Source: Streptomyces sp. Go-475
Lineage (GTDB): Bacteria; Actinomycetota; Actinomycetes; Streptomycetales; Streptomycetaceae
Length of the DNA: 64,000 nucleotides
Direction: 5' to 3'
Assembly: GCF_003330845.1 (NCBI RefSeq)
Contig: NZ_CP026121.1
Coordinates: 5,375,501-5,439,500, forward strand
Both the position numbers and the translations under genes were made by a program. Positions 1 through 64,000 of this stretch are shown here, in pieces. The notes beneath the pieces are model-generated. The model was not told where the DNA came from. It was given only the letters and a program-made list of their open reading frames with translations, and did no database searches. Numbering within the stretch: position 1 is the stretch's first letter; each line of letters starts with the position of its first letter.

Positions 1-95
1 CGTCCCAGGCGCTGACGGGACCGGTGGCGCAGGCCCAGTCGATCGCGGGCATCCCGGTGGTGGGGCAGGCGGCCGGGCTGCTGTCGCAGCAGTAG
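1..95 (+). CDS. 3' end of an unidentified protein
   Basis: An open frame enters from the window edge and ends with TAG at 93-95. The visible 30 residues end in a small/hydrophobic Gly-, Ala- and Gln-rich tail (SQALTGPVAQAQSIAGIPVV then GQAAGLLSQQ). It ends 13 bases before a strong hairpin, which supports a real gene end. Tails of this composition occur in small secreted Streptomyces proteins, but there is too little sequence to name it. Confidence 0.45.
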   Translation, partial: SQALTGPVAQAQSIAGIPVVGQAAGLLSQQ

Positions 96-108
96 GCGCG
101 CACGCGAA

Positions 109-148
109 GAAGCCCCGGCCCTCCCGGACGGAGGAGAGCCGGGGCTTC
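109..148. terminator. bidirectional hairpin terminator
   Basis: An 11-bp perfect inverted repeat (GAAGCCCCGGC / GCCGGGGCTTC) with an 18-base loop lies between the plus-strand gene ending at 95 and the minus-strand gene ending at 166. It can serve both convergent units. Confidence 0.8.
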
Positions 149-165
149 GGCTGTGGGGCGCCTGG

Positions 166-1053
166 CTAGTACGACGAACCCGACGCGCCCAGCGAACCCG
201 TGGGGTGCCAGACCGTCTTGGTCTCCAGGAACGCCGTCATGCGGTCGATGCCCGGGGTCTGCGCGTAATCCACAGGCTGTGGACGGAGCACGCGCTTGAG
301 GTTGTCGGCCGCGGCGATCTCCAGCTCCTTCGCCAGGGCCTCGTCGGCGCCCGCGAGGTCGATCGCGTTGACGTCCTGGTGGGCGGCGAGCGGAGCGGCG
401 ATCTCCGCCGTGCGGCCCGACAGGACGTTGACCACGCCGCCGGGGACGTCCGAGGTGGCCAGCACCTCGGCCAGGGACAGCGCGGGCAGCGGGGCCTTCT
501 CGCTGGCCACCACGACCGCCGTGTTGCCCGTGGCGATCACCGGGGCGAGCACCGACACCAGGCCCAGGAAGGACGACTCCTGGGGCGCCAGCACCGCCAC
601 CACGCCCGTCGGCTCGGGGGAGGACAGGTTGAAGAACGGGCCCGCGACCGGGTTGCCGCCGCCGACCACCTGGGCGATCTTGTCGGTCCAGCCCGCGTAC
701 CAGACCCAGCGGTCGATCGTCGCGTCCACGACCACGGCGGCCTTGGACTTGCCCAGGCCCTCCGCGTCGGCCACCTCGCGCACGAACTGGTCCCGGCGGC
801 CCTCCAGCATCTCGGCCACGCGGTAGAGCACCTGGCCGCGGTTGTACGCCGTCGCCCCCGACCAGCCGCCGAACGCCTTGCGGGCCGCGACGACCGCGTC
901 CCGGGCGTCCTTGCGGGAGGAGAGGGGCGCGTTGGCCAGCCAGTTGCCCTTTGCGTCGGTCACCTCGTACACCCGGCCGCTCTCGGAACGCGGGAACTTG
1001 CCGCCCACGTACAGCTTGTAGGTCTTGAGGACACTGAGTCGCGTGTCAGACAT
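166..1053 (-). CDS. truncated aldehyde dehydrogenase family protein (no catalytic domain)
   Basis: This 295-aa protein aligns with the N-terminal cofactor-binding half of aldehyde dehydrogenases, for example DKIAQVVGGGNPVAG and VIATGNTAVVVASEKAPLPAL. A usual member has about 480 residues. It stops after the second half of the Rossmann domain and has no GQxC catalytic cysteine or downstream substrate domain. The NAD-binding FTGS motif is replaced by DLAGAD. It starts at ATG 1053, 8 bases inside the end of the intact dehydrogenase gene, so translation is probably coupled. The reading frame is clean, with normal codon use, so it looks maintained rather than decaying. It could be a regulatory or structural partner of the neighbouring enzyme; that role is inference. 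Confidence 0.75.
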   Translation of the reverse strand: MSDTRLSVLKTYKLYVGGKFPRSESGRVYEVTDAKGNWLANAPLSSRKDARDAVVAARKAFGGWSGATAYNRGQVLYRVAEMLEGRRDQFVREVADAEGLGKSKAAVVVDATIDRWVWYAGWTDKIAQVVGGGNPVAGPFFNLSSPEPTGVVAVLAPQESSFLGLVSVLAPVIATGNTAVVVASEKAPLPALSLAEVLATSDVPGGVVNVLSGRTAEIAAPLAAHQDVNAIDLAGADEALAKELEIAAADNLKRVLRPQPVDYAQTPGIDRMTAFLETKTVWHPTGSLGASGSSY

Positions 1054-2482
1054 CGAGGTACGCCTCCAGGCCGTGGCGGCCGCCCTCGCGGCCGAAGCCC
1101 GACTCCTTGTAGCCGCCGAACGGCGAGGTCGGGTCGAACTTGTTGAACGTGTTGGACCAGACGACACCCGCGCGGAGCTTGTTCGCGACCGCCAGGATGC
1201 GCGAGCCCTTCTCCGTCCAGATCCCGGCGGACAGGCCGTACGGCGTGTTGTTGGCCTTGGCGACGGCCTCGTCCGGCGTGCGGAACGTCAGCACCGACAG
1301 CACCGGGCCGAAGATCTCGTCCCGGGCGATCCGGTGCGCCTGGGTGACGTTCGTGAACAGCGTCGGCGCGAACCAGTAGCCGCTCTCCGGCAGTTCGCAG
1401 GCCGGGGACCAGCGTTCGGCGCCCTCCGCCTCGCCCTGCTCGACGAGCGAGGTGATGCGCGTGAGCTGCTCCTCGGAGTTGATCGCGCCGATGTCCGTGT
1501 TCTTGTCCAGCGGGTCGCCGAGGCGGAGCGTGGAGAGCCGGCGCTTCAGGGAGTCCAGCAGCTCGTCCTGGATCGACTCCTGGACCAGCAGACGGCTGCC
1601 CGCGCAGCAGACCTGGCCCTGGTTGAAGAAGATGCCGTTGACGATGCCCTCGACGGCCTGGTCGATCGGGGCGTCGTCGAAGACGATGTTGGCGCCCTTG
1701 CCGCCCAGCTCCAGGGTGACCTTCTTGCGGGTCCCGGCGACCGTGCGGGCGATCTCCTTGCCGACGGCGGTGGAGCCGGTGAAGGCCACCTTGTTCACGT
1801 CCGGGTGGGCCACCAGCGCCGCGCCCGTGTCGCCGTAGCCCGGGAGGATGTTGACGACGCCCTTGGGCAGGCCCGCCTGGCGGCAGATGTCCGCGAAGAA
1901 CAGGGCCGAGAGGGGGGTCGTCTCGGCGGGCTTCAGGACGACCGTGTTGCCCGTCGCCAGGGCCGGGGCGATCTTCCACGCCAGCATCAGCAGCGGGAAG
2001 TTCCAGGGGATGACCTGGCCCGCGACACCGAGCGGCCGGGGGTTCGCGCCGAAGCCCGCGTGGTCGAGCTTGTCGGCCCAGCCCGCGTAGTAGAAGAAGT
2101 GCGCGGCGACCAGGGGGAGGTCCGCGTCGCGCGTCTCCTTGATCGGCTTGCCGTTGTCAAGGGTCTCGAGAACGGCCAGCTCGCGGGAGCGCTCCTGGAT
2201 GATCCGCGCGATGCGGAACAGGTACTTGGCGCGCTCCGAGCCGGGCAGCGCCGACCACTTCTCGAACGCCCTGCGCGCGGCCTTCACCGCGCGGTCGACG
2301 TCCTCGGAACCGGCCTGCGCGATCTCCGACAGAACCTCCTCGGTGGACGGGGAGACGGTCTTGAAGACCTTGCCGTCCGCCGCCTCGACGAACTCGCCGT
2401 CGATGAACAGGCCGTAGGAGGGCGCGATGTCGACGATCGCACGCGACTCGGGGGCCGGGGCGTATGCGAATACCGATGCCAT
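1046..2482 (-). CDS. NAD(P)-dependent aldehyde dehydrogenase
   Basis: This is a full-length 478-aa aldehyde dehydrogenase. Visible motifs are IPWNFPLLMLAWKIAPALA with the catalytic Asn, the cofactor motif FTGSTAVG, LELGGKGANIV with the catalytic Glu, and FNQGQVCCAG with the nucleophilic Cys. The gene starts 5 bases downstream of deoC. The deoC product releases acetaldehyde from deoxyribose 5-phosphate, so oxidising acetaldehyde to acetate is the natural role here. That substrate is inferred from context; the family assignment is firm. It forms an operon with deoC and the truncated dehydrogenase. Confidence 0.9.
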   Translation of the reverse strand: MASVFAYAPAPESRAIVDIAPSYGLFIDGEFVEAADGKVFKTVSPSTEEVLSEIAQAGSEDVDRAVKAARRAFEKWSALPGSERAKYLFRIARIIQERSRELAVLETLDNGKPIKETRDADLPLVAAHFFYYAGWADKLDHAGFGANPRPLGVAGQVIPWNFPLLMLAWKIAPALATGNTVVLKPAETTPLSALFFADICRQAGLPKGVVNILPGYGDTGAALVAHPDVNKVAFTGSTAVGKEIARTVAGTRKKVTLELGGKGANIVFDDAPIDQAVEGIVNGIFFNQGQVCCAGSRLLVQESIQDELLDSLKRRLSTLRLGDPLDKNTDIGAINSEEQLTRITSLVEQGEAEGAERWSPACELPESGYWFAPTLFTNVTQAHRIARDEIFGPVLSVLTFRTPDEAVAKANNTPYGLSAGIWTEKGSRILAVANKLRAGVVWSNTFNKFDPTSPFGGYKESGFGREGGRHGLEAYLDV

Positions 2483-2487
2483 GGTGA

Positions 2488-3456
2488 TCAGTCCACCGTC
2501 ACGTAGTCGGGACCGGAGTAGCGGCCGGTGGCCAGCTTCTGGCGCTGCATCAGCAGGTCGTTCAGCAGCGAGGAGGCGCCGAAGCGGAACCAGTGGTTGT
2601 CCAGCCAGTCCTCGCCCGCCGTCTCGTTGACCAGCACGAGGAACTTGACGGCGTCCTTGGAGGTGCGGATGCCGCCGGCCGGCTTCACGCCCACCTGGAT
2701 GCCGGTCTGCGCCCGGAAGTCACGCACCGCCTCCAGCATCAGCAGCGTGTTCGCCGGGGTCGCGTTGACCGCGACCTTGCCGGTCGAGGTCTTGATGAAG
2801 TCCGCCCCCGCCAGCATGCCGAGCCAGCTCGCGCGGCGGATGTTGTCGTAGGTCGAGAGCTCGCCCGTCTCGAAGATGACCTTCAGGCGCGCGGACGTGC
2901 CGCAGGCCTCCTTCACGGCCGTGATCTCGTCGTACACCTTCAAGTATCGGCCCGCGAGGAACGCCCCGCGGTCGATGACCATGTCGATCTCGTCGGCGCC
3001 CGCGGCGACGGCCTCGCGGACATCCGCCAGCTTGACGGTGAGCGGGGCGCGGCCGGCCGGGAACGCCGTGGCCACCGAGGCGACCTTCACGCCGGAGCCG
3101 GCGACGGCCTCCTTGGCCACGGCCACCATGTCGGGGTAGACGCAGACCGCGGCCGTGCTGGGCGTCGTACGGTCGGTCGGGTCGGGCTTGACCGCCTTCG
3201 CGCCGAGCGCCCGGACCTTGCCCGGGGTGTCCGCGCCTTCCAGCGTCGTCAGGTCGACCATCGAGATGGCGAGGTCGATCGCGTACGCCTTCGCGGTCGT
3301 CTTGATCGAACGGGTGCCGAGGGAGGCCGCGCGCCCCTCGAGCCCGACCGCGTCGACGCCCGGAAGCCCGTGGAGGAAGCGGCGCAGCGCGCTGTCGGAC
3401 GCGGTGACGTCCTTGAGGGGGTGAGCTGCGGTGAGTGCAGAACTGGGCATGGTCAC
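2488..3456 (-). CDS. deoC: deoxyribose-phosphate aldolase
   Basis: This class I aldolase splits 2-deoxyribose 5-phosphate into glyceraldehyde 3-phosphate and acetaldehyde in the cytoplasm. The 322-aa product shows the DeoC TIM-barrel motifs: VCVYPDMV, the DEIDMV(I) segment, KVIFETGEL, the Schiff-base lysine in DFIKTSTGK, and VGVKPAGGIR. The start is probably GTG 3456: a TATGCT -10 element (3463-3468) ends 6 bases upstream, as in leaderless actinobacterial transcripts. ATG 3450 is the alternative, with GGTGA just before it. It leads a three-gene operon with two aldehyde dehydrogenase genes. A 12-bp palindrome sits just upstream of the -10. Confidence 0.95.
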   Translation of the reverse strand: MTMPSSALTAAHPLKDVTASDSALRRFLHGLPGVDAVGLEGRAASLGTRSIKTTAKAYAIDLAISMVDLTTLEGADTPGKVRALGAKAVKPDPTDRTTPSTAAVCVYPDMVAVAKEAVAGSGVKVASVATAFPAGRAPLTVKLADVREAVAAGADEIDMVIDRGAFLAGRYLKVYDEITAVKEACGTSARLKVIFETGELSTYDNIRRASWLGMLAGADFIKTSTGKVAVNATPANTLLMLEAVRDFRAQTGIQVGVKPAGGIRTSKDAVKFLVLVNETAGEDWLDNHWFRFGASSLLNDLLMQRQKLATGRYSGPDYVTVD

Positions 3457-3469
3457 CAGACGAGCATAT

Positions 3470-3481
3470 CTACGCGCGTAG
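3470..3481. promoter_or_regulatory. putative deo operator, copy 1
   Basis: CTACGCGCGTAG is a perfect 12-bp palindrome lying one base upstream of the TATGCT -10 box of deoC. The identical 12-mer recurs at 7275-7286 in front of the purine nucleoside phosphorylase gene. Sharing by two nucleoside-catabolism promoters indicates a common regulator. The DeoR-type protein encoded at 9501 is one candidate; a LacI-type protein is another, because a central CG palindrome suits that family. Confidence 0.7.
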
Positions 3482-3579
3482 CGGCTGTACAGCCCTCCGA
3501 CTGTCCTCGGGTGGATGGCGGGGCGCGGATGACAGGACGCGGATGACAGGGTGCGGAACCGGTCCGGCAGAATCGAGAC

Positions 3580-4287
3580 ATGACGAGCCCCGAACCCCAG
3601 TCACCGACACCGCAGCCTTCGGAGCCCGAGTCCAAGGACCGGGTGTACCGGTCGGTTCCGGCCATCGCCGGTGGGGCGATGCTGCTCGGCATCGCCGGGT
3701 GGATCGGCGTCGACGCGGTGATCAACGGCGAGGGCCGCACGCCCTGGCTCGCGCTCGCCGTGCTGCTCCTGGTCGTGCCGCTGGTCGTCGCCTTCACGCT
3801 GCGGCCCGCCGTGTACGCGGGGGACGACCGGCTGCGGATCCGCAATCCCTGGCGCGTCGTCGTGGTGCCCTGGGGGCAGGTCGCCTCCCTGCGGTCCGCC
3901 TACTCGAACGAGGTCCTCACCGAGTCCGGTGCGAAGTACCAGCTGTGGGCCGTGCCCGTCTCGCTGCGCGCCCGCAAGCGGGCCGCCCGGCGTGAGATGC
4001 GGGCGACGGCGCAGGCGCGGCGGCAGATGGGGCAGGGCGGGGGCCGCGGCGGCGCGGGGGCCGGTTCGCGGCTCGGGCTCGGCGGCACTCATGAGGCGGG
4101 GCCCCTGTCCGACGGGCCGGTGCGGGCCGAGACCGACCGGATCATGGACGACCTGCGCGCTCTGCACGAGGACCGGCGTGCGGCGGCGTCGGCGCAGGGG
4201 GAGGTGACCGTGCGATGGGCCTGGGAGGTCGTGGGTCCGGCGGTTGCCGGGGCGGTTGTGGTGCTGATTCTGGTGGCGGTGGGCTGA
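3580..4287 (+). CDS. PH domain-containing membrane protein
   Basis: The 235-aa product has a charged N-terminus and two adjacent membrane spans (about residues 27-45 and 52-70). A short beta-rich domain of the bacterial PH type follows, with VYAGDDRLRIRNPW and VVVPWGQVASL. Then come a basic, Gly-rich linker and a C-terminal span (about residues 214-234). This is a conserved actinobacterial membrane protein of unknown role. The assignment rests on the PH-like segment and topology. Its stop codon lies inside the first copy of a 20-bp tandem repeat. It is transcribed divergently from deoC. Confidence 0.75.
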   Translation: MTSPEPQSPTPQPSEPESKDRVYRSVPAIAGGAMLLGIAGWIGVDAVINGEGRTPWLALAVLLLVVPLVVAFTLRPAVYAGDDRLRIRNPWRVVVVPWGQVASLRSAYSNEVLTESGAKYQLWAVPVSLRARKRAARREMRATAQARRQMGQGGGRGGAGAGSRLGLGGTHEAGPLSDGPVRAETDRIMDDLRALHEDRRAAASAQGEVTVRWAWEVVGPAVAGAVVVLILVAVG

Positions 4288-4360
4288 CGTACGGGGTGGT
4301 GGGCTGACGTACGGGGCGGCGGGCTGGCGGTACGGGGTGCTCGGCTGACGTACGGGGCGC
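4281..4360. repeat. 20-bp tandem repeat, 4 copies, crossing a stop codon
   Basis: Copies lie at 4281-4300, 4301-4320, 4321-4340 and 4341-4360, with consensus GGGCTGACGTACGGGGYGGY. Copies 3 and 4 are diverged. The TGA of the PH-domain gene (4285-4287) is inside copy 1. The array separates that gene from the convergent phosphomutase gene ending at 4420. Confidence 0.85.
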
Positions 4361-4419
4361 TGGGTCCGGCGGTTCGGTGGTTCAGGGCGGCGCCCGGCCG
4401 GGAGCCGGGCGCCGGGGTG

Positions 4420-6051
4420 TCAGATTCCCGCCGCCGTCGACAGGTCTCGCTTGATCGACTCCAGGAGGTCCGTCGCCTGCGCGCGGGCCCCGGGCAGGTC
4501 GGTGTGTGACGCCACCGGGATCACGACCTCCAGGTAGCACTTCAGCTTCGGCTCCGTGCCGCTCGGGCGGACGATGACCCGGGCGCCGTCGAGCGTGTAG
4601 CGCAGGCCGTCCGTGGGCGGGAGGCCCGCCGTGCCCTGGGTGAGGTCGTCGGTGCGAGTGATGGGCAGTCCGGCCAGCTCGGTCGGGGGCTGCTCGCGCA
4701 GGCGGGTCATCGCCGCCGCGATGAGGGAGAGGTCCCGCACGCGGACCGACAGCTGGTCCGTCGCGTGCAGGCCGTGCTCCACCGCCAGGTCGTCGAGGAG
4801 GTCGAGGAGGGTGCGGCCCTCCTCCTTCAGCTGCGACGCCAGTTCCGTGACCAGGAGCGCCGCCGTGATGCCGTCCTTGTCGCGGACGCCGTCGGGGTCC
4901 ACGCAGTAGCCGAGGGCCTCCTCGTAGCCGTAGCGCAGGCCCTCCGCGCGGGCGATCCACTTGAAGCCGGTGAGCGTCTCGACGTGGCGCAGGCCCGCCT
5001 TCTCGGCGATGCGTCCGAGGAGGGAGGAGGAGACGATCGACTCGGCGAACGTGCCCGTCGCGCCGCGGCGGACCAGGTGGGCGGCGAGGAGCGCGCCGAC
5101 CTCGTCGCCGCGGAGCATGCGCCAGTCGGCGCCGTCCTGGACGGCGACGGCGCAGCGGTCCGCGTCCGGGTCGTTGGCGATGATCAGGTCCGGGGCGGTC
5201 TCCCGGGCCCTGGCGAACGCCAGGTCCATCGCGCCGGGCTCCTCCGGGTTGGGGAACGCGACGGTCGGGAACTCCGGGTCGGGGTCGGCCTGCTCCGTGA
5301 CGAGGACCGGTTCCGGGAAGCCGGCGCGGGCGAAGGCGGCGAGGAGGACGTCCTTGCCGACGCCGTGCATCGCCGTGTACACCGTGCGGGCCGTGCGCGG
5401 GGTGTCCTCGGCCAGGACGGCGTCGGTGCGGGCGAGGTAGGCGTCGAGGACGCTGTCGTCGAGGGTGTCCCAGCCTTCGGTGGGGCGGCGGACGGTGGTG
5501 AGGGACGGGACGGCGGCGATCTCCGCGGCGATGTCGGCGTCCGCCGGGGGGACGATCTGGGAGCCGTCGCCGAGGTACACCTTGTAGCCGTTGTCGCGGG
5601 GCGGATTGTGGCTGGCGGTGACCTCCACGCCGGCGACCGCGCCGAGGTGCCTTGTCGCGAAGGCGAGGACGGGGGTGGGGAGGGGGCGGGGGAGGACCGC
5701 CGCGCGCAGGCCGGCGCCGGTCATGACGGCGGCGGTGTCGAGGGCGAAGTCGTGCGACTTGTGGCGGGCGTCGTAGCCGATGACGACGAGGCCGTTGTCG
5801 TGGCCCCGCTTCCTGAGGTACGCGGCGAGGCCCGCGGCGGCGCGGATGACGACCGAGCGGTTCATGCGCATGGGGCCGGCGCCGAGTTCGCCGCGGAGGC
5901 CGGCGGTGCCGAACTGGAGGGTGCCGGAGAAGCGGGCGGCGAGCTCGGCGTGGTCCTGGGCGTCGATGAGGCGGGCGAGCTCGGTGCGGGTGTCCGGGTC
6001 GGGGTCCTCGGTGAGCCAGGCCTGCGCCTGTGCGATGAGTTCGTCGTGCAC
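4420..6051 (-). CDS. phosphohexomutase / phosphopentomutase family enzyme
   Basis: This 543-aa alpha-D-phosphohexomutase has all four active-site loops: phosphoserine TASHNPP, metal loop DPDADR, sugar loop EEALGY and phosphate loop RPSGTEPK. Family members interconvert 1- and 6- (or 5-) phosphates of hexoses or pentoses. The gene lies 373 bp downstream of purine nucleoside phosphorylase and next to deoC. Converting ribose or deoxyribose 1-phosphate to the 5-phosphate would therefore close the nucleoside salvage route. Phosphomannomutase or phosphoglucomutase activity cannot be excluded from sequence. The start is GTG 6051. Confidence 0.88.
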   Translation of the reverse strand: MHDELIAQAQAWLTEDPDPDTRTELARLIDAQDHAELAARFSGTLQFGTAGLRGELGAGPMRMNRSVVIRAAAGLAAYLRKRGHDNGLVVIGYDARHKSHDFALDTAAVMTGAGLRAAVLPRPLPTPVLAFATRHLGAVAGVEVTASHNPPRDNGYKVYLGDGSQIVPPADADIAAEIAAVPSLTTVRRPTEGWDTLDDSVLDAYLARTDAVLAEDTPRTARTVYTAMHGVGKDVLLAAFARAGFPEPVLVTEQADPDPEFPTVAFPNPEEPGAMDLAFARARETAPDLIIANDPDADRCAVAVQDGADWRMLRGDEVGALLAAHLVRRGATGTFAESIVSSSLLGRIAEKAGLRHVETLTGFKWIARAEGLRYGYEEALGYCVDPDGVRDKDGITAALLVTELASQLKEEGRTLLDLLDDLAVEHGLHATDQLSVRVRDLSLIAAAMTRLREQPPTELAGLPITRTDDLTQGTAGLPPTDGLRYTLDGARVIVRPSGTEPKLKCYLEVVIPVASHTDLPGARAQATDLLESIKRDLSTAAGI

Positions 6052-6424
6052 GGTGTGGTGTCAGCCTCTCCGTTTGTCGTGGTGCAGGTGGGAGTGCATG
6101 CGGCGCCTGTGGCTGCTTCGGTGGGGGTGCGCGCCTTCGCCTTCTCGCCGGGGGGTGGGGCGGGACCGCGCCGGGGGGGTGTCCGTCCTCGGAACGGCGC
6201 GATGGGGTTGCGTACCGACTGACCGTTCGTTGACGCGCCAACCGCTGCGGGCGGACACCCCCCGGCACGTCCCCTGCCGCCGTGCGCGGGTGCGTGATCG
6301 CTCACCTGGCTGCGGGCCATCGTGCCTCCCCCAGTGCCTTGAGGGCCTGGGAGGTACCGCCGTGGGAGGCACCCCGTTCCGCCGGGCTGCGGACCCACCC
6401 GGCCCCAGCACCGGCGCGGGATGC
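6052..6424. repeat. gene-free stretch with a dispersed intergenic repeat (copy A, 6308-6420)
   Basis: No convincing gene lies in these 373 bases. Bases 6308-6420 are the reverse complement of a sequence at about 19922-20100. Shared blocks, read on the minus strand, include GTGCTGGGGCCGGGTGGG, GGTACCTCCCAGGCCCT and GGGGGAGGCACGATGGCCCG. Copy A lacks an internal block of about 55-60 bases present in the 19.9-kb copy. The remainder (6061-6300) is G-rich and otherwise featureless. Confidence 0.7.
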
Positions 6425-7249
6425 TTACAGGCGTCCCAGGACCTGGGCGAGCAGGGAGCCCATGCGCGTCGCCGAGTCGCGGCCCGCCTGGAGAACCTCT
6501 TCGTGGTTCAGGGGCTCGCCCGTCATGCCCGCCGCGAGGTTCGTGACGAGGGAGATGCCCAGAACCTCGGCGCCCGCCTCCCGCGCGGCGATCGCCTCCA
6601 GGACCGTCGACATGCCCACCAGGTCCGCGCCGATGACCCGGGCCATGCGGATCTCGGCCGGAGTCTCGTAGTGCGGGCCGGGGAACTGGGCGTAGACGCC
6701 CTCCTCCAGCGTGGGGTCGACCTCCTTGCACAGGGCCCGCAGGCGCGGGGAGTACAGGTCGGTGAGGTCGACGAAGTTGGCGCCGACGATGGGGGAGGTG
6801 GCGGTGAGGTTGATGTGGTCGCTGATCAGGACCGGCTGGCCGGGGCGCATGCCCTCGCGCAGGCCGCCGCAGCCGTTGGTGAGGACGACCGTCTTGCAGC
6901 CGGCCGAGACGGCCGTGCGGACGCCGTGGGCGACGGCGGCCACGCCGCGGCCCTCGTAGTAGTGCGTCCGGCCCAGGAAGACCAGGGCGCGCTTGTTGCC
7001 GATCCGGTACGAGCGGATCTTGCCTCCGTGGCCCTCCACCGCCGGCGGCGGGAAACCGGGCAGCTCGGTGACCAGGAGCTCGGCCTCGGGGGCACCCAGG
7101 GCGTCGACGGCCGGGGCCCAGCCGGAGCCCATCACGAGGGCGACGTCGTGGGTCTCGGCGCCCGTGAGTTCGCGCAGGCGGGCCGCGGCGGCGTCGGCGG
7201 CGGCGTGGGGGTCGCCCTGGATGTCGTCCGGAAGAAGAGATGCGTTCAC
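6425..7249 (-). CDS. purine nucleoside phosphorylase
   Basis: This 274-aa enzyme belongs to the trimeric PNP/MTAP family. It phosphorolyses purine (deoxy)nucleosides to free base plus (deoxy)ribose 1-phosphate. Motifs are [11 protein letters not shown] at the phosphate loop, [33 protein letters not shown] and [15 protein letters not shown]. The start is GTG 7249: a TACCCT -10 element (7257-7262) ends 7 bases upstream, suggesting a leaderless mRNA. The 12-bp palindrome shared with deoC sits in its -35 region, linking the two genes in one regulon. Confidence 0.93.
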
Positions 7250-7274
7250 GCCGATGAGGGTAGCCGGTGAATGC

Positions 7275-7286
7275 CTACGCGCGTAG
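7275..7286. promoter_or_regulatory. putative deo operator, copy 2
   Basis: The sequence is identical to the 12-bp palindrome at 3470-3481. Here it occupies the -35 region of the phosphorylase promoter, 12 bases upstream of the TACCCT -10 box, so binding would block RNA polymerase. Confidence 0.7.
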
Positions 7287-7364
7287 ATGGCAGAGCTCAC
7301 GGGGCGGCGATCGTTGTCTTGTCGTTTCCGACGAAGGGGTGCCCGAGCGGTGCCCGGGCGGTCG

Positions 7365-7802
7365 TCAGCAGGGGCGCTTGCGGAGTTCCATGACGTAGTC
7401 GTGGGGGGCGCCGGCCGACTCGGCCGCGTCGGCGATCTCGCCCAGGTAGCGGGCGGAGGGCAGGCCGCCCTCGTAGGCGTTGAGGGTGAAGGCCCACGCC
7501 TGCTCATCACCCTCCAGGGTGTGGACCCGTACCCGCGTGCGGCGGTAGATGTCGAGGCCCACGCCCTCCCAGCGGTCGAGCGACTCCTCGTCCATGGGGG
7601 CGATGTCGTACAGCGCGACGAAGACCTGGGAGAGGGGGTCCTCGACGATCGTCGGCAGGGCGCCCTCCCAGCCCATGTGCTCGCCGCCGAAGGTCAGTCG
7701 CCACCCGTTCAGCCAGCCGGTGGCGCGCAGCGGCGAGTGCGGGGCGCGGCGGGACATCAGCCGCGCGTCGAGGTTGCCGGCGTACGCGGCGTAGAGCGAC
7801 AT
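7365..7802 (-). CDS. gamma-glutamylcyclotransferase-like protein
   Basis: The 145-aa product begins with YAAYAGNL, the GGCT/AIG2 N-terminal glycine loop (usually Y-x-YGSNL). It continues with WRLTFGG and [19 protein letters not shown], the conserved core carrying the likely catalytic acid. Family enzymes release 5-oxoproline from gamma-glutamyl compounds. The substrate in a mycothiol-producing actinomycete is uncertain. It starts at ATG 7802 and is divergent from the LpdA-like gene. Confidence 0.8.
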
Positions 7803-7886
7803 GGGGAGAGGGTACGGCAGGCCGAACGGCGTCACTCCCGCAACAGAGCCGCCCCGGGGCGGTGCCGCCCCGAGGGGTGCGGGACA

Positions 7887-9335
7887 ATGGAGGACGTGAC
7901 TCGGATCGTGATCATCGGTGGCGGACCCGGCGGATACGAAGCGGCGCTGGTCGCCGCGCAACTCGGTGCGGAGGTGACCGTCGTCGACTGCGACGGTCTG
8001 GGCGGGGCGTCGGTGCTCACCGACTGCGTGCCGTCGAAGACCCTGATCGCCACGGCCGAGGTGATGACCACCTTCGACTCCTCGTACGAGGAGCTGGGCA
8101 TCATCGTCGCCGACGACACCCCGCCCATGGAGCAGAGCGCCCGGGTGGTGGGTGTCGACCTGGGCAAGGTCAACCGGCGTGTCAAGCGGCTCGCGCTGGC
8201 CCAGTCGCATGACATCACCGCCTCCGTGACCCGTGCCGGGGCGCGGGTCCTGCGCGGGCGCGGGCGGCTGGAGGGCATGCAGGCGCTCGACGGGTCGCGC
8301 AAGGTCGTGGTGCGCGCCGCCGACGGGAGCGAGGAGACCCTCACGGCGGATGCCGTGCTCATCGCCACCGGTGGGCATCCCCGCGAGCTGCCCGACGCCC
8401 AGCCCGACGGTGAGCGGATCCTGAACTGGACCCAGGTGTACGACCTCGACGAGCTCCCGGAGGAGCTGATCGTGGTCGGGTCGGGTGTGACCGGCGCCGA
8501 GTTCGCCGGTGCCTACCAGGCGCTGGGCTCGAAGGTGACGCTCGTGTCGTCGCGGGACCGGGTGCTGCCGGGCGAGGACCCGGACGCGGCCGCCGTGCTG
8601 GAGGAGGTCTTCCGGCGGCGAGGGATGAACGTCATGGGGCGTACCCGGGCGCAGTCCGCCAAGCGGGTCGGGGACCGGGTCGAGGTGACCCTCTCCGACG
8701 GGCGGGTCATCACCGGGTCGCACTGCCTCATGGCCGTCGGTGCCGTGCCGAACAGCTCGGGCATGGGGCTGGAGGAGGCCGGGGTCCGGCTGCGCGAGTC
8801 CGGTCACATCTGGACCGACAAGGTCTCCCGCACGACCGCTCCGGGCGTGTACGCGGCCGGTGACGTGACCGGGGTGTTCGCCCTCGCGTCCGTGGCCGCC
8901 ATGCAGGGACGTATCGCCATGTACCACTTCCTGGGCGACGCCGTGGCCCCGCTGAACCTGAAGACCGTCTCGTCGAACGTCTTCACCGACCCGGAGATCG
9001 CCACCGTCGGCTACACGCAGGCCGACGTCGACGCCGGGAAGATCGACGCCCGGGTGGTGAAGCTGCCGCTGCTGCGCAACCCGCGCGCCAAGATGCAGGG
9101 CATCCGCGACGGCTTCGTCAAGATCTTCTGCCGTCCGGGCACGGGCATCGTGGTCGGTGGTGTCGTCGTGGCGCCGCGCGCCTCGGAACTGATCCACCCC
9201 ATCTCGATCGCGGTCGACAACAATCTGACAGTCGAACAGATCGCGAACGCCTTCACCGTCTACCCCTCCCTGTCGGGCTCGATCGCCGAGGTGGCGCGGC
9301 AGTTGCACACGCGGAAGATGAACGGCGAGGGCTGA
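7887..9335 (+). CDS. LpdA-like NAD(P)H-quinone dehydrogenase (flavoprotein disulfide reductase fold)
   Basis: This 482-aa FAD/NAD(P)-binding protein has an N-terminal dinucleotide motif GGGPGGYEAALVAA, a second nucleotide-binding site VVGSGVTGAEFAG, the FAD-closing motif TTAPGVYAAGDVTG and a C-terminal dimerisation domain. The usual redox pair CxxxxC is broken: the site reads GGASVLTDCVPSK, so one of the two cysteines is missing. True dihydrolipoamide reduction is therefore unlikely. The pattern matches the mycobacterial LpdA (Rv3303c) group, which reduces quinones. I chose ATG 7887; GTG 7896 would place the flavin motif closer to the N-terminus, but a GGAGGA sits too close to it. Confidence 0.85.
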   Translation: MEDVTRIVIIGGGPGGYEAALVAAQLGAEVTVVDCDGLGGASVLTDCVPSKTLIATAEVMTTFDSSYEELGIIVADDTPPMEQSARVVGVDLGKVNRRVKRLALAQSHDITASVTRAGARVLRGRGRLEGMQALDGSRKVVVRAADGSEETLTADAVLIATGGHPRELPDAQPDGERILNWTQVYDLDELPEELIVVGSGVTGAEFAGAYQALGSKVTLVSSRDRVLPGEDPDAAAVLEEVFRRRGMNVMGRTRAQSAKRVGDRVEVTLSDGRVITGSHCLMAVGAVPNSSGMGLEEAGVRLRESGHIWTDKVSRTTAPGVYAAGDVTGVFALASVAAMQGRIAMYHFLGDAVAPLNLKTVSSNVFTDPEIATVGYTQADVDAGKIDARVVKLPLLRNPRAKMQGIRDGFVKIFCRPGTGIVVGGVVVAPRASELIHPISIAVDNNLTVEQIANAFTVYPSLSGSIAEVARQLHTRKMNGEG

Positions 9336-9443
9336 GGCCGAAACCGTCTCCTCGCTGGTCACGGGGAGTGTTCGACCATTCGTACGGCATAGGCGGCGGG
9401 ACTAGGCCCTATACCACTTCCCGCTGCTCGGTGCGAACATCTT

Positions 9444-9473
9444 CTGCTATTCAGCGCAAACTGCTGAAAGCAG
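9444..9473. promoter_or_regulatory. inverted repeat over the deoR promoter
   Basis: CTGCTATTCAGC and GCTGAAAGCAG form near-perfect arms around a 7-base centre. The right arm overlaps the expected -35 of the promoter whose -10 is TACTGT (9488-9493). The site is well placed for autoregulation by the DeoR protein encoded at 9501. It does not resemble the deoC/PNP palindrome. Confidence 0.55.
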
Positions 9474-9500
9474 ACGGTCGCTGGCGTTACTGTCAGTTTC

Positions 9501-10475
9501 GTGTTCGCTGCAGAACGTCGCCAATTGATCCTCGAAATGGTGCGAGCGAACGGGGCCGTGTCGCTCCGTGAGCTCGCCCGCGTCGTCCAGACCTCCGAAG
9601 TGACCGTACGGCGGGACGTGCGCGCGCTGGAGGCAGAAGGACTCCTCGACCGCCGGCACGGCGGTGCGGTACTGCCGGGCGGTTTCACGCGGGAGTCCGG
9701 CTTTCCGCAGAAGTCTCATCTCGCGACCGCCGAGAAGACCGCCATCGCCGACCTCGCCGCGAATCTCGTGGAAGAGGGAGAGGCGATCGTGGTCGGGGCG
9801 GGTACGACGACCCAGGAGCTGGCCCGCCGGCTCGCCCGGGTGCCCGGCCTGACCGTCGTCACCAACTCACTGCTGGTGGCGCAGGCGCTGGCCCACGCCA
9901 ACCGGGTCGAGGTCGTGATGACCGGCGGTACGCTCCGCGGTTCGAACTACGCCCTCGTCGGCAGCGGTGCCGAGCAGTCCCTGCACGGGCTGCGGGTGTC
10001 CCGGGCGTTCCTGTCCGGGAGCGGGCTGACCGCCGAGCGGGGGCTGTCCACGTCCAACATGCTGTCGGCGTCGGTCGACCGGGCGTTGGTGCAGGCCGCC
10101 GCGGAGGTGGTGGTCCTCGCGGACCACACCAAGCTCGGGACGGACACGATGTTCCAGACCGTGCCGACGGATCTCATCACGCGCCTCGTGACGGACGAGC
10201 CGCCCGCGCACGACGACCGTGCGGCCACGGAGCTCCAGGCACTCGCCGACCAGGGCGTGCAGATCGCCGTGGCCGGGGGGCAGGGGGGTTCCGCGGGGTC
10301 TTCGGGCCCCGGGGGTGATGCCGTCCCGGCGCGACAGCAGCGTCGGGATGTGCCGTTGCCCGGGCCTCGGCGGCAGGTGCCGGGGGGTGGGGGCGGGTTG
10401 CGGTCCACCTCGATGCTGGGGGAACAGGGGCCGGGGGCTGAGCGGGCTCGGGTGGCGGATCTGCGGCGGCGGTGA
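9501..10475 (+). CDS. DeoR-family transcriptional regulator
   Basis: The N-terminal winged helix (residues about 3-60) has RRQLILEMVRANGAVSLRELA and the recognition motif SEVTVRRDVRALE. The DeoR C-terminal sugar-phosphate sensor follows, with VGAGTTTQELA, VVTNSLLVAQAL and VVLADHTKLG. GTG 9501 lies 7 bases after a TACTGT -10, so the mRNA is probably leaderless. The sensor ends near residue 260. The last 60 or so residues are Gly/Pro/Arg-rich and look like non-conserved read-through toward the next repeat. It may control nucleoside or sugar-phosphate catabolism; the nearby deo genes are candidates. Confidence 0.88.
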   Translation: MFAAERRQLILEMVRANGAVSLRELARVVQTSEVTVRRDVRALEAEGLLDRRHGGAVLPGGFTRESGFPQKSHLATAEKTAIADLAANLVEEGEAIVVGAGTTTQELARRLARVPGLTVVTNSLLVAQALAHANRVEVVMTGGTLRGSNYALVGSGAEQSLHGLRVSRAFLSGSGLTAERGLSTSNMLSASVDRALVQAAAEVVVLADHTKLGTDTMFQTVPTDLITRLVTDEPPAHDDRAATELQALADQGVQIAVAGGQGGSAGSSGPGGDAVPARQQRRDVPLPGPRRQVPGGGGGLRSTSMLGEQGPGAERARVADLRRR

Positions 10476-10507
10476 CGGCCGGCGGTGTTGAGCCGCTGCG
10501 GGGCGCC

Positions 10508-10675
10508 AGGTGCTCGGCGTTGTCGGCCTGGCCGGGGCGTTGCGCAGCCCGGCGCCGCGGGGCGCCTTCCCCAAGCTCTCGGCTTCGCTCGAGCAGGGGG
10601 GACCCCCACGCCCACCCGTGCCGCCCCAGCGGCACGACTGCCCGCAGCTGAGGGGTGTGTGTGCCCGCAGCTGAG
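10508..10675. repeat. dispersed intergenic repeat, copy B
   Basis: The stretch shares TTCGCTCGAGCAGGGGGGAC and CGCCCACCCGTGCCGCCC with the copy at 19922-20100. It also holds a direct repeat TGCCCGCAGCTGAG at 10639-10652 and 10662-10675. Elements of this kind are common between Streptomyces genes. Confidence 0.65.
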
Positions 10676-10676
10676 C

Positions 10677-10702
10677 GGCGCGGCCCCCGGGAGGGCCGCG
10701 CC
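10677..10702. terminator. hairpin terminator downstream of the carboxylase alpha gene
   Basis: GGCGCGGCCC and GGGCCGCGCC form a perfect 10-bp stem with a 6-base loop. It lies 24 bases beyond the stop of the minus-strand gene ending at 10726. Confidence 0.75.
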
Positions 10703-10725
10703 GTAGGCGTTGCGGGCCGCTGGCC

Positions 10726-12498
10726 TCAGTCCTTGATCTCGCAGATCACCGCGCCCGAGGTCACCGACGCGCCGATCTCGGCGGACAGGGCCTTGATCGT
10801 GCCGGACTTGTGGGCGTTGAGGGGCTGTTCCATCTTCATGGCTTCCAGGACGACGACCAGGTCGCCTTCCTTGACTTCCTGGCCCTCCTCGACCGCGACC
10901 TTGACGATCGTGCCCTGCATGGGGGAGGCGAGGGTGTCGCCGGAGGCGACGGGGCCCGACTTCTTCGCCGCGCGGCGCTTCGGCTTGGCGCCCGCCGCCA
11001 GTCCCGTACGGGCCAGGGACATGCCCAGCGAGGACGGCAGGGAGACCTCCAGCCGCTTGCCGCCGACCTCGACGACGACCGTCTCGCGGCCCGGCTCCTC
11101 GTCCGTCTCGGCGTCGGCCGGCGCGGCGAACGGCTTGATCTCGTTGACGAACTCCGTCTCGATCCACCGGGTGTGGACCGTGAACGGGTCGGACGAGCCG
11201 GTGAGCTCCGGCGCGAAGGCGGGGTCCTTCACCACCGCGCGGTGGAACGGGATCGCCGTGGCCATGCCCTCGACCTGGAACTCCTCCAGCGCCCGCGCGG
11301 CCCGCTCCAGGGCCTCCTTGCGGGTGCGGCCGGTGACGATCAGCTTGGCCAGCAGCGAGTCCCACGCCGGGCCGATCACGCTGCCGGACTCCACGCCCGC
11401 GTCCAGGCGCACGCCCGGGCCGGACGGCGGGGCGAACGTGGTGACCGTGCCGGGCGCCGGGAGGAAGTTGCGGCCCGGGTCCTCGCCGTTGATGCGGAAC
11501 TCGAAGGAGTGACCGCGCAGGACCGGGTCGTCGTAGCCCAGTTCCTCGCCGTCGGCGATGCGGAACATCTCGCGCACCAGGTCGATGCCGGCGACCTCCT
11601 CGGTGACCGGGTGCTCCACCTGCAGGCGGGTGTTGACCTCCAGGAAGGAGATCGTGCCGTCGAGGCCGACGAGGAACTCGACCGTGCCGGCGCCGACGTA
11701 GCCGGCCTCCTTCAGGATGGCCTTCGACGCGCGGTACAGCTCGGCGACCTGCTGCTCGGACAGGAACGGTGCGGGCGCCTCCTCGACCAGCTTCTGGTGG
11801 CGGCGCTGCAGCGAGCAGTCGCGGGTGGAGACGACCACGACGTTGCCGTGGGTGTCGGCCAGGCACTGCGTCTCCACGTGGCGCGGCTTGTCCAGGTAGC
11901 GCTCGACGAAGCACTCGCCCCGGCCGAACGCGGCGACGGCCTCACGGACCGCCGAGTCGTACAGCTCGGGGACTTCCTCGAGGGTGCGGGCGACCTTCAG
12001 GCCGCGGCCGCCGCCGCCGAAGGCGGCCTTGATGGCGATCGGCAGCCCGTGCTCCTCGGCGAAGGCGACGACCTCCTCCGCACCCGAGACCGGGTCGGGC
12101 GTGCCCGCCACCAGCGGGGCGCCGGCGCGCTGCGCGATGTGCCGGGCGGCGACCTTGTCACCGAGGTCGCGGATCGCCTGCGGGGGCGGGCCGATCCAGA
12201 TCAGGCCCGCGTCCAGGACCGCCTGGGCGAAGTCGGCGTTCTCGGAGAGGAAGCCGTAGCCGGGGTGGATCGCGTCCGCGCCCGACTCCCGCGCGGCCTT
12301 CAGCACCTTCTCGATGTCGAGGTAGCTGGTGCCCGGGGTGTCACCGCCCAGGGCGAACGCCTCATCCGCGGCGCGGACATGCAGAGCGTCCCGGTCCGGG
12401 TCGGCGTAGACGGCCACGCTCGCGATCCCGGCGTCCCGGCAGGCCCGGGCCACGCGGACAGCGATTTCGCCACGGTTGGCGATGAGCACCTTGCGCAC
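10726..12498 (-). CDS. accA2: acyl-CoA carboxylase biotinylated alpha subunit
   Basis: The 590-aa subunit carries the biotin carboxylase and biotin carrier activities that feed acetyl- and propionyl-CoA carboxylase beta subunits. It reads [14 protein letters not shown] at the start, the ATP-grasp loop [28 protein letters not shown], and near the C-terminus the biotinylation site EAMKMEQ. GTG 12498 is chosen because the conserved [10 protein letters not shown] begins there and GGAGGGAGCC lies just upstream. Upstream in-frame codons are not conserved. The beta and epsilon subunits and the biotin ligase are encoded within the next 4.5 kb. The symbol follows the Streptomyces paralogues and is less certain than the function. 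Confidence 0.93.
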
Positions 12499-12826
12499 GA
12501 TTGAGGCTCCCTCCTTGAAACAAGCCGAGTTTAGGGACTGCCGACACGGCACTTCGACCCGTCCCCAGTGGTGAGCTTGCCCACACGGAGCGTGATGCGA
12601 GGCTCGCTCGACCCGCAAAATCCCTTGTCGCACCGCGATACGCAGTACTCCTCCGGGAAACCCTAGCCCTCCCCTGTGGGGAAGGTCTCTGTCATCACGT
12701 GCTGCGGGCCACTCTGTTTCTTTGTGGAGTCCCTACGAATGGCCCAATGATTCTTTGCCCGCCACGGGACCCTTGTCCCCGGGTTTACCGGTTAGTAGCG
12801 TTCGCGATGTCTTCGGAGGGAAGAGG
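12499..12826. other. divergent promoter region, no gene seen
   Basis: These 328 bases separate the minus-strand carboxylase gene from a plus-strand membrane-protein gene. The stretch around 12705-12770 is AT-richer than its surroundings, as expected of promoters. I see no defensible -10/-35 pair and no conserved ORF. Confidence 0.5.
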
Positions 12827-13312
12827 GTGGGCGCGGTGATGCGCAGGCCGGTGGCGTGGGTCGTGGCGGTGGTGCTGTTCGCCGAGGCGTTCGGCATCGC
12901 GGGGCTCAACTGGTTCCTGGGGGTCGTCGTCGACCGGCAGGACATGTCCCTGGCCGGGCTCGACCCGCACATGATGTCGGTGTCGTCGAAGATCGGCGGG
13001 ATCGCCTTCGGCCTCTACTTCGCGCTGTGCGGCTTGGTCGCCCTGCTCGTGGCGCTGCGGGACCGGCCCCCGGCGGGCTTCGGGCGCGTGCTGCTGATCA
13101 GCGCGGCGGTCGTGCACGGCATCCTGGGCGCCTTCACCTGGGGGCTCGTCGGCTGGCCCGCGTTCCTGTTCATGGTGCTGGTGCTCGCCCTGATCGTGCT
13201 GCTGCTGATGACGTACGACCGTCCGGCCGAGCCCGCCGACGCCGTGCCCGAGGGCGGGGAGGGCGGCGGCGGGTCCCCGGTCACTTCTCCGCCGGCGCCC
13301 ACAACTCCGTGA
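12827..13312 (+). CDS. four-helix membrane protein, function unknown
   Basis: The 161-aa product has four predicted membrane spans (about residues 7-30, 47-73, 83-100 and 104-125). A hydrophilic Pro/Gly/Glu-rich C-terminal tail follows. GTG 12827 is preferred because GGAGGG ends 6 bases upstream; ATG 12839 is possible. Its last 32 bases overlap the end of the convergent maf gene. I recognise no family beyond a conserved actinobacterial integral membrane protein. Confidence 0.7.
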
Positions 13313-13901
13313 TGCCGATGCCCAGTTGGGCGAGCAGCCGGCGGACGAGGGGCAGGCTGATGCCGATGACGTTGCCGTGGTCGCCGTCGATGCCGTCGAT
13401 GAACGGGGCCGAGCGGCCGTCCAGGGTGAACGCGCCGGCGACGTAGAGGGGTTCGCCGGAGGCGACGTAGGCGGCGATCTCCTCGTCGGTGGGTTCACCG
13501 AAGTGGACGATCGTGGACGCGGTGGCGGAGACGTAGCGGCCGCTGAGCGTGTCGTAGACGCAGTGGCCCGTCTGGAGGGTGCCGGCCCGGCCGCGCATCG
13601 CCTTCCAGCGGGCGGTGGCCTCCTCGGCGTCCGCGGGCTTGCCGAGGGCCTGGCCGTCCAGGTCGAGCACCGAGTCGCAGCCGATCACGATGGCGCCCTT
13701 GACCTCCGGCCGGGCCGCCACGACGGAGGCCTTCGCCTCGGCGAGGGCGAGCGCCAGCTCGGCGGGGGTGGGGGCGGTGACGGCGTCCTCGTCGACGCCG
13801 CTCACGATCACCTCGGGGTCGAGGCCGGCCTGGCGGAGCAGGCCGAGCCGGGCGGGGGACTGGGAGGCGAGGACGAGTCGGCGGCGCGGCTGATCTGTCA
13901 T
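13281..13901 (-). CDS. Maf family nucleoside triphosphate pyrophosphatase
   Basis: This 206-aa Maf/Ham1-fold enzyme hydrolyses non-canonical or modified NTPs such as dTTP and UTP to monophosphates. Motifs are [18 protein letters not shown] at the N-terminus, VIGCDSVL(D) with the catalytic Asp, GKPADAEEA, the TGHCVYD strand and [12 protein letters not shown]. It starts at ATG 13901. It sits between the carboxylase subunit genes, a position kept in other Streptomyces. It overlaps the convergent membrane-protein gene by 32 bases. Confidence 0.9.
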
Positions 13902-13933
13902 GCGTTCAGCGTATCGGCGCAGCCGCCGCGGGC

Positions 13934-14062
13934 TCACCTCATGCCGATCACGAGCATCGCCAGCACCATGGCCAGGGCCAGGAGAACACTCAGCCGCCGC
14001 AGCATGCCCTGCATGTCACGCAGTTCTTCGGGCGGTTCGTTCTCGGGGTCGGACCACAGCAT
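13934..14062 (-). CDS. mmpB: 42-aa small membrane protein, MmpB-like
   Basis: The frame starts at ATG 14062 with [20 protein letters not shown]. One hydrophobic segment of about 17 residues follows ([17 protein letters not shown]), and the protein ends in MR. Length, acidic N-terminus and single C-terminal helix match the Streptomyces small morphogenic membrane protein called MmpB. I make that identification from memory of the family, so it is moderate. It lies between maf and the carboxylase epsilon gene, on the same strand. Confidence 0.65.
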
Positions 14063-14171
14063 GCCACCAGCGTGCGGCCTGGCAGGGCGGGGCGCCTGAG
14101 TAGAGGTACTCAAATCGGCGCCCCGCGTTGTTCCGCCGTGGGCGGTTTCCCGCGCCCCATGGGCGAGAGCC

Positions 14172-14381
14172 TTAGGCCGGCCAGTAGGTGCGGCCCCATG
14201 CCGTCGGGCCCGGCTGGGGCAGGCGGTGGGTTGCGATGCGGGACGGGTCGGACCAGGAGTCGCGAGGGGTCGGCGCGCCGGGCGGCGTCGCCGCTGCCGC
14301 CGCGGCGCGCGCCCTGACCACCGCCAGGGCGGCGGCCAGCTCCTCGGGGGTCGGGTTGCCCCGTACGACCTTGATCGTCAT
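14172..14381 (-). CDS. accE: acyl-CoA carboxylase epsilon subunit
   Basis: The 69-aa peptide begins MTIKVVRGNPTPEELAAALA. It has an Ala-rich helix and ends with a Trp/Tyr-containing motif (WSDPSR, WGRTYWPA). Both ends are typical of the small epsilon subunits that bind and stimulate actinobacterial acyl-CoA carboxylases. It lies 15 bases downstream of the beta-subunit gene, so the two are cotranscribed. Confidence 0.9.
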   Translation of the reverse strand: MTIKVVRGNPTPEELAAALAVVRARAAAAAATPPGAPTPRDSWSDPSRIATHRLPQPGPTAWGRTYWPA

Positions 14382-14396
14382 GTGGGCTCCTGGTGG

Positions 14397-16001
14397 TTAG
14401 AGGGGGATGTTGCCGTGCTTCTTCGGAGGCAGGGATTCCCGCTTCGTGCGCAGTTGACGCAGGCCCCGCACGACGTGCCGGCGGGTGTCGGACGGCAGGA
14501 TCACCGCGTCGACGTAGCCGCGCTCGGCCGCGACGTAGGGGTTGAGCAGGGTGTCCTCGTACTCCTGGATCAGCCGGGCCCGGACCGCCTCCAGGTCCTC
14601 CCCGGCGGCCTCGGCCTCGGCCAGGGTGCGGCGGTGCAGGATGTTGACCGCGCCCTGGGCGCCCATGACGGCGATCTGGGCGGTGGGCCAGGCCAGGTTG
14701 AGGTCCGCGCCGAGGTGCTTGGAGCCCATGACGTCGTAGGCGCCGCCGAAGGCCTTGCGGGTGATGACCGTGATGAGCGGGACGGTCGCCTCGGCGTAGG
14801 CGTAGATCAGCTTGGCGCCGCGGCGGATGATGCCGTCGTGCTCCTGGTCGACGCCGGGCAGGAAGCCGGGGACGTCGACGAAGGTGAGCACCGGCACGTT
14901 GAAGGCGTCGCAGGTCCGCACGAAGCGGGCCGCCTTCTCGCTGGCCTTGATGTCCAGGCAGCCGGCGAACTGCATCGGCTGGTTGGCGACGATGCCGACC
15001 GGCCGGCCCTCGACCCGGCCGAAGCCGGTGACGATGTTCGGCGCGTACAGCGGCTGCGTCTCGAAGAACTCGGCGTCGTCCAGGACGTGCTCGATCACCG
15101 CGTGCATGTCGTACGGCTGGTTCGCGCTGTCCGGGACGATCGTGTCCAGCTCGCGGTCCTCGTCCGTGACCTCCAGGTCGGCCTCCTCGGGGAAGGCCGG
15201 CGGCTCGGAGAGGTTGTTGGACGGCAGGTACGACAGCAGTTGCTTGATGTACTCGATCGCGTCCTTCTCGTCGCCCGCCATGTGGTGGGCCACGCCGGAG
15301 GTCGCGTTGTGGGTGCGGGCGCCGCCCAGCTCCTCGAAGCCGACGTCCTCGCCGGTGACGGTCTTGATGACGTCGGGGCCGGTGATGAACATGTGCGAGG
15401 TCTGGTCGACCATGACCGTGAAGTCGGTGATGGCCGGGGAGTAGACCGCGCCGCCCGCGCACGGCCCGACGACCAGGCTGATCTGCGGGATGACGCCGGA
15501 GGCGTGGGTGTTGCGGCGGAAGATCTCGCCGTAGGCGCCGAGGGAGGCCACGCCCTCCTGGATGCGGGCGCCGCCGGAGTCGTTGATGCCGATGACCGGG
15601 CAGCCGGTCTTCAGCGCGAAGTCCATGACCTTGACGATCTTCTGCCCGTAGACCTCGCCCAGCGCGCCGCCGAAGACGGTGAAGTCCTGCGAGAACACGG
15701 CGACCGGGCGGCCGTCGACGGTGCCGTACCCGGTGACGACGCCGTCGCCGTAGGGGCGGTTCTTGTCGAGGCCGAAGTGGGTGGAGCGGTGCCGGGCGAA
15801 CTCGTCGAGCTCGACGAACGAGCCCTCGTCGAGCAGGAGCTCGATCCGCTCACGGGCCGTCAGCTTGCCCTTGGCGTGCTGCTTCTCGACGGCGCGTGCG
15901 GAGCCGGCGTGCGTCGCCTCATCGATGCGGCGCTTGAGATCCGCGAGTTTGCCCGCGGTCGTGTGAATGTCAGGCTGCTGCTGCTCTTCCGGCTCGGACA
16001 T
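14397..16001 (-). CDS. acyl-CoA (propionyl-CoA) carboxylase beta subunit
   Basis: The 534-aa carboxyltransferase transfers CO2 from carboxybiotin to acetyl- or propionyl-CoA, supplying malonyl- and methylmalonyl-CoA for fatty acid and polyketide synthesis. Both crotonase-fold halves are present: [11 protein letters not shown] with [17 protein letters not shown], and [18 protein letters not shown] with [18 protein letters not shown]. It starts at ATG 16001 and is divergent from birA. Its position with the epsilon gene and near the biotinylated alpha subunit marks it as the partner in the same complex. The propionyl-CoA preference is inferred from similarity to Streptomyces PccB. Confidence 0.92.
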
Positions 16002-16111
16002 CGGGATGCGGCTCCCTGCCTGCTCAAAAGGGGGGACGGTTACTCATCCGTAGAGTAGTGGGGGCCCTCCGTATCGGCAGTGCGGCGTTTACCACACCTA
16101 GGGTGGCTTGC

Positions 16112-16978
16112 ATGACGCCGCGAGATGCATCAGAGCCGAACGGAAGCCGCTGGTCCGACCTGGACCGGCCGCCCCTCAACGTCACCGCCCTGCGCCGGGG
16201 ACTGGTGCGGGAGGGAGGGCTGTGGTCGGAGGTGGAGGTGGTCCAGCGCACCGGCTCCACCAACTCCGATCTGGTGGCCCGGGCGGCCGAGGGCAAGGCC
16301 GTCGAGGGAGCGGTGCTCGTCGCCGAGGAGCAGACGGCCGGGCGGGGGCGCCTCGACCGGCAGTGGACCGCGCCGCCGCGCTCCGGCCTCTTCTTCTCCG
16401 TGCTGCTCACGCCGGGTGAGGTGCCGGTGGCGCGGTGGGGGTGGCTGCCGCTGCTCACGGGTGTCGCGGTGGCGACGGGGCTGGCGCGTGCGGCGGGTGT
16501 CGACACGGCGCTGAAGTGGCCGAACGACCTGCTGGTCACCGTGGGGGGAGAGGAACGCAAGGCCGGGGGGATCCTCGCCGAGCGGGCCGGTGACGACGGG
16601 GTCGTGATCGGGGTCGGCATCAACGTCTCGCTCAAGGCGGACGAGCTGCCCGTGCCGACGGCGGGGTCGCTGGGGCTGGCCGGGGCCGTGAGCACGGACC
16701 GGGATCCGTTGCTGCGGGGTGTGCTGCGTTCTCTGGAGGAGTGGTACGGGAAGTGGCGTGCGGCGGGGGGTGACCCGGGGGTGAGCGGGTTGCAGGAGGC
16801 GTATGCGGCGGGGTGCGCGACGCTCGGGAGGGTGGTGCGGGCGGAGCTGCCGGGGGATCGGGCGGTCGTGGGGGAGGCCGTTGCGGTGGACGGGGACGGG
16901 CGGTTGGTGCTGGCCACGGGCGAGGGGGTGCAGGAGCCGGTCGGGGCGGGGGACATCGTTCACTTGCGGCCCGCTTGA
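16112..16978 (+). CDS. birA: biotin-[acetyl-CoA-carboxylase] ligase
   Basis: The 288-aa biotin protein ligase activates biotin with ATP and attaches it to the EAMKM lysine of the carboxylase alpha subunit. Motifs are TGSTNSDL, EEQTAGRGRLDRQW, KWPNDLL and AGGILAE, followed by a small C-terminal domain. There is no N-terminal winged helix, so it is a monofunctional ligase, not a repressor. ATG 16112 is supported by a TAGGGT -10 element about 8 bases upstream, suggesting a leaderless transcript; an upstream frame extension is not conserved. It is divergent from the beta-subunit gene. Confidence 0.93.
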   Translation: MTPRDASEPNGSRWSDLDRPPLNVTALRRGLVREGGLWSEVEVVQRTGSTNSDLVARAAEGKAVEGAVLVAEEQTAGRGRLDRQWTAPPRSGLFFSVLLTPGEVPVARWGWLPLLTGVAVATGLARAAGVDTALKWPNDLLVTVGGEERKAGGILAERAGDDGVVIGVGINVSLKADELPVPTAGSLGLAGAVSTDRDPLLRGVLRSLEEWYGKWRAAGGDPGVSGLQEAYAAGCATLGRVVRAELPGDRAVVGEAVAVDGDGRLVLATGEGVQEPVGAGDIVHLRPA

Positions 16979-17093
16979 GCCCGGGCCGGGTGTCTCACCC
17001 GTCGGCAGAACCAACGGAGTGAGCTGGCGCACACCTGCCGTAGAGTTGAGGCCGGTCGATACATGACCGTGACAGATCGGAAGGGCAGCACGC

Positions 17094-18200
17094 GTGACCG
17101 TCGACGACTCGGGCTCCGGCACGGACGCGCAGGGCGCCGACCCCGGCGAGGATCCGCTCGCCCTGCGGCTGGAACAGCTCATCCTGGGCGCCGAGCGCCG
17201 CTACACCCCGTTCCAGGCGGCCCGCAGCGCCGGCGTCTCCATGGAACTCGCCTCCCGCTTCTGGCGGGCGATGGGCTTCGCCGACATCGGGCAGGCCAAG
17301 GCCCTCACGGAGGCGGACGTCCTCGCCCTGCGGCGCCTGGCCGGTCTCGTCGAGGCCGGGCTGCTGAGCGAGGCGATGGCCGTCCAGGTGGCCCGGTCCA
17401 CCGGGCAGACCACCGCGCGGCTCGCCGAGTGGCAGATCGACTCCTTCCTCGAGGGCCTGACCGAGCCGCCGGAACCGGGCATGACCCGCACCGAGGTCAC
17501 GTACCCGATCGTCGAGCTGCTCCTGCCCGAGCTGGAGGAGTTCCTGGTCTACGTCTGGCGCCGCCAGCTCGCGGCCTCGGCCGGACGGGTCGTGCAGGCC
17601 GCCGACGACGAGGAGATGGTCGACCGGCGGCTGGCCGTCGGCTTCGCCGACCTGGTCGGGTTCACGCGGCTGACCCGGCGGATGGAGGAGGAGGAGCTCG
17701 GCGAGCTGGTCGAGGCCTTCGAGACCACGGCCGCCGACCTGGTGGCCGCGAACGGCGGACGGCTGATCAAGACCCTCGGCGACGAGGTGCTGTACGCCGC
17801 CGACGACGCCGGCACGGCCGCCGAGATCGCCCTGCGGCTGATCGAGACCATGGCGCACGACGAGACGATGCCGGAGCTGCGCGTCGGCATGGCGTTCGGC
17901 ACGGTGACCACCCGTATGGGTGATGTCTTCGGTACGACCGTGAACCTGGCCTCCCGGCTCACCTCGATAGCTCCGAAGGACGCCGTCCTCGTCGACACGG
18001 CCTTCGCCGAGGAGCTGATCCGCACGCAGGACGCCCCGGCCTCGGAGGCGGAGGCGGCCGAGGAGGCCGCGGCGGCGGAGAAGGAGGGCGAGGACCCGCC
18101 CGTGTACCGGTTCGCGCTGCAGCCGATGTGGCAGCGGCCCGTGCGTGGGCTCGGCGTCGTGGAGCCGTGGCTGCTCACGCGGCGGGACGGGCGGTCGTAA
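17094..18200 (+). CDS. cya: class III adenylate cyclase
   Basis: The 368-aa protein makes cAMP from ATP. A helical N-terminal regulatory region (residues about 20-150) precedes a class III catalytic domain (about 180-345). Visible residues are the metal-binding Asp in VGFADLVGFTRLT, KTLGDEVLY with the adenine-recognising Lys and second metal Asp, and NLASRLTS with the transition-state Asn and Arg. The C-terminus has an acidic Ala/Glu stretch and a short tail. No membrane span is seen, so it should be cytoplasmic. GTG 17094 follows GGAAGGG. Its position next to birA matches the Streptomyces cya locus. Confidence 0.9.
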   Translation: MTVDDSGSGTDAQGADPGEDPLALRLEQLILGAERRYTPFQAARSAGVSMELASRFWRAMGFADIGQAKALTEADVLALRRLAGLVEAGLLSEAMAVQVARSTGQTTARLAEWQIDSFLEGLTEPPEPGMTRTEVTYPIVELLLPELEEFLVYVWRRQLAASAGRVVQAADDEEMVDRRLAVGFADLVGFTRLTRRMEEEELGELVEAFETTAADLVAANGGRLIKTLGDEVLYAADDAGTAAEIALRLIETMAHDETMPELRVGMAFGTVTTRMGDVFGTTVNLASRLTSIAPKDAVLVDTAFAEELIRTQDAPASEAEAAEEAAAAEKEGEDPPVYRFALQPMWQRPVRGLGVVEPWLLTRRDGRS

Positions 18201-18209
18201 GGGCCCCGC

Positions 18210-18887
18210 TCAGTCGCGGTCGCCCGGTGTGTCCACGCACAGGCCGATGACCGGCACGCACAGGCCCGGGTCCTGCGGCTGCTTCGGGGCGCCGGGCTCG
18301 GGGGCCGGGGCGGGTGCGGTCCGGCTCGGCGCCGGGGTCGGGGCCGGGCGCGGGGTGTCCGCCGTGGGGGCCGGCGCCGGGGCGTTCGGGGTGTCGGGGA
18401 GGGACGTGGCGCTGGGCGCGGCGGCCCTGGGCGTCCGGTCCGTCCGGCGGGCGTCGGTCGTGGTGGCCGGGGCGCGGGAGGCGGCCGGTCCGGCGGCGGC
18501 CGGTGACGGGGTCAGGCCGCCCAGGGCGGCGGGTGACGACGGGCCGGCCTCGGGGGCGGCCGGGAAGCTCGCCGCGGTGTCGGCGGTCTCGTCCGTGCCG
18601 GTGGGGACCGGGTCCGGGCGCGGCTCGGCCTCGACGGTGCCGACGCTGTCGGTGCCCGGCCCTGAGACCAGGCGTACGAGGCTCAGGGCACCCGCGGCCA
18701 GGGCGAGGCCGCCGGCGGCGAGCAGGACCTTGCGGGGACGGGGCTTGCGGTGCCGGCCGCGGACGCGGGGGGCGAAGGAATCGGGTTCCGCCGGGGCCGG
18801 TTCGCCGGGCCTGGCCGGCTCCGGTCGGCGGGGTGCCGTGGCGGCCCCGGTGTTCCGTCGCGGCGTCGCCGGCGTGTTCGTCGTCAT
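18210..18887 (-). CDS. single-pass membrane protein with Pro/Ala-rich exterior
   Basis: The 225-aa product has a basic cytoplasmic N-terminus ending in RGRHRKPRPRK and one membrane span (about residues 55-75). A long low-complexity Ala/Pro/Thr domain follows, and the C-terminus is short and more conserved-looking, with two Cys (CVPVIGLCVD). ATG 18887 is chosen; GTG 18890 shares the same GGAGGGACC Shine-Dalgarno. Function is unknown. It is convergent with the cyclase gene, ending 10 bases from it. Confidence 0.65.
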   Translation of the reverse strand: MTTNTPATPRRNTGAATAPRRPEPARPGEPAPAEPDSFAPRVRGRHRKPRPRKVLLAAGGLALAAGALSLVRLVSGPGTDSVGTVEAEPRPDPVPTGTDETADTAASFPAAPEAGPSSPAALGGLTPSPAAAGPAASRAPATTTDARRTDRTPRAAAPSATSLPDTPNAPAPAPTADTPRPAPTPAPSRTAPAPAPEPGAPKQPQDPGLCVPVIGLCVDTPGDRD

Positions 18888-19077
18888 CACGGTCCCTCCC
18901 GATGCGCACGCGCCCCCAGTGCGCCGTGGCTGACGCACGGTATGCGCTCCGATGGGCGGTCGGGCCCGAGTTGGGGGGATGTCACTCGAACGGGTGGGCG
19001 GGCGGTGGGCGCGGGAACCGGACGCGTCCGCTCTTTCGCGGGTGGGGTGCGGCTGCGATGATCGGAACGGCGATGTT

Positions 19078-19093
19078 GTTAACCCGCGTTAAC
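19078..19093. promoter_or_regulatory. repeated GTTAAC operator upstream of the enoyl-CoA hydratase gene
   Basis: GTTAACCCGCGTTAAC consists of two copies of the palindrome GTTAAC separated by CCGC. It lies directly before the GGAGGGTG ribosome-binding site of the gene at 19105. TetR-type fatty-acid regulators bind sites of similar form, but no regulator gene is adjacent. Confidence 0.55.
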
Positions 19094-19104
19094 CGGAGGG
19101 TGTC

Positions 19105-19905
19105 ATGAGTGAGGAACGGTTCGGGGAGTTCGTGCTGGTGCGGCGGCATGAGCAGGGGCATGTCGCGGAGCTCGTCCTCGACCGGCCCAAGGCCATGAAC
19201 GCCGTGTCGACGGAGATGGCGCGGTGTGTGGCCGGGGCGTGCGCGGCGCTGGGGGAGGACCGGGACGTACGGGTGGTGGTGCTGACCTCGACGCATGAGC
19301 GGGCGTTCTGCGTCGGGGCCGATCTGAAGGAGCGCAACTCGTTCAGCGACGCGGAGCTGCTGCGGCAGCGGCCGGTGACGCGGGGGGCGTACACCGGGGT
19401 GCTGGAGCTGCCGGTGCCGACGGTGGCGGCGGTGCACGGGTTCGCGCTGGGCGGCGGGTTCGAGCTGGCGCTGGCCTGTGACGTGATCGTGGCGGACCGT
19501 ACGGCGGTGGTGGGCCTGCCGGAGGTGTCGGTGGGGGTGATCCCCGGGGGTGGCGGTACGCAGTTGCTGCCGCGGCGGGTGGGAGCGGCCCGGGCCGCTG
19601 AGCTGATCTTCTCGGCGCGGCGGGTGGAGGCCGTGGAGGCGGGCGAGTTGGGGCTGGTCGACCAGGTGGTGGAGGCCGGGCGGGACCGGGAGGAGGCGTT
19701 GGCGCTGGCGGCGCGGATCGCCGGGAACTCGCCGGTGGGGTTGCGGGCGGCGAAGCGGGCGTTGCGGCTCGGGCAGGGGCTGGATCTGCGGGCCGGGCTG
19801 GAGGTGGAGGACGCGGCGTGGCGGGCGGTGGCGTTCTCCGGGGACCGGGCGGAGGGGGTTGCGGCGTTCAACGAGAAGCGGAGGCCGGAGTGGCCGGGCG
19901 AGTGA
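19105..19905 (+). CDS. enoyl-CoA hydratase/isomerase family protein
   Basis: This 266-aa crotonase-fold protein fits the canonical length. It has LVLDRPKAMNAVS, the oxyanion-hole segments AFCVGADLKE and GFALGGGFELALACD, the two catalytic acid positions in PEVSVGVIPGGGGTQLLPR (both Glu/Gly region residues conserved), and FNEKRRPEW at the C-terminus. It should hydrate trans-2-enoyl-CoA in fatty-acid or branched-chain amino-acid degradation. ATG 19105 follows GGAGGGTG. The GTTAAC repeat immediately upstream suggests repression in the absence of acyl-CoA; that is inference. Confidence 0.88.
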   Translation: MSEERFGEFVLVRRHEQGHVAELVLDRPKAMNAVSTEMARCVAGACAALGEDRDVRVVVLTSTHERAFCVGADLKERNSFSDAELLRQRPVTRGAYTGVLELPVPTVAAVHGFALGGGFELALACDVIVADRTAVVGLPEVSVGVIPGGGGTQLLPRRVGAARAAELIFSARRVEAVEAGELGLVDQVVEAGRDREEALALAARIAGNSPVGLRAAKRALRLGQGLDLRAGLEVEDAAWRAVAFSGDRAEGVAAFNEKRRPEWPGE

Positions 19906-19921
19906 GCTGAGGGTTCGTGGT

Positions 19922-20103
19922 CAGGTGCTCGGCGGGGGTGCTGGGGCCGGGTGGGTCCGCGGCCCGGCGGGGCGGGGTGCCTCCCCCAAGCTCCCGGCTT
20001 CGCTCGAGCAGGGGGGACCACCGCGCCCACCCGTGCCGCCCATGGGGGTACCTCCCAGGCCCTTGGGGCGCTGGGGGAGGCACGATGGCCCGCGGCTGAG
20101 TCC
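19922..20103. repeat. dispersed intergenic repeat, copy C (longest)
   Basis: This is the fullest copy of the family also seen at 6308-6420 (reverse orientation, internally deleted) and, in part, at 10508-10675. It is rich in G runs and potential stems such as CCTCCCAGGCCCTTGGGG. No ORF with conserved features lies in it. Confidence 0.7.
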
Positions 20104-20173
20104 GTCCTCGAATCACGTCCTCGTTCGCGTCGTAAACAGGTCAGTCTGGCTGGAAACTCCCTAGCCTGGAGTG

Positions 20174-21322
20174 ATGGGTGAGGACAGACGGCTCGCGGCC
20201 GTCGTCGCGTTGGCTCAGGGGATGGCGGCGGCGCACGGGTCGCGTGAGGCGTGGCGGGCCGCGGCTGCCGGGGCCTGCCGGGCGCTGGGCGGGAGCTTCG
20301 CCGCGCTGTCGGTGTGGGAGCGGGAGCTCGGGCGGCTGAAGGTCCTCGTGAACGTCGGCGAGCTGGCCGAGGGGGAGGAGGAGTTCCCCGAGGACGAGGC
20401 CTATCCGGTGCACCAGTTCGCGGAGATCACCGAGTTCCTGCACGAGCAGTGGGCCGGTGGCGGGGAGCCGGACGCGTGGGTGGAGACCGCCGAGGGGCCC
20501 GCCGCCGGGCAGCCCGGCTACTGCCACCAGCGTGTCGCCGCCCTGCGCCGCCGGGGCCGCGGCTGCTGCGTGGTCGCGCCGATCGTGCTGCACGGCAGGG
20601 CCTGGGGCGAGCTGTACGTGGCCAGGCCGGCCGGTGAACCCGTCTTCGAGCGGGCCGACGCCGACTTCGCCACCGTCCTCGCCTCCGTCGTGGCCGCCGG
20701 CATCGCCCAGACCGAGCGGCTGGAGGAGGCCCGCCGCCTCGCGTACACCGACGCCCTCACCGGGCTCGCCAACCGCCGTGCCGTGGACGTCCGCCTGGAG
20801 CAGGCGATCGAGCGGCACCGCAGGGACGGAGCCGTCGTCAGTCTGGTCGTCTGCGATCTCAACGGGCTCAAGCGGGTCAACGACACCCACGGGCACGCCG
20901 TCGGCGACCGGCTCCTGGAGCGTTTCGGCTCGGTGCTGTCGCTGTGCGGGGCCATGCTGCCGGGGGCCCTGGCCGCCCGGCTCGGCGGGGACGAGTTCTG
21001 TCTGCTCGCCGTCGGGCCGCCCGCCGACCAGGTCGTGAAGGCGGCTGGCGAACTGTGCCGCCGGGCCGCCGAGTTGGAGCTCGGGGACGGTGTGGCCTGC
21101 GGTGTCGCGTCCACCGAGGATCCGATCGGGCCCGTGCGCTCCGCCCGCCGGCTGTTCCGGCTCGCCGATGCCGCCCAGTACCGGGCCAAGGCCGAGCGGG
21201 CGGCCCGGCCGGTGGTGGCCGGCCGGGCCGGGCCCGACGATCCCGTGGTGCGGCTCGCGGACGAGCCGTCCCAGGAGGCCGACGGCGAGCGGCGGCGGTT
21301 CCGCGGCCGGCACGCGCCCTGA
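20174..21322 (+). CDS. cdgE: GAF-GGDEF diguanylate cyclase
   Basis: The 382-aa protein has an N-terminal GAF-like sensor (residues about 5-175) and a GGDEF domain (about 180-340). Catalytic motifs are intact: TDALTGLANRRA, DLNGLKRVND and RLGGDEF. It should make c-di-GMP, which in Streptomyces controls BldD and thus development. No membrane span is seen. ATG 20174 lies 6 bases after a TAGCCT -10, suggesting a leaderless mRNA; GTG 20171 is one codon upstream. The symbol reflects position and architecture matching S. coelicolor CdgE and is moderately certain. Confidence 0.85.
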   Translation: MGEDRRLAAVVALAQGMAAAHGSREAWRAAAAGACRALGGSFAALSVWERELGRLKVLVNVGELAEGEEEFPEDEAYPVHQFAEITEFLHEQWAGGGEPDAWVETAEGPAAGQPGYCHQRVAALRRRGRGCCVVAPIVLHGRAWGELYVARPAGEPVFERADADFATVLASVVAAGIAQTERLEEARRLAYTDALTGLANRRAVDVRLEQAIERHRRDGAVVSLVVCDLNGLKRVNDTHGHAVGDRLLERFGSVLSLCGAMLPGALAARLGGDEFCLLAVGPPADQVVKAAGELCRRAAELELGDGVACGVASTEDPIGPVRSARRLFRLADAAQYRAKAERAARPVVAGRAGPDDPVVRLADEPSQEADGERRRFRGRHAP

Positions 21323-21423
21323 AGCCGCCCGGGCGGTATGACGTATCGGTGTGACGTATCAGTAAGGGGTGAACCCCGCCCCCAGTGGTGACATCATCGA
21401 ATTCACTGCGTACGCTCCTGAAT

Positions 21424-22968
21424 ATGGATATGCACACTGTGGTGGTGGGGACGTCCGGGGTGACCGCGTCCGACGTGCTCGCCGTGGCGCGCGCCGGTGC
21501 CCGGGTCGAGCTCTCCGAGGAGGCCGTGGCCGCCCTCGCCGCGGCCCGCGAGATCGTGGACGCGCTGGCGGCCAAGCCGGACCCCGTGTACGGCGTGAGC
21601 ACCGGCTTCGGCGCCCTGGCGACCCGGCACATCAGCCCGGACCTGCGCGCGCAGCTCCAGCGCAACATCGTCCGCTCGCACGCCGCCGGGATGGGACCGC
21701 GGGTCGAGCGGGAGGTCGTCCGCGCCCTGATGTTCCTGCGGCTGAAGACCGTCTGCTCCGGGCACACCGGCGTCCGGCCCGAGGTCGCGCGGACCATGGC
21801 GGACCTCCTCAACGCCGGCATCACCCCGGTCGTGCACGAGTACGGCAGCCTCGGCTGCTCCGGCGACCTCGCGCCGCTGTCCCACTGCGCGCTGACGCTC
21901 ATGGGCGAGGGGGACGCCGAGGGCCCCGACGGCACCGTGCGCCCGGCCGCCGAACTGCTCGCCGCGCACGGCATCCAGCCGGTCGAACTGCGCGAGAAGG
22001 AGGGCCTCGCCCTCCTCAACGGCACCGACGGCATGCTCGGCATGCTGGTGATGGCCCTGGCCGACCTGGAGACGCTGTACCGGTCCGCCGACGTCACGGC
22101 CGCCCTGTCCCTGGAGGCCCTGCTCGGCACCGACAAGGTCCTCGCCCCCGAGCTGCACGCCATCCGGCCGCACCCGGGGCAGGCCGCCAGCGCCGCCAAC
22201 ATGCTGGCCGTGCTGAAGGGCTCGGGCCTGACCGGGCATCACCAGGACGACGCGCCGCGCGTGCAGGACGCCTACTCGGTGCGCTGCGCCCCGCAGGTCG
22301 CCGGGGCCGGGCGGGACACCATGGCCCATGCCCGGCTCGTCGCCGAGCGCGAGCTGGCCTCGGCCGTGGACAACCCCGTCGTGCTGCCCGACGGGCGCGT
22401 GGAGTCCAACGGCAACTTCCACGGGGCGCCCGTCGCCTACGTGCTGGACTTCCTCGCCATCGCCGCCGCCGACCTCGGCTCCATCGCCGAGCGGCGCACC
22501 GACCGGCTGCTCGACAAGAACCGCAGCCACGGCCTGCCGCCGTTCCTCGCCGACGACGCCGGTGTGGACTCGGGCCTGATGATCGCTCAGTACACGCAGG
22601 CCGCGCTGGTGAGCGAGCTGAAGCGGCTCGCCGTACCGGCGTCCGCCGACTCGATCCCGTCCTCCGCCATGCAGGAGGACCACGTCTCGATGGGCTGGTC
22701 GGCGGCGCGCAAGCTGCGCACGGCCGTCGACAACCTCGCCCGGGTCCTGGCCGTCGAGCTGTACGCCGCCACGCGCGCGATCGAACTGCGCGAGGGGCTG
22801 ACCCCGGCGCCCGCGTCGCGGGCGGTCATCGACGCCCTGCGCGACGCGGGGGTCCAGGGTCCCGGACCCGACCGGTTCCTGGCGCCCGACCTGGCCGCGG
22901 CGGACGCGTTCGTGCGCGAGGGACGGCTGCTGTCCGCGGTGGAGAGCGTCACCGGCCCGCTCCAGTAG
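21424..22968 (+). CDS. hutH: histidine ammonia-lyase
   Basis: This 514-aa enzyme deaminates L-histidine to urocanate, the first step of the Hut pathway. The electrophilic MIO cofactor forms autocatalytically from the triad in GSLGCSGDLAPLSH. Here the triad reads Cys-Ser-Gly rather than the textbook Ala-Ser-Gly. Other motifs are YGVSTGFG, RVQDAYSVRC with DNPVVLPDG, and SSAMQEDHVSMG. MDMHTVVVGTSG is the expected Streptomyces start at ATG 21424. A TACGCT -10 at 21411-21416 ends 7 bases upstream, so the transcript may be leaderless. No other hut gene is adjacent, as usual in this genus. Confidence 0.95.
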   Translation: MDMHTVVVGTSGVTASDVLAVARAGARVELSEEAVAALAAAREIVDALAAKPDPVYGVSTGFGALATRHISPDLRAQLQRNIVRSHAAGMGPRVEREVVRALMFLRLKTVCSGHTGVRPEVARTMADLLNAGITPVVHEYGSLGCSGDLAPLSHCALTLMGEGDAEGPDGTVRPAAELLAAHGIQPVELREKEGLALLNGTDGMLGMLVMALADLETLYRSADVTAALSLEALLGTDKVLAPELHAIRPHPGQAASAANMLAVLKGSGLTGHHQDDAPRVQDAYSVRCAPQVAGAGRDTMAHARLVAERELASAVDNPVVLPDGRVESNGNFHGAPVAYVLDFLAIAAADLGSIAERRTDRLLDKNRSHGLPPFLADDAGVDSGLMIAQYTQAALVSELKRLAVPASADSIPSSAMQEDHVSMGWSAARKLRTAVDNLARVLAVELYAATRAIELREGLTPAPASRAVIDALRDAGVQGPGPDRFLAPDLAAADAFVREGRLLSAVESVTGPLQ

Positions 22969-22987
22969 GGCTCAGCACGCAGGACAG

Positions 22988-23017
22988 GAGGGGCCTCGCC
23001 GACCGGCGGGGCCCCTC
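22988..23017. terminator. bidirectional terminator
   Basis: GAGGGGCC and GGCCCCTC pair around an inner CGCCG/CGGCG stem. The hairpin lies between the convergent hutH and LAXTG-protein genes. Confidence 0.8.
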
Positions 23018-23028
23018 GTGAACTGCGG

Positions 23029-23343
23029 TCAGAAACCCAGCCGTTCCCGGCGGACGGAATACACCACGAACCCGGCGCCCAGCGTGAGGCAGACCGTCCC
23101 GCCGATCACGTACGGCGTGCTGTCGAAGCTGCCGGTGTCGGCCAGCCGGGTGCCGGTGACGGAGTCGTCGGCGGTCGTGGCGGCGATCCGCGCCTGCTCC
23201 GTGACCAGCGGCGACGGGCTCGTCTCGACCGCGTCTCTCACCGGGGTGTCCGACGTCGCGTTGGCGGACGGGACGAACCACAGGGCGCCCAGCAGGGTCG
23301 CCGCGGCGGTGGCGGTCAGCAACGGACGGCGAGCGGATGACAC
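23029..23343 (-). CDS. small sortase-anchored surface protein (LAXTG type)
   Basis: The 104-aa product has an N-terminal signal peptide (residues 1-29, cleavage near SANA) and a short extracellular region of about 35 residues. It then has the sorting motif LADTG, a hydrophobic span (YVIGGTVCLTLGAGFVVYSV) and a basic tail RRERLGF. LAXTG followed by a span and positive tail is the signal for class E sortases of high-GC actinomycetes. The exposed part is too short for an obvious binding domain. The mature protein should be covalently attached to peptidoglycan. Confidence 0.8.
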   Translation of the reverse strand: MSSARRPLLTATAAATLLGALWFVPSANATSDTPVRDAVETSPSPLVTEQARIAATTADDSVTGTRLADTGSFDSTPYVIGGTVCLTLGAGFVVYSVRRERLGF

Positions 23344-23452
23344 GGAATATCGATCCCCTTGTGGCGTCGGCGAATTGGCCGTGTGGGGCGATGTTAGTGA
23401 AAGGCGCGGGTCACAGGAAAGTCACAGGAGCTCTTGGCCGTACGCTCCCGCC

Positions 23453-23791
23453 ATGAGCACTCCAGAGACATCACGGTTTGTCCGGGTTCGCGTGGAGGTC
23501 GTTCTCGAAGTCGAGGACGCCGACGCCGTCACCAAGTCCGCCCTGCGCCGTCTCGCCGACGACGCCGGGATGCCCGCGGCGGAACGGACCCACGCCGAGA
23601 GCGCTGTGACGGAAGACACCGCGGAGGCCCTCGCGTACCTCGTCGACCCGTTCGACCTGGTCAGCCAGGTCCCGGGGGTGGAGCTCCAGCAGGCCTCCTG
23701 GAGCAGCGAACGGATCGACTACGACCCCGATTCGCCGGACTGGGACCTCGACGAGGATGATGTGGTGGACGACGAGGACGGCGACCGCTGA
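23453..23791 (+). CDS. acidic conserved protein, function unknown
   Basis: The 112-aa product starts with a beta-strand-rich segment (RFVRVRVEVVLEVEDADAV) and a central helical region. It ends in a strongly acidic tail of about 25 residues, almost all Asp/Glu. No signal peptide or membrane span is seen. ATG 23453 lies 6 bases after TACGCT, so it is probably leaderless. I do not recognise the family beyond conserved Streptomyces hypothetical. Confidence 0.7.
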   Translation: MSTPETSRFVRVRVEVVLEVEDADAVTKSALRRLADDAGMPAAERTHAESAVTEDTAEALAYLVDPFDLVSQVPGVELQQASWSSERIDYDPDSPDWDLDEDDVVDDEDGDR

Positions 23792-23810
23792 GGCTGTTGG
23801 GGAAACTGGT

Positions 23811-23840
23811 GACCCCGGGCGGCAACCGCCGTCCGGGGTC
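23811..23840. terminator. hairpin terminator
   Basis: GACCCCGG and CCGGGGTC arms enclose a second small stem (GCGG/CCGC). It begins 19 bases after the stop of the preceding gene. Confidence 0.75.
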
Positions 23841-23970
23841 TTCGCGTCTCACGGGGCGCATCGACCGCAGCCGCGTCGTCCGGCACCGTCCGCCGCGGAC
23901 GTGGTGATCCCCACACCTGGGTCACCTGCGGAACCGGACGAACCGGTCGTAGCGTTGAAGGTTCTCGACG

Positions 23971-23986
23971 AGGACTCGTGAGTCCT
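23971..23986. promoter_or_regulatory. inverted repeat upstream of the L,D-transpeptidase gene
   Basis: AGGACTC-GT-GAGTCCT has perfect 7-bp arms. It is followed by two similar segments, CTGACGGGGGCACTTGG and TTGACGGGGACACTCGG, in tandem just before the gene. It may be an operator; no cognate regulator is evident. Confidence 0.4.
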
Positions 23987-24044
23987 GACGGGGGCACTTG
24001 GATTCTTGACGGGGACACTCGGGGTTTTGGGGAAATCGGCAACG

Positions 24045-25310
24045 ATGGAGAAGCGTGTGATGACGGTCAGTAAGCGGCGCAGGGGCCTGACGGTCGCGTC
24101 CGCACTGCTCGGCGGAGTGCTGGTGCTCTCGGCGTGTTCCGGCGGCGACGACAACGCCTCGGGCGGCGACGGCGGCGACAGCTCCCAGTCGAAGGTCGAC
24201 GAGGCCGCGGCCAAGAAGACCTCCGAGGCCCAGATCAAGATCACACCCAAGGACGGCTCGGACAACGCCTCGATCAACAACTCCGCGGCCGTCACGGTGA
24301 GCAAGGGCACGCTCACGAACGTGAAGATGACCACCTCCGACGGCACGGAGGTGAGCGGCCAGATATCCGCCGACAAGACCAGCTGGAAGCCCAGCACGCA
24401 GCTGGAGCGCTCCACCACCTACAAGCTGTCGGCGGAGGCGAAGGACTCCGACGGTCGCGTCGCCCACGAGAACGCCTCGTTCACCACGGTCTCCCCGGCC
24501 AACAGCTTCATCGGCAACTTCACCCCGGACGACGGCACCACCGTCGGCGTCGGCATGCCGGTCTCGATCAACTTCGACAAGGCGATCACCAACAAGGCGG
24601 CCGTCCAGAAGGGCATCAAGGTCAGCACGACCAGCGGCCAGGAGGTCGCCTGCCACTGGTTCAACGCCAACCGCATGGACTGCCGGCCCCAGGACTACTG
24701 GAAGGAAGGCTCCACCGTCACGCTGAAGCTCGCGCTCGACGGTGTCGAGGGCGCCGAGGGCGTCTACGGCGTCCAGCAGAAGACGGTCACCTTCAAGATC
24801 GGCCGCAACCAGATCTCCTACGTCGACGCGAAGACCAAGCAGATGAAGGTCACGCAGGACGGCAAGGTCGTGCGGACCATCCCGATCTCCGCCGGCTCGC
24901 CGGAGAACAAGACCTACCAGGGCATCATGGTGATGTCCGAGAAGTTCAAGGAGACGCGCATGAACGGCGCGACCGTGGGCTTCACGGACGACGACGGCAA
25001 GGGCGAGTACGACATCAAGGACGTGCCGCACGCCATCCGCCTCTCCAGCTCGGGCACGTTCATCCACGGCAACTACTGGGGCGCGAAGTCCATCTTCGGC
25101 AGCGTGAACACCAGCCACGGCTGTGTGGGGCTCCAGGACGCCAAGGGCGCGAACGACCCGAACACCCCGGGTGCCTGGTTCTACAACAACTCGATCATCG
25201 GTGACGTGGTCGTCGTCGAGAACACCGGCGACAAGACCATCGCCCCGGACAACGGCCTCAACGGCTGGAACATGAACTGGACGCAGTGGAAGGCGGGTTC
25301 GGCCGTCTGA
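24045..25310 (+). CDS. lipoprotein L,D-transpeptidase with Ig-like domains
   Basis: The protein (about 421 aa) builds 3-3 cross-links in peptidoglycan. An N-terminal lipoprotein signal ends in the lipobox LSAC (about residue 30), anchoring it outside the membrane. A Ser/Asp-rich linker and two Ig-like beta domains (about residues 65-275) precede the YkuD catalytic domain, with its HGNYWG His and the SHGCVGL cysteine motif. The architecture matches mycobacterial LdtMt2-type enzymes. ATG 24045 is used; ATG 24060 with GGAG eight bases upstream is an equally good start. A strong terminator follows. Confidence 0.92.
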   Translation: MEKRVMTVSKRRRGLTVASALLGGVLVLSACSGGDDNASGGDGGDSSQSKVDEAAAKKTSEAQIKITPKDGSDNASINNSAAVTVSKGTLTNVKMTTSDGTEVSGQISADKTSWKPSTQLERSTTYKLSAEAKDSDGRVAHENASFTTVSPANSFIGNFTPDDGTTVGVGMPVSINFDKAITNKAAVQKGIKVSTTSGQEVACHWFNANRMDCRPQDYWKEGSTVTLKLALDGVEGAEGVYGVQQKTVTFKIGRNQISYVDAKTKQMKVTQDGKVVRTIPISAGSPENKTYQGIMVMSEKFKETRMNGATVGFTDDDGKGEYDIKDVPHAIRLSSSGTFIHGNYWGAKSIFGSVNTSHGCVGLQDAKGANDPNTPGAWFYNNSIIGDVVVVENTGDKTIAPDNGLNGWNMNWTQWKAGSAV

Positions 25311-25332
25311 CGGCTCCCCCGGTCCACGACCC

Positions 25333-25371
25333 GATGCCGCCGTTCGCCCTTCACGGGCGGGCGGCGGCATC
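25333..25371. terminator. hairpin terminator after the L,D-transpeptidase gene
   Basis: GATGCCGCCG pairs with CGGCGGCATC around an inner CGCCC/GGGCG stem. It lies 22 bases after the stop codon. Confidence 0.85.
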
Positions 25372-25623
25372 GTCGTTCGTCGGGCGTGTGCCGGGCATCC
25401 CCCTGTCAAGGAGAACACGCGTGCGTAATTGCCCAACCCTGTAACGGCGTTCCGGCGGCCGTGTAACAGTCGGCCGACGAAATTCTCAGCTTCTTCTCAT
25501 CTATTGAGCACCTGATCACCCCTCGGCATACTGCCTATTCCGGGGGGTGTACGCGTATGCGTGCGAGACCACCCCCGGCCGGGTGAACGGGGAATTCGCC
25601 CGGTACTTCTGCAAGGGGGAAAC
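25372..25623. other. leader and promoter region of the subtilisin gene
   Basis: No gene is seen. The stretch 25475-25545 is AT-richer than its surroundings and likely holds the promoter. An upstream in-frame extension of the protease ORF to 25561 is not signal-peptide-like and is treated as untranslated. Confidence 0.5.
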
Positions 25624-28600
25624 TTGCGCAGACGAGTGAAAAGGGCGTACGCGGCCACGGTCGCCACAGCGGCAGCCGTGGCCCTGGCGGCGGGTATGAC
25701 CAGCCCGGCGTCGGCCGACGGCGAGCGGACGGCCGCGGCGTCCAAGCCGGCCTCGCTCACCGCCAAGCACCACATCACGCTGATCACCGGCGACCGGGTC
25801 GCCCTCGACGCCAAGGGCCGTGTCATCGGCCTGGAGCGGGCGAAGGGCCGTGAGGGCATTCCCGTCCAGGTCCGCAAGTTCGACGGCCACACCCTCGTGA
25901 TCCCGGCCGACGCGGCCCGCCTGGTCGCCACCGGCAAGCTCGACCAGCGGCTCTTCGACGTCACCGAGCTGAACAAGTCCGCGACCCGCAAGGCCCAGCA
26001 GGAGGGCCTGAAGGTCATCGTCGGCTACCGGGGCAGCGCCGCCGCCACCAAGGCCGACGTCCGCGACGCGGGCACGCTGAGCCACTCGCTGAAGTCCCTG
26101 AACGCGGACGCCGTGCAGACGCCGCAGCAGGACGCGCCCGAGCTGTGGGACGCCGTCACCAACGGCGACAAGACCGCCTCCGGCATCGCGCACGTCTGGC
26201 TCGACGGCGTCCGCAAGGCCAGCCTCGACAAGTCCGTCCCGCAGATCGGCACCCCCAAGGCGTGGTCGGCCGGCTACGACGGCAAGGGCGTCAAGATCGC
26301 CGTCCTGGACACCGGTGTCGACGCCACCCACGACGACCTCAAGGGCCAGGTCGTCGGCGCCAAGAACTTCACCACCTCGCCCGACGCCACCGACAAGGTC
26401 GGCCACGGCACGCACGTCGCCTCCATCGCGGCCGGCACGGGCAAGAAGTCCGGCGGCAAGTACAAGGGCGTCGCGCCCGGCGCGAAGATCCTCAACGGCA
26501 AGGTCCTCGACGACGGCGGATTCGGCAGCGACTCCGAGATCCTCGCCGGCATGGAGTGGGCCGCCGCGGAGGGCGCCGACGTCATCAACATGAGCCTGGG
26601 CGGCGGCGACACGCCCGCGATCGACGCGCTGGAAGCGGGGGTGAACAAGCTCTCCGCGGAGAAGGGCGTCCTGTTCGCCATCGCCGCCGGCAACGAGGGC
26701 GACTTCGGCGAGCAGACCATCGGCTCCCCGGGCAGCGCCGCCGCGGCCCTGACCGTCGGCGCGGTCGACGACAAGGACAAGCTCGCCGACTTCTCCAGCC
26801 GCGGCCCCGGCATGGACGGCGCCCTCAAGCCCGACGTGACCGCGCCCGGCGTGGACATCACCGCGGCCTCCGCCCCGGGCAACCAGATAGCCCAGGAGGT
26901 CGGCGAGAAGCCGGCCGGCTACATGACCATCTCCGGTACGTCGATGGCGACCCCGCACGTCGCGGGCGCGGCGGCGATCCTGAAGCAGCAGCACCCCGAG
27001 TGGAAGTACACCGAGCTGAAGGGCGCCCTCACGGGCTCCACCAAGGGCGGCAAGTACACGCCGTTCCAGCAGGGTTCGGGCCGCATCCAGGTCGACCAGG
27101 CCATCAAGCAGTCCGTGATCGCCGACCCGTCGTCCGTGAGCTTCGGCGTCCAGCAGTGGCCGCACACCGACGACAAGCCGGTCACCAAGGAGCTGACGTA
27201 CCGCAACCTCGGTACCAAGGACGTCACGCTGAAGCTGGCGTCGACCGCCACCAACCCGAAGGGCCAGGCCGCCCCGGCCGGCTTCTTCAAGCTCGGCGCC
27301 ACCACGGTGACCGTCCCGGCGGGCGGCAAGGCGTCCGTCCCGTTCACCGTCAACACCAAGCTGGGCGGCACGCTCGACGGCGCGTACTCGGCGTACGTGA
27401 CGGCGACGGGCGGCGGCCAGACGGTGCGCACGGCGGCGGCGGTGCAGCGCGAGATGGAGTCCTACGACGTCACCGTCAAGCACATCGGCAGGGACGGGCA
27501 GCCGACGGACGGCTACGACACCCAGCTCATGGGCTACGAGGGCCTGGGCAAGGACCGCTTCTTCCAGATGCCGGTCGCCGCTTCCGGCACGGCGACCCTG
27601 CGCCTGCCCAAGGGCACCTATCTGCTGAACAGCTTGGTCTTCCAGGACACGGATACCGCCGAGGGCGGCATCGACTGGTCGGTCCAGCCGAAGCTGGCGC
27701 TCACCAGGAACACCACCCTGACGATCGACGCCCGCAAGGCGAAGGCGGCCGACATCAGGGTGCCGGACGCACAGGCCAAGCCGCTGTCCGCGATGATCGA
27801 GTACGGCTACGCGCCGGCGGCCGGCTTCGGTGTCGCCCGCGACTCGTTCGCGGATCTGCGCATGGCCCACCTGGGTCCGGAGGTCTCCGGGCTGAGCCAG
27901 ACCTGGAGCGGGCAGTGGACCAAGGGCGACACCGCCGAGTACAACGTGGCCACCACCGCCAAGGTCAAGAAGATCCAGGGCGACAAGGTCCGGCACTTCA
28001 AGGCCGGCGAACTCGCCACCGTGAAGCACGAAATGGGTGCGGCCGCGTCCGGTAAGACCGGCGACATGTTCACCGCCGGCATGCTCCCCGAAACCGTGAC
28101 GTTCGGCGTCCCCGTGCAGCAGAAGCTGCCGAGCACCCGCACGATGTACCTCTCGACGTCGGACAAGGTCCAGTGGGCGTTCGACTTCACGCAGTACAAG
28201 GGCAAGGACGCGGACGGCAACTGGATCCCCGAGGCCGGCTACACGCTCGGTGACCCGCAGACGTTCAAGGCCGGCCAGAAGTACACGAAGACCTTCAACA
28301 CGGCGGTGTTCGGCCCGCGTCTGAACGCCGAGTTCGGTGTCTTCCGCAAGGGCAACGCCCTCTACGGCTCGCTGCCGCTGTTCGCCGACGGCTCCGGGCA
28401 CGCGGGCTCGTCCGAGTTCACATCGGTCGCCACGAACCTCTACCGCAACGGCACCAAGGTCGGCTCCAACACCGACCCGCTGTTCGGCGAGGAGTTCAAG
28501 GTCCCGTCCGGCGACGCCGAGTACAAGCTGACGACGTCGGTCAAGCGCAGCGTCAAGGTGGCGGCGGCCTCCACCCGGATCGACGCCAGTTTCACCTTCC

Positions 28601-28938
28601 GCTCCAAGAAGCCGTCGGGTGACGCGCGGGTGAAGCTGCCCGTCTCCACGGTCCGCTTCCAGGCCAAGACCGGCCTGGACAGCAAGGTCCCGGCCGGCAA
28701 GACGGCCGGCGTCCCGGTCACCGTCGAGGGCGCGGCCAAGGGCAGCAACCTGAAGTCGCTGTCGGTGTACGTGTCGTACGACTACGGCAAGACCTGGAAG
28801 AAGCTCGACGTCAAGAACGGCAAGATCACCGTCAAGAACCCCGAGAAGGGGAAGGCCATCTCCTTCCACGCCAAGATCGCCGACAAGAAGGGCAACAAGT
28901 CGACGATCTCGATCTACAACGCGTACTACGGCAAGTGA
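25624..28938 (+). CDS. secreted S8 (subtilisin-family) serine protease, 1104 aa
   Basis: A Sec signal peptide (residues 1-31, ending SPASA) and a propeptide precede the S8 domain. The catalytic triad is visible in VAVLDTGVDATH-type Asp (IAVLDTGVD), GHGTHVASIAAG His and SGTSMATPHVAGAAA Ser. About 600 residues of beta-rich C-terminal domains follow, with many Lys residues, as in large Streptomyces subtilisins. It should degrade extracellular protein. TTG 25624 is chosen because AGGGGGAAAC is directly upstream and the twin-basic signal peptide starts there. Codon use is typical, and a perfect terminator follows. Confidence 0.92.
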   Translation: MRRRVKRAYAATVATAAAVALAAGMTSPASADGERTAAASKPASLTAKHHITLITGDRVALDAKGRVIGLERAKGREGIPVQVRKFDGHTLVIPADAARLVATGKLDQRLFDVTELNKSATRKAQQEGLKVIVGYRGSAAATKADVRDAGTLSHSLKSLNADAVQTPQQDAPELWDAVTNGDKTASGIAHVWLDGVRKASLDKSVPQIGTPKAWSAGYDGKGVKIAVLDTGVDATHDDLKGQVVGAKNFTTSPDATDKVGHGTHVASIAAGTGKKSGGKYKGVAPGAKILNGKVLDDGGFGSDSEILAGMEWAAAEGADVINMSLGGGDTPAIDALEAGVNKLSAEKGVLFAIAAGNEGDFGEQTIGSPGSAAAALTVGAVDDKDKLADFSSRGPGMDGALKPDVTAPGVDITAASAPGNQIAQEVGEKPAGYMTISGTSMATPHVAGAAAILKQQHPEWKYTELKGALTGSTKGGKYTPFQQGSGRIQVDQAIKQSVIADPSSVSFGVQQWPHTDDKPVTKELTYRNLGTKDVTLKLASTATNPKGQAAPAGFFKLGATTVTVPAGGKASVPFTVNTKLGGTLDGAYSAYVTATGGGQTVRTAAAVQREMESYDVTVKHIGRDGQPTDGYDTQLMGYEGLGKDRFFQMPVAASGTATLRLPKGTYLLNSLVFQDTDTAEGGIDWSVQPKLALTRNTTLTIDARKAKAADIRVPDAQAKPLSAMIEYGYAPAAGFGVARDSFADLRMAHLGPEVSGLSQTWSGQWTKGDTAEYNVATTAKVKKIQGDKVRHFKAGELATVKHEMGAAASGKTGDMFTAGMLPETVTFGVPVQQKLPSTRTMYLSTSDKVQWAFDFTQYKGKDADGNWIPEAGYTLGDPQTFKAGQKYTKTFNTAVFGPRLNAEFGVFRKGNALYGSLPLFADGSGHAGSSEFTSVATNLYRNGTKVGSNTDPLFGEEFKVPSGDAEYKLTTSVKRSVKVAAASTRIDASFTFRSKKPSGDARVKLPVSTVRFQAKTGLDSKVPAGKTAGVPVTVEGAAKGSNLKSLSVYVSYDYGKTWKKLDVKNGKITVKNPEKGKAISFHAKIADKKGNKSTISIYNAYYGK

Positions 28939-28956
28939 TCCGTAGCGCCCGTCAGC

Positions 28957-28995
28957 GAACCGCCCGCCGGAAGAGAAGCGTCCGGCGGGCGGTTC
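28957..28995. terminator. strong hairpin terminator
   Basis: The arms GAACCGCCCGCCGG and CCGGCGGGCGGTTC are perfectly complementary over 14 bp, followed by GTGTTT. It lies between the protease gene and the hemoglobin-fusion gene, only 16 bases before the latter's ATG. Confidence 0.9.
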
Positions 28996-29011
28996 GTGTT
29001 TCCGTGGTGCC

Positions 29012-29782
29012 ATGACGGCCCACACAGTCGAGTACGTCCGGTACCGCGTCCCCGAGCAGCGTTCGGCGGAGTTCCTGGCCGCCTACGGCCGCGCCGCGGC
29101 CCACCTGTCCGCGTCTCCCCACTGCGTCGACTACGAACTGACGCACTGCGCGGAGGACCGGGAGCACTACGTTCTGCGCATCACCTGGACCTCGGCGCGG
29201 GACCACCTCGAAGGCTTCCGCGGGTCCGAACAGTTCCCCGGCTTCTTCGCCGAGATCCGCCCGTACGTCGAGAACATCGAGGAGATGGGGCACTACGAGC
29301 CGACCGCCGTGCGCGGCACCGGCTCCGCCGTCCCCACGCTGTACGACTGGGCGGGCGGCGCCGAGGCCTTCGCGCGCCTCACCGAGGTCTTCTACGGCAA
29401 GGTGTTGAAGGACGACCTCCTGGCCCCGGTGTTCGCGGGGCTGGCCCCCGAGCACGCCGAGCACGTCGCCCTGTGGCTCGGCGAGGTCTTCGGCGGTCCG
29501 CCCGCCTACTCGCAGAGCCAGGGCGGGCACGGCCACATGGTCGCCCGGCACGCGGGCAAGCACATCACCGAGCCCCAGCGCCGCCGGTGGGTGAACCTCA
29601 TCCAGGACGCCGCCGACGAGGCGGGCCTGCCGGCCGACGCGGAGTTCCGCTCGGCGTTCGTGGCCTACGTGGAGTGGGGGACCCGGCTCGCCGTCCACTT
29701 CTCGAGCCCGGGCGCGAAACCCCCGGGGGAGCAGCCGGTGCCCTCCTGGACGTGGGGAGCGGCTCCGCCGTACCAGGGGTGA
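29012..29782 (+). CDS. antibiotic-biosynthesis-monooxygenase / group II truncated hemoglobin fusion
   Basis: In this 256-aa protein, residues about 5-95 form an ABM ferredoxin-like domain (EYVRYRVPEQRSAEFLAAYG, YVLRITWTS). Residues about 105-235 are a truncated hemoglobin (LYDWAGGAEAFARLTEVFY, HMVARHAGKHITEPQRRRWV with the proximal-His region). The globin should bind O2 or NO, and the ABM part may oxidise a small aromatic or detoxify heme-derived products. The fused order is seen directly; the joint function is inference. ATG 29012 follows a terminator by 16 bases, so its promoter must overlap the hairpin or it depends on read-through. Confidence 0.85.
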   Translation: MTAHTVEYVRYRVPEQRSAEFLAAYGRAAAHLSASPHCVDYELTHCAEDREHYVLRITWTSARDHLEGFRGSEQFPGFFAEIRPYVENIEEMGHYEPTAVRGTGSAVPTLYDWAGGAEAFARLTEVFYGKVLKDDLLAPVFAGLAPEHAEHVALWLGEVFGGPPAYSQSQGGHGHMVARHAGKHITEPQRRRWVNLIQDAADEAGLPADAEFRSAFVAYVEWGTRLAVHFSSPGAKPPGEQPVPSWTWGAAPPYQG

Positions 29783-29803
29783 GGGGCGGGCGGACGTGCT
29801 CCG

Positions 29804-30721
29804 TCAGGCCGGCGGGGCGGACGACGCCCCGGTGCCCGAGCGCACCGCGTCCGCCCCCCAGCTCGCCAGCAGCCGCAGGGCCTCCGCAGAGGCGGAGTCC
29901 GGCTCGGCGTGGTACGTGATCAGGGACTGCTCGGCGTCGTCGACCAGGCGGAACGTCTCGAAGGACAGGGTCAGGTCGCCGACCAGGGGGTGGCGCATGC
30001 GCTTGACGCCGTAGCTCTTCTCCTTGACGTCGTGGGCGGCCCAGAGGCGGCGGAACTCCTCGCTCTTCACCGACAGCTCGCCCACCAGGGCGGACAGCTG
30101 AGGGTCGTCCGGGTGGCAGCCCGCGTCCATGCGCAGATAGCCGACGATGTCGGCCGCCTTCCGGTCCCACTCGACGAACAGCTCGCGGTAGTCGGGCCTG
30201 AGGAACACCAGCCGCGCCCAGTTCCGCTCCGGCGCCGGCAGTTCCGCCCAGTCGCCGAAGAGGGCCGCGGCCATCCGGTTCCAGGCCAGGATCTCCGAGC
30301 GGCGCCCGACGATGTAGGCCGGGACGCTGTCGATCGAGTCCAGCAGGTGCCGCAGCGCCGGCCGCACCTGCCGACCGCGCGCCGCCGGCTTCTTCTTGTG
30401 CTGCTTCGGCTTCGCCAGGTGCGTCAGGTGTGAGTGCTCGGCGTCGCTCAGCCGCAGGGCGCGCGCGATCGCGTCCAGCACCTCCGCCGAGACGTTGCGC
30501 CCGTTGCCCTGCTCCAGCCGCGTGTAGTACGCCACGGACACCCCGGCCAGCTGCGCCAGCTCCTCGCGACGCAGCCCCGGCACCCGCCGCCGCCCGAAGT
30601 CGGGCAGCCCCACGTCCTCCGGCTTCAGCCGGGCACGCCGGGTGCGCAGGAACTCGCTGAGCTCGGCACGCCGGTCCAGGCCGCCACCGGCCGTCTGTGC
30701 GGGTTCGGGCTGTTCGTCCAT
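29804..30721 (-). CDS. XRE-family regulator with MmyB-like C-terminal domain
   Basis: The 305-aa product has an N-terminal helix-turn-helix (residues about 18-90) with [28 protein letters not shown], the hallmark of this class. The MmyB-like ligand-binding domain follows, with [21 protein letters not shown] and [15 protein letters not shown]. Such regulators usually control a divergent oxidoreductase gene and sense a small hydrophobic ligand. Here the divergent neighbour is the alcohol dehydrogenase at 30903. The start is ATG 30721. Confidence 0.88.
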
Positions 30722-30902
30722 GCGTCCCAGTATTCATGGTCGTACGCACGGCAGCCTGACCCCGCCAGTGGTACGCACGCTGTGCGTACGCAAAAGCGTG
30801 GTCTGGGTGAAGGCGCGCGGCTCGGGCACGCTGGTGATCGTGCCCGGAAGAAGATTCAGAAGGCAGCCGGGCACAGACACTTTGCTAGGAGAAACCCCCG
30901 GC

Positions 30903-31943
30903 ATGACCACTGTTGCTGCGTACGCCGCCCCCGCTCCCAAGGCTCCGCTGGAGCGCACCACCATCGAGCGCCGCCAGGTCGGCGAGTTCGACGTCCTGAT
31001 CGACATCAAGTTCGCCGGCATCTGCCACTCGGACATCCACCAGGCCCGCGAGGGCTGGGGCGAGGCGATCTTCCCGATGGTCCCCGGCCACGAGATCGCC
31101 GGTGTCGTCGCCGAGGTCGGCCCCGGTGTGACGAAGTTCGCCGTCGGCGACCGGGTGGGCGTCGGCTGCATGGTCGACTCCTGCCGCGAGTGCGAGAACT
31201 GCAAGGCCGGCCGTGAGCAGTACTGCGTCCAGGGCAACGTCCCGACGTACAACGGCATCGGCAAGGACGGCGAGCCCACCTACGGCGGCTACTCGCAGAA
31301 GGTCGTCGTCGACGAGAACTTCGTCCTCCGCGTCCCCGACTCCCTGCCCCTCGACGTCGCCGCGCCGCTGCTGTGCGCCGGCATCACCCTTTACTCGCCG
31401 CTGAAGCGGTTCGGCGCCGGCCCCGGCAAGAAGGTCGCGATCGTCGGCCTCGGCGGCCTCGGCCACATGGGCGTGAAGATCGCGCACGCGCTCGGCGCCG
31501 AGGTGACCGTGCTGTCGCAGTCCCTGCGCAAGCGGGAGGACGGCCTGAAGCTGGGCGCGGACCACTACTACGCCACCAGCGACCCGAAGACCTTCGAGGA
31601 GCTGGCCGGCACCTTCGACCTGATCGTCTCCACGGTGTCGGCCCCGCTGGACTTCGGTGCCTACCTGTCGCTGCTGAAGACCGAGGGCACGCTGGCCAAC
31701 GTCGGCGCCCCCGAGGAGCCCATCTCCCTGAACCTCTTCTCCGTGATCGGCGGCGGCAAGACCCTCGCCGGCTCCCTGATCGGCGGTATCGCCGAGACGC
31801 AGGAGATGCTGGACTTCTGCGCCGAGCACGGCCTGGGCGCCGAGATCGAGCTGATCCGCGGCGACCAGATCAACGAGGCGTACGAGCGCGTGCTGGGCAG
31901 CGACGTGCGCTACCGGTTCGTGATCGACACGGCCACCATCTGA
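30903..31943 (+). CDS. zinc-dependent NAD(P) alcohol/aldehyde reductase (CAD/YahK-like)
   Basis: The 346-aa MDR enzyme carries the catalytic zinc Cys in [17 protein letters not shown], and the four-cysteine structural zinc loop CxxCxxCxxxxxxxC within [16 protein letters not shown]. The Rossmann motif is [11 protein letters not shown]. The overall pattern is that of broad-range cinnamyl-alcohol-dehydrogenase-like aldehyde reductases such as YahK. ATG 30903 is preceded by AGGAGA. It is divergent from the MmyB-type regulator gene, its probable controller. Confidence 0.9.
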
Positions 31944-31963
31944 CCGGCCGAGAACCATGCGTC

Positions 31964-31993
31964 GAGGGCCCCCGGCCGCGCGCCGGGGCCCTC
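31964..31993. terminator. hairpin terminator after the alcohol dehydrogenase gene
   Basis: GAGGGCCCCCGGC pairs with GCCGGGGCCCTC (one bulged C) around a short CGCGC loop, 20 bases beyond the stop codon. Confidence 0.75.
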
Positions 31994-32109
31994 GCGCGCG
32001 CCCGGGATTCTCCGGTGCGCGAGGGCGGTGGAGCTTCTGGTGCACGAGGGCGGTGGAGCGGGGTACACGACGGGAGTGCCCCAGGGGGGTCCGCCAGGGG
32101 AGGCCCACC

Positions 32110-32493
32110 ATGACCGTGCAGCTCAACCACACCATCGTCGTCTCCCACGACAAGCGCGCCTCGGCCCGGTTCCTCGCAGACATCCTCGGGCTCGACGTGA
32201 GCCCGCCCTACGGACCGTTCCTCCCGGTCGAGATCCCCAACGGCGTGACGCTCGACTTCATGGACAGCCCCGGCGCCATCACGCCGCAGCACTACGCCTT
32301 CCTCGTCTCGGAGGAGGAGTTCGACGAGATCTTCGCCCGCATCCAGGAGGCCGGTCTGACGTACTGGGCGGACCCCTTCCACAGCCGCCCGGGCGAGATC
32401 AACCACAACGACGGCGGCCGCGGAGCGTACTTCGACGACCCCGACGGCCACCGCCTGGAGATCATCACGAGGCCCTACGGCAGCGGCGGCTGA
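32110..32493 (+). CDS. VOC (glyoxalase/dioxygenase fold) family protein
   Basis: The single-domain protein has 127 aa, with paired beta-alpha-beta-beta-beta motifs. These include LNHTIVVSHDKRASARFLADILGL at the start and GRGAYFDDPDGHRLEIITRPYG at the end. His and Glu residues at the usual metal-ligand positions (H in LNHTIVV, E in HRLEIIT) are present. The substrate is unknown. ATG 32110 follows GGGGAGGCCC. It stands alone between a terminator and convergent genes. Confidence 0.85.
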   Translation: MTVQLNHTIVVSHDKRASARFLADILGLDVSPPYGPFLPVEIPNGVTLDFMDSPGAITPQHYAFLVSEEEFDEIFARIQEAGLTYWADPFHSRPGEINHNDGGRGAYFDDPDGHRLEIITRPYGSGG

Positions 32494-32544
32494 CCCGGGT
32501 ACGTCGTGCCGCTGCCGAGAAGCGGACCTGGGAGGGGCTGGGCG

Positions 32545-33492
32545 CTACCCGGTAGCGCTCGGCCGGTCCTGTTCCTCGAACGTCCATACGGCGTGGGCGC
32601 CCGGGCCGACGACGAGGGCCGAGTGGCCGATCCGCTCCTCGTGCCGGTACGGCACCGGCCGGTTCAGCGACATCTCGACCTGCCGCAGGCCCACCTGGTC
32701 GAGGGGCACGACGTCGAAGCGGATGGTGGTGCCGCCGCCCTTCGCGACGGCGCCCCCGCCCGGCAGCGACCGGACGGCGAACCCGCCGGCCTGAAGCAAC
32801 GGCACCGTGGCGGCGAGGTCCCGCGCGGTCACCGCGAGCCGGATGCCGGTCACGTCCCGCATCAGACGGTCGCGGTAGGCGTCGGACAGGTAGCGCTCCC
32901 GGCCCACGTCACCGGGGTGTGCGGCGGGCTCGGTGTTGCCGCGCGGGTCGGCGAAGTACTCCGGCCGGTACTCCATGCCCCAGGCGCCGAACAGGTCGTA
33001 CTGGTCGGTGGTGAACACGGCGTCGAACCACGGCACGGGCACGCCGTCCCCGAAGTCGCGTGTCTGCCGGAACTCGATCGGGTCGGTGACGCCCTGCTTC
33101 CGCAGCCGCTCGATCACCGTGGGCAGGTCCCCGGCGCGCTCGGTCGACACGGCCAGGCCGGCGGCGCCGAGGGTGCCGTCCTTGCCGGGCAGATCGCCCA
33201 CGCCGAACAGCTCCAGGTAGGTCTCGCGGCCCATCAGATAGCGGCCCGTCCAGGTCTGCCCGCCGGATCCGGTCGTCGTGCGGACCTGGAAGTGGGCGAA
33301 CTCCCGCAGGTAGGAGGAGTGCTCGATGGCGTCGGCGGTCGCGCGGTCGAGCACGCCGTAGGCGTGGTTGTAGAACAGAGACTGCCGTCCGGCCGCCGGC
33401 GCGCCCTCCTCGGCGTGCGCCGTGCCCTGGACCGCCCCCGCGAGGGCCAGGGCCACGACCATGATCACCTGTAACGCTCGTCTGAGAACCAT
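32545..33492 (-). CDS. secreted DUF5829-type protein
   Basis: The 315-aa product has a clear signal peptide (residues 1-27, AHA cleavage). It then has SLFYNHAYGVLDRATADAIEHS, TTTGSGGQTWTGRYLMGRETYLELFG and YRPEYFADPRGN. The sequence looks like the DUF5829 group of exported Streptomyces proteins with a VOC-like metal-site fold. The DUF number is from memory, so treat it as moderate. The role is unknown. The start is ATG 33492. Confidence 0.7.
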   Translation of the reverse strand: MVLRRALQVIMVVALALAGAVQGTAHAEEGAPAAGRQSLFYNHAYGVLDRATADAIEHSSYLREFAHFQVRTTTGSGGQTWTGRYLMGRETYLELFGVGDLPGKDGTLGAAGLAVSTERAGDLPTVIERLRKQGVTDPIEFRQTRDFGDGVPVPWFDAVFTTDQYDLFGAWGMEYRPEYFADPRGNTEPAAHPGDVGRERYLSDAYRDRLMRDVTGIRLAVTARDLAATVPLLQAGGFAVRSLPGGGAVAKGGGTTIRFDVVPLDQVGLRQVEMSLNRPVPYRHEERIGHSALVVGPGAHAVWTFEEQDRPSATG

Positions 33493-33551
33493 GCGAAGGA
33501 GCGTAAGGCGGGAGGAGAGGATTCCGCCGCCGGAGCGGACACTCCGGGAGC

Positions 33552-34241
33552 TCAGGTCTTGGTCAGCGGGGAGCCCGGCGCGGGCGCGGGCGGGGACTCC
33601 TGCCCGCCCAGGTCCAGCCGGAACGGCGGGTACTGGTCGGTCAGCAGCGCGGCGTAGGCCGTCACGCGTGCCGTCCAGCGGGCGAGGCCGATCAGGAAGT
33701 CGAAGAGGTGCCGCGGGTAGCGGGCGGTGAACAGCAGGACGACCACCGCGACGAGGGAGAGGAAGGGCACCACCCCGCCGCCGCGCCAGCCGTCCCTCCC
33801 GTCCCAGCCCCAGCCGCCCCCGACGAACATCGCGACGACGATGTACTGCGGGATCGCCAGCAGCCACCACTTCACCAGCACCAGCCCGCGGGACAGCCGC
33901 TCCGGGTAGGCGACGTCGAAGTGCGCCGGGTAGTCGGGCACGTCGGCGAGGGTGAACGGCGGGTACCGGTCGGTGCCGAGCGCGGTGTGCGCGTAGTATC
34001 CGACGCGCCAGTTCCAGCGCAGCACGCCGACGCTGAAGTCGAAGAGGGGCCGCGGGTACCGGCCGGTGAACAGGATGGCGAAGAAGGCGATCACGGTCAC
34101 GACGGCGAACGCGATCCACAGGAACACCAGCACGACGTAGTGCGGGACGGCGAGCAGCCACTTCACCAGCCACATCCACCGGGACAGCCGGGAATCGACG
34201 GACGCCTCCAGACGCACGGGCGAAGCGACGGCAGAATTCAT
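33552..34241 (-). CDS. DUF4389 membrane protein with an internal duplication
   Basis: The 229-aa protein contains two homologous halves, each with RLSRWMWLVKWLLAVPHYVVLV-like and LFTGRYPRPLFDFSVGVLRW-like motifs. The second pair reads RLSRGLVLVKWWLLAIPQYIVV and LFTARYPRHLFDFLIGLARW. Each half has about two spans. The N-terminal half also has GTDRYPPFTL and the C-terminal half TDQYPPFRL. The family is DUF4389; function is unknown. A small inverted repeat GCCTGC/GCAGGC lies just upstream at 34259-34276. Confidence 0.85.
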   Translation of the reverse strand: MNSAVASPVRLEASVDSRLSRWMWLVKWLLAVPHYVVLVFLWIAFAVVTVIAFFAILFTGRYPRPLFDFSVGVLRWNWRVGYYAHTALGTDRYPPFTLADVPDYPAHFDVAYPERLSRGLVLVKWWLLAIPQYIVVAMFVGGGWGWDGRDGWRGGGVVPFLSLVAVVVLLFTARYPRHLFDFLIGLARWTARVTAYAALLTDQYPPFRLDLGGQESPPAPAPGSPLTKT

Positions 34242-34283
34242 GCGGCGGCACTCCTTTCGCCTGCAGAATCGCAGGCGGGCAGA

Positions 34284-34306
34284 GGCCCCGCGATCCGGGC
34301 GGGGCC
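34284..34306. terminator. hairpin terminator of the AI-2E transporter gene
   Basis: GGCCCCGC and GCGGGGCC form a perfect 8-bp stem with a 7-base loop, 20 bases downstream of the minus-strand stop at 34326. Confidence 0.7.
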
Positions 34307-34325
34307 GTTCGCGCGCCCCGGCCGC

Positions 34326-35456
34326 CTACGACGCAGCAGCGGCGGCCGTGTCCGGTTCGTCCGGGCCCGGATCGTCGGGGCCCGGTGCCTCCGCCGTCTC
34401 GACGAGCTGCTCGCGCACGTAGTTCCAGACCACGGCGATCAGCGCGGCGACCGGTACGGCGAGCAGGCTGCCGACGATGCCGGCCAGACTGCCGCCCAGC
34501 GTCACCGCCAGCAGCACCACGGCCGCGTGGAGACCGAGCCCCCGGCTCTGGATCATGGGCTGGAAGACGTTCCCCTCGAGCTGCTGCACCACGACGATGA
34601 TCGCCAGCACGATCAGCGCGTCCGTCAGGCCGTTGGAGACCAGCGCGATGAGAACCGCGACGAAGCCGGCGAACAGCGCGCCGATGATCGGCACGAACGC
34701 GGAGACGAAGGTCAGCACCGCCAGGGGGAGCACCAGCGGGATGCCCAGGATCCACAGGCCCAGCCCGATCAGGACGGCGTCCAGCAGGCCGACGGCAGCC
34801 TGGGAACGCACGAAGGACCCCAGCGTGGCCCAGCCGCGCGCAAACACGGCCGGGACGTCCGTGGCGAGCCGGCCGGGCAGCTGACGGGCGAGCCAGGGCA
34901 GGAACCGCGGGCCGTCCTTGAGGAAGAAGAACATCAGGAACAGGGCCAGGACGGCGGTGACGACGCCGTTCACCACCGTGCTCACGCCCGTGACGACAGC
35001 GCCCACCATGCTGCCCAGACCCTCCTGGGCCCGGGCGACCGCGCTGTCGAAGGCCTGGTTGATCTGCGCGTCCCCGATGTTCAGCGGCGGCCCGGCGGCC
35101 CACTCGCGCAGCCGCTGGATGCCCTCCACCACACCGTCGGTCAGCTCACCCGACTGGGACGCCACCGGTACCGCGATCAACGCCACGACGCCAATGGCGA
35201 CCAGCAGGAACAGCACGGTCACGACCGACGCGGCGAGCGCGGGCGGCCATCCGCGCCGCCGCAGGAACCGGGCCACGGGCCAGGTCAGCGTGGTCAGCAG
35301 CAGCCCGACGACGAGCGGCCACACCACCGACCACATCCGGCCCAACAGCCACAGCGCCAAGGCCAGTCCGGCGAACACCAGCAGCAACTCGGCGGAGACC
35401 CGCGCGGATATCCGCAACGCGGCACGGGATCGGGAGGTACTCAGGGGCGCAGTCAC
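34326..35456 (-). CDS. AI-2E family transporter
   Basis: The 376-aa integral membrane protein has about eight spans. Family hallmarks are the paired hydrophobic hairpin near the start (LLLVFAGLALALWLLG, VVWPLVVGLLLTTLTWPVARFL), LMFFFLKDG, and GIPLVLPLAVLTFVSAFVPIIGALFAG. Members export or exchange small molecules or ions; AI-2 itself is not a known Streptomyces signal. The C-terminus is acidic and Pro-rich. The start is ATG 35456. Confidence 0.88.
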   Translation of the reverse strand: MTAPLSTSRSRAALRISARVSAELLLVFAGLALALWLLGRMWSVVWPLVVGLLLTTLTWPVARFLRRRGWPPALAASVVTVLFLLVAIGVVALIAVPVASQSGELTDGVVEGIQRLREWAAGPPLNIGDAQINQAFDSAVARAQEGLGSMVGAVVTGVSTVVNGVVTAVLALFLMFFFLKDGPRFLPWLARQLPGRLATDVPAVFARGWATLGSFVRSQAAVGLLDAVLIGLGLWILGIPLVLPLAVLTFVSAFVPIIGALFAGFVAVLIALVSNGLTDALIVLAIIVVVQQLEGNVFQPMIQSRGLGLHAAVVLLAVTLGGSLAGIVGSLLAVPVAALIAVVWNYVREQLVETAEAPGPDDPGPDEPDTAAAAAS

Positions 35457-35521
35457 GGGGGCACCCTAGTGGGTCCCCGGGGGCTCGGGCCGTACCGGAC
35501 CCCCGGGCACGCTGACGGTCG

Positions 35522-36190
35522 TCAGCCCTCGGCCCGGGCCACACCGACCGGACAGGACACGCCCGTGCCGCCGATGCCGCAGTAGCCCGCCGGGTTCTTG
35601 TCCAGGTACTGCTGGTGGTAGCCCTCCGCCGGGTAGAAGGGGCGGCCCCGCGCCGGGACGATCTCCGTGGTGATGGTGCCGTGGCCGGAGGCCGTGAGGA
35701 CCTTCTGGTACGACGCGCGGGAGGCCTTGGCGGCGCCTTCCTGCTCGGGGGAGTGGGTGTAGACCGCCGAGCGGTACTGCGTGCCCACGTCGTTGCCCTG
35801 GCGGAAGCCCTGGGTGGGGTCGTGCGACTCCCAGAACGTCTTCAGGAGGCGGTCGTACGAGATCCGCCGCGGGTCGTGGACGACGCGCACGACCTCCGTG
35901 TGGCCGGTCAGGCCCGAGCAGACCTCCTCGTACGTCGGGTTCTCCGTGTGACCGCCCTGGTAGCCGACGAGGGTCGTCCACACACCGGCCGGGAGCTGCC
36001 AGAACCGGCGCTCGGCGCCCCAGAAGCAGCCCAGGCCGAAGTCGGCGATCTCCAGGCCCTCCGGGTACGGGCCGAGCAGCGGGTTGCCGAGGACGGTGTG
36101 GCGGTCGGGGACCGTGAACGCCGGCTCCGGGCGGCCGGGCAGCGCCTGCTCGGGGGTCGGCAGCTGGGGCGTACGGCTGTGCAGGAACAT
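35522..36190 (-). CDS. msrA: peptide methionine-S-sulfoxide reductase A
   Basis: The 222-aa enzyme repairs methionine-S-sulfoxide in proteins. The nucleophilic cysteine is in [41 protein letters not shown] and QYRSAVY are the other conserved blocks. Resolving cysteines lie near the C-terminus ([15 protein letters not shown]). ATG 36190 is chosen as the conserved [20 protein letters not shown] start, which is typical of Streptomyces MsrA. Confidence 0.95.
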
Positions 36191-36342
36191 GCGTCTCCAA
36201 TCGGCGTGACACCCGCACGGGGGCGACGCCCCTGCAACGTGCGGCGCCCGGGGGGAATTCCGCCCGGGCCGGCACGGCGGGAGCCCTTGCGGCGGGGCGG
36301 GAGTCCTTGCGGCCGGGGGGAGCCGTTGAGGATCGCCCGTGC

Positions 36343-37461
36343 TCAGTGGGGCAGGCTCGCCGGGTTGCCGCCGTTCGCCTCGTAGCCCGCCACCGCCAGC
36401 GCCCGGTACACCGCGAACTCCGCCGCCGGGTCGGCCGACAGGGTCCACGGCAGGGCGCCCACGTGGCCGTCGACGCGCACCAGCTGGTTCATGGCCTCCG
36501 CCCAGCGCTCACCGCGGACCAGGAAGAAGACCAGCATGTGCCGCACATGCGCCAGCATCGGGTCGTCGGGGCGGGCCGAGTGCACCGCGTGCAGCGCGCC
36601 GTGGACCGCCTTCGTGACGACCTCCGACTGCCAGAAGCTGCTGACCAGGGTCACCTCGGGGAGGTGCTCGAACACCGCGAAGAGGGGCATCGCCGCCAGC
36701 AGGGAACCCTGCGGGGCCCGGGCCGCCGCGGCCTCCGCGAACGAGTACGCCTGCTCACGCGAGCCGTGCCACTTCTCGCACCAGTAGTGCAGCGCGGCCA
36801 GGTGAGCCCCCATGTGGTTCGGGGCGCGGTCCAGGATCTTCAGCCACAGCTGCTCGAAGTCCTTCTGGGAGTAGCCCAGCCCGCGGGCCACCGACAGCTC
36901 CACGATGTACGGGATCGGATCGCCGGGGGCCAGCAGCGCCGCGTCGCCGCACGCCGCCTTCGCCTCCTCCATGATGATCCGGAACTCGTCCGTGCCGGGC
37001 GTCGCCGTCCGCCACGCCTGCTGCACCAGGAACTCGGCGTGCACCGCCGCGCCGCCCGCGTCCTTGGGCGCCTCGGCCCGCCACACCCGCAGCCACTGCC
37101 CGCCCGGCGCCTCGCTCACCCCGCCGGGGCGCCGCGCGAGCTCCAGCGAGGCCGCGCCCGCGAAGGCCTGCACGCGCTGCCAGCGCCGCTCGCCCTCCGA
37201 CTCCGTACCCGCGAGGAGCTGCTGCGCCGCGCGGTAGTCCTGCGTGCGCTGCACCACGTCCAGGACGTCCAGCAGGTCCTGGTCCGGGCCGGGCATGCGG
37301 ATGTCGAGCTCCTCCTCGAGGACGAAGCCGTAGTTCGCCGGGTCCGCGGCGTCCGGGTGGTCGGGCGAGACCAGCCCGATCGCACCGCGCCTGCGCCGAA
37401 GGAAGGGGAGCAGCACGAAGCCCAGCATGACCAGTGCGATCAGGACCCAGAGAATCTCCAT
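36343..37461 (-). CDS. membrane-anchored conserved protein with helical repeats
   Basis: The 372-aa product has an N-terminal membrane span (residues 3-21) followed by RRRR. A long soluble region of Trp-rich helices follows, with [23 protein letters not shown]. It resembles a TPR-like array holding tetratricopeptide-sized helical pairs. No catalytic motif is seen. It is divergent from the cystathionine gamma-synthase gene. Confidence 0.7.
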
Positions 37462-37624
37462 GCAACAAGCGAACCAGACCGCGCCGACAATTGGCCAACC
37501 TGATCCGCGAACCTGTGGAAAACCCGGCCGCAGGGCTCGGGCCCGCCTGTGGAAAACCCGTCCCGGAGCCCCGCTCACCTCGTATTCCGGCACTCTTCGC
37601 GTCGGCGCACTACCCTCGGTGCCC

Positions 37625-38779
37625 ATGAGCGAGAGGCACATCAGTCAGCACTTCGAGACGCTCGCGATCCACGCGGGCAACACCGCCGACCCCCTGACGG
37701 GCGCGGTCGTCCCGCCCATCTACCAGGTCTCGACCTACAAGCAGGACGGCGTCGGCGGCCTGCGCGGCGGCTACGAGTACAGCCGCAGCGCCAATCCGAC
37801 CAGGACCGCGCTGGAGGAGAACCTCGCCGCCCTGGAGGGCGGCCGCCGCGGCCTCGCGTTCGCGTCCGGGCTGGCGGCCGAGGACTGCCTGCTGCGCACG
37901 CTGCTCACCCCCGGCGACCACGTGGTCATCCCCAACGACGCCTACGGCGGGACGTTCCGGCTGTTCGCCAAGGTCGTCGCCCGCTGGGGCGTGGAGTGGT
38001 CGGTCGCCGACACCAGCGACCCCGCCGCCGTACGGGCCGCCCTCACCCCGAAGACCAAGGTCGTCTGGGTGGAGACCCCGTCCAACCCGCTGCTCGGCAT
38101 CACCGACATCGCCGCCGTCGCCCAGGTCGCCCGGGACGCGGGCGCCCGCCTCGTCGTCGACAACACCTTCGCCACGCCCTACCTCCAGCAGCCGCTCTCG
38201 CTCGGCGCGGACGTCGTCGTGCACTCGCTGACGAAGTACATGGGCGGCCACTCGGACGTCGTCGGCGGCGCCCTGATCACCGACGACGCCGACCTGGGCG
38301 AGGAACTGGCCTTCCACCAGAACGCGATGGGCGCGGTCGCCGGGCCCTTCGACTCCTGGCTGGTGCTGCGCGGCACCAAGACCCTCTCCGTGCGCATGGA
38401 CCGGCACAGCGAGAACGCCACCAAGGTCGCCGACATGCTCACCCGGCACGCGCGCGTGACCAGCGTGCTGTACCCGGGCCTGCCGGAGCACCCTGGCCAC
38501 GAGGTCGCGGCCAAGCAGATGAAGGCGTTCGGCGGCATGGTCTCGTTCCGTGTGCAGGGCGGCGAGGCGGCGGCCGTCGAGGTCTGCAACCGGGCCAAGG
38601 TGTTCACGCTCGGCGAGTCCCTCGGCGGTGTCGAGTCGCTGATCGAGCACCCGGGCCGCATGACCCACGCCTCCGCGGCCGGCTCGGCCCTGGAGGTCCC
38701 CGCCGACCTGGTGCGCCTGTCCGTCGGCATCGAGAACGCCGACGACCTGCTGGAGGACCTGCTGCAGGCCCTCGGCTAG
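37625..38779 (+). CDS. metB: cystathionine gamma-synthase (Cys/Met metabolism PLP enzyme)
   Basis: The 384-aa PLP enzyme condenses an activated homoserine with cysteine to give cystathionine. A gamma-lyase activity is also possible in this clade. Motifs are YEYSRSANPTR, ASGLAAED, VDNTFATPYLQQPL, the PLP lysine in SLTKYMGGHSDVVGG, and GGVESLIEHPGRMTHAS. ATG 37625 lies 8 bases after TACCCT (37611-37616), suggesting a leaderless transcript. The symbol follows usual annotation of this locus; sequence alone cannot separate MetB from lyases. Confidence 0.88.
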   Translation: MSERHISQHFETLAIHAGNTADPLTGAVVPPIYQVSTYKQDGVGGLRGGYEYSRSANPTRTALEENLAALEGGRRGLAFASGLAAEDCLLRTLLTPGDHVVIPNDAYGGTFRLFAKVVARWGVEWSVADTSDPAAVRAALTPKTKVVWVETPSNPLLGITDIAAVAQVARDAGARLVVDNTFATPYLQQPLSLGADVVVHSLTKYMGGHSDVVGGALITDDADLGEELAFHQNAMGAVAGPFDSWLVLRGTKTLSVRMDRHSENATKVADMLTRHARVTSVLYPGLPEHPGHEVAAKQMKAFGGMVSFRVQGGEAAAVEVCNRAKVFTLGESLGGVESLIEHPGRMTHASAAGSALEVPADLVRLSVGIENADDLLEDLLQALG

Positions 38780-38795
38780 CCGGGCCCCGGCCGGG

Positions 38796-39044
38796 TCACC
38801 AGCCGGTGAGGGGTGGGGTCGTGTGGGACGGCGGCTCCACCCAGGGACGGGCGGTCAGCGCCCACACGGTGAACGCCACGGCCGCCGCGAACAGCAGCAG
38901 CCACAGGGCGCGGCGGGCGAGCGTCCGGCGGCGCAGCACGCGGCCGCCGACGCGCACCGCCTCCGCGTGGATCTCGGGCGGCACGGACCGCGGCACCTGC
39001 TCCAGCAGCCGCCGCACGGCCGCCTCACGGTCGTTGCCGCTCAT
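38796..39044 (-). CDS. small single-span membrane protein downstream of a sigma-like gene
   Basis: The 82-aa product has a charged N-terminal helix (residues 1-45, ending LRRRTLARR) and one span (LWLLLFAAAVAFTVWALTA), then a short exterior tail. It is third in a tightly coupled unit with a 26-aa ORF and a sigma-70 region 4-like protein. A single-span partner could act as an anti-sigma factor; it has no zinc HxxxCxxC motif, so that is only a suggestion. Confidence 0.7.
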   Translation of the reverse strand: MSGNDREAAVRRLLEQVPRSVPPEIHAEAVRVGGRVLRRRTLARRALWLLLFAAAVAFTVWALTARPWVEPPSHTTPPLTGW

Positions 39045-39121
39045 GCCCGTCTCCCCTTGTCAGCGGGGGCTTTGGTGGTCCGTCCCCGGCCCGTCAGCGG
39101 GGCGTTCGCCGGGTGGCTCAT
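39041..39121 (-). CDS. 26-aa translationally linked micro-ORF
   Basis: The ATG (39119-39121) overlaps the TGA of the sigma-like gene. Its own TGA (39041-39043) overlaps the ATG of the 82-aa membrane protein gene. The basic peptide begins MSHPANAPLTGRGRTT and ends ADKGRRA. It may exist mainly to carry ribosomes across the gap. Coding status is uncertain. Confidence 0.4.
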   Translation of the reverse strand: MSHPANAPLTGRGRTTKAPADKGRRA

Positions 39122-39621
39122 GACGGCACCGCCTTCGCGGCCGTCACCGCCGGTGCCGGGCCCCGGCGCCGGTGCAGCAGGGTCGTCGTCGCCCGGTGGC
39201 AGATCGCCCGTACGCGCTCCGGGGACAGGCCGAGCAGGGCCGCCGTCTGCTCCTCGGCGACGCCCTCGTACAGCCTGAGCACCAGGATCAGCCGCTCCTG
39301 CGGGGTGAGCGGGGCCAGCGGAGCTGCGGGGTGGGGGCGCGAGCGGCCGAGACCGCCGTAGTGGTGCCACGCGCCGCGCGCGAAGCGGGTGGCCAGGTAC
39401 TGCCGGGTGCGGTCGTAGGGATCCTCGCCGCGCAGCCGGTCCCAGTACGCGTACGTGTGAGCCAGCGACAGCGTCAGCAGCCGCCGCGCGCGGGGGTTGT
39501 CGCCCGGGGCCTCCGCGGTGAGCAGGGTCGCGGCGTGCAGCAGCCGCCCGGCCGCGCCCGCGACGAACGCCTCGAACTCCCGGGCCCGACGGTTTGCCCG
39601 GGACGCATGCCGTTCTCGCAC
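39118..39621 (-). CDS. ECF sigma-like protein (SigE-subfamily type)
   Basis: The 167-aa product has REFEAFVAGAAGRLLHAATLLT, typical of the start of the Streptomyces SigE-like ECF subfamily. The C-terminal region 4 helix-turn-helix reads LTPQERLILVLRLYEGVAEEQTAALLGLSPERVRAICHRA. The middle (region 2) is shorter and weaker than in true sigma factors, so -10 recognition is uncertain. GTG 39621 is used. It heads a three-ORF unit joined by ATGA overlaps. Confidence 0.75.
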   Translation of the reverse strand: MRERHASRANRRAREFEAFVAGAAGRLLHAATLLTAEAPGDNPRARRLLTLSLAHTYAYWDRLRGEDPYDRTRQYLATRFARGAWHHYGGLGRSRPHPAAPLAPLTPQERLILVLRLYEGVAEEQTAALLGLSPERVRAICHRATTTLLHRRRGPAPAVTAAKAVPS

Positions 39622-39773
39622 CGCGCCTCCCGCGTGAGGGCGACCCTGAGGATGCGGGCCCGGCCGTGTACGACGGGACCCGGTCTCATATCAGGCCAGG
39701 GGCGGCCCCGGGGTCAAGAGCCGCGCACGGCCGCCGCGGCCGTACAGAGCCGAACCCCCGTCCTCGCAGGGCG

Positions 39774-40298
39774 TCAGGACGGCGACTGGGCCTCCGGTCC
39801 CGGTACTCCCTGCGCCGCCATCCGGGAGGACAGCGCGGTGTTGAAGCGGGTGAGGAGCGAGCAGAACGCCTCGCGCTCCTCCGGCTCCCAGTCGTGGGTC
39901 AGCTCGGCCATCAACTGGCGGCGCGACGAGCGCACTTCCTCCAGCCGCGACTGCCCGCGCGGGGACAGCTGGAGCACCACCGCCCGCCCGTCCTCGGGGT
40001 GCGAGGTCCGCTTGACCAGGCCGGTGTCGACGAGCGGAGCCACCTGCCGGGTGACCGTCGACGAGTCGATCCCCATGCTCGCGGCGAGCGCCTTGACGCC
40101 CATCGGACCTTCTTTGTCGAGCCGGTTGAGCAGCAGATACGCGGCGCGGTCCATGGAGTTGCGCACCTGCCCGACCCCGCCGAGCCGGGTCTGTTCGGCA
40201 CGGCGGGCGAACAGCGCCACCTCGTGCTGCAGCGTGTCGAGAAGACCGGTGTCACCGACGGTCGTCATGTCCATCGACATTTCAGGTGTTGTGGGCAT
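39774..40298 (-). CDS. MarR-family transcriptional regulator
   Basis: The 174-aa product has the MarR winged helix with RAAYLLLNRLDKEGPMGVKALAASMGIDSSTVTRQVAPLVDTGLVKRTSHPEDGR, the classic recognition helix and wing. A helical dimerisation C-terminus follows. The start could be ATG 40298, 40280 or 40268; none has a clear Shine-Dalgarno. It is divergent from the threonine dehydratase gene. Confidence 0.88.
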   Translation of the reverse strand: MPTTPEMSMDMTTVGDTGLLDTLQHEVALFARRAEQTRLGGVGQVRNSMDRAAYLLLNRLDKEGPMGVKALAASMGIDSSTVTRQVAPLVDTGLVKRTSHPEDGRAVVLQLSPRGQSRLEEVRSSRRQLMAELTHDWEPEEREAFCSLLTRFNTALSSRMAAQGVPGPEAQSPS

Positions 40299-40443
40299 GG
40301 CCGGGGGCTCACTTCGTGGAGGGCTGGCTGATTGGGGGACAGGGTACGCGGCCGGACGGCAGGTCGTACCGGCGCTGCGCAAAGCGGGTCTCGGAGGTTG
40401 GTCACAACGGCCGTTCCCACCCGTGAACTGCGATGCTTGAGTC

Positions 40444-41673
40444 ATGAGCTACAGCACGGCTGACTCCTTGCGCCCCGTCACCCTCGACGACGTGCGCGGC
40501 GCCCAGAAGATGCTCTCGGGCGTGGCGCGGGTGACCGCGATGGAGAGCAGCAGGCACCTGTCCCAGCTGGTCGGCGCCCCGGTGCACCTCAAGTGCGAGA
40601 ACCTCCAGCGGACGGGCTCGTTCAAGCTGCGCGGCGCCTATGTCCGCATCGCGGGTCTGCTGCCCGAGGAGCGGGCCGCCGGTGTCGTCGCCGCGAGCGC
40701 CGGCAACCACGCGCAGGGCGTCGCCCTGGCGTCGTCGCTGCTCGGCGTGCGTTCCACGGTGTTCATGCCGAAGGGCGCCCCGCTGCCCAAGGTCAGCGCC
40801 ACCCGTGACTACGGGGCCGAGGTGCGGCTGCACGGCCAGGTCGTCGACGAGACCCTCGCCGCAGCCCAGGAGTACGCGGCCGAGACGGGCGCGGTGTTCA
40901 TCCACCCCTTCGACCACCCCGACATCATCGCCGGGCAGGGCACGGTGGGCCTGGAGATCCTGGAGCAGTGCCCCGAGGTGCGCACGATCGTGGTCGGCAT
41001 CGGCGGCGGCGGGCTGGCCGCCGGGATCGCGGTGGCGGTGAAGGCCCTGCGGCCCGACCTCAGGATCGTCGGCGTCCAGGCGACCGGGGCGGCGGCCTAC
41101 CCGCCCTCGCTGGCGGCGGGGCGGCCGGTGACGGTGGAGAACCCGGCGACGATGGCCGACGGCATCAAGGTGGGCCGGCCCGGCGACGTGCCCTTCGGGA
41201 TCATCGGCGACCTGGTCGACGAGGTGCGCACGGTCAGCGAGGACGAGCTGTCCGCGGCGCTGCTGCTCTGCCTGGAGCGGGCCAAGCTGGTCGTCGAACC
41301 GGCCGGGGCCAGCCCGGTCGCGGCGCTGCTGAGCGCGCCCGGCGCCTTCGAGGGCCCGGTCGTCGCGGTGCTGTCCGGCGGCAACGTCGACCCGGTGCTG
41401 ATGCAGCGGGTCCTGCGGCACGGCATGGCCGCGCAGGGCCGCTACCTGGCCGTTCGCCTCCGGCTCACCGACCGGCCCGGTGCTCTCGCCACACTTCTGG
41501 GTGTGTTGTCAGTGGTCGACGCTAACGTCCTCGATGTGAGCCACGTGCGGACCGACCCACGGCTCGGGCTCACGGAGGCGGAGGTCGAACTGCACCTGGA
41601 GACGAAGGGCCCGGCGCACTGCGCCGAGGTGGGCCAGGCGCTGCGCGAGGCGGGTTACACGGTCATGGGCTGA
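40444..41673 (+). CDS. ilvA: threonine ammonia-lyase (threonine dehydratase)
   Basis: The 409-aa PLP enzyme deaminates threonine to 2-oxobutanoate. The PLP lysine is in TGSFKLRGAY. The Ser/Asn loop ASAGNHAQGVA and the phosphate-binding GIGGGGLAAGIAVAVK are intact. The C-terminus is a single ACT-like domain (RLTDRPGALATLLGVLSVVDANVLDV). One ACT domain with 409 residues places it with the shorter catabolic/dual-role type; isoleucine feedback sensitivity is uncertain. ATG 40444 follows a GATGCT -10-like element by 6 bases. Confidence 0.92.
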   Translation: MSYSTADSLRPVTLDDVRGAQKMLSGVARVTAMESSRHLSQLVGAPVHLKCENLQRTGSFKLRGAYVRIAGLLPEERAAGVVAASAGNHAQGVALASSLLGVRSTVFMPKGAPLPKVSATRDYGAEVRLHGQVVDETLAAAQEYAAETGAVFIHPFDHPDIIAGQGTVGLEILEQCPEVRTIVVGIGGGGLAAGIAVAVKALRPDLRIVGVQATGAAAYPPSLAAGRPVTVENPATMADGIKVGRPGDVPFGIIGDLVDEVRTVSEDELSAALLLCLERAKLVVEPAGASPVAALLSAPGAFEGPVVAVLSGGNVDPVLMQRVLRHGMAAQGRYLAVRLRLTDRPGALATLLGVLSVVDANVLDVSHVRTDPRLGLTEAEVELHLETKGPAHCAEVGQALREAGYTVMG

Positions 41674-41744
41674 CCCGGCTCCCGAGCAGCCCGGCCGCCC
41701 GTCAAGATCACCTTCGTCCCTCGGACCGCACGTGGAAAAACTCG

Positions 41745-41773
41745 TTGAGAGACGCGATATATCGCGTTATGGT
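41745..41773 (+). promoter_or_regulatory. DrrAB-type exporter promoter with a palindrome filling the spacer
   Basis: TTGAGA (41745-41750) and TATGGT (41768-41773) are separated by exactly 17 bases. The spacer holds the perfect 16-bp palindrome ACGCGATATATCGCGT (41752-41767). A dimeric repressor of PadR or TetR type bound here would exclude RNA polymerase. Confidence 0.8.
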
Positions 41774-41834
41774 GTGTCTGTGAGAAGGCTCACCGGGCAC
41801 CTGTCCGGCCATCCCCGAAGACGTGGAGACTTTT

Positions 41835-42812
41835 ATGCCAGGCGCCATTTATGCCGAAGGTCTGGTCAAGACCTTCGGTGACGTAAGGGCCTTGGACGGC
41901 GTCGACCTCGACGTGCCCGAGGGCACGGTCCTCGGCCTGCTCGGGCCGAACGGCGCGGGCAAGACGACGACCGTCCGCTGCCTGACCACCCTGCTGCGGC
42001 CCGACAGCGGCCGGGCGGTCGTCGCGGGCGTCGACGTGCTCAAGCAGCCCGACGCCGTCCGCCGCTCCATCGGCCTGTCCGGCCAGTTCGCGGCGGTCGA
42101 CGAGTACCTGACCGGCCGCGAAAACCTGCAGATGGTCGGCCGGCTCTACCAGATGAAGGCCAGGGCGGCGAAGGAGCGCGCGGCCGAGCTGCTGGAGCAG
42201 TTCCACCTCACGGACGCCGCCGACCGCCCCACCAAGACCTACTCGGGCGGCATGCGCCGCCGCCTCGACCTCGCGGCGGCCCTCGTCGTCTCACCGCCCG
42301 TGATGTTCATGGACGAGCCGACGACCGGCCTCGACCCGCGCAACCGCCAGCAGCTGTGGGAGGTCATCAAGCAACTGGTCTCCGGCGGCACGACACTGCT
42401 GCTGACCACCCAGTACCTGGAGGAGGCCGACCACCTGGCGCACGACATCGCGGTGGTCGACCACGGCAAGGTCATCGCCCAGGGCACCTCCGACCAGCTC
42501 AAGGCCCGCACCGGCGGCGAGCGCGTCGAGGTCGTGGTGCACGAGCGCGAGCACATCCGGGCCGCCGTCGAGGTGCTCGCCGGCTTCGGCAAGGGCGAGA
42601 CCACGGTCGAGGAGCACATGCGCAAGCTCACCACGCCCGTCACCGGCGGCGCCAAACTCCTCGCCGAGGTCATCCGCGAGCTGGACGCCCGGGGCATCGA
42701 GATCGACGACATCGGCCTGCGCCGGCCGACCCTCGACGACGTCTTCCTGTCCCTGACGGGACACGTGGCCGAGGTCAAGGACGAGGAGAGCGGCAAGGGG
42801 GCCGACCAGTGA
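41835..42812 (+). CDS. DrrA-type ABC transporter ATP-binding protein
   Basis: The 325-aa ATPase belongs to the daunorubicin-resistance (DRA) group. It has Walker A GPNGAGKTTT, Q-loop LSGQFAAVDEYLTG, signature YSGGMRRRLDLA, Walker B VMFMDEPTTGLDPR, and a C-terminal DRA extension with EHMRKLTTPV and DIGLRRPTLDDVFLSLTGH. It should power export of a drug or lipid with the permease overlapping its end. ATG 41835 follows GTGGAGA; the ORF opens at GTG 41823 but spacing favours the ATG. Confidence 0.93.
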   Translation: MPGAIYAEGLVKTFGDVRALDGVDLDVPEGTVLGLLGPNGAGKTTTVRCLTTLLRPDSGRAVVAGVDVLKQPDAVRRSIGLSGQFAAVDEYLTGRENLQMVGRLYQMKARAAKERAAELLEQFHLTDAADRPTKTYSGGMRRRLDLAAALVVSPPVMFMDEPTTGLDPRNRQQLWEVIKQLVSGGTTLLLTTQYLEEADHLAHDIAVVDHGKVIAQGTSDQLKARTGGERVEVVVHEREHIRAAVEVLAGFGKGETTVEEHMRKLTTPVTGGAKLLAEVIRELDARGIEIDDIGLRRPTLDDVFLSLTGHVAEVKDEESGKGADQ

Positions 42813-43609
42813 GCGCCATCAGCGATTCCGCGGTCATCGCGCGCAGAAACCTGATCCGTATGGGCCGGATCCCCGAGATGATCATCTTCGGGCTGTTCCA
42901 GCCGATCATGTTCGTGGTGCTGTTCACCTACGTGTTCGGCGGCTCGATCCAGGTCGGCTCGTCCAACTCGACCCAGGCCTACCGCGAGTTCCTGATGGCC
43001 GGCATCTTCGCCCAGACCGTCACGTTCGCCACCGCGGGCGCGGGTGCGGGCATCGCCGACGACATGCACAAGGGCCTCATCGACCGGTTCCGCTCGCTGC
43101 CGATGGCGCGTGGCGCGGTGCTGACCGGCCGGACCATCGCCGACCTGGTGCAGACGGCGCTCACCCTCGTCGTCCTGGCGGTCGTCGCGGTGATCGTCGG
43201 CTGGCGCACCCACGAGAACCTCGGCAAGGTCCTCGCCGGCTTCGCCCTGCTCCTGCTCTTCGGGTACGCGTTCTCGTGGATCGGCGCGCTCATCGGCCTG
43301 TCCGTGCGCACTCCGGAAGCGGCGACCTCGGGCGGCCTGATCTGGCTCTTTCCGCTGACCTTCATCTCGAACGCGTTCGTGGACGCGAACCTGATGCCGT
43401 CCTTCCTGCGGCACATCGCGGAGTGGAACCCGTTCAGCGCGGTCGTGCAGGCGTGCCGTGAGCTGTTCGGCAACCTTCCGCCGGGCTTCAAGACACCCGA
43501 CGCCTGGCCCATGCAGCACCCCGTGTGGGCCTCGCTGATCTGGTCGGTCGTGATCATCGCGGTCTTCCGGACGCTGGCGGTCCGCAAGTACCGCCGGGCG
43601 ACCGGCTGA
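42809..43609 (+). CDS. DrrB-type ABC-2 permease
   Basis: The 266-aa ABC-2 permease has six predicted spans. It starts with RRNLIRMGRIPEMIIFGLFQPIMFVVLF and ends with WSVVIIAVFRTLAVRKYRR. DMHKGLIDRFRSLPMARGAVLTGRTIADL is the conserved cytoplasmic loop that contacts the ATPase. GTG 42809 overlaps the stop of the ATPase gene (GTGA), so expression is coupled and the two form one exporter. Confidence 0.93.
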   Translation: MSAISDSAVIARRNLIRMGRIPEMIIFGLFQPIMFVVLFTYVFGGSIQVGSSNSTQAYREFLMAGIFAQTVTFATAGAGAGIADDMHKGLIDRFRSLPMARGAVLTGRTIADLVQTALTLVVLAVVAVIVGWRTHENLGKVLAGFALLLLFGYAFSWIGALIGLSVRTPEAATSGGLIWLFPLTFISNAFVDANLMPSFLRHIAEWNPFSAVVQACRELFGNLPPGFKTPDAWPMQHPVWASLIWSVVIIAVFRTLAVRKYRRATG

Positions 43610-43648
43610 CGGCTCCGGGTTTCGGGGCGGTCCGCGACGGCATGACGA

Positions 43649-43679
43649 TGCCCCCGGCGCCGCAGCGGTGCCGGGGGCA
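43649..43679. terminator. bidirectional terminator
   Basis: TGCCCCCGGC and GCCGGGGGCA form a perfect 10-bp stem with an 11-base loop between the convergent permease and greA genes. Confidence 0.85.
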
Positions 43680-43703
43680 CGTCGAGGTCCGGACGGGAGG
43701 GGC

Positions 43704-44201
43704 TCAGCCCTCGTACGGCTCGGCCTTCAGGATCCTCACCGTGGCCTTCTTGCCGTTGGGCAGCTCGTACTCCGCGTCCTCGCCGACCTTGTGGCCGATC
43801 ACGCCGGTGCCCAGCGGGGACTGCGGCGAGTACGTCTCGATGTCGGCGCTCGCGTACTCGCGCGAGGCGAGCAGGAACGTCAGCGTGTCGTCCTCGTCAC
43901 CGTCGAACGCGATCGTGACGACCATGCCCGGCGCGACGGCACCGTCCGCCGCAGGCGCCTCGCCGACCTTGGCGTTCTCGAGGAGCTGGGTGAGCTGGCG
44001 CACACGCAGTTCCTGCTTGCCCTGCTCCTCCTTGGCCGCGTGGTACCCGCCGTTCTCACGCAGGTCGCCCTCCTCGCGCGCCGCGGCGATCTTCGCGGAG
44101 ATCTCCGCCCGCGCGGGACCAGTAAGGTACTCAAGCTCATCCTTGAGCTTGTTGTACGCCTCCTGGGTCAGCCAGGTGACGTTCTCGCTGGTCTGGGTCA
44201 C
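43704..44201 (-). CDS. greA: transcription elongation factor GreA
   Basis: The 165-aa factor rescues backtracked RNA polymerase by stimulating RNA cleavage. The N-terminal coiled coil has WLTQEAYNKLKDELEYL and the acidic tip EEGDLRENGGYHAAKEEQ. The C-terminal FKBP-like domain has YSPQSPLGTGVIGHKVGE and ILKAEPYEG. GTG 44201 is chosen because GAGGAGCACC lies directly upstream. Confidence 0.95.
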   Translation of the reverse strand: MTQTSENVTWLTQEAYNKLKDELEYLTGPARAEISAKIAAAREEGDLRENGGYHAAKEEQGKQELRVRQLTQLLENAKVGEAPAADGAVAPGMVVTIAFDGDEDDTLTFLLASREYASADIETYSPQSPLGTGVIGHKVGEDAEYELPNGKKATVRILKAEPYEG

Positions 44202-44380
44202 AGGTGCTCCTCGTAGGTACTGGGAATACAAAGCATCGCCCTACCCAGAAGAATGTTCCTTCACGGATGGGCGAAACCACGAGCCTAACAATTCAGGGGC
44301 CCAAGGGGGAGGACATAAGCCACCAGATTCACGTCAACGCAGGTCAGACGCTACGTATTCCAGGTGACGTCCGGTTGTCG

Positions 44381-44779
44381 TCAGTCGGCGTGGCAGCCCA
44401 GCAGCTCGGCCGTGGTGCCCTCGGAGGTGGTGCGGAGCGTGACGACCTTGTCGATGCGGGTGGCGTCCCCGGTGAAGCGGAAGTCGGCCCGGCCCACCTC
44501 GGCGCCGTCCTCGGCCTGGGAGCGGACGGTGCAGTAGCCGTCGGTGCCGGAGTCCTTGCGGACCTCCAGGTGCACCCGCACGGAGTCCTTGCCGGGCTCG
44601 AAGCTGATCACCTCTGCGCTGATCTTGCTCTGGGCGACGTAGTGGTAGCCGAACCAGCCGAGGAGCCCCAGCAGGGCCACCGCGAGGACGGCGCCGACGG
44701 CCTTGAGCTTGCGGTCGGCGCGCTCGTCCGAGGAACGGCCGTAGCGGCCCTCGGGCAGTCGCGTGCTCGCCGTACTCAT
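44381..44779 (-). CDS. DUF4307 membrane protein
   Basis: The 132-aa protein has one N-terminal span (KAVGAVLAVALLGLLGWFGYHYV). An exported beta-rich domain follows (ISAEVISFEPGKDSVRVHLEVRKD, GYCTVRSQAEDGAEVGR, ELLGCHAD) with two cysteines that could pair. It matches the DUF4307 family, conserved beside mca in actinomycetes. The role is unknown. It is divergent from mca. Confidence 0.88.
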   Translation of the reverse strand: MSTASTRLPEGRYGRSSDERADRKLKAVGAVLAVALLGLLGWFGYHYVAQSKISAEVISFEPGKDSVRVHLEVRKDSGTDGYCTVRSQAEDGAEVGRADFRFTGDATRIDKVVTLRTTSEGTTAELLGCHAD

Positions 44780-44926
44780 GATCGTCCTCCAGACAGGGCC
44801 GGGACGGACGTCCCGGCAGGGGCCCCGGGACGTGGTCCCGGAATTATTCGCCCTCCGATTCGGTCACTATAGAAGCCGCTGATTGCGCCGACGCACACAG
44901 GGCGCCGACTTACTGAGGATTGAGTC

Positions 44927-45808
44927 TTGACTGACCAGTTGCGACTGATGGCCGTGCACGCCCACCCCGACGACGAGTCGAGCAAGGGCGCGGCGACCAT
45001 GGCGAAGTACGTGTCCGAGGGGGTGGACGTGCTGGTCGTGACCTGCACGGGCGGGGAGCGCGGCTCCATCCTCAACCCGAAGCTGCAGGGCGACAAGTAC
45101 ATCGAGGAACACATCCACGAGGTACGCAAGAAGGAGATGGACGAGGCCCGCGAGATCCTCGGGGTCAAGCAGGAGTGGCTCGGCTTCGTCGACTCGGGCC
45201 TGCCCGAGGGCGACCCGCTGCCGCCGCTGCCGGAGGGCTGCTTCGCCCTGGAGGACGTCGACCACGCCGCCGGTGAGCTGGTGCGGAAGATCCGCTCCTT
45301 CCGTCCCCAGGTGATCACCACCTACGACGAGAACGGCGGCTACCCGCACCCCGACCACATCATGACCCACAAGATCTCGGTGGTGGCGTTCGAGGGGGCG
45401 GCGGACACCGAGAAGTACCCCGAGGCCGAGTACGGCCCCGCCTACCAGCCGCAGAAGCTCTACTACAACCAGGGCTTCAACCGCCCGCGCACCGAGGCCC
45501 TGCACCAGGCGATGCTCGACCGCGGTCTGGAGTCGCCCTACGGGGACTGGCTCAAGCGCTGGGACGAATTCGGGATGAAGGAGCGCACGCTCACCACGCA
45601 CGTCCCCTGCGGCGACTTCTACGAGATCCGCGACAAGGCGCTGATCGCGCACGCCACGCAGATCGACCCCGACGGCGGCTGGTTCAAGGTCCCGATGGAC
45701 ATCCAGAAGGAGGTCTGGCCGACGGAGGAGTACGAGCTGGCGAAGTCCCTCGTCGATACCTCCCTCCCCGAGGACGACCTCTTCGCGGGCGTCCGCGACA
45801 ATGCCTGA
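44927..45808 (+). CDS. mca: mycothiol conjugate amidase
   Basis: The 293-aa zinc amidase cleaves mycothiol S-conjugates into mercapturic acids for export, a detoxification route of actinobacteria. The LmbE/PIG-L-family zinc ligands are in AVHAHPDDESSKGAA and GGYPHPDHIMTHKI. ERGSILNPKL, FEGAADTEKYPEAEYGPAYQ and FNRPRTEALHQAM are Mca-type blocks. The start is TTG 44927 after GAGGATTG; no ATG or GTG would retain MTDQLRLMAVHAHPDD. Its 3' end overlaps the next small gene. Confidence 0.95.
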   Translation: MTDQLRLMAVHAHPDDESSKGAATMAKYVSEGVDVLVVTCTGGERGSILNPKLQGDKYIEEHIHEVRKKEMDEAREILGVKQEWLGFVDSGLPEGDPLPPLPEGCFALEDVDHAAGELVRKIRSFRPQVITTYDENGGYPHPDHIMTHKISVVAFEGAADTEKYPEAEYGPAYQPQKLYYNQGFNRPRTEALHQAMLDRGLESPYGDWLKRWDEFGMKERTLTTHVPCGDFYEIRDKALIAHATQIDPDGGWFKVPMDIQKEVWPTEEYELAKSLVDTSLPEDDLFAGVRDNA

Positions 45809-46103
45809 CATGAGCGCAAGCGCAAGCCTGGCAATGACGCACCTCGTCTCCTTCGCCAAGGAGGTCGACGAGGACAAGGTCACCCCCGGCGTCCTCGGCT
45901 TCATCGTCTTCGCGGCGATGGCCCTGGCGGTGTGGGCCCTGATGAAGTCGATGAGCCGGCACATGAGCAGGGTCGACTTCACCCAGGTCCCGGACCCGGA
46001 GGCCGAGCGGGCGGAGGCGGAACCCGCGGACGCCAAGGCGGCCGGCCAGGGCGAGAAGCAGGACGCGGGGGCGTCCTCCGGCCAGGGCGAGAAGCAGGGC
46101 TGA
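45801..46103 (+). CDS. small membrane protein downstream of mca
   Basis: The product (up to 100 aa) has one membrane span (VLGFIVFAAMALAVWALMKSM), basic RHMSR at its end and an acidic Ala/Glu/Gln tail. The tail contains a repeated GQGEKQ block. ATG 45801 overlaps mca by 8 bases; ATG 45810 and ATG 45834 (MTHLVSFAKEVDEDKVTPG) are equally plausible starts, and the last matches the conserved core. Function is unknown; it is kept with mca in Streptomyces. Confidence 0.75.
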   Translation: MPDMSASASLAMTHLVSFAKEVDEDKVTPGVLGFIVFAAMALAVWALMKSMSRHMSRVDFTQVPDPEAERAEAEPADAKAAGQGEKQDAGASSGQGEKQG

Positions 46104-46181
46104 CCGCCCCTGCCCCGGGTGTGACACCCGTCGGTGGCCCGTCCGCCGCCGACGGGGTGCCCCCTGTGTCTCAGGGCTGCC

Positions 46182-49100
46182 TCAGACCTGCTCCTTCGGC
46201 TCCACCGCCACCCCCATCACCTCCCGCGCGTGCCGGCTCGGCGTCATGCCCAGTCGCCAGGCCTGCCACCCCGCCTCCAGGCTCACGCCGCGTTCCAGCA
46301 GCAGGGCCCAGGCGTCGGCGTACTCGTCGAGTTTGTCGTCGCGCAGGGGGTGGCCGGCGCGGGACAGCTGGGCCAGTTCCTCCTGGGCCACGGCCGTGCC
46401 GACCTCCACGCCGCCCGGTGCCGCGTAGGGCAGGAGGGTGCAGCGCAGGAAGCGGGCCCAGTCCTCGCCCCGGCGGTCGCCGTAGGACGTGAAGAGGCCG
46501 GCGGCCTCGTCGCACAGGGCCAGGGCCTGCTGGGTGCGGGCGTTGCCCGCGTCCACGACCGCCAGTTCCAGGCAGGTCCAGGCCTCGCCATGGGCGACGC
46601 CGATGCGCTGGAAGTCGGCGCGGGCGTCCACCAGGAGCTGGCGGGCGAAGCCGGAGTTGCGCAGCGAGCCCGTCTGGGCCGCCCGCTGGTCGCGGGTCAC
46701 GCGGGCCGAGTGGTGGCGGGCGCAGGCCAGGCCGTAGACGTCCCGCATGCGCGAGAACATCGTGCGTGAGCGTTCCAGTTCGCGGACCGCCTGGTCCAGG
46801 TTGCCCGTCTCCTCCAGGGCCTGACCGAGGTAGTAGAGGGTCCAGGCCTCGCCGCGCGCGTCCTCGTTGTCGCGGTGCCGGGCCGCCGCGCCCCGCAGTT
46901 CCTCCACGGCCGGGGACGCGTCGCCGGCGACCAGCCGGGCGCGGGCCAGCTGCGTCAGGGCCCAGGCCTCCCCGCGGGCGTCGCGGGTGCGGCCGTACAG
47001 GTCGAGGGCCGCGCGCAGCTCGGACTCGGCGCGCGGGACGTCGCCCATGCGCAGACCGAGCTGGCCGAGCTGGAAGTGCGCCCAGGCCTGGCCGTGCACG
47101 GACTCGCCCGCGCGGTGCAGGACCAGCGACTCGGTCAGCAGGTCCAGCGCCTCCGCCAGCCGGGCCCGGTCGCGCTCCACCGCCGCGAGGGCGTGCATCG
47201 TCCACGCCCGGTCCGTGGCCAGCGCGGGCGAGGACTGCAGGGCCAGGGCCTCGCGGAGCTTCGCCGACGCCTCCGTCAGGTTGCCCTGGTGGTGCAGGGT
47301 GATGCCGAGGGAGCACAGGGCGCGCGCGGCACCGGCGTCGTGATGGGCCTCCCGGTAGAGGTCGACGACCGAGGCGAGGGTCGTGCGGGCCTTGTCGAGT
47401 TCGCCGAGCTGCCGGGCCGCGATGCCGGTGCGCCACTGCACCGACCGGACCAGCAGCCCCTCGTCCACCGCCTGGGCGAGTTCGCTGATCTCGCCCAGGC
47501 GGTACAGGTCGCCGCGCAGCAGGCAGTAGTCGCACAGGGCGCCCAGCAGGTTCAGCACCGCCGCCTGGTTCACGCCCTCGGCGTGCCGCAGCGCCGCCGT
47601 GATGAAGCTCGACTCGTCGTCCAGCCAGCGCAGCGCCTCGTCCAGGGAGGTGAAGCCGTACGGGCTGAAGCGGTTGGTGCGGGTCGACATGTTGCCGTCG
47701 ACCATGCGCAGCACGGAGTCGGCCAGCTCGGCGTAGTTCACGATCAGCCGCTCCTGTGCCGCCGTGCGCCCGGCCGGTTCCTCCTCGTCGAGGAGGCGGG
47801 CCTGGGCGAAGGCGCGGACCAGGTCGTGCAGCCGGTAGCGGTTGCCCCGGACGTGGTCGATCAGCCCGGCGCGGGTCAGCGCCTCCAGGTGGCGGGCCGC
47901 CTCCGCCTCGTCGGTGGCCAGCAGCGCGGCGGCCGCGGCGACGCCCAGCGAGGCCCGGCCGGCCAGGGCCAGCCGGCGCAGCAGCCGTCGTACGGTCTCC
48001 GACTGGTCGGTGTAGCGCAGCCACAGGGCGCGCTCGACCGGCTCGACCGGGCCGTACGCGCCGAGGTCCGTGGCCAGGGCACGCGGGGAGCGCGGGCCGA
48101 GGCAGGAGCCGGCGATGCGCAGGGCCAGCGGCAGCCCGCCGCAGAGCTCCCGCACCTGGTCGGCCGACTCGGCGTCGTACGGCCCGGACCGGTCCTGCGC
48201 CGCCGCGCCCAGCAGCTCCTCCGCGCCGGCCGCGTCCAGCGGCTCCACCGACAGCTGGTGCACCCGCGCGGGCAGGCCGCCCAGCTCCAGCGGCTCCCGC
48301 GCGGTCACCAGCACCAGGCTGTCGGAGCGCTCCGGGACCAGGGCGCGGATCTGGCCGGCGTCCGAGGCGTCGTCGAGGACGACCGTGACCGGCAGGCCGG
48401 TCAGATGCTGGTGGTACAGCTCGCTGAGCCGTTTGACCTGCTGGTCGGGGGAGGAGCGCTCGCGGAACAGCAGTTGCTCGCGGGGCGCGCCGAGCCGGTT
48501 GAGCAGGTGCAGCAGGGCGTCGCGGGTGGACAGCGGGTTACCGGCCGGGCCCTCGGCGCGCAGGTCGACGACGCAGGCGCCGCGGAAGTAGTCCTTCAGA
48601 TCGTGCGTGGCGTGCACCGCGAGGGTGGTGCGGCCGCTGCCGGGCGTGCCGTGCAGCACGACCACGGTCGGCTGGGTCTCCGTGCTGGCCCGGGCCGCCT
48701 GCACCCACTGCCGGATCTGCGCCAGCTCCTGCCGCCGCCCGGCGAACGGCCGCGCCGGTTCCGGCAGTTGCGCGAAGGACTGCTCCAGCACGTTGCGCCC
48801 GCGCGCCGCCGCGCTCTTGTCGGCGCCCCGCAGCCGCGGCCCGGTCTTCTTCGGACCGGTGGAGGCGGCGAGCAGCCGCTGCTGGTCCAGGAACGGACGG
48901 ATGCCCCGCACCTCCAGTGCCGTCAGCCACTGCAGCCGCAGCTGCTCCGGTCCGCCCGGCTGGCTCACGGCCCCGGCGCGGTGGTGCGCGGCCGGCAGAT
49001 GGGAGCCGACCACCTTCACGACCGTCGCGGCGGCGCCCACGACACCGACCGCGACGCCCGCGCCGAGCGCCGTGCCGGCGTCCGTGCCGAGGGCCATGTC

Positions 49101-49385
49101 GGCGACGACGGCAGCGACGGCCGCGACCCCGGCCACCAGCAGCGGTGTCCCGGCGCCCTCCCGGGCGTAGCGCTGCCCGAAGGTGAGCTGCCCGGCCGCC
49201 GCCTCGTCCAGGGCGCGCGTGTAGGCCTCGTACTCCTCGGCCGCGCTCTGCGCCATCGAGTCGAGCGCCCCGCGCGCCCTGGCGAGCAGTACCTTTCCGT
49301 CGCTGCGCCCGCCCGAGCGGCGCACCTCCTCCTCCACGGCCCGCACCAACAGCCGCTCGGCCTCCGCCCGATGACTGTCCCGCAT
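46182..49385 (-). CDS. STAND (NB-ARC-like) ATPase with TPR repeats and two N-terminal membrane spans
   Basis: In this 1067-aa protein, residues 82-99 and 106-126 are hydrophobic spans. A P-loop GTPGSGRTTLA lies at about 246-254 and a Walker B-like VVLDDASD near 335. The sensor motif GLPLALRIAGSCLG is typical of NB-ARC regulators. A winged-helix-like segment and about 450 residues of TPR repeats follow. It resembles AfsR/SARP-type STAND proteins but has no N-terminal DNA-binding domain. The spans suggest a membrane-tethered signal switch. ATG 49385 follows GAGGGGGACGTG. The ligand and output are unknown; regulatory and defence roles are both possible. Confidence 0.85.
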   Translation of the reverse strand: MRDSHRAEAERLLVRAVEEEVRRSGGRSDGKVLLARARGALDSMAQSAAEEYEAYTRALDEAAAGQLTFGQRYAREGAGTPLLVAGVAAVAAVVADMALGTDAGTALGAGVAVGVVGAAATVVKVVGSHLPAAHHRAGAVSQPGGPEQLRLQWLTALEVRGIRPFLDQQRLLAASTGPKKTGPRLRGADKSAAARGRNVLEQSFAQLPEPARPFAGRRQELAQIRQWVQAARASTETQPTVVVLHGTPGSGRTTLAVHATHDLKDYFRGACVVDLRAEGPAGNPLSTRDALLHLLNRLGAPREQLLFRERSSPDQQVKRLSELYHQHLTGLPVTVVLDDASDAGQIRALVPERSDSLVLVTAREPLELGGLPARVHQLSVEPLDAAGAEELLGAAAQDRSGPYDAESADQVRELCGGLPLALRIAGSCLGPRSPRALATDLGAYGPVEPVERALWLRYTDQSETVRRLLRRLALAGRASLGVAAAAALLATDEAEAARHLEALTRAGLIDHVRGNRYRLHDLVRAFAQARLLDEEEPAGRTAAQERLIVNYAELADSVLRMVDGNMSTRTNRFSPYGFTSLDEALRWLDDESSFITAALRHAEGVNQAAVLNLLGALCDYCLLRGDLYRLGEISELAQAVDEGLLVRSVQWRTGIAARQLGELDKARTTLASVVDLYREAHHDAGAARALCSLGITLHHQGNLTEASAKLREALALQSSPALATDRAWTMHALAAVERDRARLAEALDLLTESLVLHRAGESVHGQAWAHFQLGQLGLRMGDVPRAESELRAALDLYGRTRDARGEAWALTQLARARLVAGDASPAVEELRGAAARHRDNEDARGEAWTLYYLGQALEETGNLDQAVRELERSRTMFSRMRDVYGLACARHHSARVTRDQRAAQTGSLRNSGFARQLLVDARADFQRIGVAHGEAWTCLELAVVDAGNARTQQALALCDEAAGLFTSYGDRRGEDWARFLRCTLLPYAAPGGVEVGTAVAQEELAQLSRAGHPLRDDKLDEYADAWALLLERGVSLEAGWQAWRLGMTPSRHAREVMGVAVEPKEQV

Positions 49386-49727
49386 GTCACGTCCCCCTCC
49401 GGCGGCAACGGCGATCCTCGGTGGTCCCTCGGTCGTCCCTCGCTCGTTGTCTCGGTCGTGTTCTGGTCAAGTGTGCTGCGGACGGCGCATCGGGGCGAGG
49501 GGGCGTGCCCGGACCGATTGTGTGAAGAGGAGGGCGGGTCGGTCTGCGGCGCGCGCGGGCGGACGTGCGTCCCGCGAGGGGTCCTCGCACCGCGTCTCAC
49601 CGTGCTGCCGGGCCCGCACCCTTCGGGTGGCGAGGGGGAGCACGGTAGATTGGGGGCCGGCCGGCTCTGGCTCAACGGTGTGTCGTGTGCGGTCCGTGAG
49701 TAGATGTCATGACACACAGGGGTACAG
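49386..49727. other. 342-bp divergent promoter region of the STAND and metallopeptidase genes
   Basis: No gene is seen. A palindrome TGTCATGACA lies at 49705-49714, 13 bases before the metallopeptidase GTG, and is followed by CACA. The region probably holds promoters for both divergent genes. Confidence 0.5.
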
Positions 49728-50258
49728 GTGTTCAGCACATTATTCCGGCGCGGTGGGGGAAGGTTCCCGGGCCTGGGCGACGATCGGCGACGGGACGCGG
49801 AGCTGAGATCGCACAGCCGCCGGCTGATACGGGAACTCGCGCCTCCGCTGCCGCTGGGCGTCACCAAGCTGTGCGAGTTGCTGGCCGAGCAGCGCGGTAC
49901 GCCGATCAGACTGCTGGAGTGGGACCTGCCGGCCGACGGCCCCTTCGGGGTCCTGCTCTCCCGCCAGGACGAGGACGTCATCGTCTACCAGGCGAAGACC
50001 ACCAAGGCGCATCAGGAGCACATCATCCTGCACGAGGTCGGGCACATCGTCGCCTACGACCTGTCGGGGGAGCGGCCGGAGCAGCCGCAGTTGCGCAACT
50101 GCTACTCCGACCGGGACGAGAGGGACGCGGAGATCGTCGCGTCCACGCTCATGCACCAGGCGATGGCGGCGCAGCGGCAGGCGCGGCGCCACGGGCTCGA
50201 CGAGCCGTGGCGGCCCTCCGTCTACGGCAGTCTCGTCTTCGAGAACGGGCTCACGTGA
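49728..50258 (+). CDS. ImmA/IrrE-type zinc metallopeptidase with a TTA codon
   Basis: The 176-aa product has the metalloprotease motif HEVGH (residues 102-106) in the ImmA/IrrE (DUF955) fold: LSRQDEDVIVYQAKTT, then IILHEVGHIVAYDLSG, then a downstream acidic DERDAEIVASTLMHQAM. Relatives cleave repressors of the XRE type or activate stress responses. An XRE gene lies 1.1 kb away. Codon 5 is TTA (49740-49742), the rare bldA-dependent leucine codon. Translation may therefore be tied to development. GTG 49728 follows CAGGGG. Confidence 0.88.
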   Translation: MFSTLFRRGGGRFPGLGDDRRRDAELRSHSRRLIRELAPPLPLGVTKLCELLAEQRGTPIRLLEWDLPADGPFGVLLSRQDEDVIVYQAKTTKAHQEHIILHEVGHIVAYDLSGERPEQPQLRNCYSDRDERDAEIVASTLMHQAMAAQRQARRHGLDEPWRPSVYGSLVFENGLT

Positions 50259-50338
50259 ACTCCGGGCCGCCGCCCGGTGCTTCGGCCGGGCGACCGGCCG
50301 AAGGACAAGGCGGCGGCCCTCTGGGGACCAGAAGGTCC

Positions 50339-50474
50339 AGGGAGCCAGAGGCCTGAGGCGCCGGAGCTTCAGGGAGCCAGAGGCCTGAGGAGCCGGAGCT
50401 CCAGGGAGCCAGGGGCCTGAGGAGCCGGAGGTCCAGGGAGCCGGAGGTCCAGGGAGCCGGAGGTCTAGGGGACC
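50339..50474. repeat. tandem array of 32-bp units built from 16-bp halves
   Basis: Three 32-bp units lie at 50339-50370, 50371-50402 and 50403-50434. They are followed by two 16-bp half-units (50435-50450, 50451-50466) and a partial. Each half begins AGGGAGCC; the halves read roughly AGGGAGCCAGAGGCCTG and AGGCGCCGGAGCTTC with variation. The stop codon of the minus-strand quinone oxidoreductase gene (50465-50467) lies at the last unit boundary. Confidence 0.85.
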
Positions 50475-51376
50475 AACACCAGCTTGCCGCGGAAACCGCC
50501 GCGCTCCAGGCGCCGGTGGGCCTCGGCCGCCTCCTCGAAGGGGAGCACGGTGGTCTCCTGGCGCGGGCCGTCCCCCCGGGCCGCGGTCTCGGCCACGTCG
50601 GCCAGGTCGTCCCCGTCCAGTTCCACGCCGATGAGGGTGTACGCCACGTCGGGCCGCACGGCCGGGTCCGGGGCGCTGAACGGGGTGATGGTGAGGAAGG
50701 CGCCCCGCGGGCGCACGGCCTCGAACAGGCCGGGCGCGCCGCCGGCGTCGATGACGATGTCGTAGGCCCCGGCCTCCACCTGCGCGGGGTCGGTGAGCAC
50801 CGCGCCGTCGGCCGGGCACCCGGCCCGCCGCTCCTGCCATGCGGAGCGGTCGGCGGGGCGGACGAGCAGGTCGGTGCGGGCCGACGCCTCGTCGAGCAGG
50901 CGGGCGGCGACGTGCGCGCCGACGCCCCCCTGGGCGCCGATCAGCAGGATCCGCTTGCCTCGGCGGTCCGGGGTCCGGCGCAGCAACTGCACCGCGGTCA
51001 CACCCGCGAGCGGCAGGGCGGCGGCGTCCGTGAGGGCCATGCCCTGCGGCACCCGCGCCACGTACTTCGGGTCGAAGGACACGTACTCGGCCATGCTGCC
51101 CACGCCGGTGCCCAGTTGCGCGGTCATCGCCAGGACGCGGTCACCGGCGCGGAAGCCGGAGCCCGCCGGGGCGTGCGCGACGGTGCCCGCCAGGTCCCAG
51201 CCGAGCACGGCGGGCAGTGAGGTGGGAATCAGGCCCGAACGGGTCGCGAGATCCACCGGGTTGACGGCCGCGGCGGCTGTCCTGATCACCAGGTCTTCCG
51301 CGGGCTCCGGGTCGGGCACCTCCTGGACTTCCAGGACCTCAGGTCCGCCGGTCCGGGTGAGGCGGACGGCCTTCAC
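50465..51376 (-). CDS. zeta-crystallin-like quinone oxidoreductase
   Basis: The 303-aa zinc-free MDR oxidoreductase reads MKAVRLTRTGGPEVLEVQEVPDPEP, AVLGWDLAGTV, and the cofactor loop LLIGAQGGVGAHVAARLLDEA. It lacks catalytic and structural zinc cysteines, as expected of QOR/CAA43093-type enzymes that use NADPH to reduce quinones or enones. GTG 51376 overlaps the TGA of the upstream XRE gene (GTGA), so both are coupled. It may serve the divergent cyclitol genes or be an unrelated detoxification gene. Confidence 0.88.
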   Translation of the reverse strand: MKAVRLTRTGGPEVLEVQEVPDPEPAEDLVIRTAAAAVNPVDLATRSGLIPTSLPAVLGWDLAGTVAHAPAGSGFRAGDRVLAMTAQLGTGVGSMAEYVSFDPKYVARVPQGMALTDAAALPLAGVTAVQLLRRTPDRRGKRILLIGAQGGVGAHVAARLLDEASARTDLLVRPADRSAWQERRAGCPADGAVLTDPAQVEAGAYDIVIDAGGAPGLFEAVRPRGAFLTITPFSAPDPAVRPDVAYTLIGVELDGDDLADVAETAARGDGPRQETTVLPFEEAAEAHRRLERGGFRGKLVLVP

Positions 51377-51852
51377 GCGTCTCCCTCCTCAGGGGACTTC
51401 GCCTCAGGGGAGGACTTCGCGGACTTCTTCGGGTCGTCCAGCACGTCCATGATCGACAGCAGTTGCTCGCGCATGGCCGGGGTGAGCTGGCCGGCGCGCA
51501 TGGCGATGGAGCGCACCTGCCGGTCGGAGAGCGCTTCGGCCCACTCGTCCTTCTCCTCCTGGACGGGGGTGGGCGGGTCCTCCGAGATGAGCGCGCTCAC
51601 CGACACCGGCAGCGTCATCTCCCGGGACTGGAAATACCGCACGATCGCCGAGAGCACGCTGACCGTCGGGTTGGTCTGCGAGCCGTTGCGCAACGCCGTC
51701 AGATAGCTCCGGGAGATCGTGACGTCGTGGCTCGGGTCCTGCGAGATCGCCTGGGCGACTTCGGAGGTTGTCGGTTCACGCAGCCGGCCCACGGCATCAG
51801 CCGTGGCGGCATCCGCGAACCAGGCATTCAGGCGTTCTGCCAGCGTGGCCAT
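51373..51852 (-). CDS. XRE-family regulator divergent from the cyclitol operon
   Basis: The 159-aa product has an N-terminal helix-turn-helix (TSEVAQAISQDPSHDVTISRSYLTALRNGSQTNPTVSVLSAIVRYF) and a C-terminal helical part ending in an acidic Lys/Ser tail. ATG 51852 is chosen with GGAAGG 7 bases upstream; the frame could extend to 51978. Its divergent position makes it the probable regulator of the operon starting at 52087. The C-terminus has QVRSIAMRAGQLTPAMREQLLS, seen in Streptomyces XRE proteins that pair with ImmA peptidases. Confidence 0.8.
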   Translation of the reverse strand: MATLAERLNAWFADAATADAVGRLREPTTSEVAQAISQDPSHDVTISRSYLTALRNGSQTNPTVSVLSAIVRYFQSREMTLPVSVSALISEDPPTPVQEEKDEWAEALSDRQVRSIAMRAGQLTPAMREQLLSIMDVLDDPKKSAKSSPEAKSPEEGDA

Positions 51853-51984
51853 GCGGTCGACCTTCCAGGGGGGTTCCGGCGACTCAGGGTGGCGGCGGTG
51901 AGGCGCGGTGCGGCTCAGCCCGGCGGATGCGCGCTGCGTTTGTCCCCCGTGCGTCGACAGCGTCGTCTCCGTGCCCATCAGCTT

Positions 51985-52086
51985 AGCACGAATGTTACAT
52001 GCGGCGGTTCTGCTGCTACTATATTCGACACAACGCTGCTCAAGAGGTCACCCGTGCAGTGATGTGGCATCGATTTTGGAGGGGAC
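51985..52086. promoter_or_regulatory. divergent control region of the xre-qor pair and the cyclitol operon
   Basis: The sequence is notably AT-rich. It has ATGTTACAT (51992-52000), a 4+1+4 inverted repeat, and CTACTATATTCG about 15 bases further on, which contains a TANNNT-like -10. The SD GGAGGGG precedes the cyclase ATG 52087. The inverted repeat is a candidate operator for the XRE protein encoded next door. Confidence 0.5.
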
Positions 52087-53322
52087 ATGCATAGCGGCAC
52101 TCAGTTCACCCAGGGGCTCCGCCTGGCCATGGACAACGGCCCGGCCTGGACGGTCGAGGCCGTGCGCCAGGTGCGGTACCACGTCGTCAGCTCCGACCAC
52201 CTCTTCTCGCCGGACAACACCACGCTGCTGACGGGCTGCCCGGACGCCCCGCTGCGGGCCGGAGAGCGGCGGCTCGTCGTCATCGACGAGAACGTGGACG
52301 CGCTCTACGGCGCGCGGATCCGCGCGTTCTTCGACCACCACGACATCGCGGTCACGGTGCTCGCCCTGCGCGCCGACGAGACCGTGAAGCAGTTCGACGC
52401 CGTCTCCCGGGTCGTCGACGCCATGAACGACTTCGGGATCGACCGCCGCCGCGAGCCGGTCATCGCCATCGGCGGCGGGGTGCTCACCGACATCGTCGGA
52501 TTCGCGGCGAGCCTCTACCGGCGCGGAACCCCGTACATCCGCATCCCCACGACGCTGATCGGCCTCGTCGACGCGGGAGTCGGCGTCAAGACCGGCGTCA
52601 ACTACGACACCGGGAAGAACCGGCTGGGGACCTACGCGGCCGCCACGGCCACCTTCCTCGACCGCTCGTTCCTGCGCAGCCTGGACCTGCGGCACATCAG
52701 CAACGGCCTGGCCGAGATCCTGAAGATGGCGCTGATCCGCTCCGAGGAACTGTTCGAACTGCTGGAGAGGTCCGGCCCCGAGGTGCGCGCGGACCGCTTC
52801 CAGGGCTCCACCGGCGAACTCGCCCGGGCCGCCGACGCGATCGTCGCCGAGTCCATCCACCTCATGCTCGAAGAGCTGCAGCCCAACCTGTGGGAGTCCG
52901 CGCTGGAGCGCTGCGTGGACTACGGGCACACCTTCAGCCCCACCATCGAGATGCACGCCCTCCCGGAGCTGCTGCACGGCGAGGCCGTCGTGATCGACAT
53001 GGCGCTCACCACGGCGCTGGGTCTCCTGCGCGGCGACGTCGGCCAGGAGCAGGCCGACCGGATCTTCTCCGTCATCCGCGCGCTCGGACTGCCGCTGTGG
53101 AACGACGTGCTGGACGACCCGAGCCTGCTGGAGGCGGCGCTGCGCGACACCGTGCGCCACCGCGACGGCCGGCAGCGGCTGCCGTTGCCGGTCGGCATCG
53201 GACGCCACCGCTTCGTCAACGACGTCGAACCCGCCGAGCTGCGCGCGGCGGCACAGCTGCTGCGCCGCCGTGCCGAGGACATGACGCAGGACGCCCCGGC
53301 CGAGGCCCTGGTGAGCGCATGA
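52087..53322 (+). CDS. sugar phosphate cyclase, probable 2-epi-5-epi-valiolone synthase (EEVS)
   Basis: This 411-aa member of the dehydroquinate synthase superfamily shows the NAD motif AIGGGVLTDIVGFAA, IRIPTTLIGLVDAGVGVKTGVN, and KNRLGTY. The zinc ligands are Glu210 (LAEILKMA), His281 (VDYGHTFSP) and His297 (LLHGEAVVIDM). The KNRLGTY and LEELQPNLWE blocks are those of C7-sugar cyclases, not of aroB enzymes. EEVS cyclises sedoheptulose 7-phosphate, the entry step to acarbose, validamycin and salbostatin. EVS or demethyl-4-deoxygadusol synthase cannot be fully excluded. ATG 52087 follows GGAGGGG. The next start overlaps its stop (ATGA). Confidence 0.9.
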   Translation: MHSGTQFTQGLRLAMDNGPAWTVEAVRQVRYHVVSSDHLFSPDNTTLLTGCPDAPLRAGERRLVVIDENVDALYGARIRAFFDHHDIAVTVLALRADETVKQFDAVSRVVDAMNDFGIDRRREPVIAIGGGVLTDIVGFAASLYRRGTPYIRIPTTLIGLVDAGVGVKTGVNYDTGKNRLGTYAAATATFLDRSFLRSLDLRHISNGLAEILKMALIRSEELFELLERSGPEVRADRFQGSTGELARAADAIVAESIHLMLEELQPNLWESALERCVDYGHTFSPTIEMHALPELLHGEAVVIDMALTTALGLLRGDVGQEQADRIFSVIRALGLPLWNDVLDDPSLLEAALRDTVRHRDGRQRLPLPVGIGRHRFVNDVEPAELRAAAQLLRRRAEDMTQDAPAEALVSA

Positions 53323-54089
53323 GTGCCGCCCCGGAGCGCATGCCCGAGCGTGCGGTGGTGATCGGCGGCTCGACCGGGATCGGGCGGGGTGTCGCCGACG
53401 CCTGGGCCGCCGCCGGCATCGAGACCCACGTCTTCAGCCGCAGCCGGCCCGCCGGCCAGGGCAGTGACCGGCTGGTCTGGCACCGGCTCGACTTCCGCGA
53501 CCCGGAGCAGGCCAAGGAGGCGCTGCGGGCCGGCATCCCGGAGCGGACGGACCTGGCCTGCTACTCCGCCGTCTACTTCACCTCCCGGCGTGAGCCGTTC
53601 ACGCAGGTGAGCGAGGCCGACTGGCTGGACCAGTTCGCGGTCAACGTGCACGGTCTGGCGTGGACGCTGCGTGCGGCGCTGCCCAGGCTGCGCGCGGCCG
53701 CGCCCGGGATGTTCCTGCACATCTCGTCCGAGGTCGTCTACAACGCCGGGCCGAACCGCTCGGGCTACGCCGCCACCAAGGCCGCCGCCGACTCCCTGAT
53801 CCGCTCGGTGTCGCAGGAGACCGACCCGGCCGAGACGACGTTCGTGCAGGCCCTGCCCGCCGGCATGGTCGACAGCCCCGGCATCCGGGCCCGCCGGTCC
53901 GCGGACTTCGACTACAGCGGCTACATGTCCCCGGCCGCCTTCGCGCCGCTGGCCGTCGAACTCGCCCGCACCCGCGGGGTGCCGCACGCCGGGGAAGCGC
54001 TCGTCGTGCACGAGGACACCACCTGGACGTCCGTCGCGGACGACCTCCCCGTGTCCCAGTCGCGTCCGCTCGCCGGCGCCCGGCCGTAG
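53319..54089 (+). CDS. short-chain dehydrogenase/reductase of the cyclitol operon
   Basis: The 256-aa SDR has the cofactor motif GGSTGIGRG and the active site SSEVVYNAGPNRSGYAATK, where Ser, Tyr and Lys (YxxxK) are present. It may oxidise or reduce a ring ketone of the cyclitol, as AcbN and ValN-type steps do in other C7 pathways. The coupled ATGA overlap with the cyclase gene makes it part of the pathway. The stop TAG falls in an 18-bp repeat array that continues downstream. Confidence 0.88.
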   Translation: MSAAPERMPERAVVIGGSTGIGRGVADAWAAAGIETHVFSRSRPAGQGSDRLVWHRLDFRDPEQAKEALRAGIPERTDLACYSAVYFTSRREPFTQVSEADWLDQFAVNVHGLAWTLRAALPRLRAAAPGMFLHISSEVVYNAGPNRSGYAATKAAADSLIRSVSQETDPAETTFVQALPAGMVDSPGIRARRSADFDYSGYMSPAAFAPLAVELARTRGVPHAGEALVVHEDTTWTSVADDLPVSQSRPLAGARP

Positions 54090-54179
54090 CCGGTCACCCG
54101 GCCGTAGCCGGTCACCCGGCCGTGGCCGATCACCCGGCCGTGGCCGATCACCCGGCCGTGGCCGGTCATCCGTACGTCA
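54080..54179. repeat. 18-bp tandem repeat, five copies, starting at a stop codon
   Basis: Units lie at 54090-54107, 54108-54125, 54126-54143, 54144-54161 and a diverged 54162-54179. A partial unit is also encoded in the end of the SDR gene. The consensus is CCGGTCACCCGGCCGTRG; later copies have GATC for GGTC. The TAG stop matches the unit end, so the array could extend the protein in frame if that stop were lost. Confidence 0.85.
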
Positions 54180-54215
54180 CCGGTCCGTCCGCGGACCCAT
54201 TCCCAGGAGCATCCC

Positions 54216-54899
54216 TTGCCTCAACTGCACGCGGCTGCACTGCTGTTCGACATGGACGGCACCCTCGTGGACTCCACCGCGCTGGTCGAGTCCACCTGGG
54301 CCGGCTTCTGCGAGCGGCACCAGCTCGACCTCGCGGAGGTGCTGGCCTTCGCCCACGGGCGCCCCACCCGGGAGACCGTGTGCCGTTTCCTCCCCGACCC
54401 CGACCAGGCGGCGGCGGAGACCCGGCGCCTCGTCGCGCACGAGGAGTCGGAGACCACCGGCATCACGGAGGTCCCCGGCGCCCGGGCGCTGCTGGCCGAA
54501 CTGCCGCCGGACGCCTGGGCCGTGGTCACCTCCGCGGGCCGCCGGCTGGCGGAGGTGCGGATGGCGGCGGCGGGACTCCCGCTGCCCGCGATCCTGGTGA
54601 GCGCGGACGACGTGACGCGCGGCAAGCCGGAACCCGAGGGCTATCTGCGGGCCGCCGCCGCGCTCGGCTGCCCGCCGGAGGACGCCGTCGTCGTCGAGGA
54701 CTCCAGCGCCGGAGTGCGGGCCGGACTGGCCGGCTGCGGACGCACCGTGGTCATCGGCAGCCTCGACGCCTACGACGACGTGGCCCCGCGCTGGGCCGAC
54801 TTCCGCGGGTTCCGGGTCGCCGACCGGCAGCCGGGCCGGGCCGGCGTGACCCTCGACGTGCCCGAGCCGGTCGCCGCGGGACCGGTGGTCCGGCGATGA
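54216..54899 (+). CDS. HAD-superfamily phosphatase
   Basis: The 227-aa HAD hydrolase has the nucleophile motif LLFDMDGTLVDS (Asp12, Asp14), VVTSAGRR, KPEPEGYL and VVEDSSAGVRAGLAG, all four HAD signatures. It resembles beta-phosphoglucomutase-like phosphatases and probably removes the phosphate from a cyclitol phosphate, as ValO does in validamycin biosynthesis. TTG 54216 is inferred from AGGAG six bases upstream. Its end overlaps the kinase start (ATGA). This is the only gene of the operon not coupled to the one before it. Confidence 0.85.
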   Translation: MPQLHAAALLFDMDGTLVDSTALVESTWAGFCERHQLDLAEVLAFAHGRPTRETVCRFLPDPDQAAAETRRLVAHEESETTGITEVPGARALLAELPPDAWAVVTSAGRRLAEVRMAAAGLPLPAILVSADDVTRGKPEPEGYLRAAAALGCPPEDAVVVEDSSAGVRAGLAGCGRTVVIGSLDAYDDVAPRWADFRGFRVADRQPGRAGVTLDVPEPVAAGPVVRR

Positions 54900-55936
54900 G
54901 CCCCGTCGCCGCCTCCCAGGACCCGATCGAGGACCATCGGACCGCCGCCGGGGCGCCGGCGACGACCTTCGCGGCGGACATCGGCGGCACCTGGGTGCGG
55001 ATGAGCACCGGCGGACCGGGCGCGCCGGTGGAACGGGTTCCCTCGCCCAGCCGTCTGCGCCACCCGGACCGCTCCACCGCCCGGCTGCGGGCCGACATGG
55101 TCGAGCTGCTCAGCGACCGGGTCCCCGCGGGCGCCCGCGCCGCCCTCTCCTTCGGCGCGGCGATCGACCATCTCACCGGCACCGTCTACGGATCGGCTCC
55201 GCTGTGGGGGGCCGCGGACACCCCGTACGACCTCGCCGCCGACCTGCGGCGGAGCCGGCCCGACGTCACCTGGCACCTCGTCAACGACGTCACCGCGGCA
55301 CTGCTGGACTTCGCCGCCGTGCACGCCCGGCCCGGCACCCGCCGGGTCGCCTATCTGACCGTCAGCAGCGGCATCGCCCTGCGGATCGCGGATCTGGAGC
55401 GGACCAGGATCCCGGTCGACACCTGGGGGCTGCAGGGCGAGGTCGGCCACCTGCCGGTCCCGCTCACCGACCCCGGCGCGGAGGTACTGGCGGGACTCCC
55501 CTGTGAGTGCGGCGCGACGGACCACCTGGCCTCGCTCGCCTCCGGGCCGGGCCTCGTCCGCGCGGCCCGGCGGCTCGGGATACCCCGGGCTCCGCAGGTC
55601 GCCGACTGGCTCCCGGGCGCTCTCGACGCCAACGACCCTGGCGCGAGGCGGCTGCTGGAGCTGGGCGCCGCCCCGGTCGCCCACCTGCTGCGCACCCTGT
55701 GGTGCCTCGACCCGCACCTCGACCTGATCGGGGTCGGCGGGGGCGTGGCCGAAGGGCTGGCCGGCCACTACGCGGCCGAGATCCGCCGCCGCCTCGCCAC
55801 CGCCACCTCCTACGCCGACCGGGGGCGCGACGACGCCTGGCTCGGCGACCGGCTCGTGTTCTGCGGCCCGGGGCAGGTGGACCCGCTGCGCGGGGTCCTG
55901 CGCATCGGCGACTGGCTCCCGGGGGTCACCCCGTGA
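54896..55936 (+). CDS. ROK-family C7-cyclitol kinase candidate
   Basis: The 346-aa ROK sugar-kinase-like protein has the ATP-binding ADIGGTWVRM (27-36), Asp131 in the VNDVTAALL motif, and EVGH (182-185), the ROK signature glutamate and histidine. The zinc motif normally reads CxCGxxGC. Here it is CECGATDH (203-210): the third cysteine is His, which could still bind zinc. AcbM and ValC, glucokinase-like kinases of acarbose and validamycin, phosphorylate the C7-cyclitol. A 7-O-phosphorylation role here is inferred by analogy. Confidence 0.85.
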   Translation: MSPVAASQDPIEDHRTAAGAPATTFAADIGGTWVRMSTGGPGAPVERVPSPSRLRHPDRSTARLRADMVELLSDRVPAGARAALSFGAAIDHLTGTVYGSAPLWGAADTPYDLAADLRRSRPDVTWHLVNDVTAALLDFAAVHARPGTRRVAYLTVSSGIALRIADLERTRIPVDTWGLQGEVGHLPVPLTDPGAEVLAGLPCECGATDHLASLASGPGLVRAARRLGIPRAPQVADWLPGALDANDPGARRLLELGAAPVAHLLRTLWCLDPHLDLIGVGGGVAEGLAGHYAAEIRRRLATATSYADRGRDDAWLGDRLVFCGPGQVDPLRGVLRIGDWLPGVTP

Positions 55937-57021
55937 GCGCCGCGACCCACCGGGCCCTGGTCCGCCGGCCCGCCGACAGCTCCGGCCGCACTCTGGTCGA
56001 GGTGGCCGAGGTGCCCACCCCCCGGCTCGACCCCGGCGACGTCCTGCTCGCGCCGGCGGTCGTGGGCATCTGCGGCACCGACTGGCAGATCCTGCGCGGC
56101 CTGCGCGACGACCCCAGCCCCGTCCTCGGCCACGAAGGCGTCGCCCACGTGGTGGAACCCGGGGACTCCGGGCTGCCGGCGGGCACGCCGGTCACCGTGA
56201 ACCCCACGCATCCCGAGGACCCGTCCTTCCTGCTCGGCCACAACCTTCCCGGGCTCTGGGCGGAGCGCACCCGCATCCCCGCCGCGGCCGTACGCGCCGG
56301 ACTGGTCGTCCCGGTGCCCGCCGACGCCGCACGGCCACGGGTGGCCGCGCTCGCGGAACCGCTCGCCGCCGCCCGGTACGGCGCGCGGATCGTGCGCCAC
56401 ACGCTGCGCCCGGCGGCGCTGGTCGTGTGGGGCGACGGCATCGTGGGGCGCCTCGCGCGCGAGTTGTGGCGCACGGAGGAGCCCGGGCCGCGCACCCTTC
56501 TCGTGGGGCACGGCGACGACGCCGTCGACCCGCACGACGCCGACCTCCCCCGGCTGCTGGCCGGTCTGCCCTCACCGGTCGCCGCCGTCATCTGCACACC
56601 CCGCACCGGAACACGCGAGGCGCTGACCACCCTGGACCGGTACGTGCCGGGCACGCTGCTGGTCGACGTGCACGCCGGGCTGCCCTCGGGCCCGGTCCCG
56701 CTGACCGGGGGCGACATCGACGTCGCCGCGCTCCGTACGGCGAACTGCGGCGGAACCCCCTGGCCCCCGCGGGTCGAGGAGTTCGCCCGTCCGCACGGCA
56801 GGCTCCTGCTCTGCGGCCACCGCGGCGTCTCCGGCGACCAGCTGCGGGACGCCGTCGAACTGCTGCGGACCACCCCGCGGCTCGGGGAGCAGGTGCTCAC
56901 CCACGAGGTCGGACTGGAGGAGGCCGCCGACCTCGTCAACACCGTGCTGACCACGTCCAGGCGCCGCGCCGACGGCCGCCGCGTGCTCAAGACCGCGATC
57001 CGTGTCGGGAGCCGGCCATGA
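55933..57021 (+). CDS. zinc-type MDR dehydrogenase without the structural-zinc loop
   Basis: The 362-aa MDR protein keeps the catalytic Cys47 in GICGTDW and GHEG (His67), but the usual four-Cys structural loop is absent; in its place is a Pro/Asp/His-rich segment (NPTHPEDPS). The Rossmann part is short and irregular (WGDGIVGRLARELW). It resembles glucose/threonine dehydrogenase-like enzymes. It may act on a cyclitol alcohol, or be a divergent partner to the intact MDR gene at 57845. GTG 55933 overlaps the kinase stop. Confidence 0.78.
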   Translation: MSAATHRALVRRPADSSGRTLVEVAEVPTPRLDPGDVLLAPAVVGICGTDWQILRGLRDDPSPVLGHEGVAHVVEPGDSGLPAGTPVTVNPTHPEDPSFLLGHNLPGLWAERTRIPAAAVRAGLVVPVPADAARPRVAALAEPLAAARYGARIVRHTLRPAALVVWGDGIVGRLARELWRTEEPGPRTLLVGHGDDAVDPHDADLPRLLAGLPSPVAAVICTPRTGTREALTTLDRYVPGTLLVDVHAGLPSGPVPLTGGDIDVAALRTANCGGTPWPPRVEEFARPHGRLLLCGHRGVSGDQLRDAVELLRTTPRLGEQVLTHEVGLEEAADLVNTVLTTSRRRADGRRVLKTAIRVGSRP

Positions 57022-57848
57022 CCGCACCGGCCACCACAGCCCTGCCCCCCGCCGGCCCGGCTCCGACCGCGCTCGCCGTCGCCGCGCCGCAGTGGCGGAT
57101 CGACACCGACCGCCGGACGGCCGCCCGCGCCGCCCTCGCGGCAGGGGCCGATCAGCTGCACCTCGACTACGGCGGTGCCCACCGCGGCCCGCCGCTGAGC
57201 GACCGCGCCGCCCTGCGAGCGGCCGAGGCGGTCACCGGGGAGCTCCCGGTACCCGTGCTCGCCGTCAACCACCTCAACGACATCGGCCTGGCACACGAGC
57301 AGGGCACCGCCGACCCGGCGGCCGTCGAGCTGCTGCTGCGGGCCCTGGACTGCGCCCTGCACCTGGGCGCCGCCGTGCTCCACGTGCCCGGCTTCCGGCG
57401 GAGCCTGCCGAACACAGAGGGACTGCGTGCCGGAACGGCCGAGGCGCTGCGCGGCCTGTGCGCGCGGCTCGCCGGGACACACCTGCTGGTCGCCTACGAG
57501 TCGCCGCTCGGCCCGCACGACTCCCTCGCACTGGCCCGGGCGGTGGACCACCCCGCCCTGCGGCTGGTCCTGGACACCGGCAACCTGGCCGACGCGGGAC
57601 TGCGGCCGCTCGCCTTCGCCGAACAGGTCGGGGCCGCCGGGCTCCTGCTGCCGGACCTGCACGTCAAGGACGGCTCCCGTACGACGGCCCCCTCCGCCGC
57701 CGACCTCCCGGCCCTGCTCCGGCGCTCCCGCGCCCGCTCGGTGCTCGTGGAGAACGACTACCGGAAGACCCCGGGCCGCCTGCGCGAGGACATCGCGCTC
57801 TGCCGCCGCGCGGCCGAAGACCCCCGCCACCCCGAGGACGCACCATGA
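57018..57848 (+). CDS. xylose-isomerase-like TIM-barrel protein (epimerase/isomerase candidate)
   Basis: The 276-aa protein has the AP-endonuclease-2/xylose-isomerase TIM-barrel layout: LHLDYGG, VLHVPGF, metal Glu in AYESPLGPH, LVLDTGN (Asp), LHVKDG (His and Asp) and VENDY (Glu). Such barrels isomerise or epimerise sugars and inositols. Acarbose and validamycin pathways need an epimerase at C-2 of the C7-ketose, and this is the best candidate in the operon. ATG 57018 overlaps the preceding stop and its end overlaps the next start. Confidence 0.8.
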   Translation: MTAPATTALPPAGPAPTALAVAAPQWRIDTDRRTAARAALAAGADQLHLDYGGAHRGPPLSDRAALRAAEAVTGELPVPVLAVNHLNDIGLAHEQGTADPAAVELLLRALDCALHLGAAVLHVPGFRRSLPNTEGLRAGTAEALRGLCARLAGTHLLVAYESPLGPHDSLALARAVDHPALRLVLDTGNLADAGLRPLAFAEQVGAAGLLLPDLHVKDGSRTTAPSAADLPALLRRSRARSVLVENDYRKTPGRLREDIALCRRAAEDPRHPEDAP

Positions 57849-58882
57849 GAACCATCCAGCTCACCGCCCCCCGCACGCTGACCGTCACCGAGACCGCACC
57901 GCCCGAACCCGGCCCCGGCGAGGTCCTCGTCCGGGTGAGCCTGCTCGGCCTGTGCGGCACCGACCTCGGCTTCTTCGACGGCAGCAGCAACTACCTGCGC
58001 GACGGCCTGAAGAGCTACCCCTTCGTCCCGGGACACGAGTGGATCGGCACCGTCGTCGGGACCGGCCCCGGCACCGACCCGGACCTGCTGGGCCGGCGCG
58101 TGTCGGGCCACAACTTCCGCGTCTGCGGCCGGTGCGCGCACTGCCACGCCGGGCGCATCCGCTCCTGCCCGGACCGCAGCGAGATCGGCGTGCTCGGGCC
58201 CCGCCCGGGCGCCGGCGCGCAGCTGATCACCGCGCCGCAGGACACCCTCACCCGGATCCCCGACGCCCTGTCCGACGCGGCCGGTGCCCTGCTGGAGCCG
58301 ACCGCCGCCGCGGTGCACGCCGTGGACCGGCTCGGCGTGACGGCGTCGGACCGCGTCGCGGTGCTCGGCGCGGGCACGCTCGGCGTCGCGGCGGCCCAGA
58401 CGGCCCGGGCGATCGGCGCGGACACCGTCGTCCTCGATCCGAACCCGGCCGCCCGCGTGCTGGCCGCCGAGCTGGGCCTGCGCGCCCAGGCCGGCCCGGC
58501 CGCGGCGGACGAGGAGGCCTACGACGCCGTGATCGAGGCGTCGGGCAGCGAGGCGGCGGTCCGCTCCGCCGTCCGCCTGGTCGCCGCGGGCGGGCGCATC
58601 GCCCAACTGGGCACCCCGCACCACGCCGTGGACGGCTTCGACGCGGCCGGTCTGGTGATCCGGGACGTGACGCTGCACGGCGTGCTGTCCGGGATCGGCT
58701 ACTGGGACCGGCTCGTCGGACTCGTCGAGTCGGGCGCGGTGAACCTGGACGCCCTCGTCGACCGGGTCTTCCCGCTGGACGAACTGGACGCCGCCTTCGC
58801 GCGCCTCGCCGACGGCAGCCGGAACCGTCCCAAGGTCCTCGTCCGGATCGACCCGGCGCTCGCGGAACCCGGCCCGGCATGA
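57845..58882 (+). CDS. zinc-dependent MDR dehydrogenase with intact zinc sites
   Basis: The 345-aa dehydrogenase has catalytic zinc residues Cys37 (GLCGTD) and His64/Glu65 (GHEW). The structural zinc set Cys94, Cys97, Cys100 and Cys108 is in CGRCAHCHAGRIRSC. The NAD motif is VLGAGTLGVAAA. It is like the sorbitol/threonine dehydrogenase group. It is the second dehydrogenase in the operon and may oxidise a ring hydroxyl. ATG 57845 and ATG 58879 of the following MFS gene both overlap neighbouring stops. Confidence 0.85.
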   Translation: MRTIQLTAPRTLTVTETAPPEPGPGEVLVRVSLLGLCGTDLGFFDGSSNYLRDGLKSYPFVPGHEWIGTVVGTGPGTDPDLLGRRVSGHNFRVCGRCAHCHAGRIRSCPDRSEIGVLGPRPGAGAQLITAPQDTLTRIPDALSDAAGALLEPTAAAVHAVDRLGVTASDRVAVLGAGTLGVAAAQTARAIGADTVVLDPNPAARVLAAELGLRAQAGPAAADEEAYDAVIEASGSEAAVRSAVRLVAAGGRIAQLGTPHHAVDGFDAAGLVIRDVTLHGVLSGIGYWDRLVGLVESGAVNLDALVDRVFPLDELDAAFARLADGSRNRPKVLVRIDPALAEPGPA

Positions 58883-60144
58883 GCGGCACCGCAGTGGCCC
58901 GGGAACGGATCGACGCGCCGACCGCCGCGCGGCTGGCCGTCCTGGCGAGCGCCACCTTCGTCTACGTCACCTTCGAGGTCTTCCCGGTCGGGCTCATCCA
59001 GGACATCGCCCGCGACCTCGATGTCTCGGCCGGCCGGGTGGGCCTGCTGATCAGCGGCTACGCCGTGGTCGCCGCCGTCGTCACGGTGCCGACGGTCGCG
59101 CTGGCCTCCCGCGTCTCCCGGGGCACCGCCCTGGTGGTCTCCCTCCTCGTCCTCGTCGTCGCCGAACTGCTCGCGGCGGCCGCGACCAGCTTCTCGATGA
59201 TGGTGGTCAGCCGGGTCGCCGCGGCCCTGACGCACGGCGTGCTGTGGTCGCTGATCGCCCCGGCCGCGGCCACGCTGGTGCCGCGCGAGCGGGTGGGCAC
59301 CGCCACCGCGGCGGTGTTCGGCGGCTCCACGCTCGCCGCGATCCTCGGCAGCCCGGGGACCACGTTCATCGGCGAGCTGATCGGCTGGCGCGCCACGGCC
59401 CTGGTCCTCGCGGCGGCCACCGTCGCCGTGACGCTCGGGCTGGTCTGGGCTCTCGGGCTGCGACGCGACCCCCGGCCGCCGGTGGCCGGGGAACCGCCGG
59501 GGCCGGCCGTCCCGGAGCCCGGCCGGCCGGCGGTGCCCTGGCGGCGCGTGCTGACCCTGTGCGCCGTCGCGGTCGTGCTCATCACCGCGCACTTCCTGAG
59601 CTACACCTACTTCGCCGTCCTCGTCGCCGACCTCACCGGCACCTCCGCCGCGGTGGTCGTACTGCTCGCGGTCTTCGGGGCCGCGGGGGCGGTGGGCACC
59701 TTCCTGGTGGGCCGGCACAACGACACGGCCCCGCAGCGGACGGCGGCCGTGACCATCGCGGTGTTCGCGGTGGGCATCGGACTGCTGGCGCTCGCCTCGG
59801 CCCTGGACGGCACCACCACGCGCGGCGCGGCGGCCGCGGTCGCCGTCGCCCTGTGGGGCGGCGCGTTCGCCGCGGCCGGGCCCGTCTTCCAGACGGGCGT
59901 GATGCGCCTGGCCGGCGAGGACGCCGACCGGGCCTCCTCGGTCTACGTCACCGGCTTCCAGATCGGGATCGCCGGCGGTTCGGCCCTGGGCGCCGCCTTG
60001 CTGGCCCACTCGTCGCTGTGGCTGCCGGTCACCTCCACCGCGCTCGTGGCGCTGGTGCTGGCGGTGGTCCTGGTGCGACGGCCCGTGCCCGCGGCGCAGG
60101 AACCCCGGGATCGGCACCCGGAACTGTGCTCACAGGAGCACTGA
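58879..60144 (+). CDS. MFS exporter of the cyclitol operon
   Basis: The 421-aa protein has twelve spans. It starts with FVYVTFEVFPVGLIQDIARDLDVSAGRVGLLISGYAVVAAVVTVPTVALASRVSRG. The loop between spans 2 and 3 has the MFS motif-A-like SRVSRG, and a long Pro-rich central loop divides the halves. It is of the DHA1 (arabinose-efflux-like) class, most often exporters. As last gene of the ATGA-linked chain it is likely the product's efflux pump. Codon use matches its neighbours. Confidence 0.88.
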   Translation: MSGTAVARERIDAPTAARLAVLASATFVYVTFEVFPVGLIQDIARDLDVSAGRVGLLISGYAVVAAVVTVPTVALASRVSRGTALVVSLLVLVVAELLAAAATSFSMMVVSRVAAALTHGVLWSLIAPAAATLVPRERVGTATAAVFGGSTLAAILGSPGTTFIGELIGWRATALVLAAATVAVTLGLVWALGLRRDPRPPVAGEPPGPAVPEPGRPAVPWRRVLTLCAVAVVLITAHFLSYTYFAVLVADLTGTSAAVVVLLAVFGAAGAVGTFLVGRHNDTAPQRTAAVTIAVFAVGIGLLALASALDGTTTRGAAAAVAVALWGGAFAAAGPVFQTGVMRLAGEDADRASSVYVTGFQIGIAGGSALGAALLAHSSLWLPVTSTALVALVLAVVLVRRPVPAAQEPRDRHPELCSQEH

Positions 60145-60270
60145 AGCGTCTTAAGAAGGCACATTGCTAATATAGTGGCAGCCGTGCTTTTATAGAGCGC
60201 ATGCTTGGCGCCAGGGAGGCGGCCCGACGGCGCCCCTGGCCTCGCCACTCCACCCGAGAAAGGCAGTGAG
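60145..60270. promoter_or_regulatory. AT-rich gap with a probable internal promoter
   Basis: The run 60148-60195 is the AT-richest stretch for kilobases around. It contains CTAATATAGTGG and CTTTTATAGAG, each with a TANNNT -10-like element. The following gene at 60271 breaks the string of overlapping starts, so a separate promoter is likely here. Confidence 0.5.
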
Positions 60271-61047
60271 ATGCCCCGCACCACCGTCGACGGCACGACC
60301 GTCCACTACCGCACCGAGGGGCAGGGCCCCGGTCTGCTCCTGGTGCACGGCACCGGCGCCACCGGCGAGACCAACTACGGTCACCTGGTCAAGGAGTTCG
60401 CCGACCGGCACACCGTGATCTTTCCCGACTACGCGGGCAGCGGTGACACCGTCGACGACGGCAGCCCGCTGACGCTGGAGCAGCTCGCCGACCAGGTCCT
60501 CGGGGCCGCCGACGAGGCGACCGACGAGCCCGTCGACGTCGTGGGCTTCTCGCTCGGCGCGCTCGTCGCCGTCATGGCCGCGGCCCGGCGCCCCGAGCGG
60601 GTCCGCCGGCTCGTGCTGGTGGCCGGCTGGGCCCGCAACGACGACCTGCGCAAGCGTCTCGGGTTCACCCTCTGGCGCCGGCTGGCCGACCTCGACCCGG
60701 AGCTGTACTCGCACTACATCAGCCTGCTGCTCTTCACCCCGGGCTTCCTGGCGGACCTCGACGCGGAGACGTTCGACGCGGCCGTGGGCGGTGCCGAGGT
60801 CAACGAGGGCACGCTGCGGCAGATCGAGCTCGGCCTGGACGCCGACATCCGGGAGCTGCTGCCCGCGATCGGCGTCCCCACCCTGGTCGTCGGCTGCCGC
60901 CACGACCAGCTCGTCCCGGTCGACCATTCCCGGGAACTGCACGAGGCGATCCCCCGCAGCACCTACCTGGAGATCGAGAGCGGCCACCTGGTGCCGGCCG
61001 AGGCCCCGGACGAACTCGTCGACGCCATCCGGAACTTCCTCACCTGA
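60271..61047 (+). CDS. alpha/beta hydrolase
   Basis: The 258-aa hydrolase has HGTGATG (oxyanion hole), the nucleophile Ser94 in GFSLGA, a catalytic Asp in CRHDQLVP and His in ESGHLVP. Length and order fit the serine-hydrolase family that includes esterases and peptidases. It is cotranscribed with or near the cyclitol genes and may release or acylate the product. ATG 60271 follows AGAAAGGCAGTG. No signal peptide is present. Confidence 0.85.
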   Translation: MPRTTVDGTTVHYRTEGQGPGLLLVHGTGATGETNYGHLVKEFADRHTVIFPDYAGSGDTVDDGSPLTLEQLADQVLGAADEATDEPVDVVGFSLGALVAVMAAARRPERVRRLVLVAGWARNDDLRKRLGFTLWRRLADLDPELYSHYISLLLFTPGFLADLDAETFDAAVGGAEVNEGTLRQIELGLDADIRELLPAIGVPTLVVGCRHDQLVPVDHSRELHEAIPRSTYLEIESGHLVPAEAPDELVDAIRNFLT

Positions 61048-61122
61048 CACCGGCGGCGCGGACCCCGGGGCGGGCGGCCCGGCAGCGGCACCCACGGCCC
61101 GCCACTCCCGAAAGCCCCACCC

Positions 61123-61404
61123 CGGCCCGCCCGCGTCCCACTGCGGCGAACCCGCCCGGCCGCGACCACCCCGGCCCGTCCGCATCCCACTGCGGCGAAC
61201 CCACTCGGCCGCGACCACCCCGGCCCGTCCGCATCCCGCCGCGGCGGACCCACTCGTGCCGCGACCACCCCGGCCCTCACCCGCACCCGGGCCGCGACCG
61301 CCCCGGCCCGCCCGCACCCCGCTGCGGCGGACCCCCTCAGGCCGTGAACGCCCCGGCCTCGCCCGCATCCGACCGCGGCGAACCCACCCGGGCCGCGACC
61401 ACCC
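61123..61404. repeat. 49-51-bp tandem repeat between hydrolase and acyltransferase genes
   Basis: Units start at 61123, 61172, 61221, 61271 (shortened to 33 bp), 61304 and 61354. Each begins CGGCCCG and contains CCCACTGCGGCGAACCC followed by GCGACCACC. The unit ends near 61405. The sequence has no conserved reading frame. The rest of the gap, 61405-61476, holds the acyltransferase start region. Confidence 0.85.
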
Positions 61405-61476
61405 CGGTACGGCCCGGGCCGCGCCACCGTGCTCCGCCCGCCGCGTCCATCCGAGCTGAAGGAACAACGCCCGCCC

Positions 61477-62814
61477 ATGGCCACGCCCCAGATCACCCCG
61501 CCCGAACTCATACCGCCGACGGACACGGCCCCCGGCCCCGCAACACCCGCCGACCCGCTCCCGGCCGGCGCCGACGCGCCGAGCACCGGCGTCCCCACCG
61601 GCGTCGACGCACCGAGCGCCGACGCACCGAGCGCCGACGCACCGAGCACCGACGCACCGAGCACCGACGCACCGAGCGCCGACGCGCCGAGGGTCGGCGG
61701 TCCGGCCGTCCGGCTGCCCTCCCTGACGGGTATGCGGTTCCCGGCGGCGCTCCTCGTCTTCCTGTTCCACGTCTCCCTGCCGGCCCACTGGCTCATGGCC
61801 GGCGACGCCAACACCACCCTCTTCGCCCGCCTCACCGAGCAGGCCGGTGGCGTCGGCGTCACCTTCTTCTTCGTCCTCAGCGGCTTCGTCCTCGCCTGGT
61901 CCGCCCGCGAGGGCGACCCGCGGACGTCGTTCTGGCGCCGCCGGTACGTCAAGATCGTGCCCAACTACGTCGTCGCCTGGGCGCTCGCGATGCTGCTGAT
62001 CGCGTCCGGCACCGCCTGGTGGCGGTCGGCGGCCACCTTCTTCATGCTCCAGTCCTGGGTCCCGGACTACACGACCAACTTCGCCGTGAACTCCCCGGGC
62101 TGGTCGCTGTCCACCGAGGTCTTCTTCTACCTGTGCTTCCCGCTGCTGCACGCCGGGGTCCGGCGGATCGCCCCGCGGCGGCTGAAGTTCTGGATCGCGG
62201 GTGTCATCGCCGGGGTGTTCGCCACCCCCTGGCTGGCCACCACCTTCATTCCGGCGGGCGACGTCTACATGTCGAACGAGCCCGGCGTCTCCGGACTGCA
62301 CCTCTGGTTCGCCTACGTCTTCCCGCCGTCCCGGCTGCTCGACTTCCTGCTCGGCATCCTGGTCGCCCGGGCCGTCATGCTGGGCCGCTGGCGCGACATC
62401 GGCCTCGTCTGGTCCGGCCTGCTGATGGTGGCCGGCTACGTGGTCGCCGAACTCCCCGGCGTGCCCTACCTCCTCGCCCAGCGCGCGGTCTGCCTCGTGC
62501 CGTGCGTGCTGCTGATCGCGGCCGGAGCGCTGGCCGACGCGTCGGGCCGGCCGACCCCGTTCGCGAACCGCGCGATGACCTGGCTCGGCGAAGTCTCCTT
62601 CGCCTTCTACCTGCTGCACTTCATCGTGCTCTCCGAGGCGCGGGAACTGCTCGGCGCCCGGCTGGAGTCCGGCTGGGCCGTGGCCGCGTTCGTCGTCGCC
62701 GAATGCGCCGTCTCGGTCCTGCTGTCCTGGGCGATGTACGCCTGGGTGGAAAAGCCGCTGGTCCGCCGCTGGTCCCGCTCGCGGGCCAAGGCCCCCGCCG
62801 CCGTGGCCGCCTGA
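61477..62814 (+). CDS. membrane acyltransferase 3 family protein
   Basis: The 445-aa protein starts with a Pro/Thr/Ala-rich cytoplasmic stretch and an in-frame repeat (DAPS, residues about 45-70). The acyltransferase 3 (OafA/NodX-like) fold follows, with about ten spans: GMRFPAALLVFLFHVSLPAH carrying the family's catalytic His, VTFFFVLSGFVLAWSARE, and SFAFYLLHFIVLSEA. It would O-acylate a sugar or cyclitol on the membrane. ATG 61477 is used; AAGGA lies upstream but far from it, so the start could be GTG 61429. Confidence 0.82.
   Translation: MATPQITPPELIPPTDTAPGPATPADPLPAGADAPSTGVPTGVDAPSADAPSADAPSTDAPSTDAPSADAPRVGGPAVRLPSLTGMRFPAALLVFLFHVSLPAHWLMAGDANTTLFARLTEQAGGVGVTFFFVLSGFVLAWSAREGDPRTSFWRRRYVKIVPNYVVAWALAMLLIASGTAWWRSAATFFMLQSWVPDYTTNFAVNSPGWSLSTEVFFYLCFPLLHAGVRRIAPRRLKFWIAGVIAGVFATPWLATTFIPAGDVYMSNEPGVSGLHLWFAYVFPPSRLLDFLLGILVARAVMLGRWRDIGLVWSGLLMVAGYVVAELPGVPYLLAQRAVCLVPCVLLIAAGALADASGRPTPFANRAMTWLGEVSFAFYLLHFIVLSEARELLGARLESGWAVAAFVVAECAVSVLLSWAMYAWVEKPLVRRWSRSRAKAPAAVAA
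61606..61692 (+). repeat. 15-bp in-frame tandem repeat in the acyltransferase gene
   Basis: About six copies of GACGCACCGAGCRCC encode repeated DAPSA/DAPST residues in the N-terminal cytoplasmic region. The length is a multiple of three, so copy-number change would not break the frame. Confidence 0.8.
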
Positions 62815-62917
62815 CCCGGCGACCACCCGATGCCGTGACCCCGCCCCCCCGCGCCCGCCCCCGCGCCCGCCGCCCGGGCGCGGTGACCGACACCCCGCAC
62901 GATTCGAAGGTGCCCCC

Positions 62918-64000
62918 ATGCCGTTCCGACTCGCCGCGCTGATCCTCGCGATCTTCTGCGTCGGCACCGCGGAGCTCTCGCCCAGCGGGATGCTGGACGA
63001 CCTCTCCACCGACCTCAGCGTGAGCCTGGCCTCGGCCGGCCTGCTGGTGACCGCGTACGCGTTGACGATGGTGGTCGGTGGCCCGCTGGTCACCGCGCTC
63101 ACCACCCGCGTCCCCCGCAAGCTGTTGCTGGTGGGCCTGCTGACCGCCTTCGTCCTGGGCAACGTCGTCTGCGCCCTGGCGTCGGGTTTCGGCATGCTGA
63201 TGGCGGGCCGGGTGCTGACCGCGGTCGTGCACGGCACCTTCATGGCGGTGTGCGTCGTGACCGCCGGTGACATGGCCGGCGAGGGCAAGGGGGGCGCCGC
63301 CGTCGCGGCCACTCAGCTCGGGATCAACCTCGCCACCGTGCTCGGTGTCCCCATGGGCTCCTTCCTCGCCCAGCACTACGACTGGCGGGCCCCGTTCGCC
63401 CTCGTCGCGGCGCTGGCCGCGGTGGCCATCGTCCTGATCCTCGCCTGGGTCCCCGGCACGCCCGCCCCGACGGTCACGGCGGCCCATGAGGCGCGGGTGT
63501 TCCGCCGCCCGGCCGTCTGGGGCACCGTGGGCGCCACGGTCCTGTGCTCCGGCGGGATGTTCACCCTGATCACCTACATGGTGCCGCTGCTGACCGGCGT
63601 CGGCCACCTGCCGCGGCACTGGGTCCCGGCCGTGCTCCTCGCCTACGGGGTGGGCTCCATCGTGGGCAATCTGCTCGGCGGGCGGTACGCGGACCGCGGA
63701 GTCGACCGGGCGGTGGGGCGGATCTCCTGGATCCTGGTGGCCGCCTGCCTGCTCTGCTGGCTCCTCGCGCCCCACGCGGCGGGCGGTGCCCTCGCCCTCG
63801 TGGTGTTCTCGCTCGCCACCTTCGCCCTGATCCCCGGACTCCAGACCAAGGTGCTCGCCGAGGCGGCCGACGCGCCGACGCTGTCGCTCACCGCCAACAT
63901 GTCCGCCTTCGGGCTGGGTGCCGCACTCGGGTCGTGGATCGGTGGTCTGCTCACCGACTCCGGCCTCGGCACCCGTGGCGTGCCCCTCGGGGCGGCCGCG
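62918..64000 (+). CDS. MFS transporter, truncated by the window edge
   Basis: The visible 361 codons start with MPFRLAALILAIFCVGTAEL. They contain at least ten spans, with the MFS motif region TTRVPRKLLLVG and a second half beginning FRRPAVWGTVGATVLCSGGMF. It resembles arabinose-efflux/DHA1 permeases and is unlike the transporter at 58879. AAGGTG lies 5 bases before ATG 62918. The stop is outside the window. Confidence 0.85.
   Translation, partial: MPFRLAALILAIFCVGTAELSPSGMLDDLSTDLSVSLASAGLLVTAYALTMVVGGPLVTALTTRVPRKLLLVGLLTAFVLGNVVCALASGFGMLMAGRVLTAVVHGTFMAVCVVTAGDMAGEGKGGAAVAATQLGINLATVLGVPMGSFLAQHYDWRAPFALVAALAAVAIVLILAWVPGTPAPTVTAAHEARVFRRPAVWGTVGATVLCSGGMFTLITYMVPLLTGVGHLPRHWVPAVLLAYGVGSIVGNLLGGRYADRGVDRAVGRISWILVAACLLCWLLAPHAAGGALALVVFSLATFALIPGLQTKVLAEAADAPTLSLTANMSAFGLGAALGSWIGGLLTDSGLGTRGVPLGAAA

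What the first reader, a model, noticed from the sequence alone, without database searches (positions are those of the whole stretch)
51373..64000. Orphan C7-cyclitol (carbasugar) biosynthesis and export cluster
An EEVS-like sugar phosphate cyclase is followed by SDR, HAD phosphatase, ROK kinase, two MDR dehydrogenases, a TIM-barrel isomerase and an MFS exporter, nearly all with 4-bp start/stop overlaps. The enzyme classes match those of acarbose and validamycin routes, but the arrangement has no aminotransferase, nucleotidyltransferase or glycosyltransferase in the window. The product could be a free or simply acylated C7-cyclitol, which would be an uncommon type of natural product.
Basis: partly seen in the sequence, partly recalled or inferred. 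Interest (0 to 1): 0.88.

Follow-up and report, generated by a model that had tools for sequence, protein, structure and literature searches.

The report
Uncharacterised C7-cyclitol (carbasugar) gene cluster
This stretch of a Streptomyces-type chromosome is a real, self-contained gene cluster that very probably turns a common sugar phosphate into a sugar look-alike of the kind found in the diabetes drug acarbose, then seems to decorate it with acid groups and export it; what it finally makes is not known.

Summary
The cyclase is EEVS-type: ValA is its best solved relative, both fingerprint residues tested are kept, and it lies apart from the genome's AroB and, in the tree, from ValA and acarbose-like cyclases. 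With SDR, ROK kinase, MDR1 and TIM-barrel protein it matches five genes of an acarbose-type locus at 39-59% identity, the set that makes valienol 7-phosphate (PMC7081202). HAD, MDR2, two MFS, two acyltransferases and a hydrolase are extra. The eight core genes keep their order in 15 of 80 fetched loci. The cluster runs to about 49728-65335, with a second acyltransferase beyond the window. A site with core TGCTANTATA precedes both the cyclase operon and the acyltransferase/exporter unit and is rare elsewhere; it goes with an EspR-like regulator. No full-length DegT aminotransferase or NTP_transferase hit lies within 100 kb. Best reading: an acylated, further oxidised valienol/valienone-type (gabosine-like) carbasugar. 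New variant of a known kind; product and substrates unproven.

The parts
49728..50258 (+). ImmA/IrrE-like putative metallopeptidase (HEVGH motif), possible regulatory partner
   Evidence: No Pfam or NCBIfam hit; HExxH motif in all 14 family members; near the cluster in 13 loci plus own. The name is by motif, from recall.
50465..51376 (-). MDR-family reductase (quinone/enone reductase-like), 4-bp overlap with the regulator gene
   Evidence: PF08240 and PF13602; homologue in 10 of 16 own-type loci, absent from L008-L013. Role inferred.
51373..51852 (-). EspR-like helix-turn-helix regulator, divergent from the cyclase (ORF start 51978 is too long)
   Evidence: phmmer to EspR chains, best E 5.3e-7; true start judged from 14 homologues; present in 14 of 16 own-type loci.
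52014..52029 (+). Operator-like site TGCTACTATATTCGAC, 73 bp before the cyclase start; left half matches the palindrome, right half does not
   Evidence: One of 3 sites in 8.57 Mb at up to 1 mismatch; core TGCTACTATA at -73 to -77 in 11 of 16 own-type loci.
52087..53322 (+). EEVS-type sedoheptulose 7-phosphate cyclase
   Evidence: ValA 4p53, 387 bits; two fingerprint residues kept; tree; below the AroB equivalog cut-offs.
53319..54089 (+). SDR, AcbN-like cyclitol reductase
   Evidence: adh_short; 59% to acarbose-type L052.
54079..54172 (+). 18-bp tandem repeat at the end of SDR and in the SDR/HAD gap
   Evidence: 5.2 copies; shorter in L004.
54216..54899 (+). HAD phosphatase
   Evidence: HAD_2; sugar phosphatase PRK11587, below cut-off.
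54896..55936 (+). ROK-family kinase, AcbM-like cyclitol 7-kinase
   Evidence: PF00480; 40% to L052.
55933..57021 (+). MDR1, AcbL-like cyclitol dehydratase
   Evidence: 42% to L052; catalytic-zinc type residues but, by eye, no four-cysteine loop, conserved in 45 rows.
57018..57848 (+). TIM-barrel sugar-phosphate epimerase, AcbO-like
   Evidence: PF01261; 39% to L052; E161 D186 H215 E245 invariant in 26 rows; model pLDDT 90.3, nearest UlaE 3-epimerase.
57845..58882 (+). MDR2, zinc-dependent alcohol dehydrogenase (sorbitol/threonine dehydrogenase-like), extra to the acarbose set
   Evidence: residues of both zinc sites conserved in 38 rows.
58879..60144 (+). MFS exporter 1
   Evidence: PF07690; best NCBIfam 'sugar transporter', below cut-off.
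60165..60180 (+). Second operator-like site, perfect match to the palindrome TGCYANTATANTRGCA, before the second unit
   Evidence: the only site in the 64-kb window at up to 2 mismatches to the palindrome.
60271..61047 (+). Alpha/beta hydrolase
   Evidence: PF00561; homologue in 10 of 16 own-type loci, absent from L008-L013.
61477..62814 (+). Membrane acyltransferase A (Acyl_transf_3); start 61429 also possible
   Evidence: PF01757, 102 bits.
62918..64000 (+). MFS exporter 2; runs on to window-equivalent 64114. Acyltransferase B (PF01757) follows at 64121-65335, outside the window

Best explanation
A pathway-specific gene cluster for a decorated C7 carbasugar. Inferred route: the cyclase makes 2-epi-5-epi-valiolone from sedoheptulose 7-phosphate; the ROK kinase phosphorylates O-7; the TIM-barrel epimerase inverts C-2; MDR1 dehydrates to valienone 7-phosphate; the SDR reduces to valienol 7-phosphate; the HAD protein removes the phosphate; the zinc enzyme MDR2 oxidises another ring hydroxyl, giving a keto-carbasugar of gabosine type; one or both membrane acyltransferases put an acyl group on it; the MFS proteins export it. 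The EspR-like regulator, perhaps with the HExxH protein, acts on the operator-like site in front of both units. Shown here: gene content, homology, conserved order, tree position, conserved catalytic residues, shared site. Inferred: all substrates, the MDR2 step, the acyl group, and binding of the regulator to the site.
For: Cyclase: ValA best, EEVS fingerprint residues, tree. Five enzymes match an acarbose-type locus; the steps of AcbC-M-O-L-N and dephosphorylation by AcbJ are described as biochemically established in PMC7081202 and PMC9200736 (passages read). TIM protein: epimerase fold, nearest a sugar-phosphate 3-epimerase. Eight-gene order in 15 of 80 loci. Acyltransferase A homologue in 16 of 16 own-type loci, 18 of 64 others; the whole own genome has 11 such genes over cut-off, two of them here. 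In L040, beside another EEVS cluster type, homologues of MDR2 (57%), hydrolase (81%) and acyltransferase A (77%) stand together. Site: core TGCTACTATA at up to 1 mismatch gives 22 strand hits (21 places) in 329,761 bases of 16 own-type loci and 2 in 1,237,094 bases of 64 other EEVS loci; the 9 places away from the cyclase all lie before a hydrolase, MFS 2 or acyltransferase gene. It stands before the cyclase in the 14 loci with the regulator (L014 and L019 only in degenerate form) and was not found in the two without it. No full-length aminotransferase or NTP_transferase hit within 100 kb.
Against: No product is known from any strain. MDR2 could act elsewhere or recycle an intermediate; an AcbN-like reductase plus a further dehydrogenase is odd if the product is simply valienone. 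The HAD protein has no hit in the acarbose-type locus. Identities to L052 are only 39-42% for kinase, MDR1 and TIM protein. Acyltransferase targets cannot be told from sequence; such membrane proteins also modify cell-surface sugars (recalled). Six own-type loci (L008-L013) lack the hydrolase and the MDR reductase, and the Tsukamurella loci lack regulator and site. The own-type layout is not one clade of cyclases: the tree needs 2 changes, with the Rhodococcus-type cyclases among them. The site core was drawn from the cyclase upstream regions, so only the sites away from the cyclase are an independent test.
Confidence: 0.6

Rival explanations
1. The cluster makes only free valienol/valienone-type cyclitols, like the shunt products of acarbose; the acyltransferases modify something else, such as surface sugars.
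For: Dephosphorylation gives free valienol, 1-epi-valienol and valienone in Actinoplanes; S. lincolnensis has a predicted C7-cyclitol cluster and four isolated carbasugars (PMC10717218, section 11 read).
Against: Acyltransferase homologue in 16 of 16 own-type loci and the same site before the acyltransferase unit.
Confidence: 0.2
2. It makes the crotonyl ester COTC or the related gabosine C.
For: COTC is an acylated cyclohexenone from Streptomyces (passages of PMC2635666); the gene content fits a keto-carbasugar ester.
Against: Stereochemistry worked by hand, with the valienamine descriptors from recall: (4R,5R,6R) COTC needs C-2 un-epimerised, while this cluster has an AcbO-like 2-epimerase. 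No gene with an evident crotonyl-supplying role is among the cluster genes scanned.
Confidence: 0.08
3. A remnant or variant of a C7N-aminocyclitol cluster (acarbose, validamycin, salbostatin class), with amination and activation genes elsewhere in the genome.
For: Shared valienol-7-phosphate module; the genome has DegT aminotransferases and NTP transferases elsewhere.
Against: No full-length hit within 100 kb, and no such gene family recurs beside the 15 complete own-type loci in the gene strings (within about 10 kb each side; unshared genes there were not annotated).
Confidence: 0.1
4. The cyclase is a dehydroquinate or desmethyl-4-deoxygadusol synthase.
For: PF01761 membership and AroB-model hits.
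Against: The AroB equivalog models hit are far below cut-off; the two fingerprint positions are D and H as in ValA, A and T in DDGS; own AroB is separate.
Confidence: 0.02

Closest known systems
Acarbose C7-cyclitol module (acbC, M, O, L, N, with acbJ), represented by locus L052, Actinoplanes sandaracinus
   Same: Cyclase, kinase, epimerase, dehydratase and reductase homologues, 39-59% identity.
   Different: Order; HAD has no hit there; none of L052's PfkB-, GT-, MalQ- or RmlA-like genes; adds MDR2, two MFS, two acyltransferases, hydrolase and EspR-like regulator. 'Acarbose-type' and the gene letters for L052 are my reading by eye of its gene order and protein starts, from recall of the acb cluster.
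[quoted passage not shown]
   Same: Closest solved structure; two fingerprint residues kept.
   Different: In the other large branch of the cyclase tree.
Predicted C7-cyclitol cluster of Streptomyces lincolnensis (SLCG_5038, SLCG_5041)
   Same: HAD and AcbL-like genes in a cyclitol cluster of a species with free carbasugars.
   Different: The locus-tag spacing suggests the order of L033 instead (inference); its sequence was not examined.
Gabosines I and G (valienone and its acetate) and COTC
   Same: Nitrogen-free C7 keto-carbasugars, some acylated.
   Different: No gene cluster for them showed in the listings. That gabosine I is valienone and G its acetate is recalled.

Membership tests
EEVS | Groups with EEVS and not with AroB or DDGS | tested here: met
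   (quick tree; AroB and DDGS branches very long)
EEVS | Active-site fingerprint residues of ValA (D281, H360; numbering recalled) | tested here: met
   D and H in 111 of 112 rows, A and T in the DDGS row; only two of the 14 published sites (PMC4426668, passages) were tested
EEVS | Makes 2-epi-5-epi-valiolone from sedoheptulose 7-phosphate | not testable with these tools
   needs an assay
Acarbose-type valienol 7-phosphate module | Homologues of AcbC, M, O, L, N together | tested here: met
   against L052; the five also match in L033, L041, L072, L081, L083
Acarbose-type valienol 7-phosphate module | AcbJ orthologue | tested here: not met
   a HAD phosphatase is present but has no hit in L052; L033 and L041 have a 57-59% homologue
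C7N-aminocyclitol clusters | Sugar aminotransferase in the cluster | tested here: not met
   no full-length DegT hit within 100 kb; one weak partial hit 19.5 kb downstream not examined
C7N-aminocyclitol clusters | Cyclitol nucleotidyltransferase in the cluster | tested here: not met
C7N-aminocyclitol clusters | Pseudoglycosyltransferase or glycosyltransferase in the cluster | tested here: not met
   none among the cluster genes scanned; genes that by eye look like glycosyltransferases start 3.6 kb past the cluster (L114) and were not scanned
Gabosine-type keto-carbasugar pathway | Product is a C7 enone or its ester | not testable with these tools
   no metabolite data

The most novel reading that the evidence does not exclude
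The first gene cluster dedicated to acylated, nitrogen-free keto-carbasugars (gabosine-like esters), branching from valienol by a dedicated ring dehydrogenase, in an EEVS lineage with no characterised member that I know of, and switched by an EspR-like regulator with an ImmA/IrrE-like partner through a cluster-specific palindromic site.
Probability: 0.4. Interest if true: 0.68.

Novelty: new variant of a known kind. Interest (0 to 1): 0.55.

Why it matters
Gabosines were described in 1974 (PMC7961443, introduction read), yet the listings of four searches with that word showed no gene cluster for them; most subscription papers are outside that library. A compact cluster in sequenced strains such as S. 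olindensis, S. tuirus, S. niger, S. cellulosae and S. toxytricini gives a direct knock-out test, a possible source of new carbasugars, and a dehydrogenase and acyltransferases that may act on carbasugars. The operator-like site gives a handle to study its control.

Tried and rejected
Rejected: AroB/DHQS reading; DDGS; a chance gathering of genes; COTC as first choice, because of the epimerase. Led nowhere: PDB sequence searches with the TIM protein and the ROK kinase gave no hit at E 0.01 and MDR1 only weak partial ones; Pfam and NCBIfam gave nothing for the regulator and the HExxH protein; the plasmid search gave 19 records, all under 60% identity. The papers opened did not tie gabosines to a strain sequenced here; that S. 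cellulosae is a gabosine-producing species is recalled, and no link to strain NRRL B-2687 (L007) was found. Limits: the search for related loci kept the best 80 of 105 relatives; the tree used 84 rows, with L084-L113 left out, a quick method and SH-aLRT support only; for the 112-row check L001 (a stop in the match) and the own copies L002 and L084 were skipped; homology calls rest on tblastn and a home-made ORF caller that missed some genes. The second structure job and the regulator alignment were not run.

Full report
What is there. The window lies in an 8.57-Mb single-contig genome; the nearest named record is Streptomyces olindensis, with an identical cyclase (L004). The seventh, between SDR and HAD, holds an 18-bp tandem repeat that is shorter in L004. 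A second unit follows: alpha/beta hydrolase, acyltransferase A, MFS 2 and, just beyond the window, acyltransferase B. Upstream are the divergent regulator, an MDR reductase overlapping it by 4 bp, and a HExxH protein.

The cyclase. ValA (4p53) is the best solved relative, 387 bits against 258 for 5tpr (the DDGS of Anabaena, by recall; the file calls it 3-dehydroquinate synthase) and 142 or less for the rest. AroB models are hit but far under their cut-offs. Two positions that separate EEVS from DDGS are D and H in 111 of 112 rows, A and T in the 5tpr row. The numbers D281 and H360 are recalled; PMC4426668 (passages read) says that 14 active-site positions differentiate the cyclases and shows two that separate EEVS from DDGS. 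The genome has its own AroB beside genes that look like aroK and aroC. In a tree of 84 rows the 13 closest own-type cyclases form a clade (SH-aLRT 100); a starred 27-row clade (96) adds Tsukamurella, Aeromicrobium/Propionibacteriales and ten Rhodococcus, Nocardia and Streptomyces cyclases of another cluster type, so the own-type layout is not itself one clade (2 changes); ValA and the acarbose-like cyclases lie in the other large branch. The deep rooting is unsure because the AroB and DDGS branches are very long.

Conservation. All eight core genes stand in this order in 15 of 80 fetched loci: Streptomyces, Kitasatospora, Streptacidiphilus, Kribbella, Tsukamurella and a Propionibacteriales MAG. 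In the genus search 53 of 392 genomes have a cyclase at E 1e-60 or better, but only 4 of 392, own included, at 80% identity or more. A homologue of acyltransferase A is in 16 of 16 own-type loci, in varying places (downstream, divergent upstream, or inside), and in 18 of the 64 others, so acylation may occur in other EEVS clusters too. In L040, next to a different EEVS cluster type, homologues of MDR2, hydrolase and acyltransferase A (57, 81 and 77%) stand together, which ties these three to each other and to cyclitol clusters.

Regulation. The divergent regulator matches EspR chains, best E 5.3e-7; its homologues start at the residue equivalent to 51852. A 16-bp pattern drawn from the regions before cyclase and hydrolase has three matches in the genome at one mismatch, two of them here, against 1 for the reversed control; as it was drawn from these two, that count is partly circular. 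The hydrolase site is a perfect match to the palindrome TGCYANTATANTRGCA; the cyclase site matches only its left half well. The 10-bp core at up to one mismatch gives 22 strand hits (21 places) in 329,761 bases of the 16 own-type loci and 2 in 1,237,094 bases of the 64 others. The less circular part: 9 places away from the cyclase, all before a hydrolase, MFS 2 or acyltransferase gene. Before the cyclase the site is found in the 14 loci that have the regulator (L014 and L019 only in degenerate form) and not in the two Tsukamurella loci that lack it. With the whole palindrome at up to two mismatches a second-unit site is seen in 8 of the 14. Related genomes are not independent observations, and binding was not tested.

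What it makes. No full-length DegT aminotransferase or NTP_transferase hit is within 100 kb; the weak hit in the window is a Cys/Met-metabolism enzyme, and a second weak one 19.5 kb downstream was not examined. So a nitrogen-free, non-activated carbasugar is the simplest reading, oxidised by MDR2 and acylated. By hand, using recalled descriptors for valienamine, COTC as (4R,5R,6R) (seen) would need an un-epimerised C-2, which speaks against COTC and for the gluco series of valienone. The MDR reductase beside the regulator may guard against an enone product; that is a guess.

Novelty. The listings (titles and starts of abstracts) of searches, and the passages opened, showed no paper on this cluster type or on gabosine genes; most subscription papers are not in that library. 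The nearest in print that I saw is a predicted cyclitol cluster in S. lincolnensis (PMC10717218, section 11) and the valienol sub-cluster motif of iPRESTO (PMC9946207, passages).

Noticed in passing
54079-54172: 18-bp tandem repeat at the SDR/HAD gap; the close relative L004 has a shorter array, so copy number varies between strains.
   Followed up: partly
61117-61407 and 50336-50470: Further minisatellite-like arrays (about 49-bp and 32-bp units) in two other gaps of the cluster.
   Followed up: no
L008 8065-9279, and the same family in L009-L014, L017, L019: A MAB_1171c-family (DUF6545) membrane protein stands beside the HExxH protein and the regulator in nine loci (L008 without a called HExxH gene) but is missing from the window's own cluster.
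   Followed up: partly
L040 2781-6533: Homologues of MDR2, hydrolase and acyltransferase A (57, 81 and 77% identical) next to a different, cupin/glyoxalase-type EEVS cluster.
   Followed up: no
L018, L020, L022-L029, L032: Another EEVS cluster type in Rhodococcus, Nocardia and others: cyclase, KASIII-like protein, MFS, MDR, SDR, glyoxalase-fold and (in nine) luciferase-like proteins, mostly followed by HAD, ROK and AcbL-like genes.
   Followed up: partly
L081 10001-16200 and L083: Five-gene acarbose-type module plus an MFS gene in Proteobacteria (Agrobacterium vitis, a Salinicola MAG), cyclase 46-49% identical.
   Followed up: no
46182-49385: Large gene that by eye looks like an NB-ARC/TPR regulator, shared at this place only with L004 and L015 among the fetched loci.
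   Followed up: no
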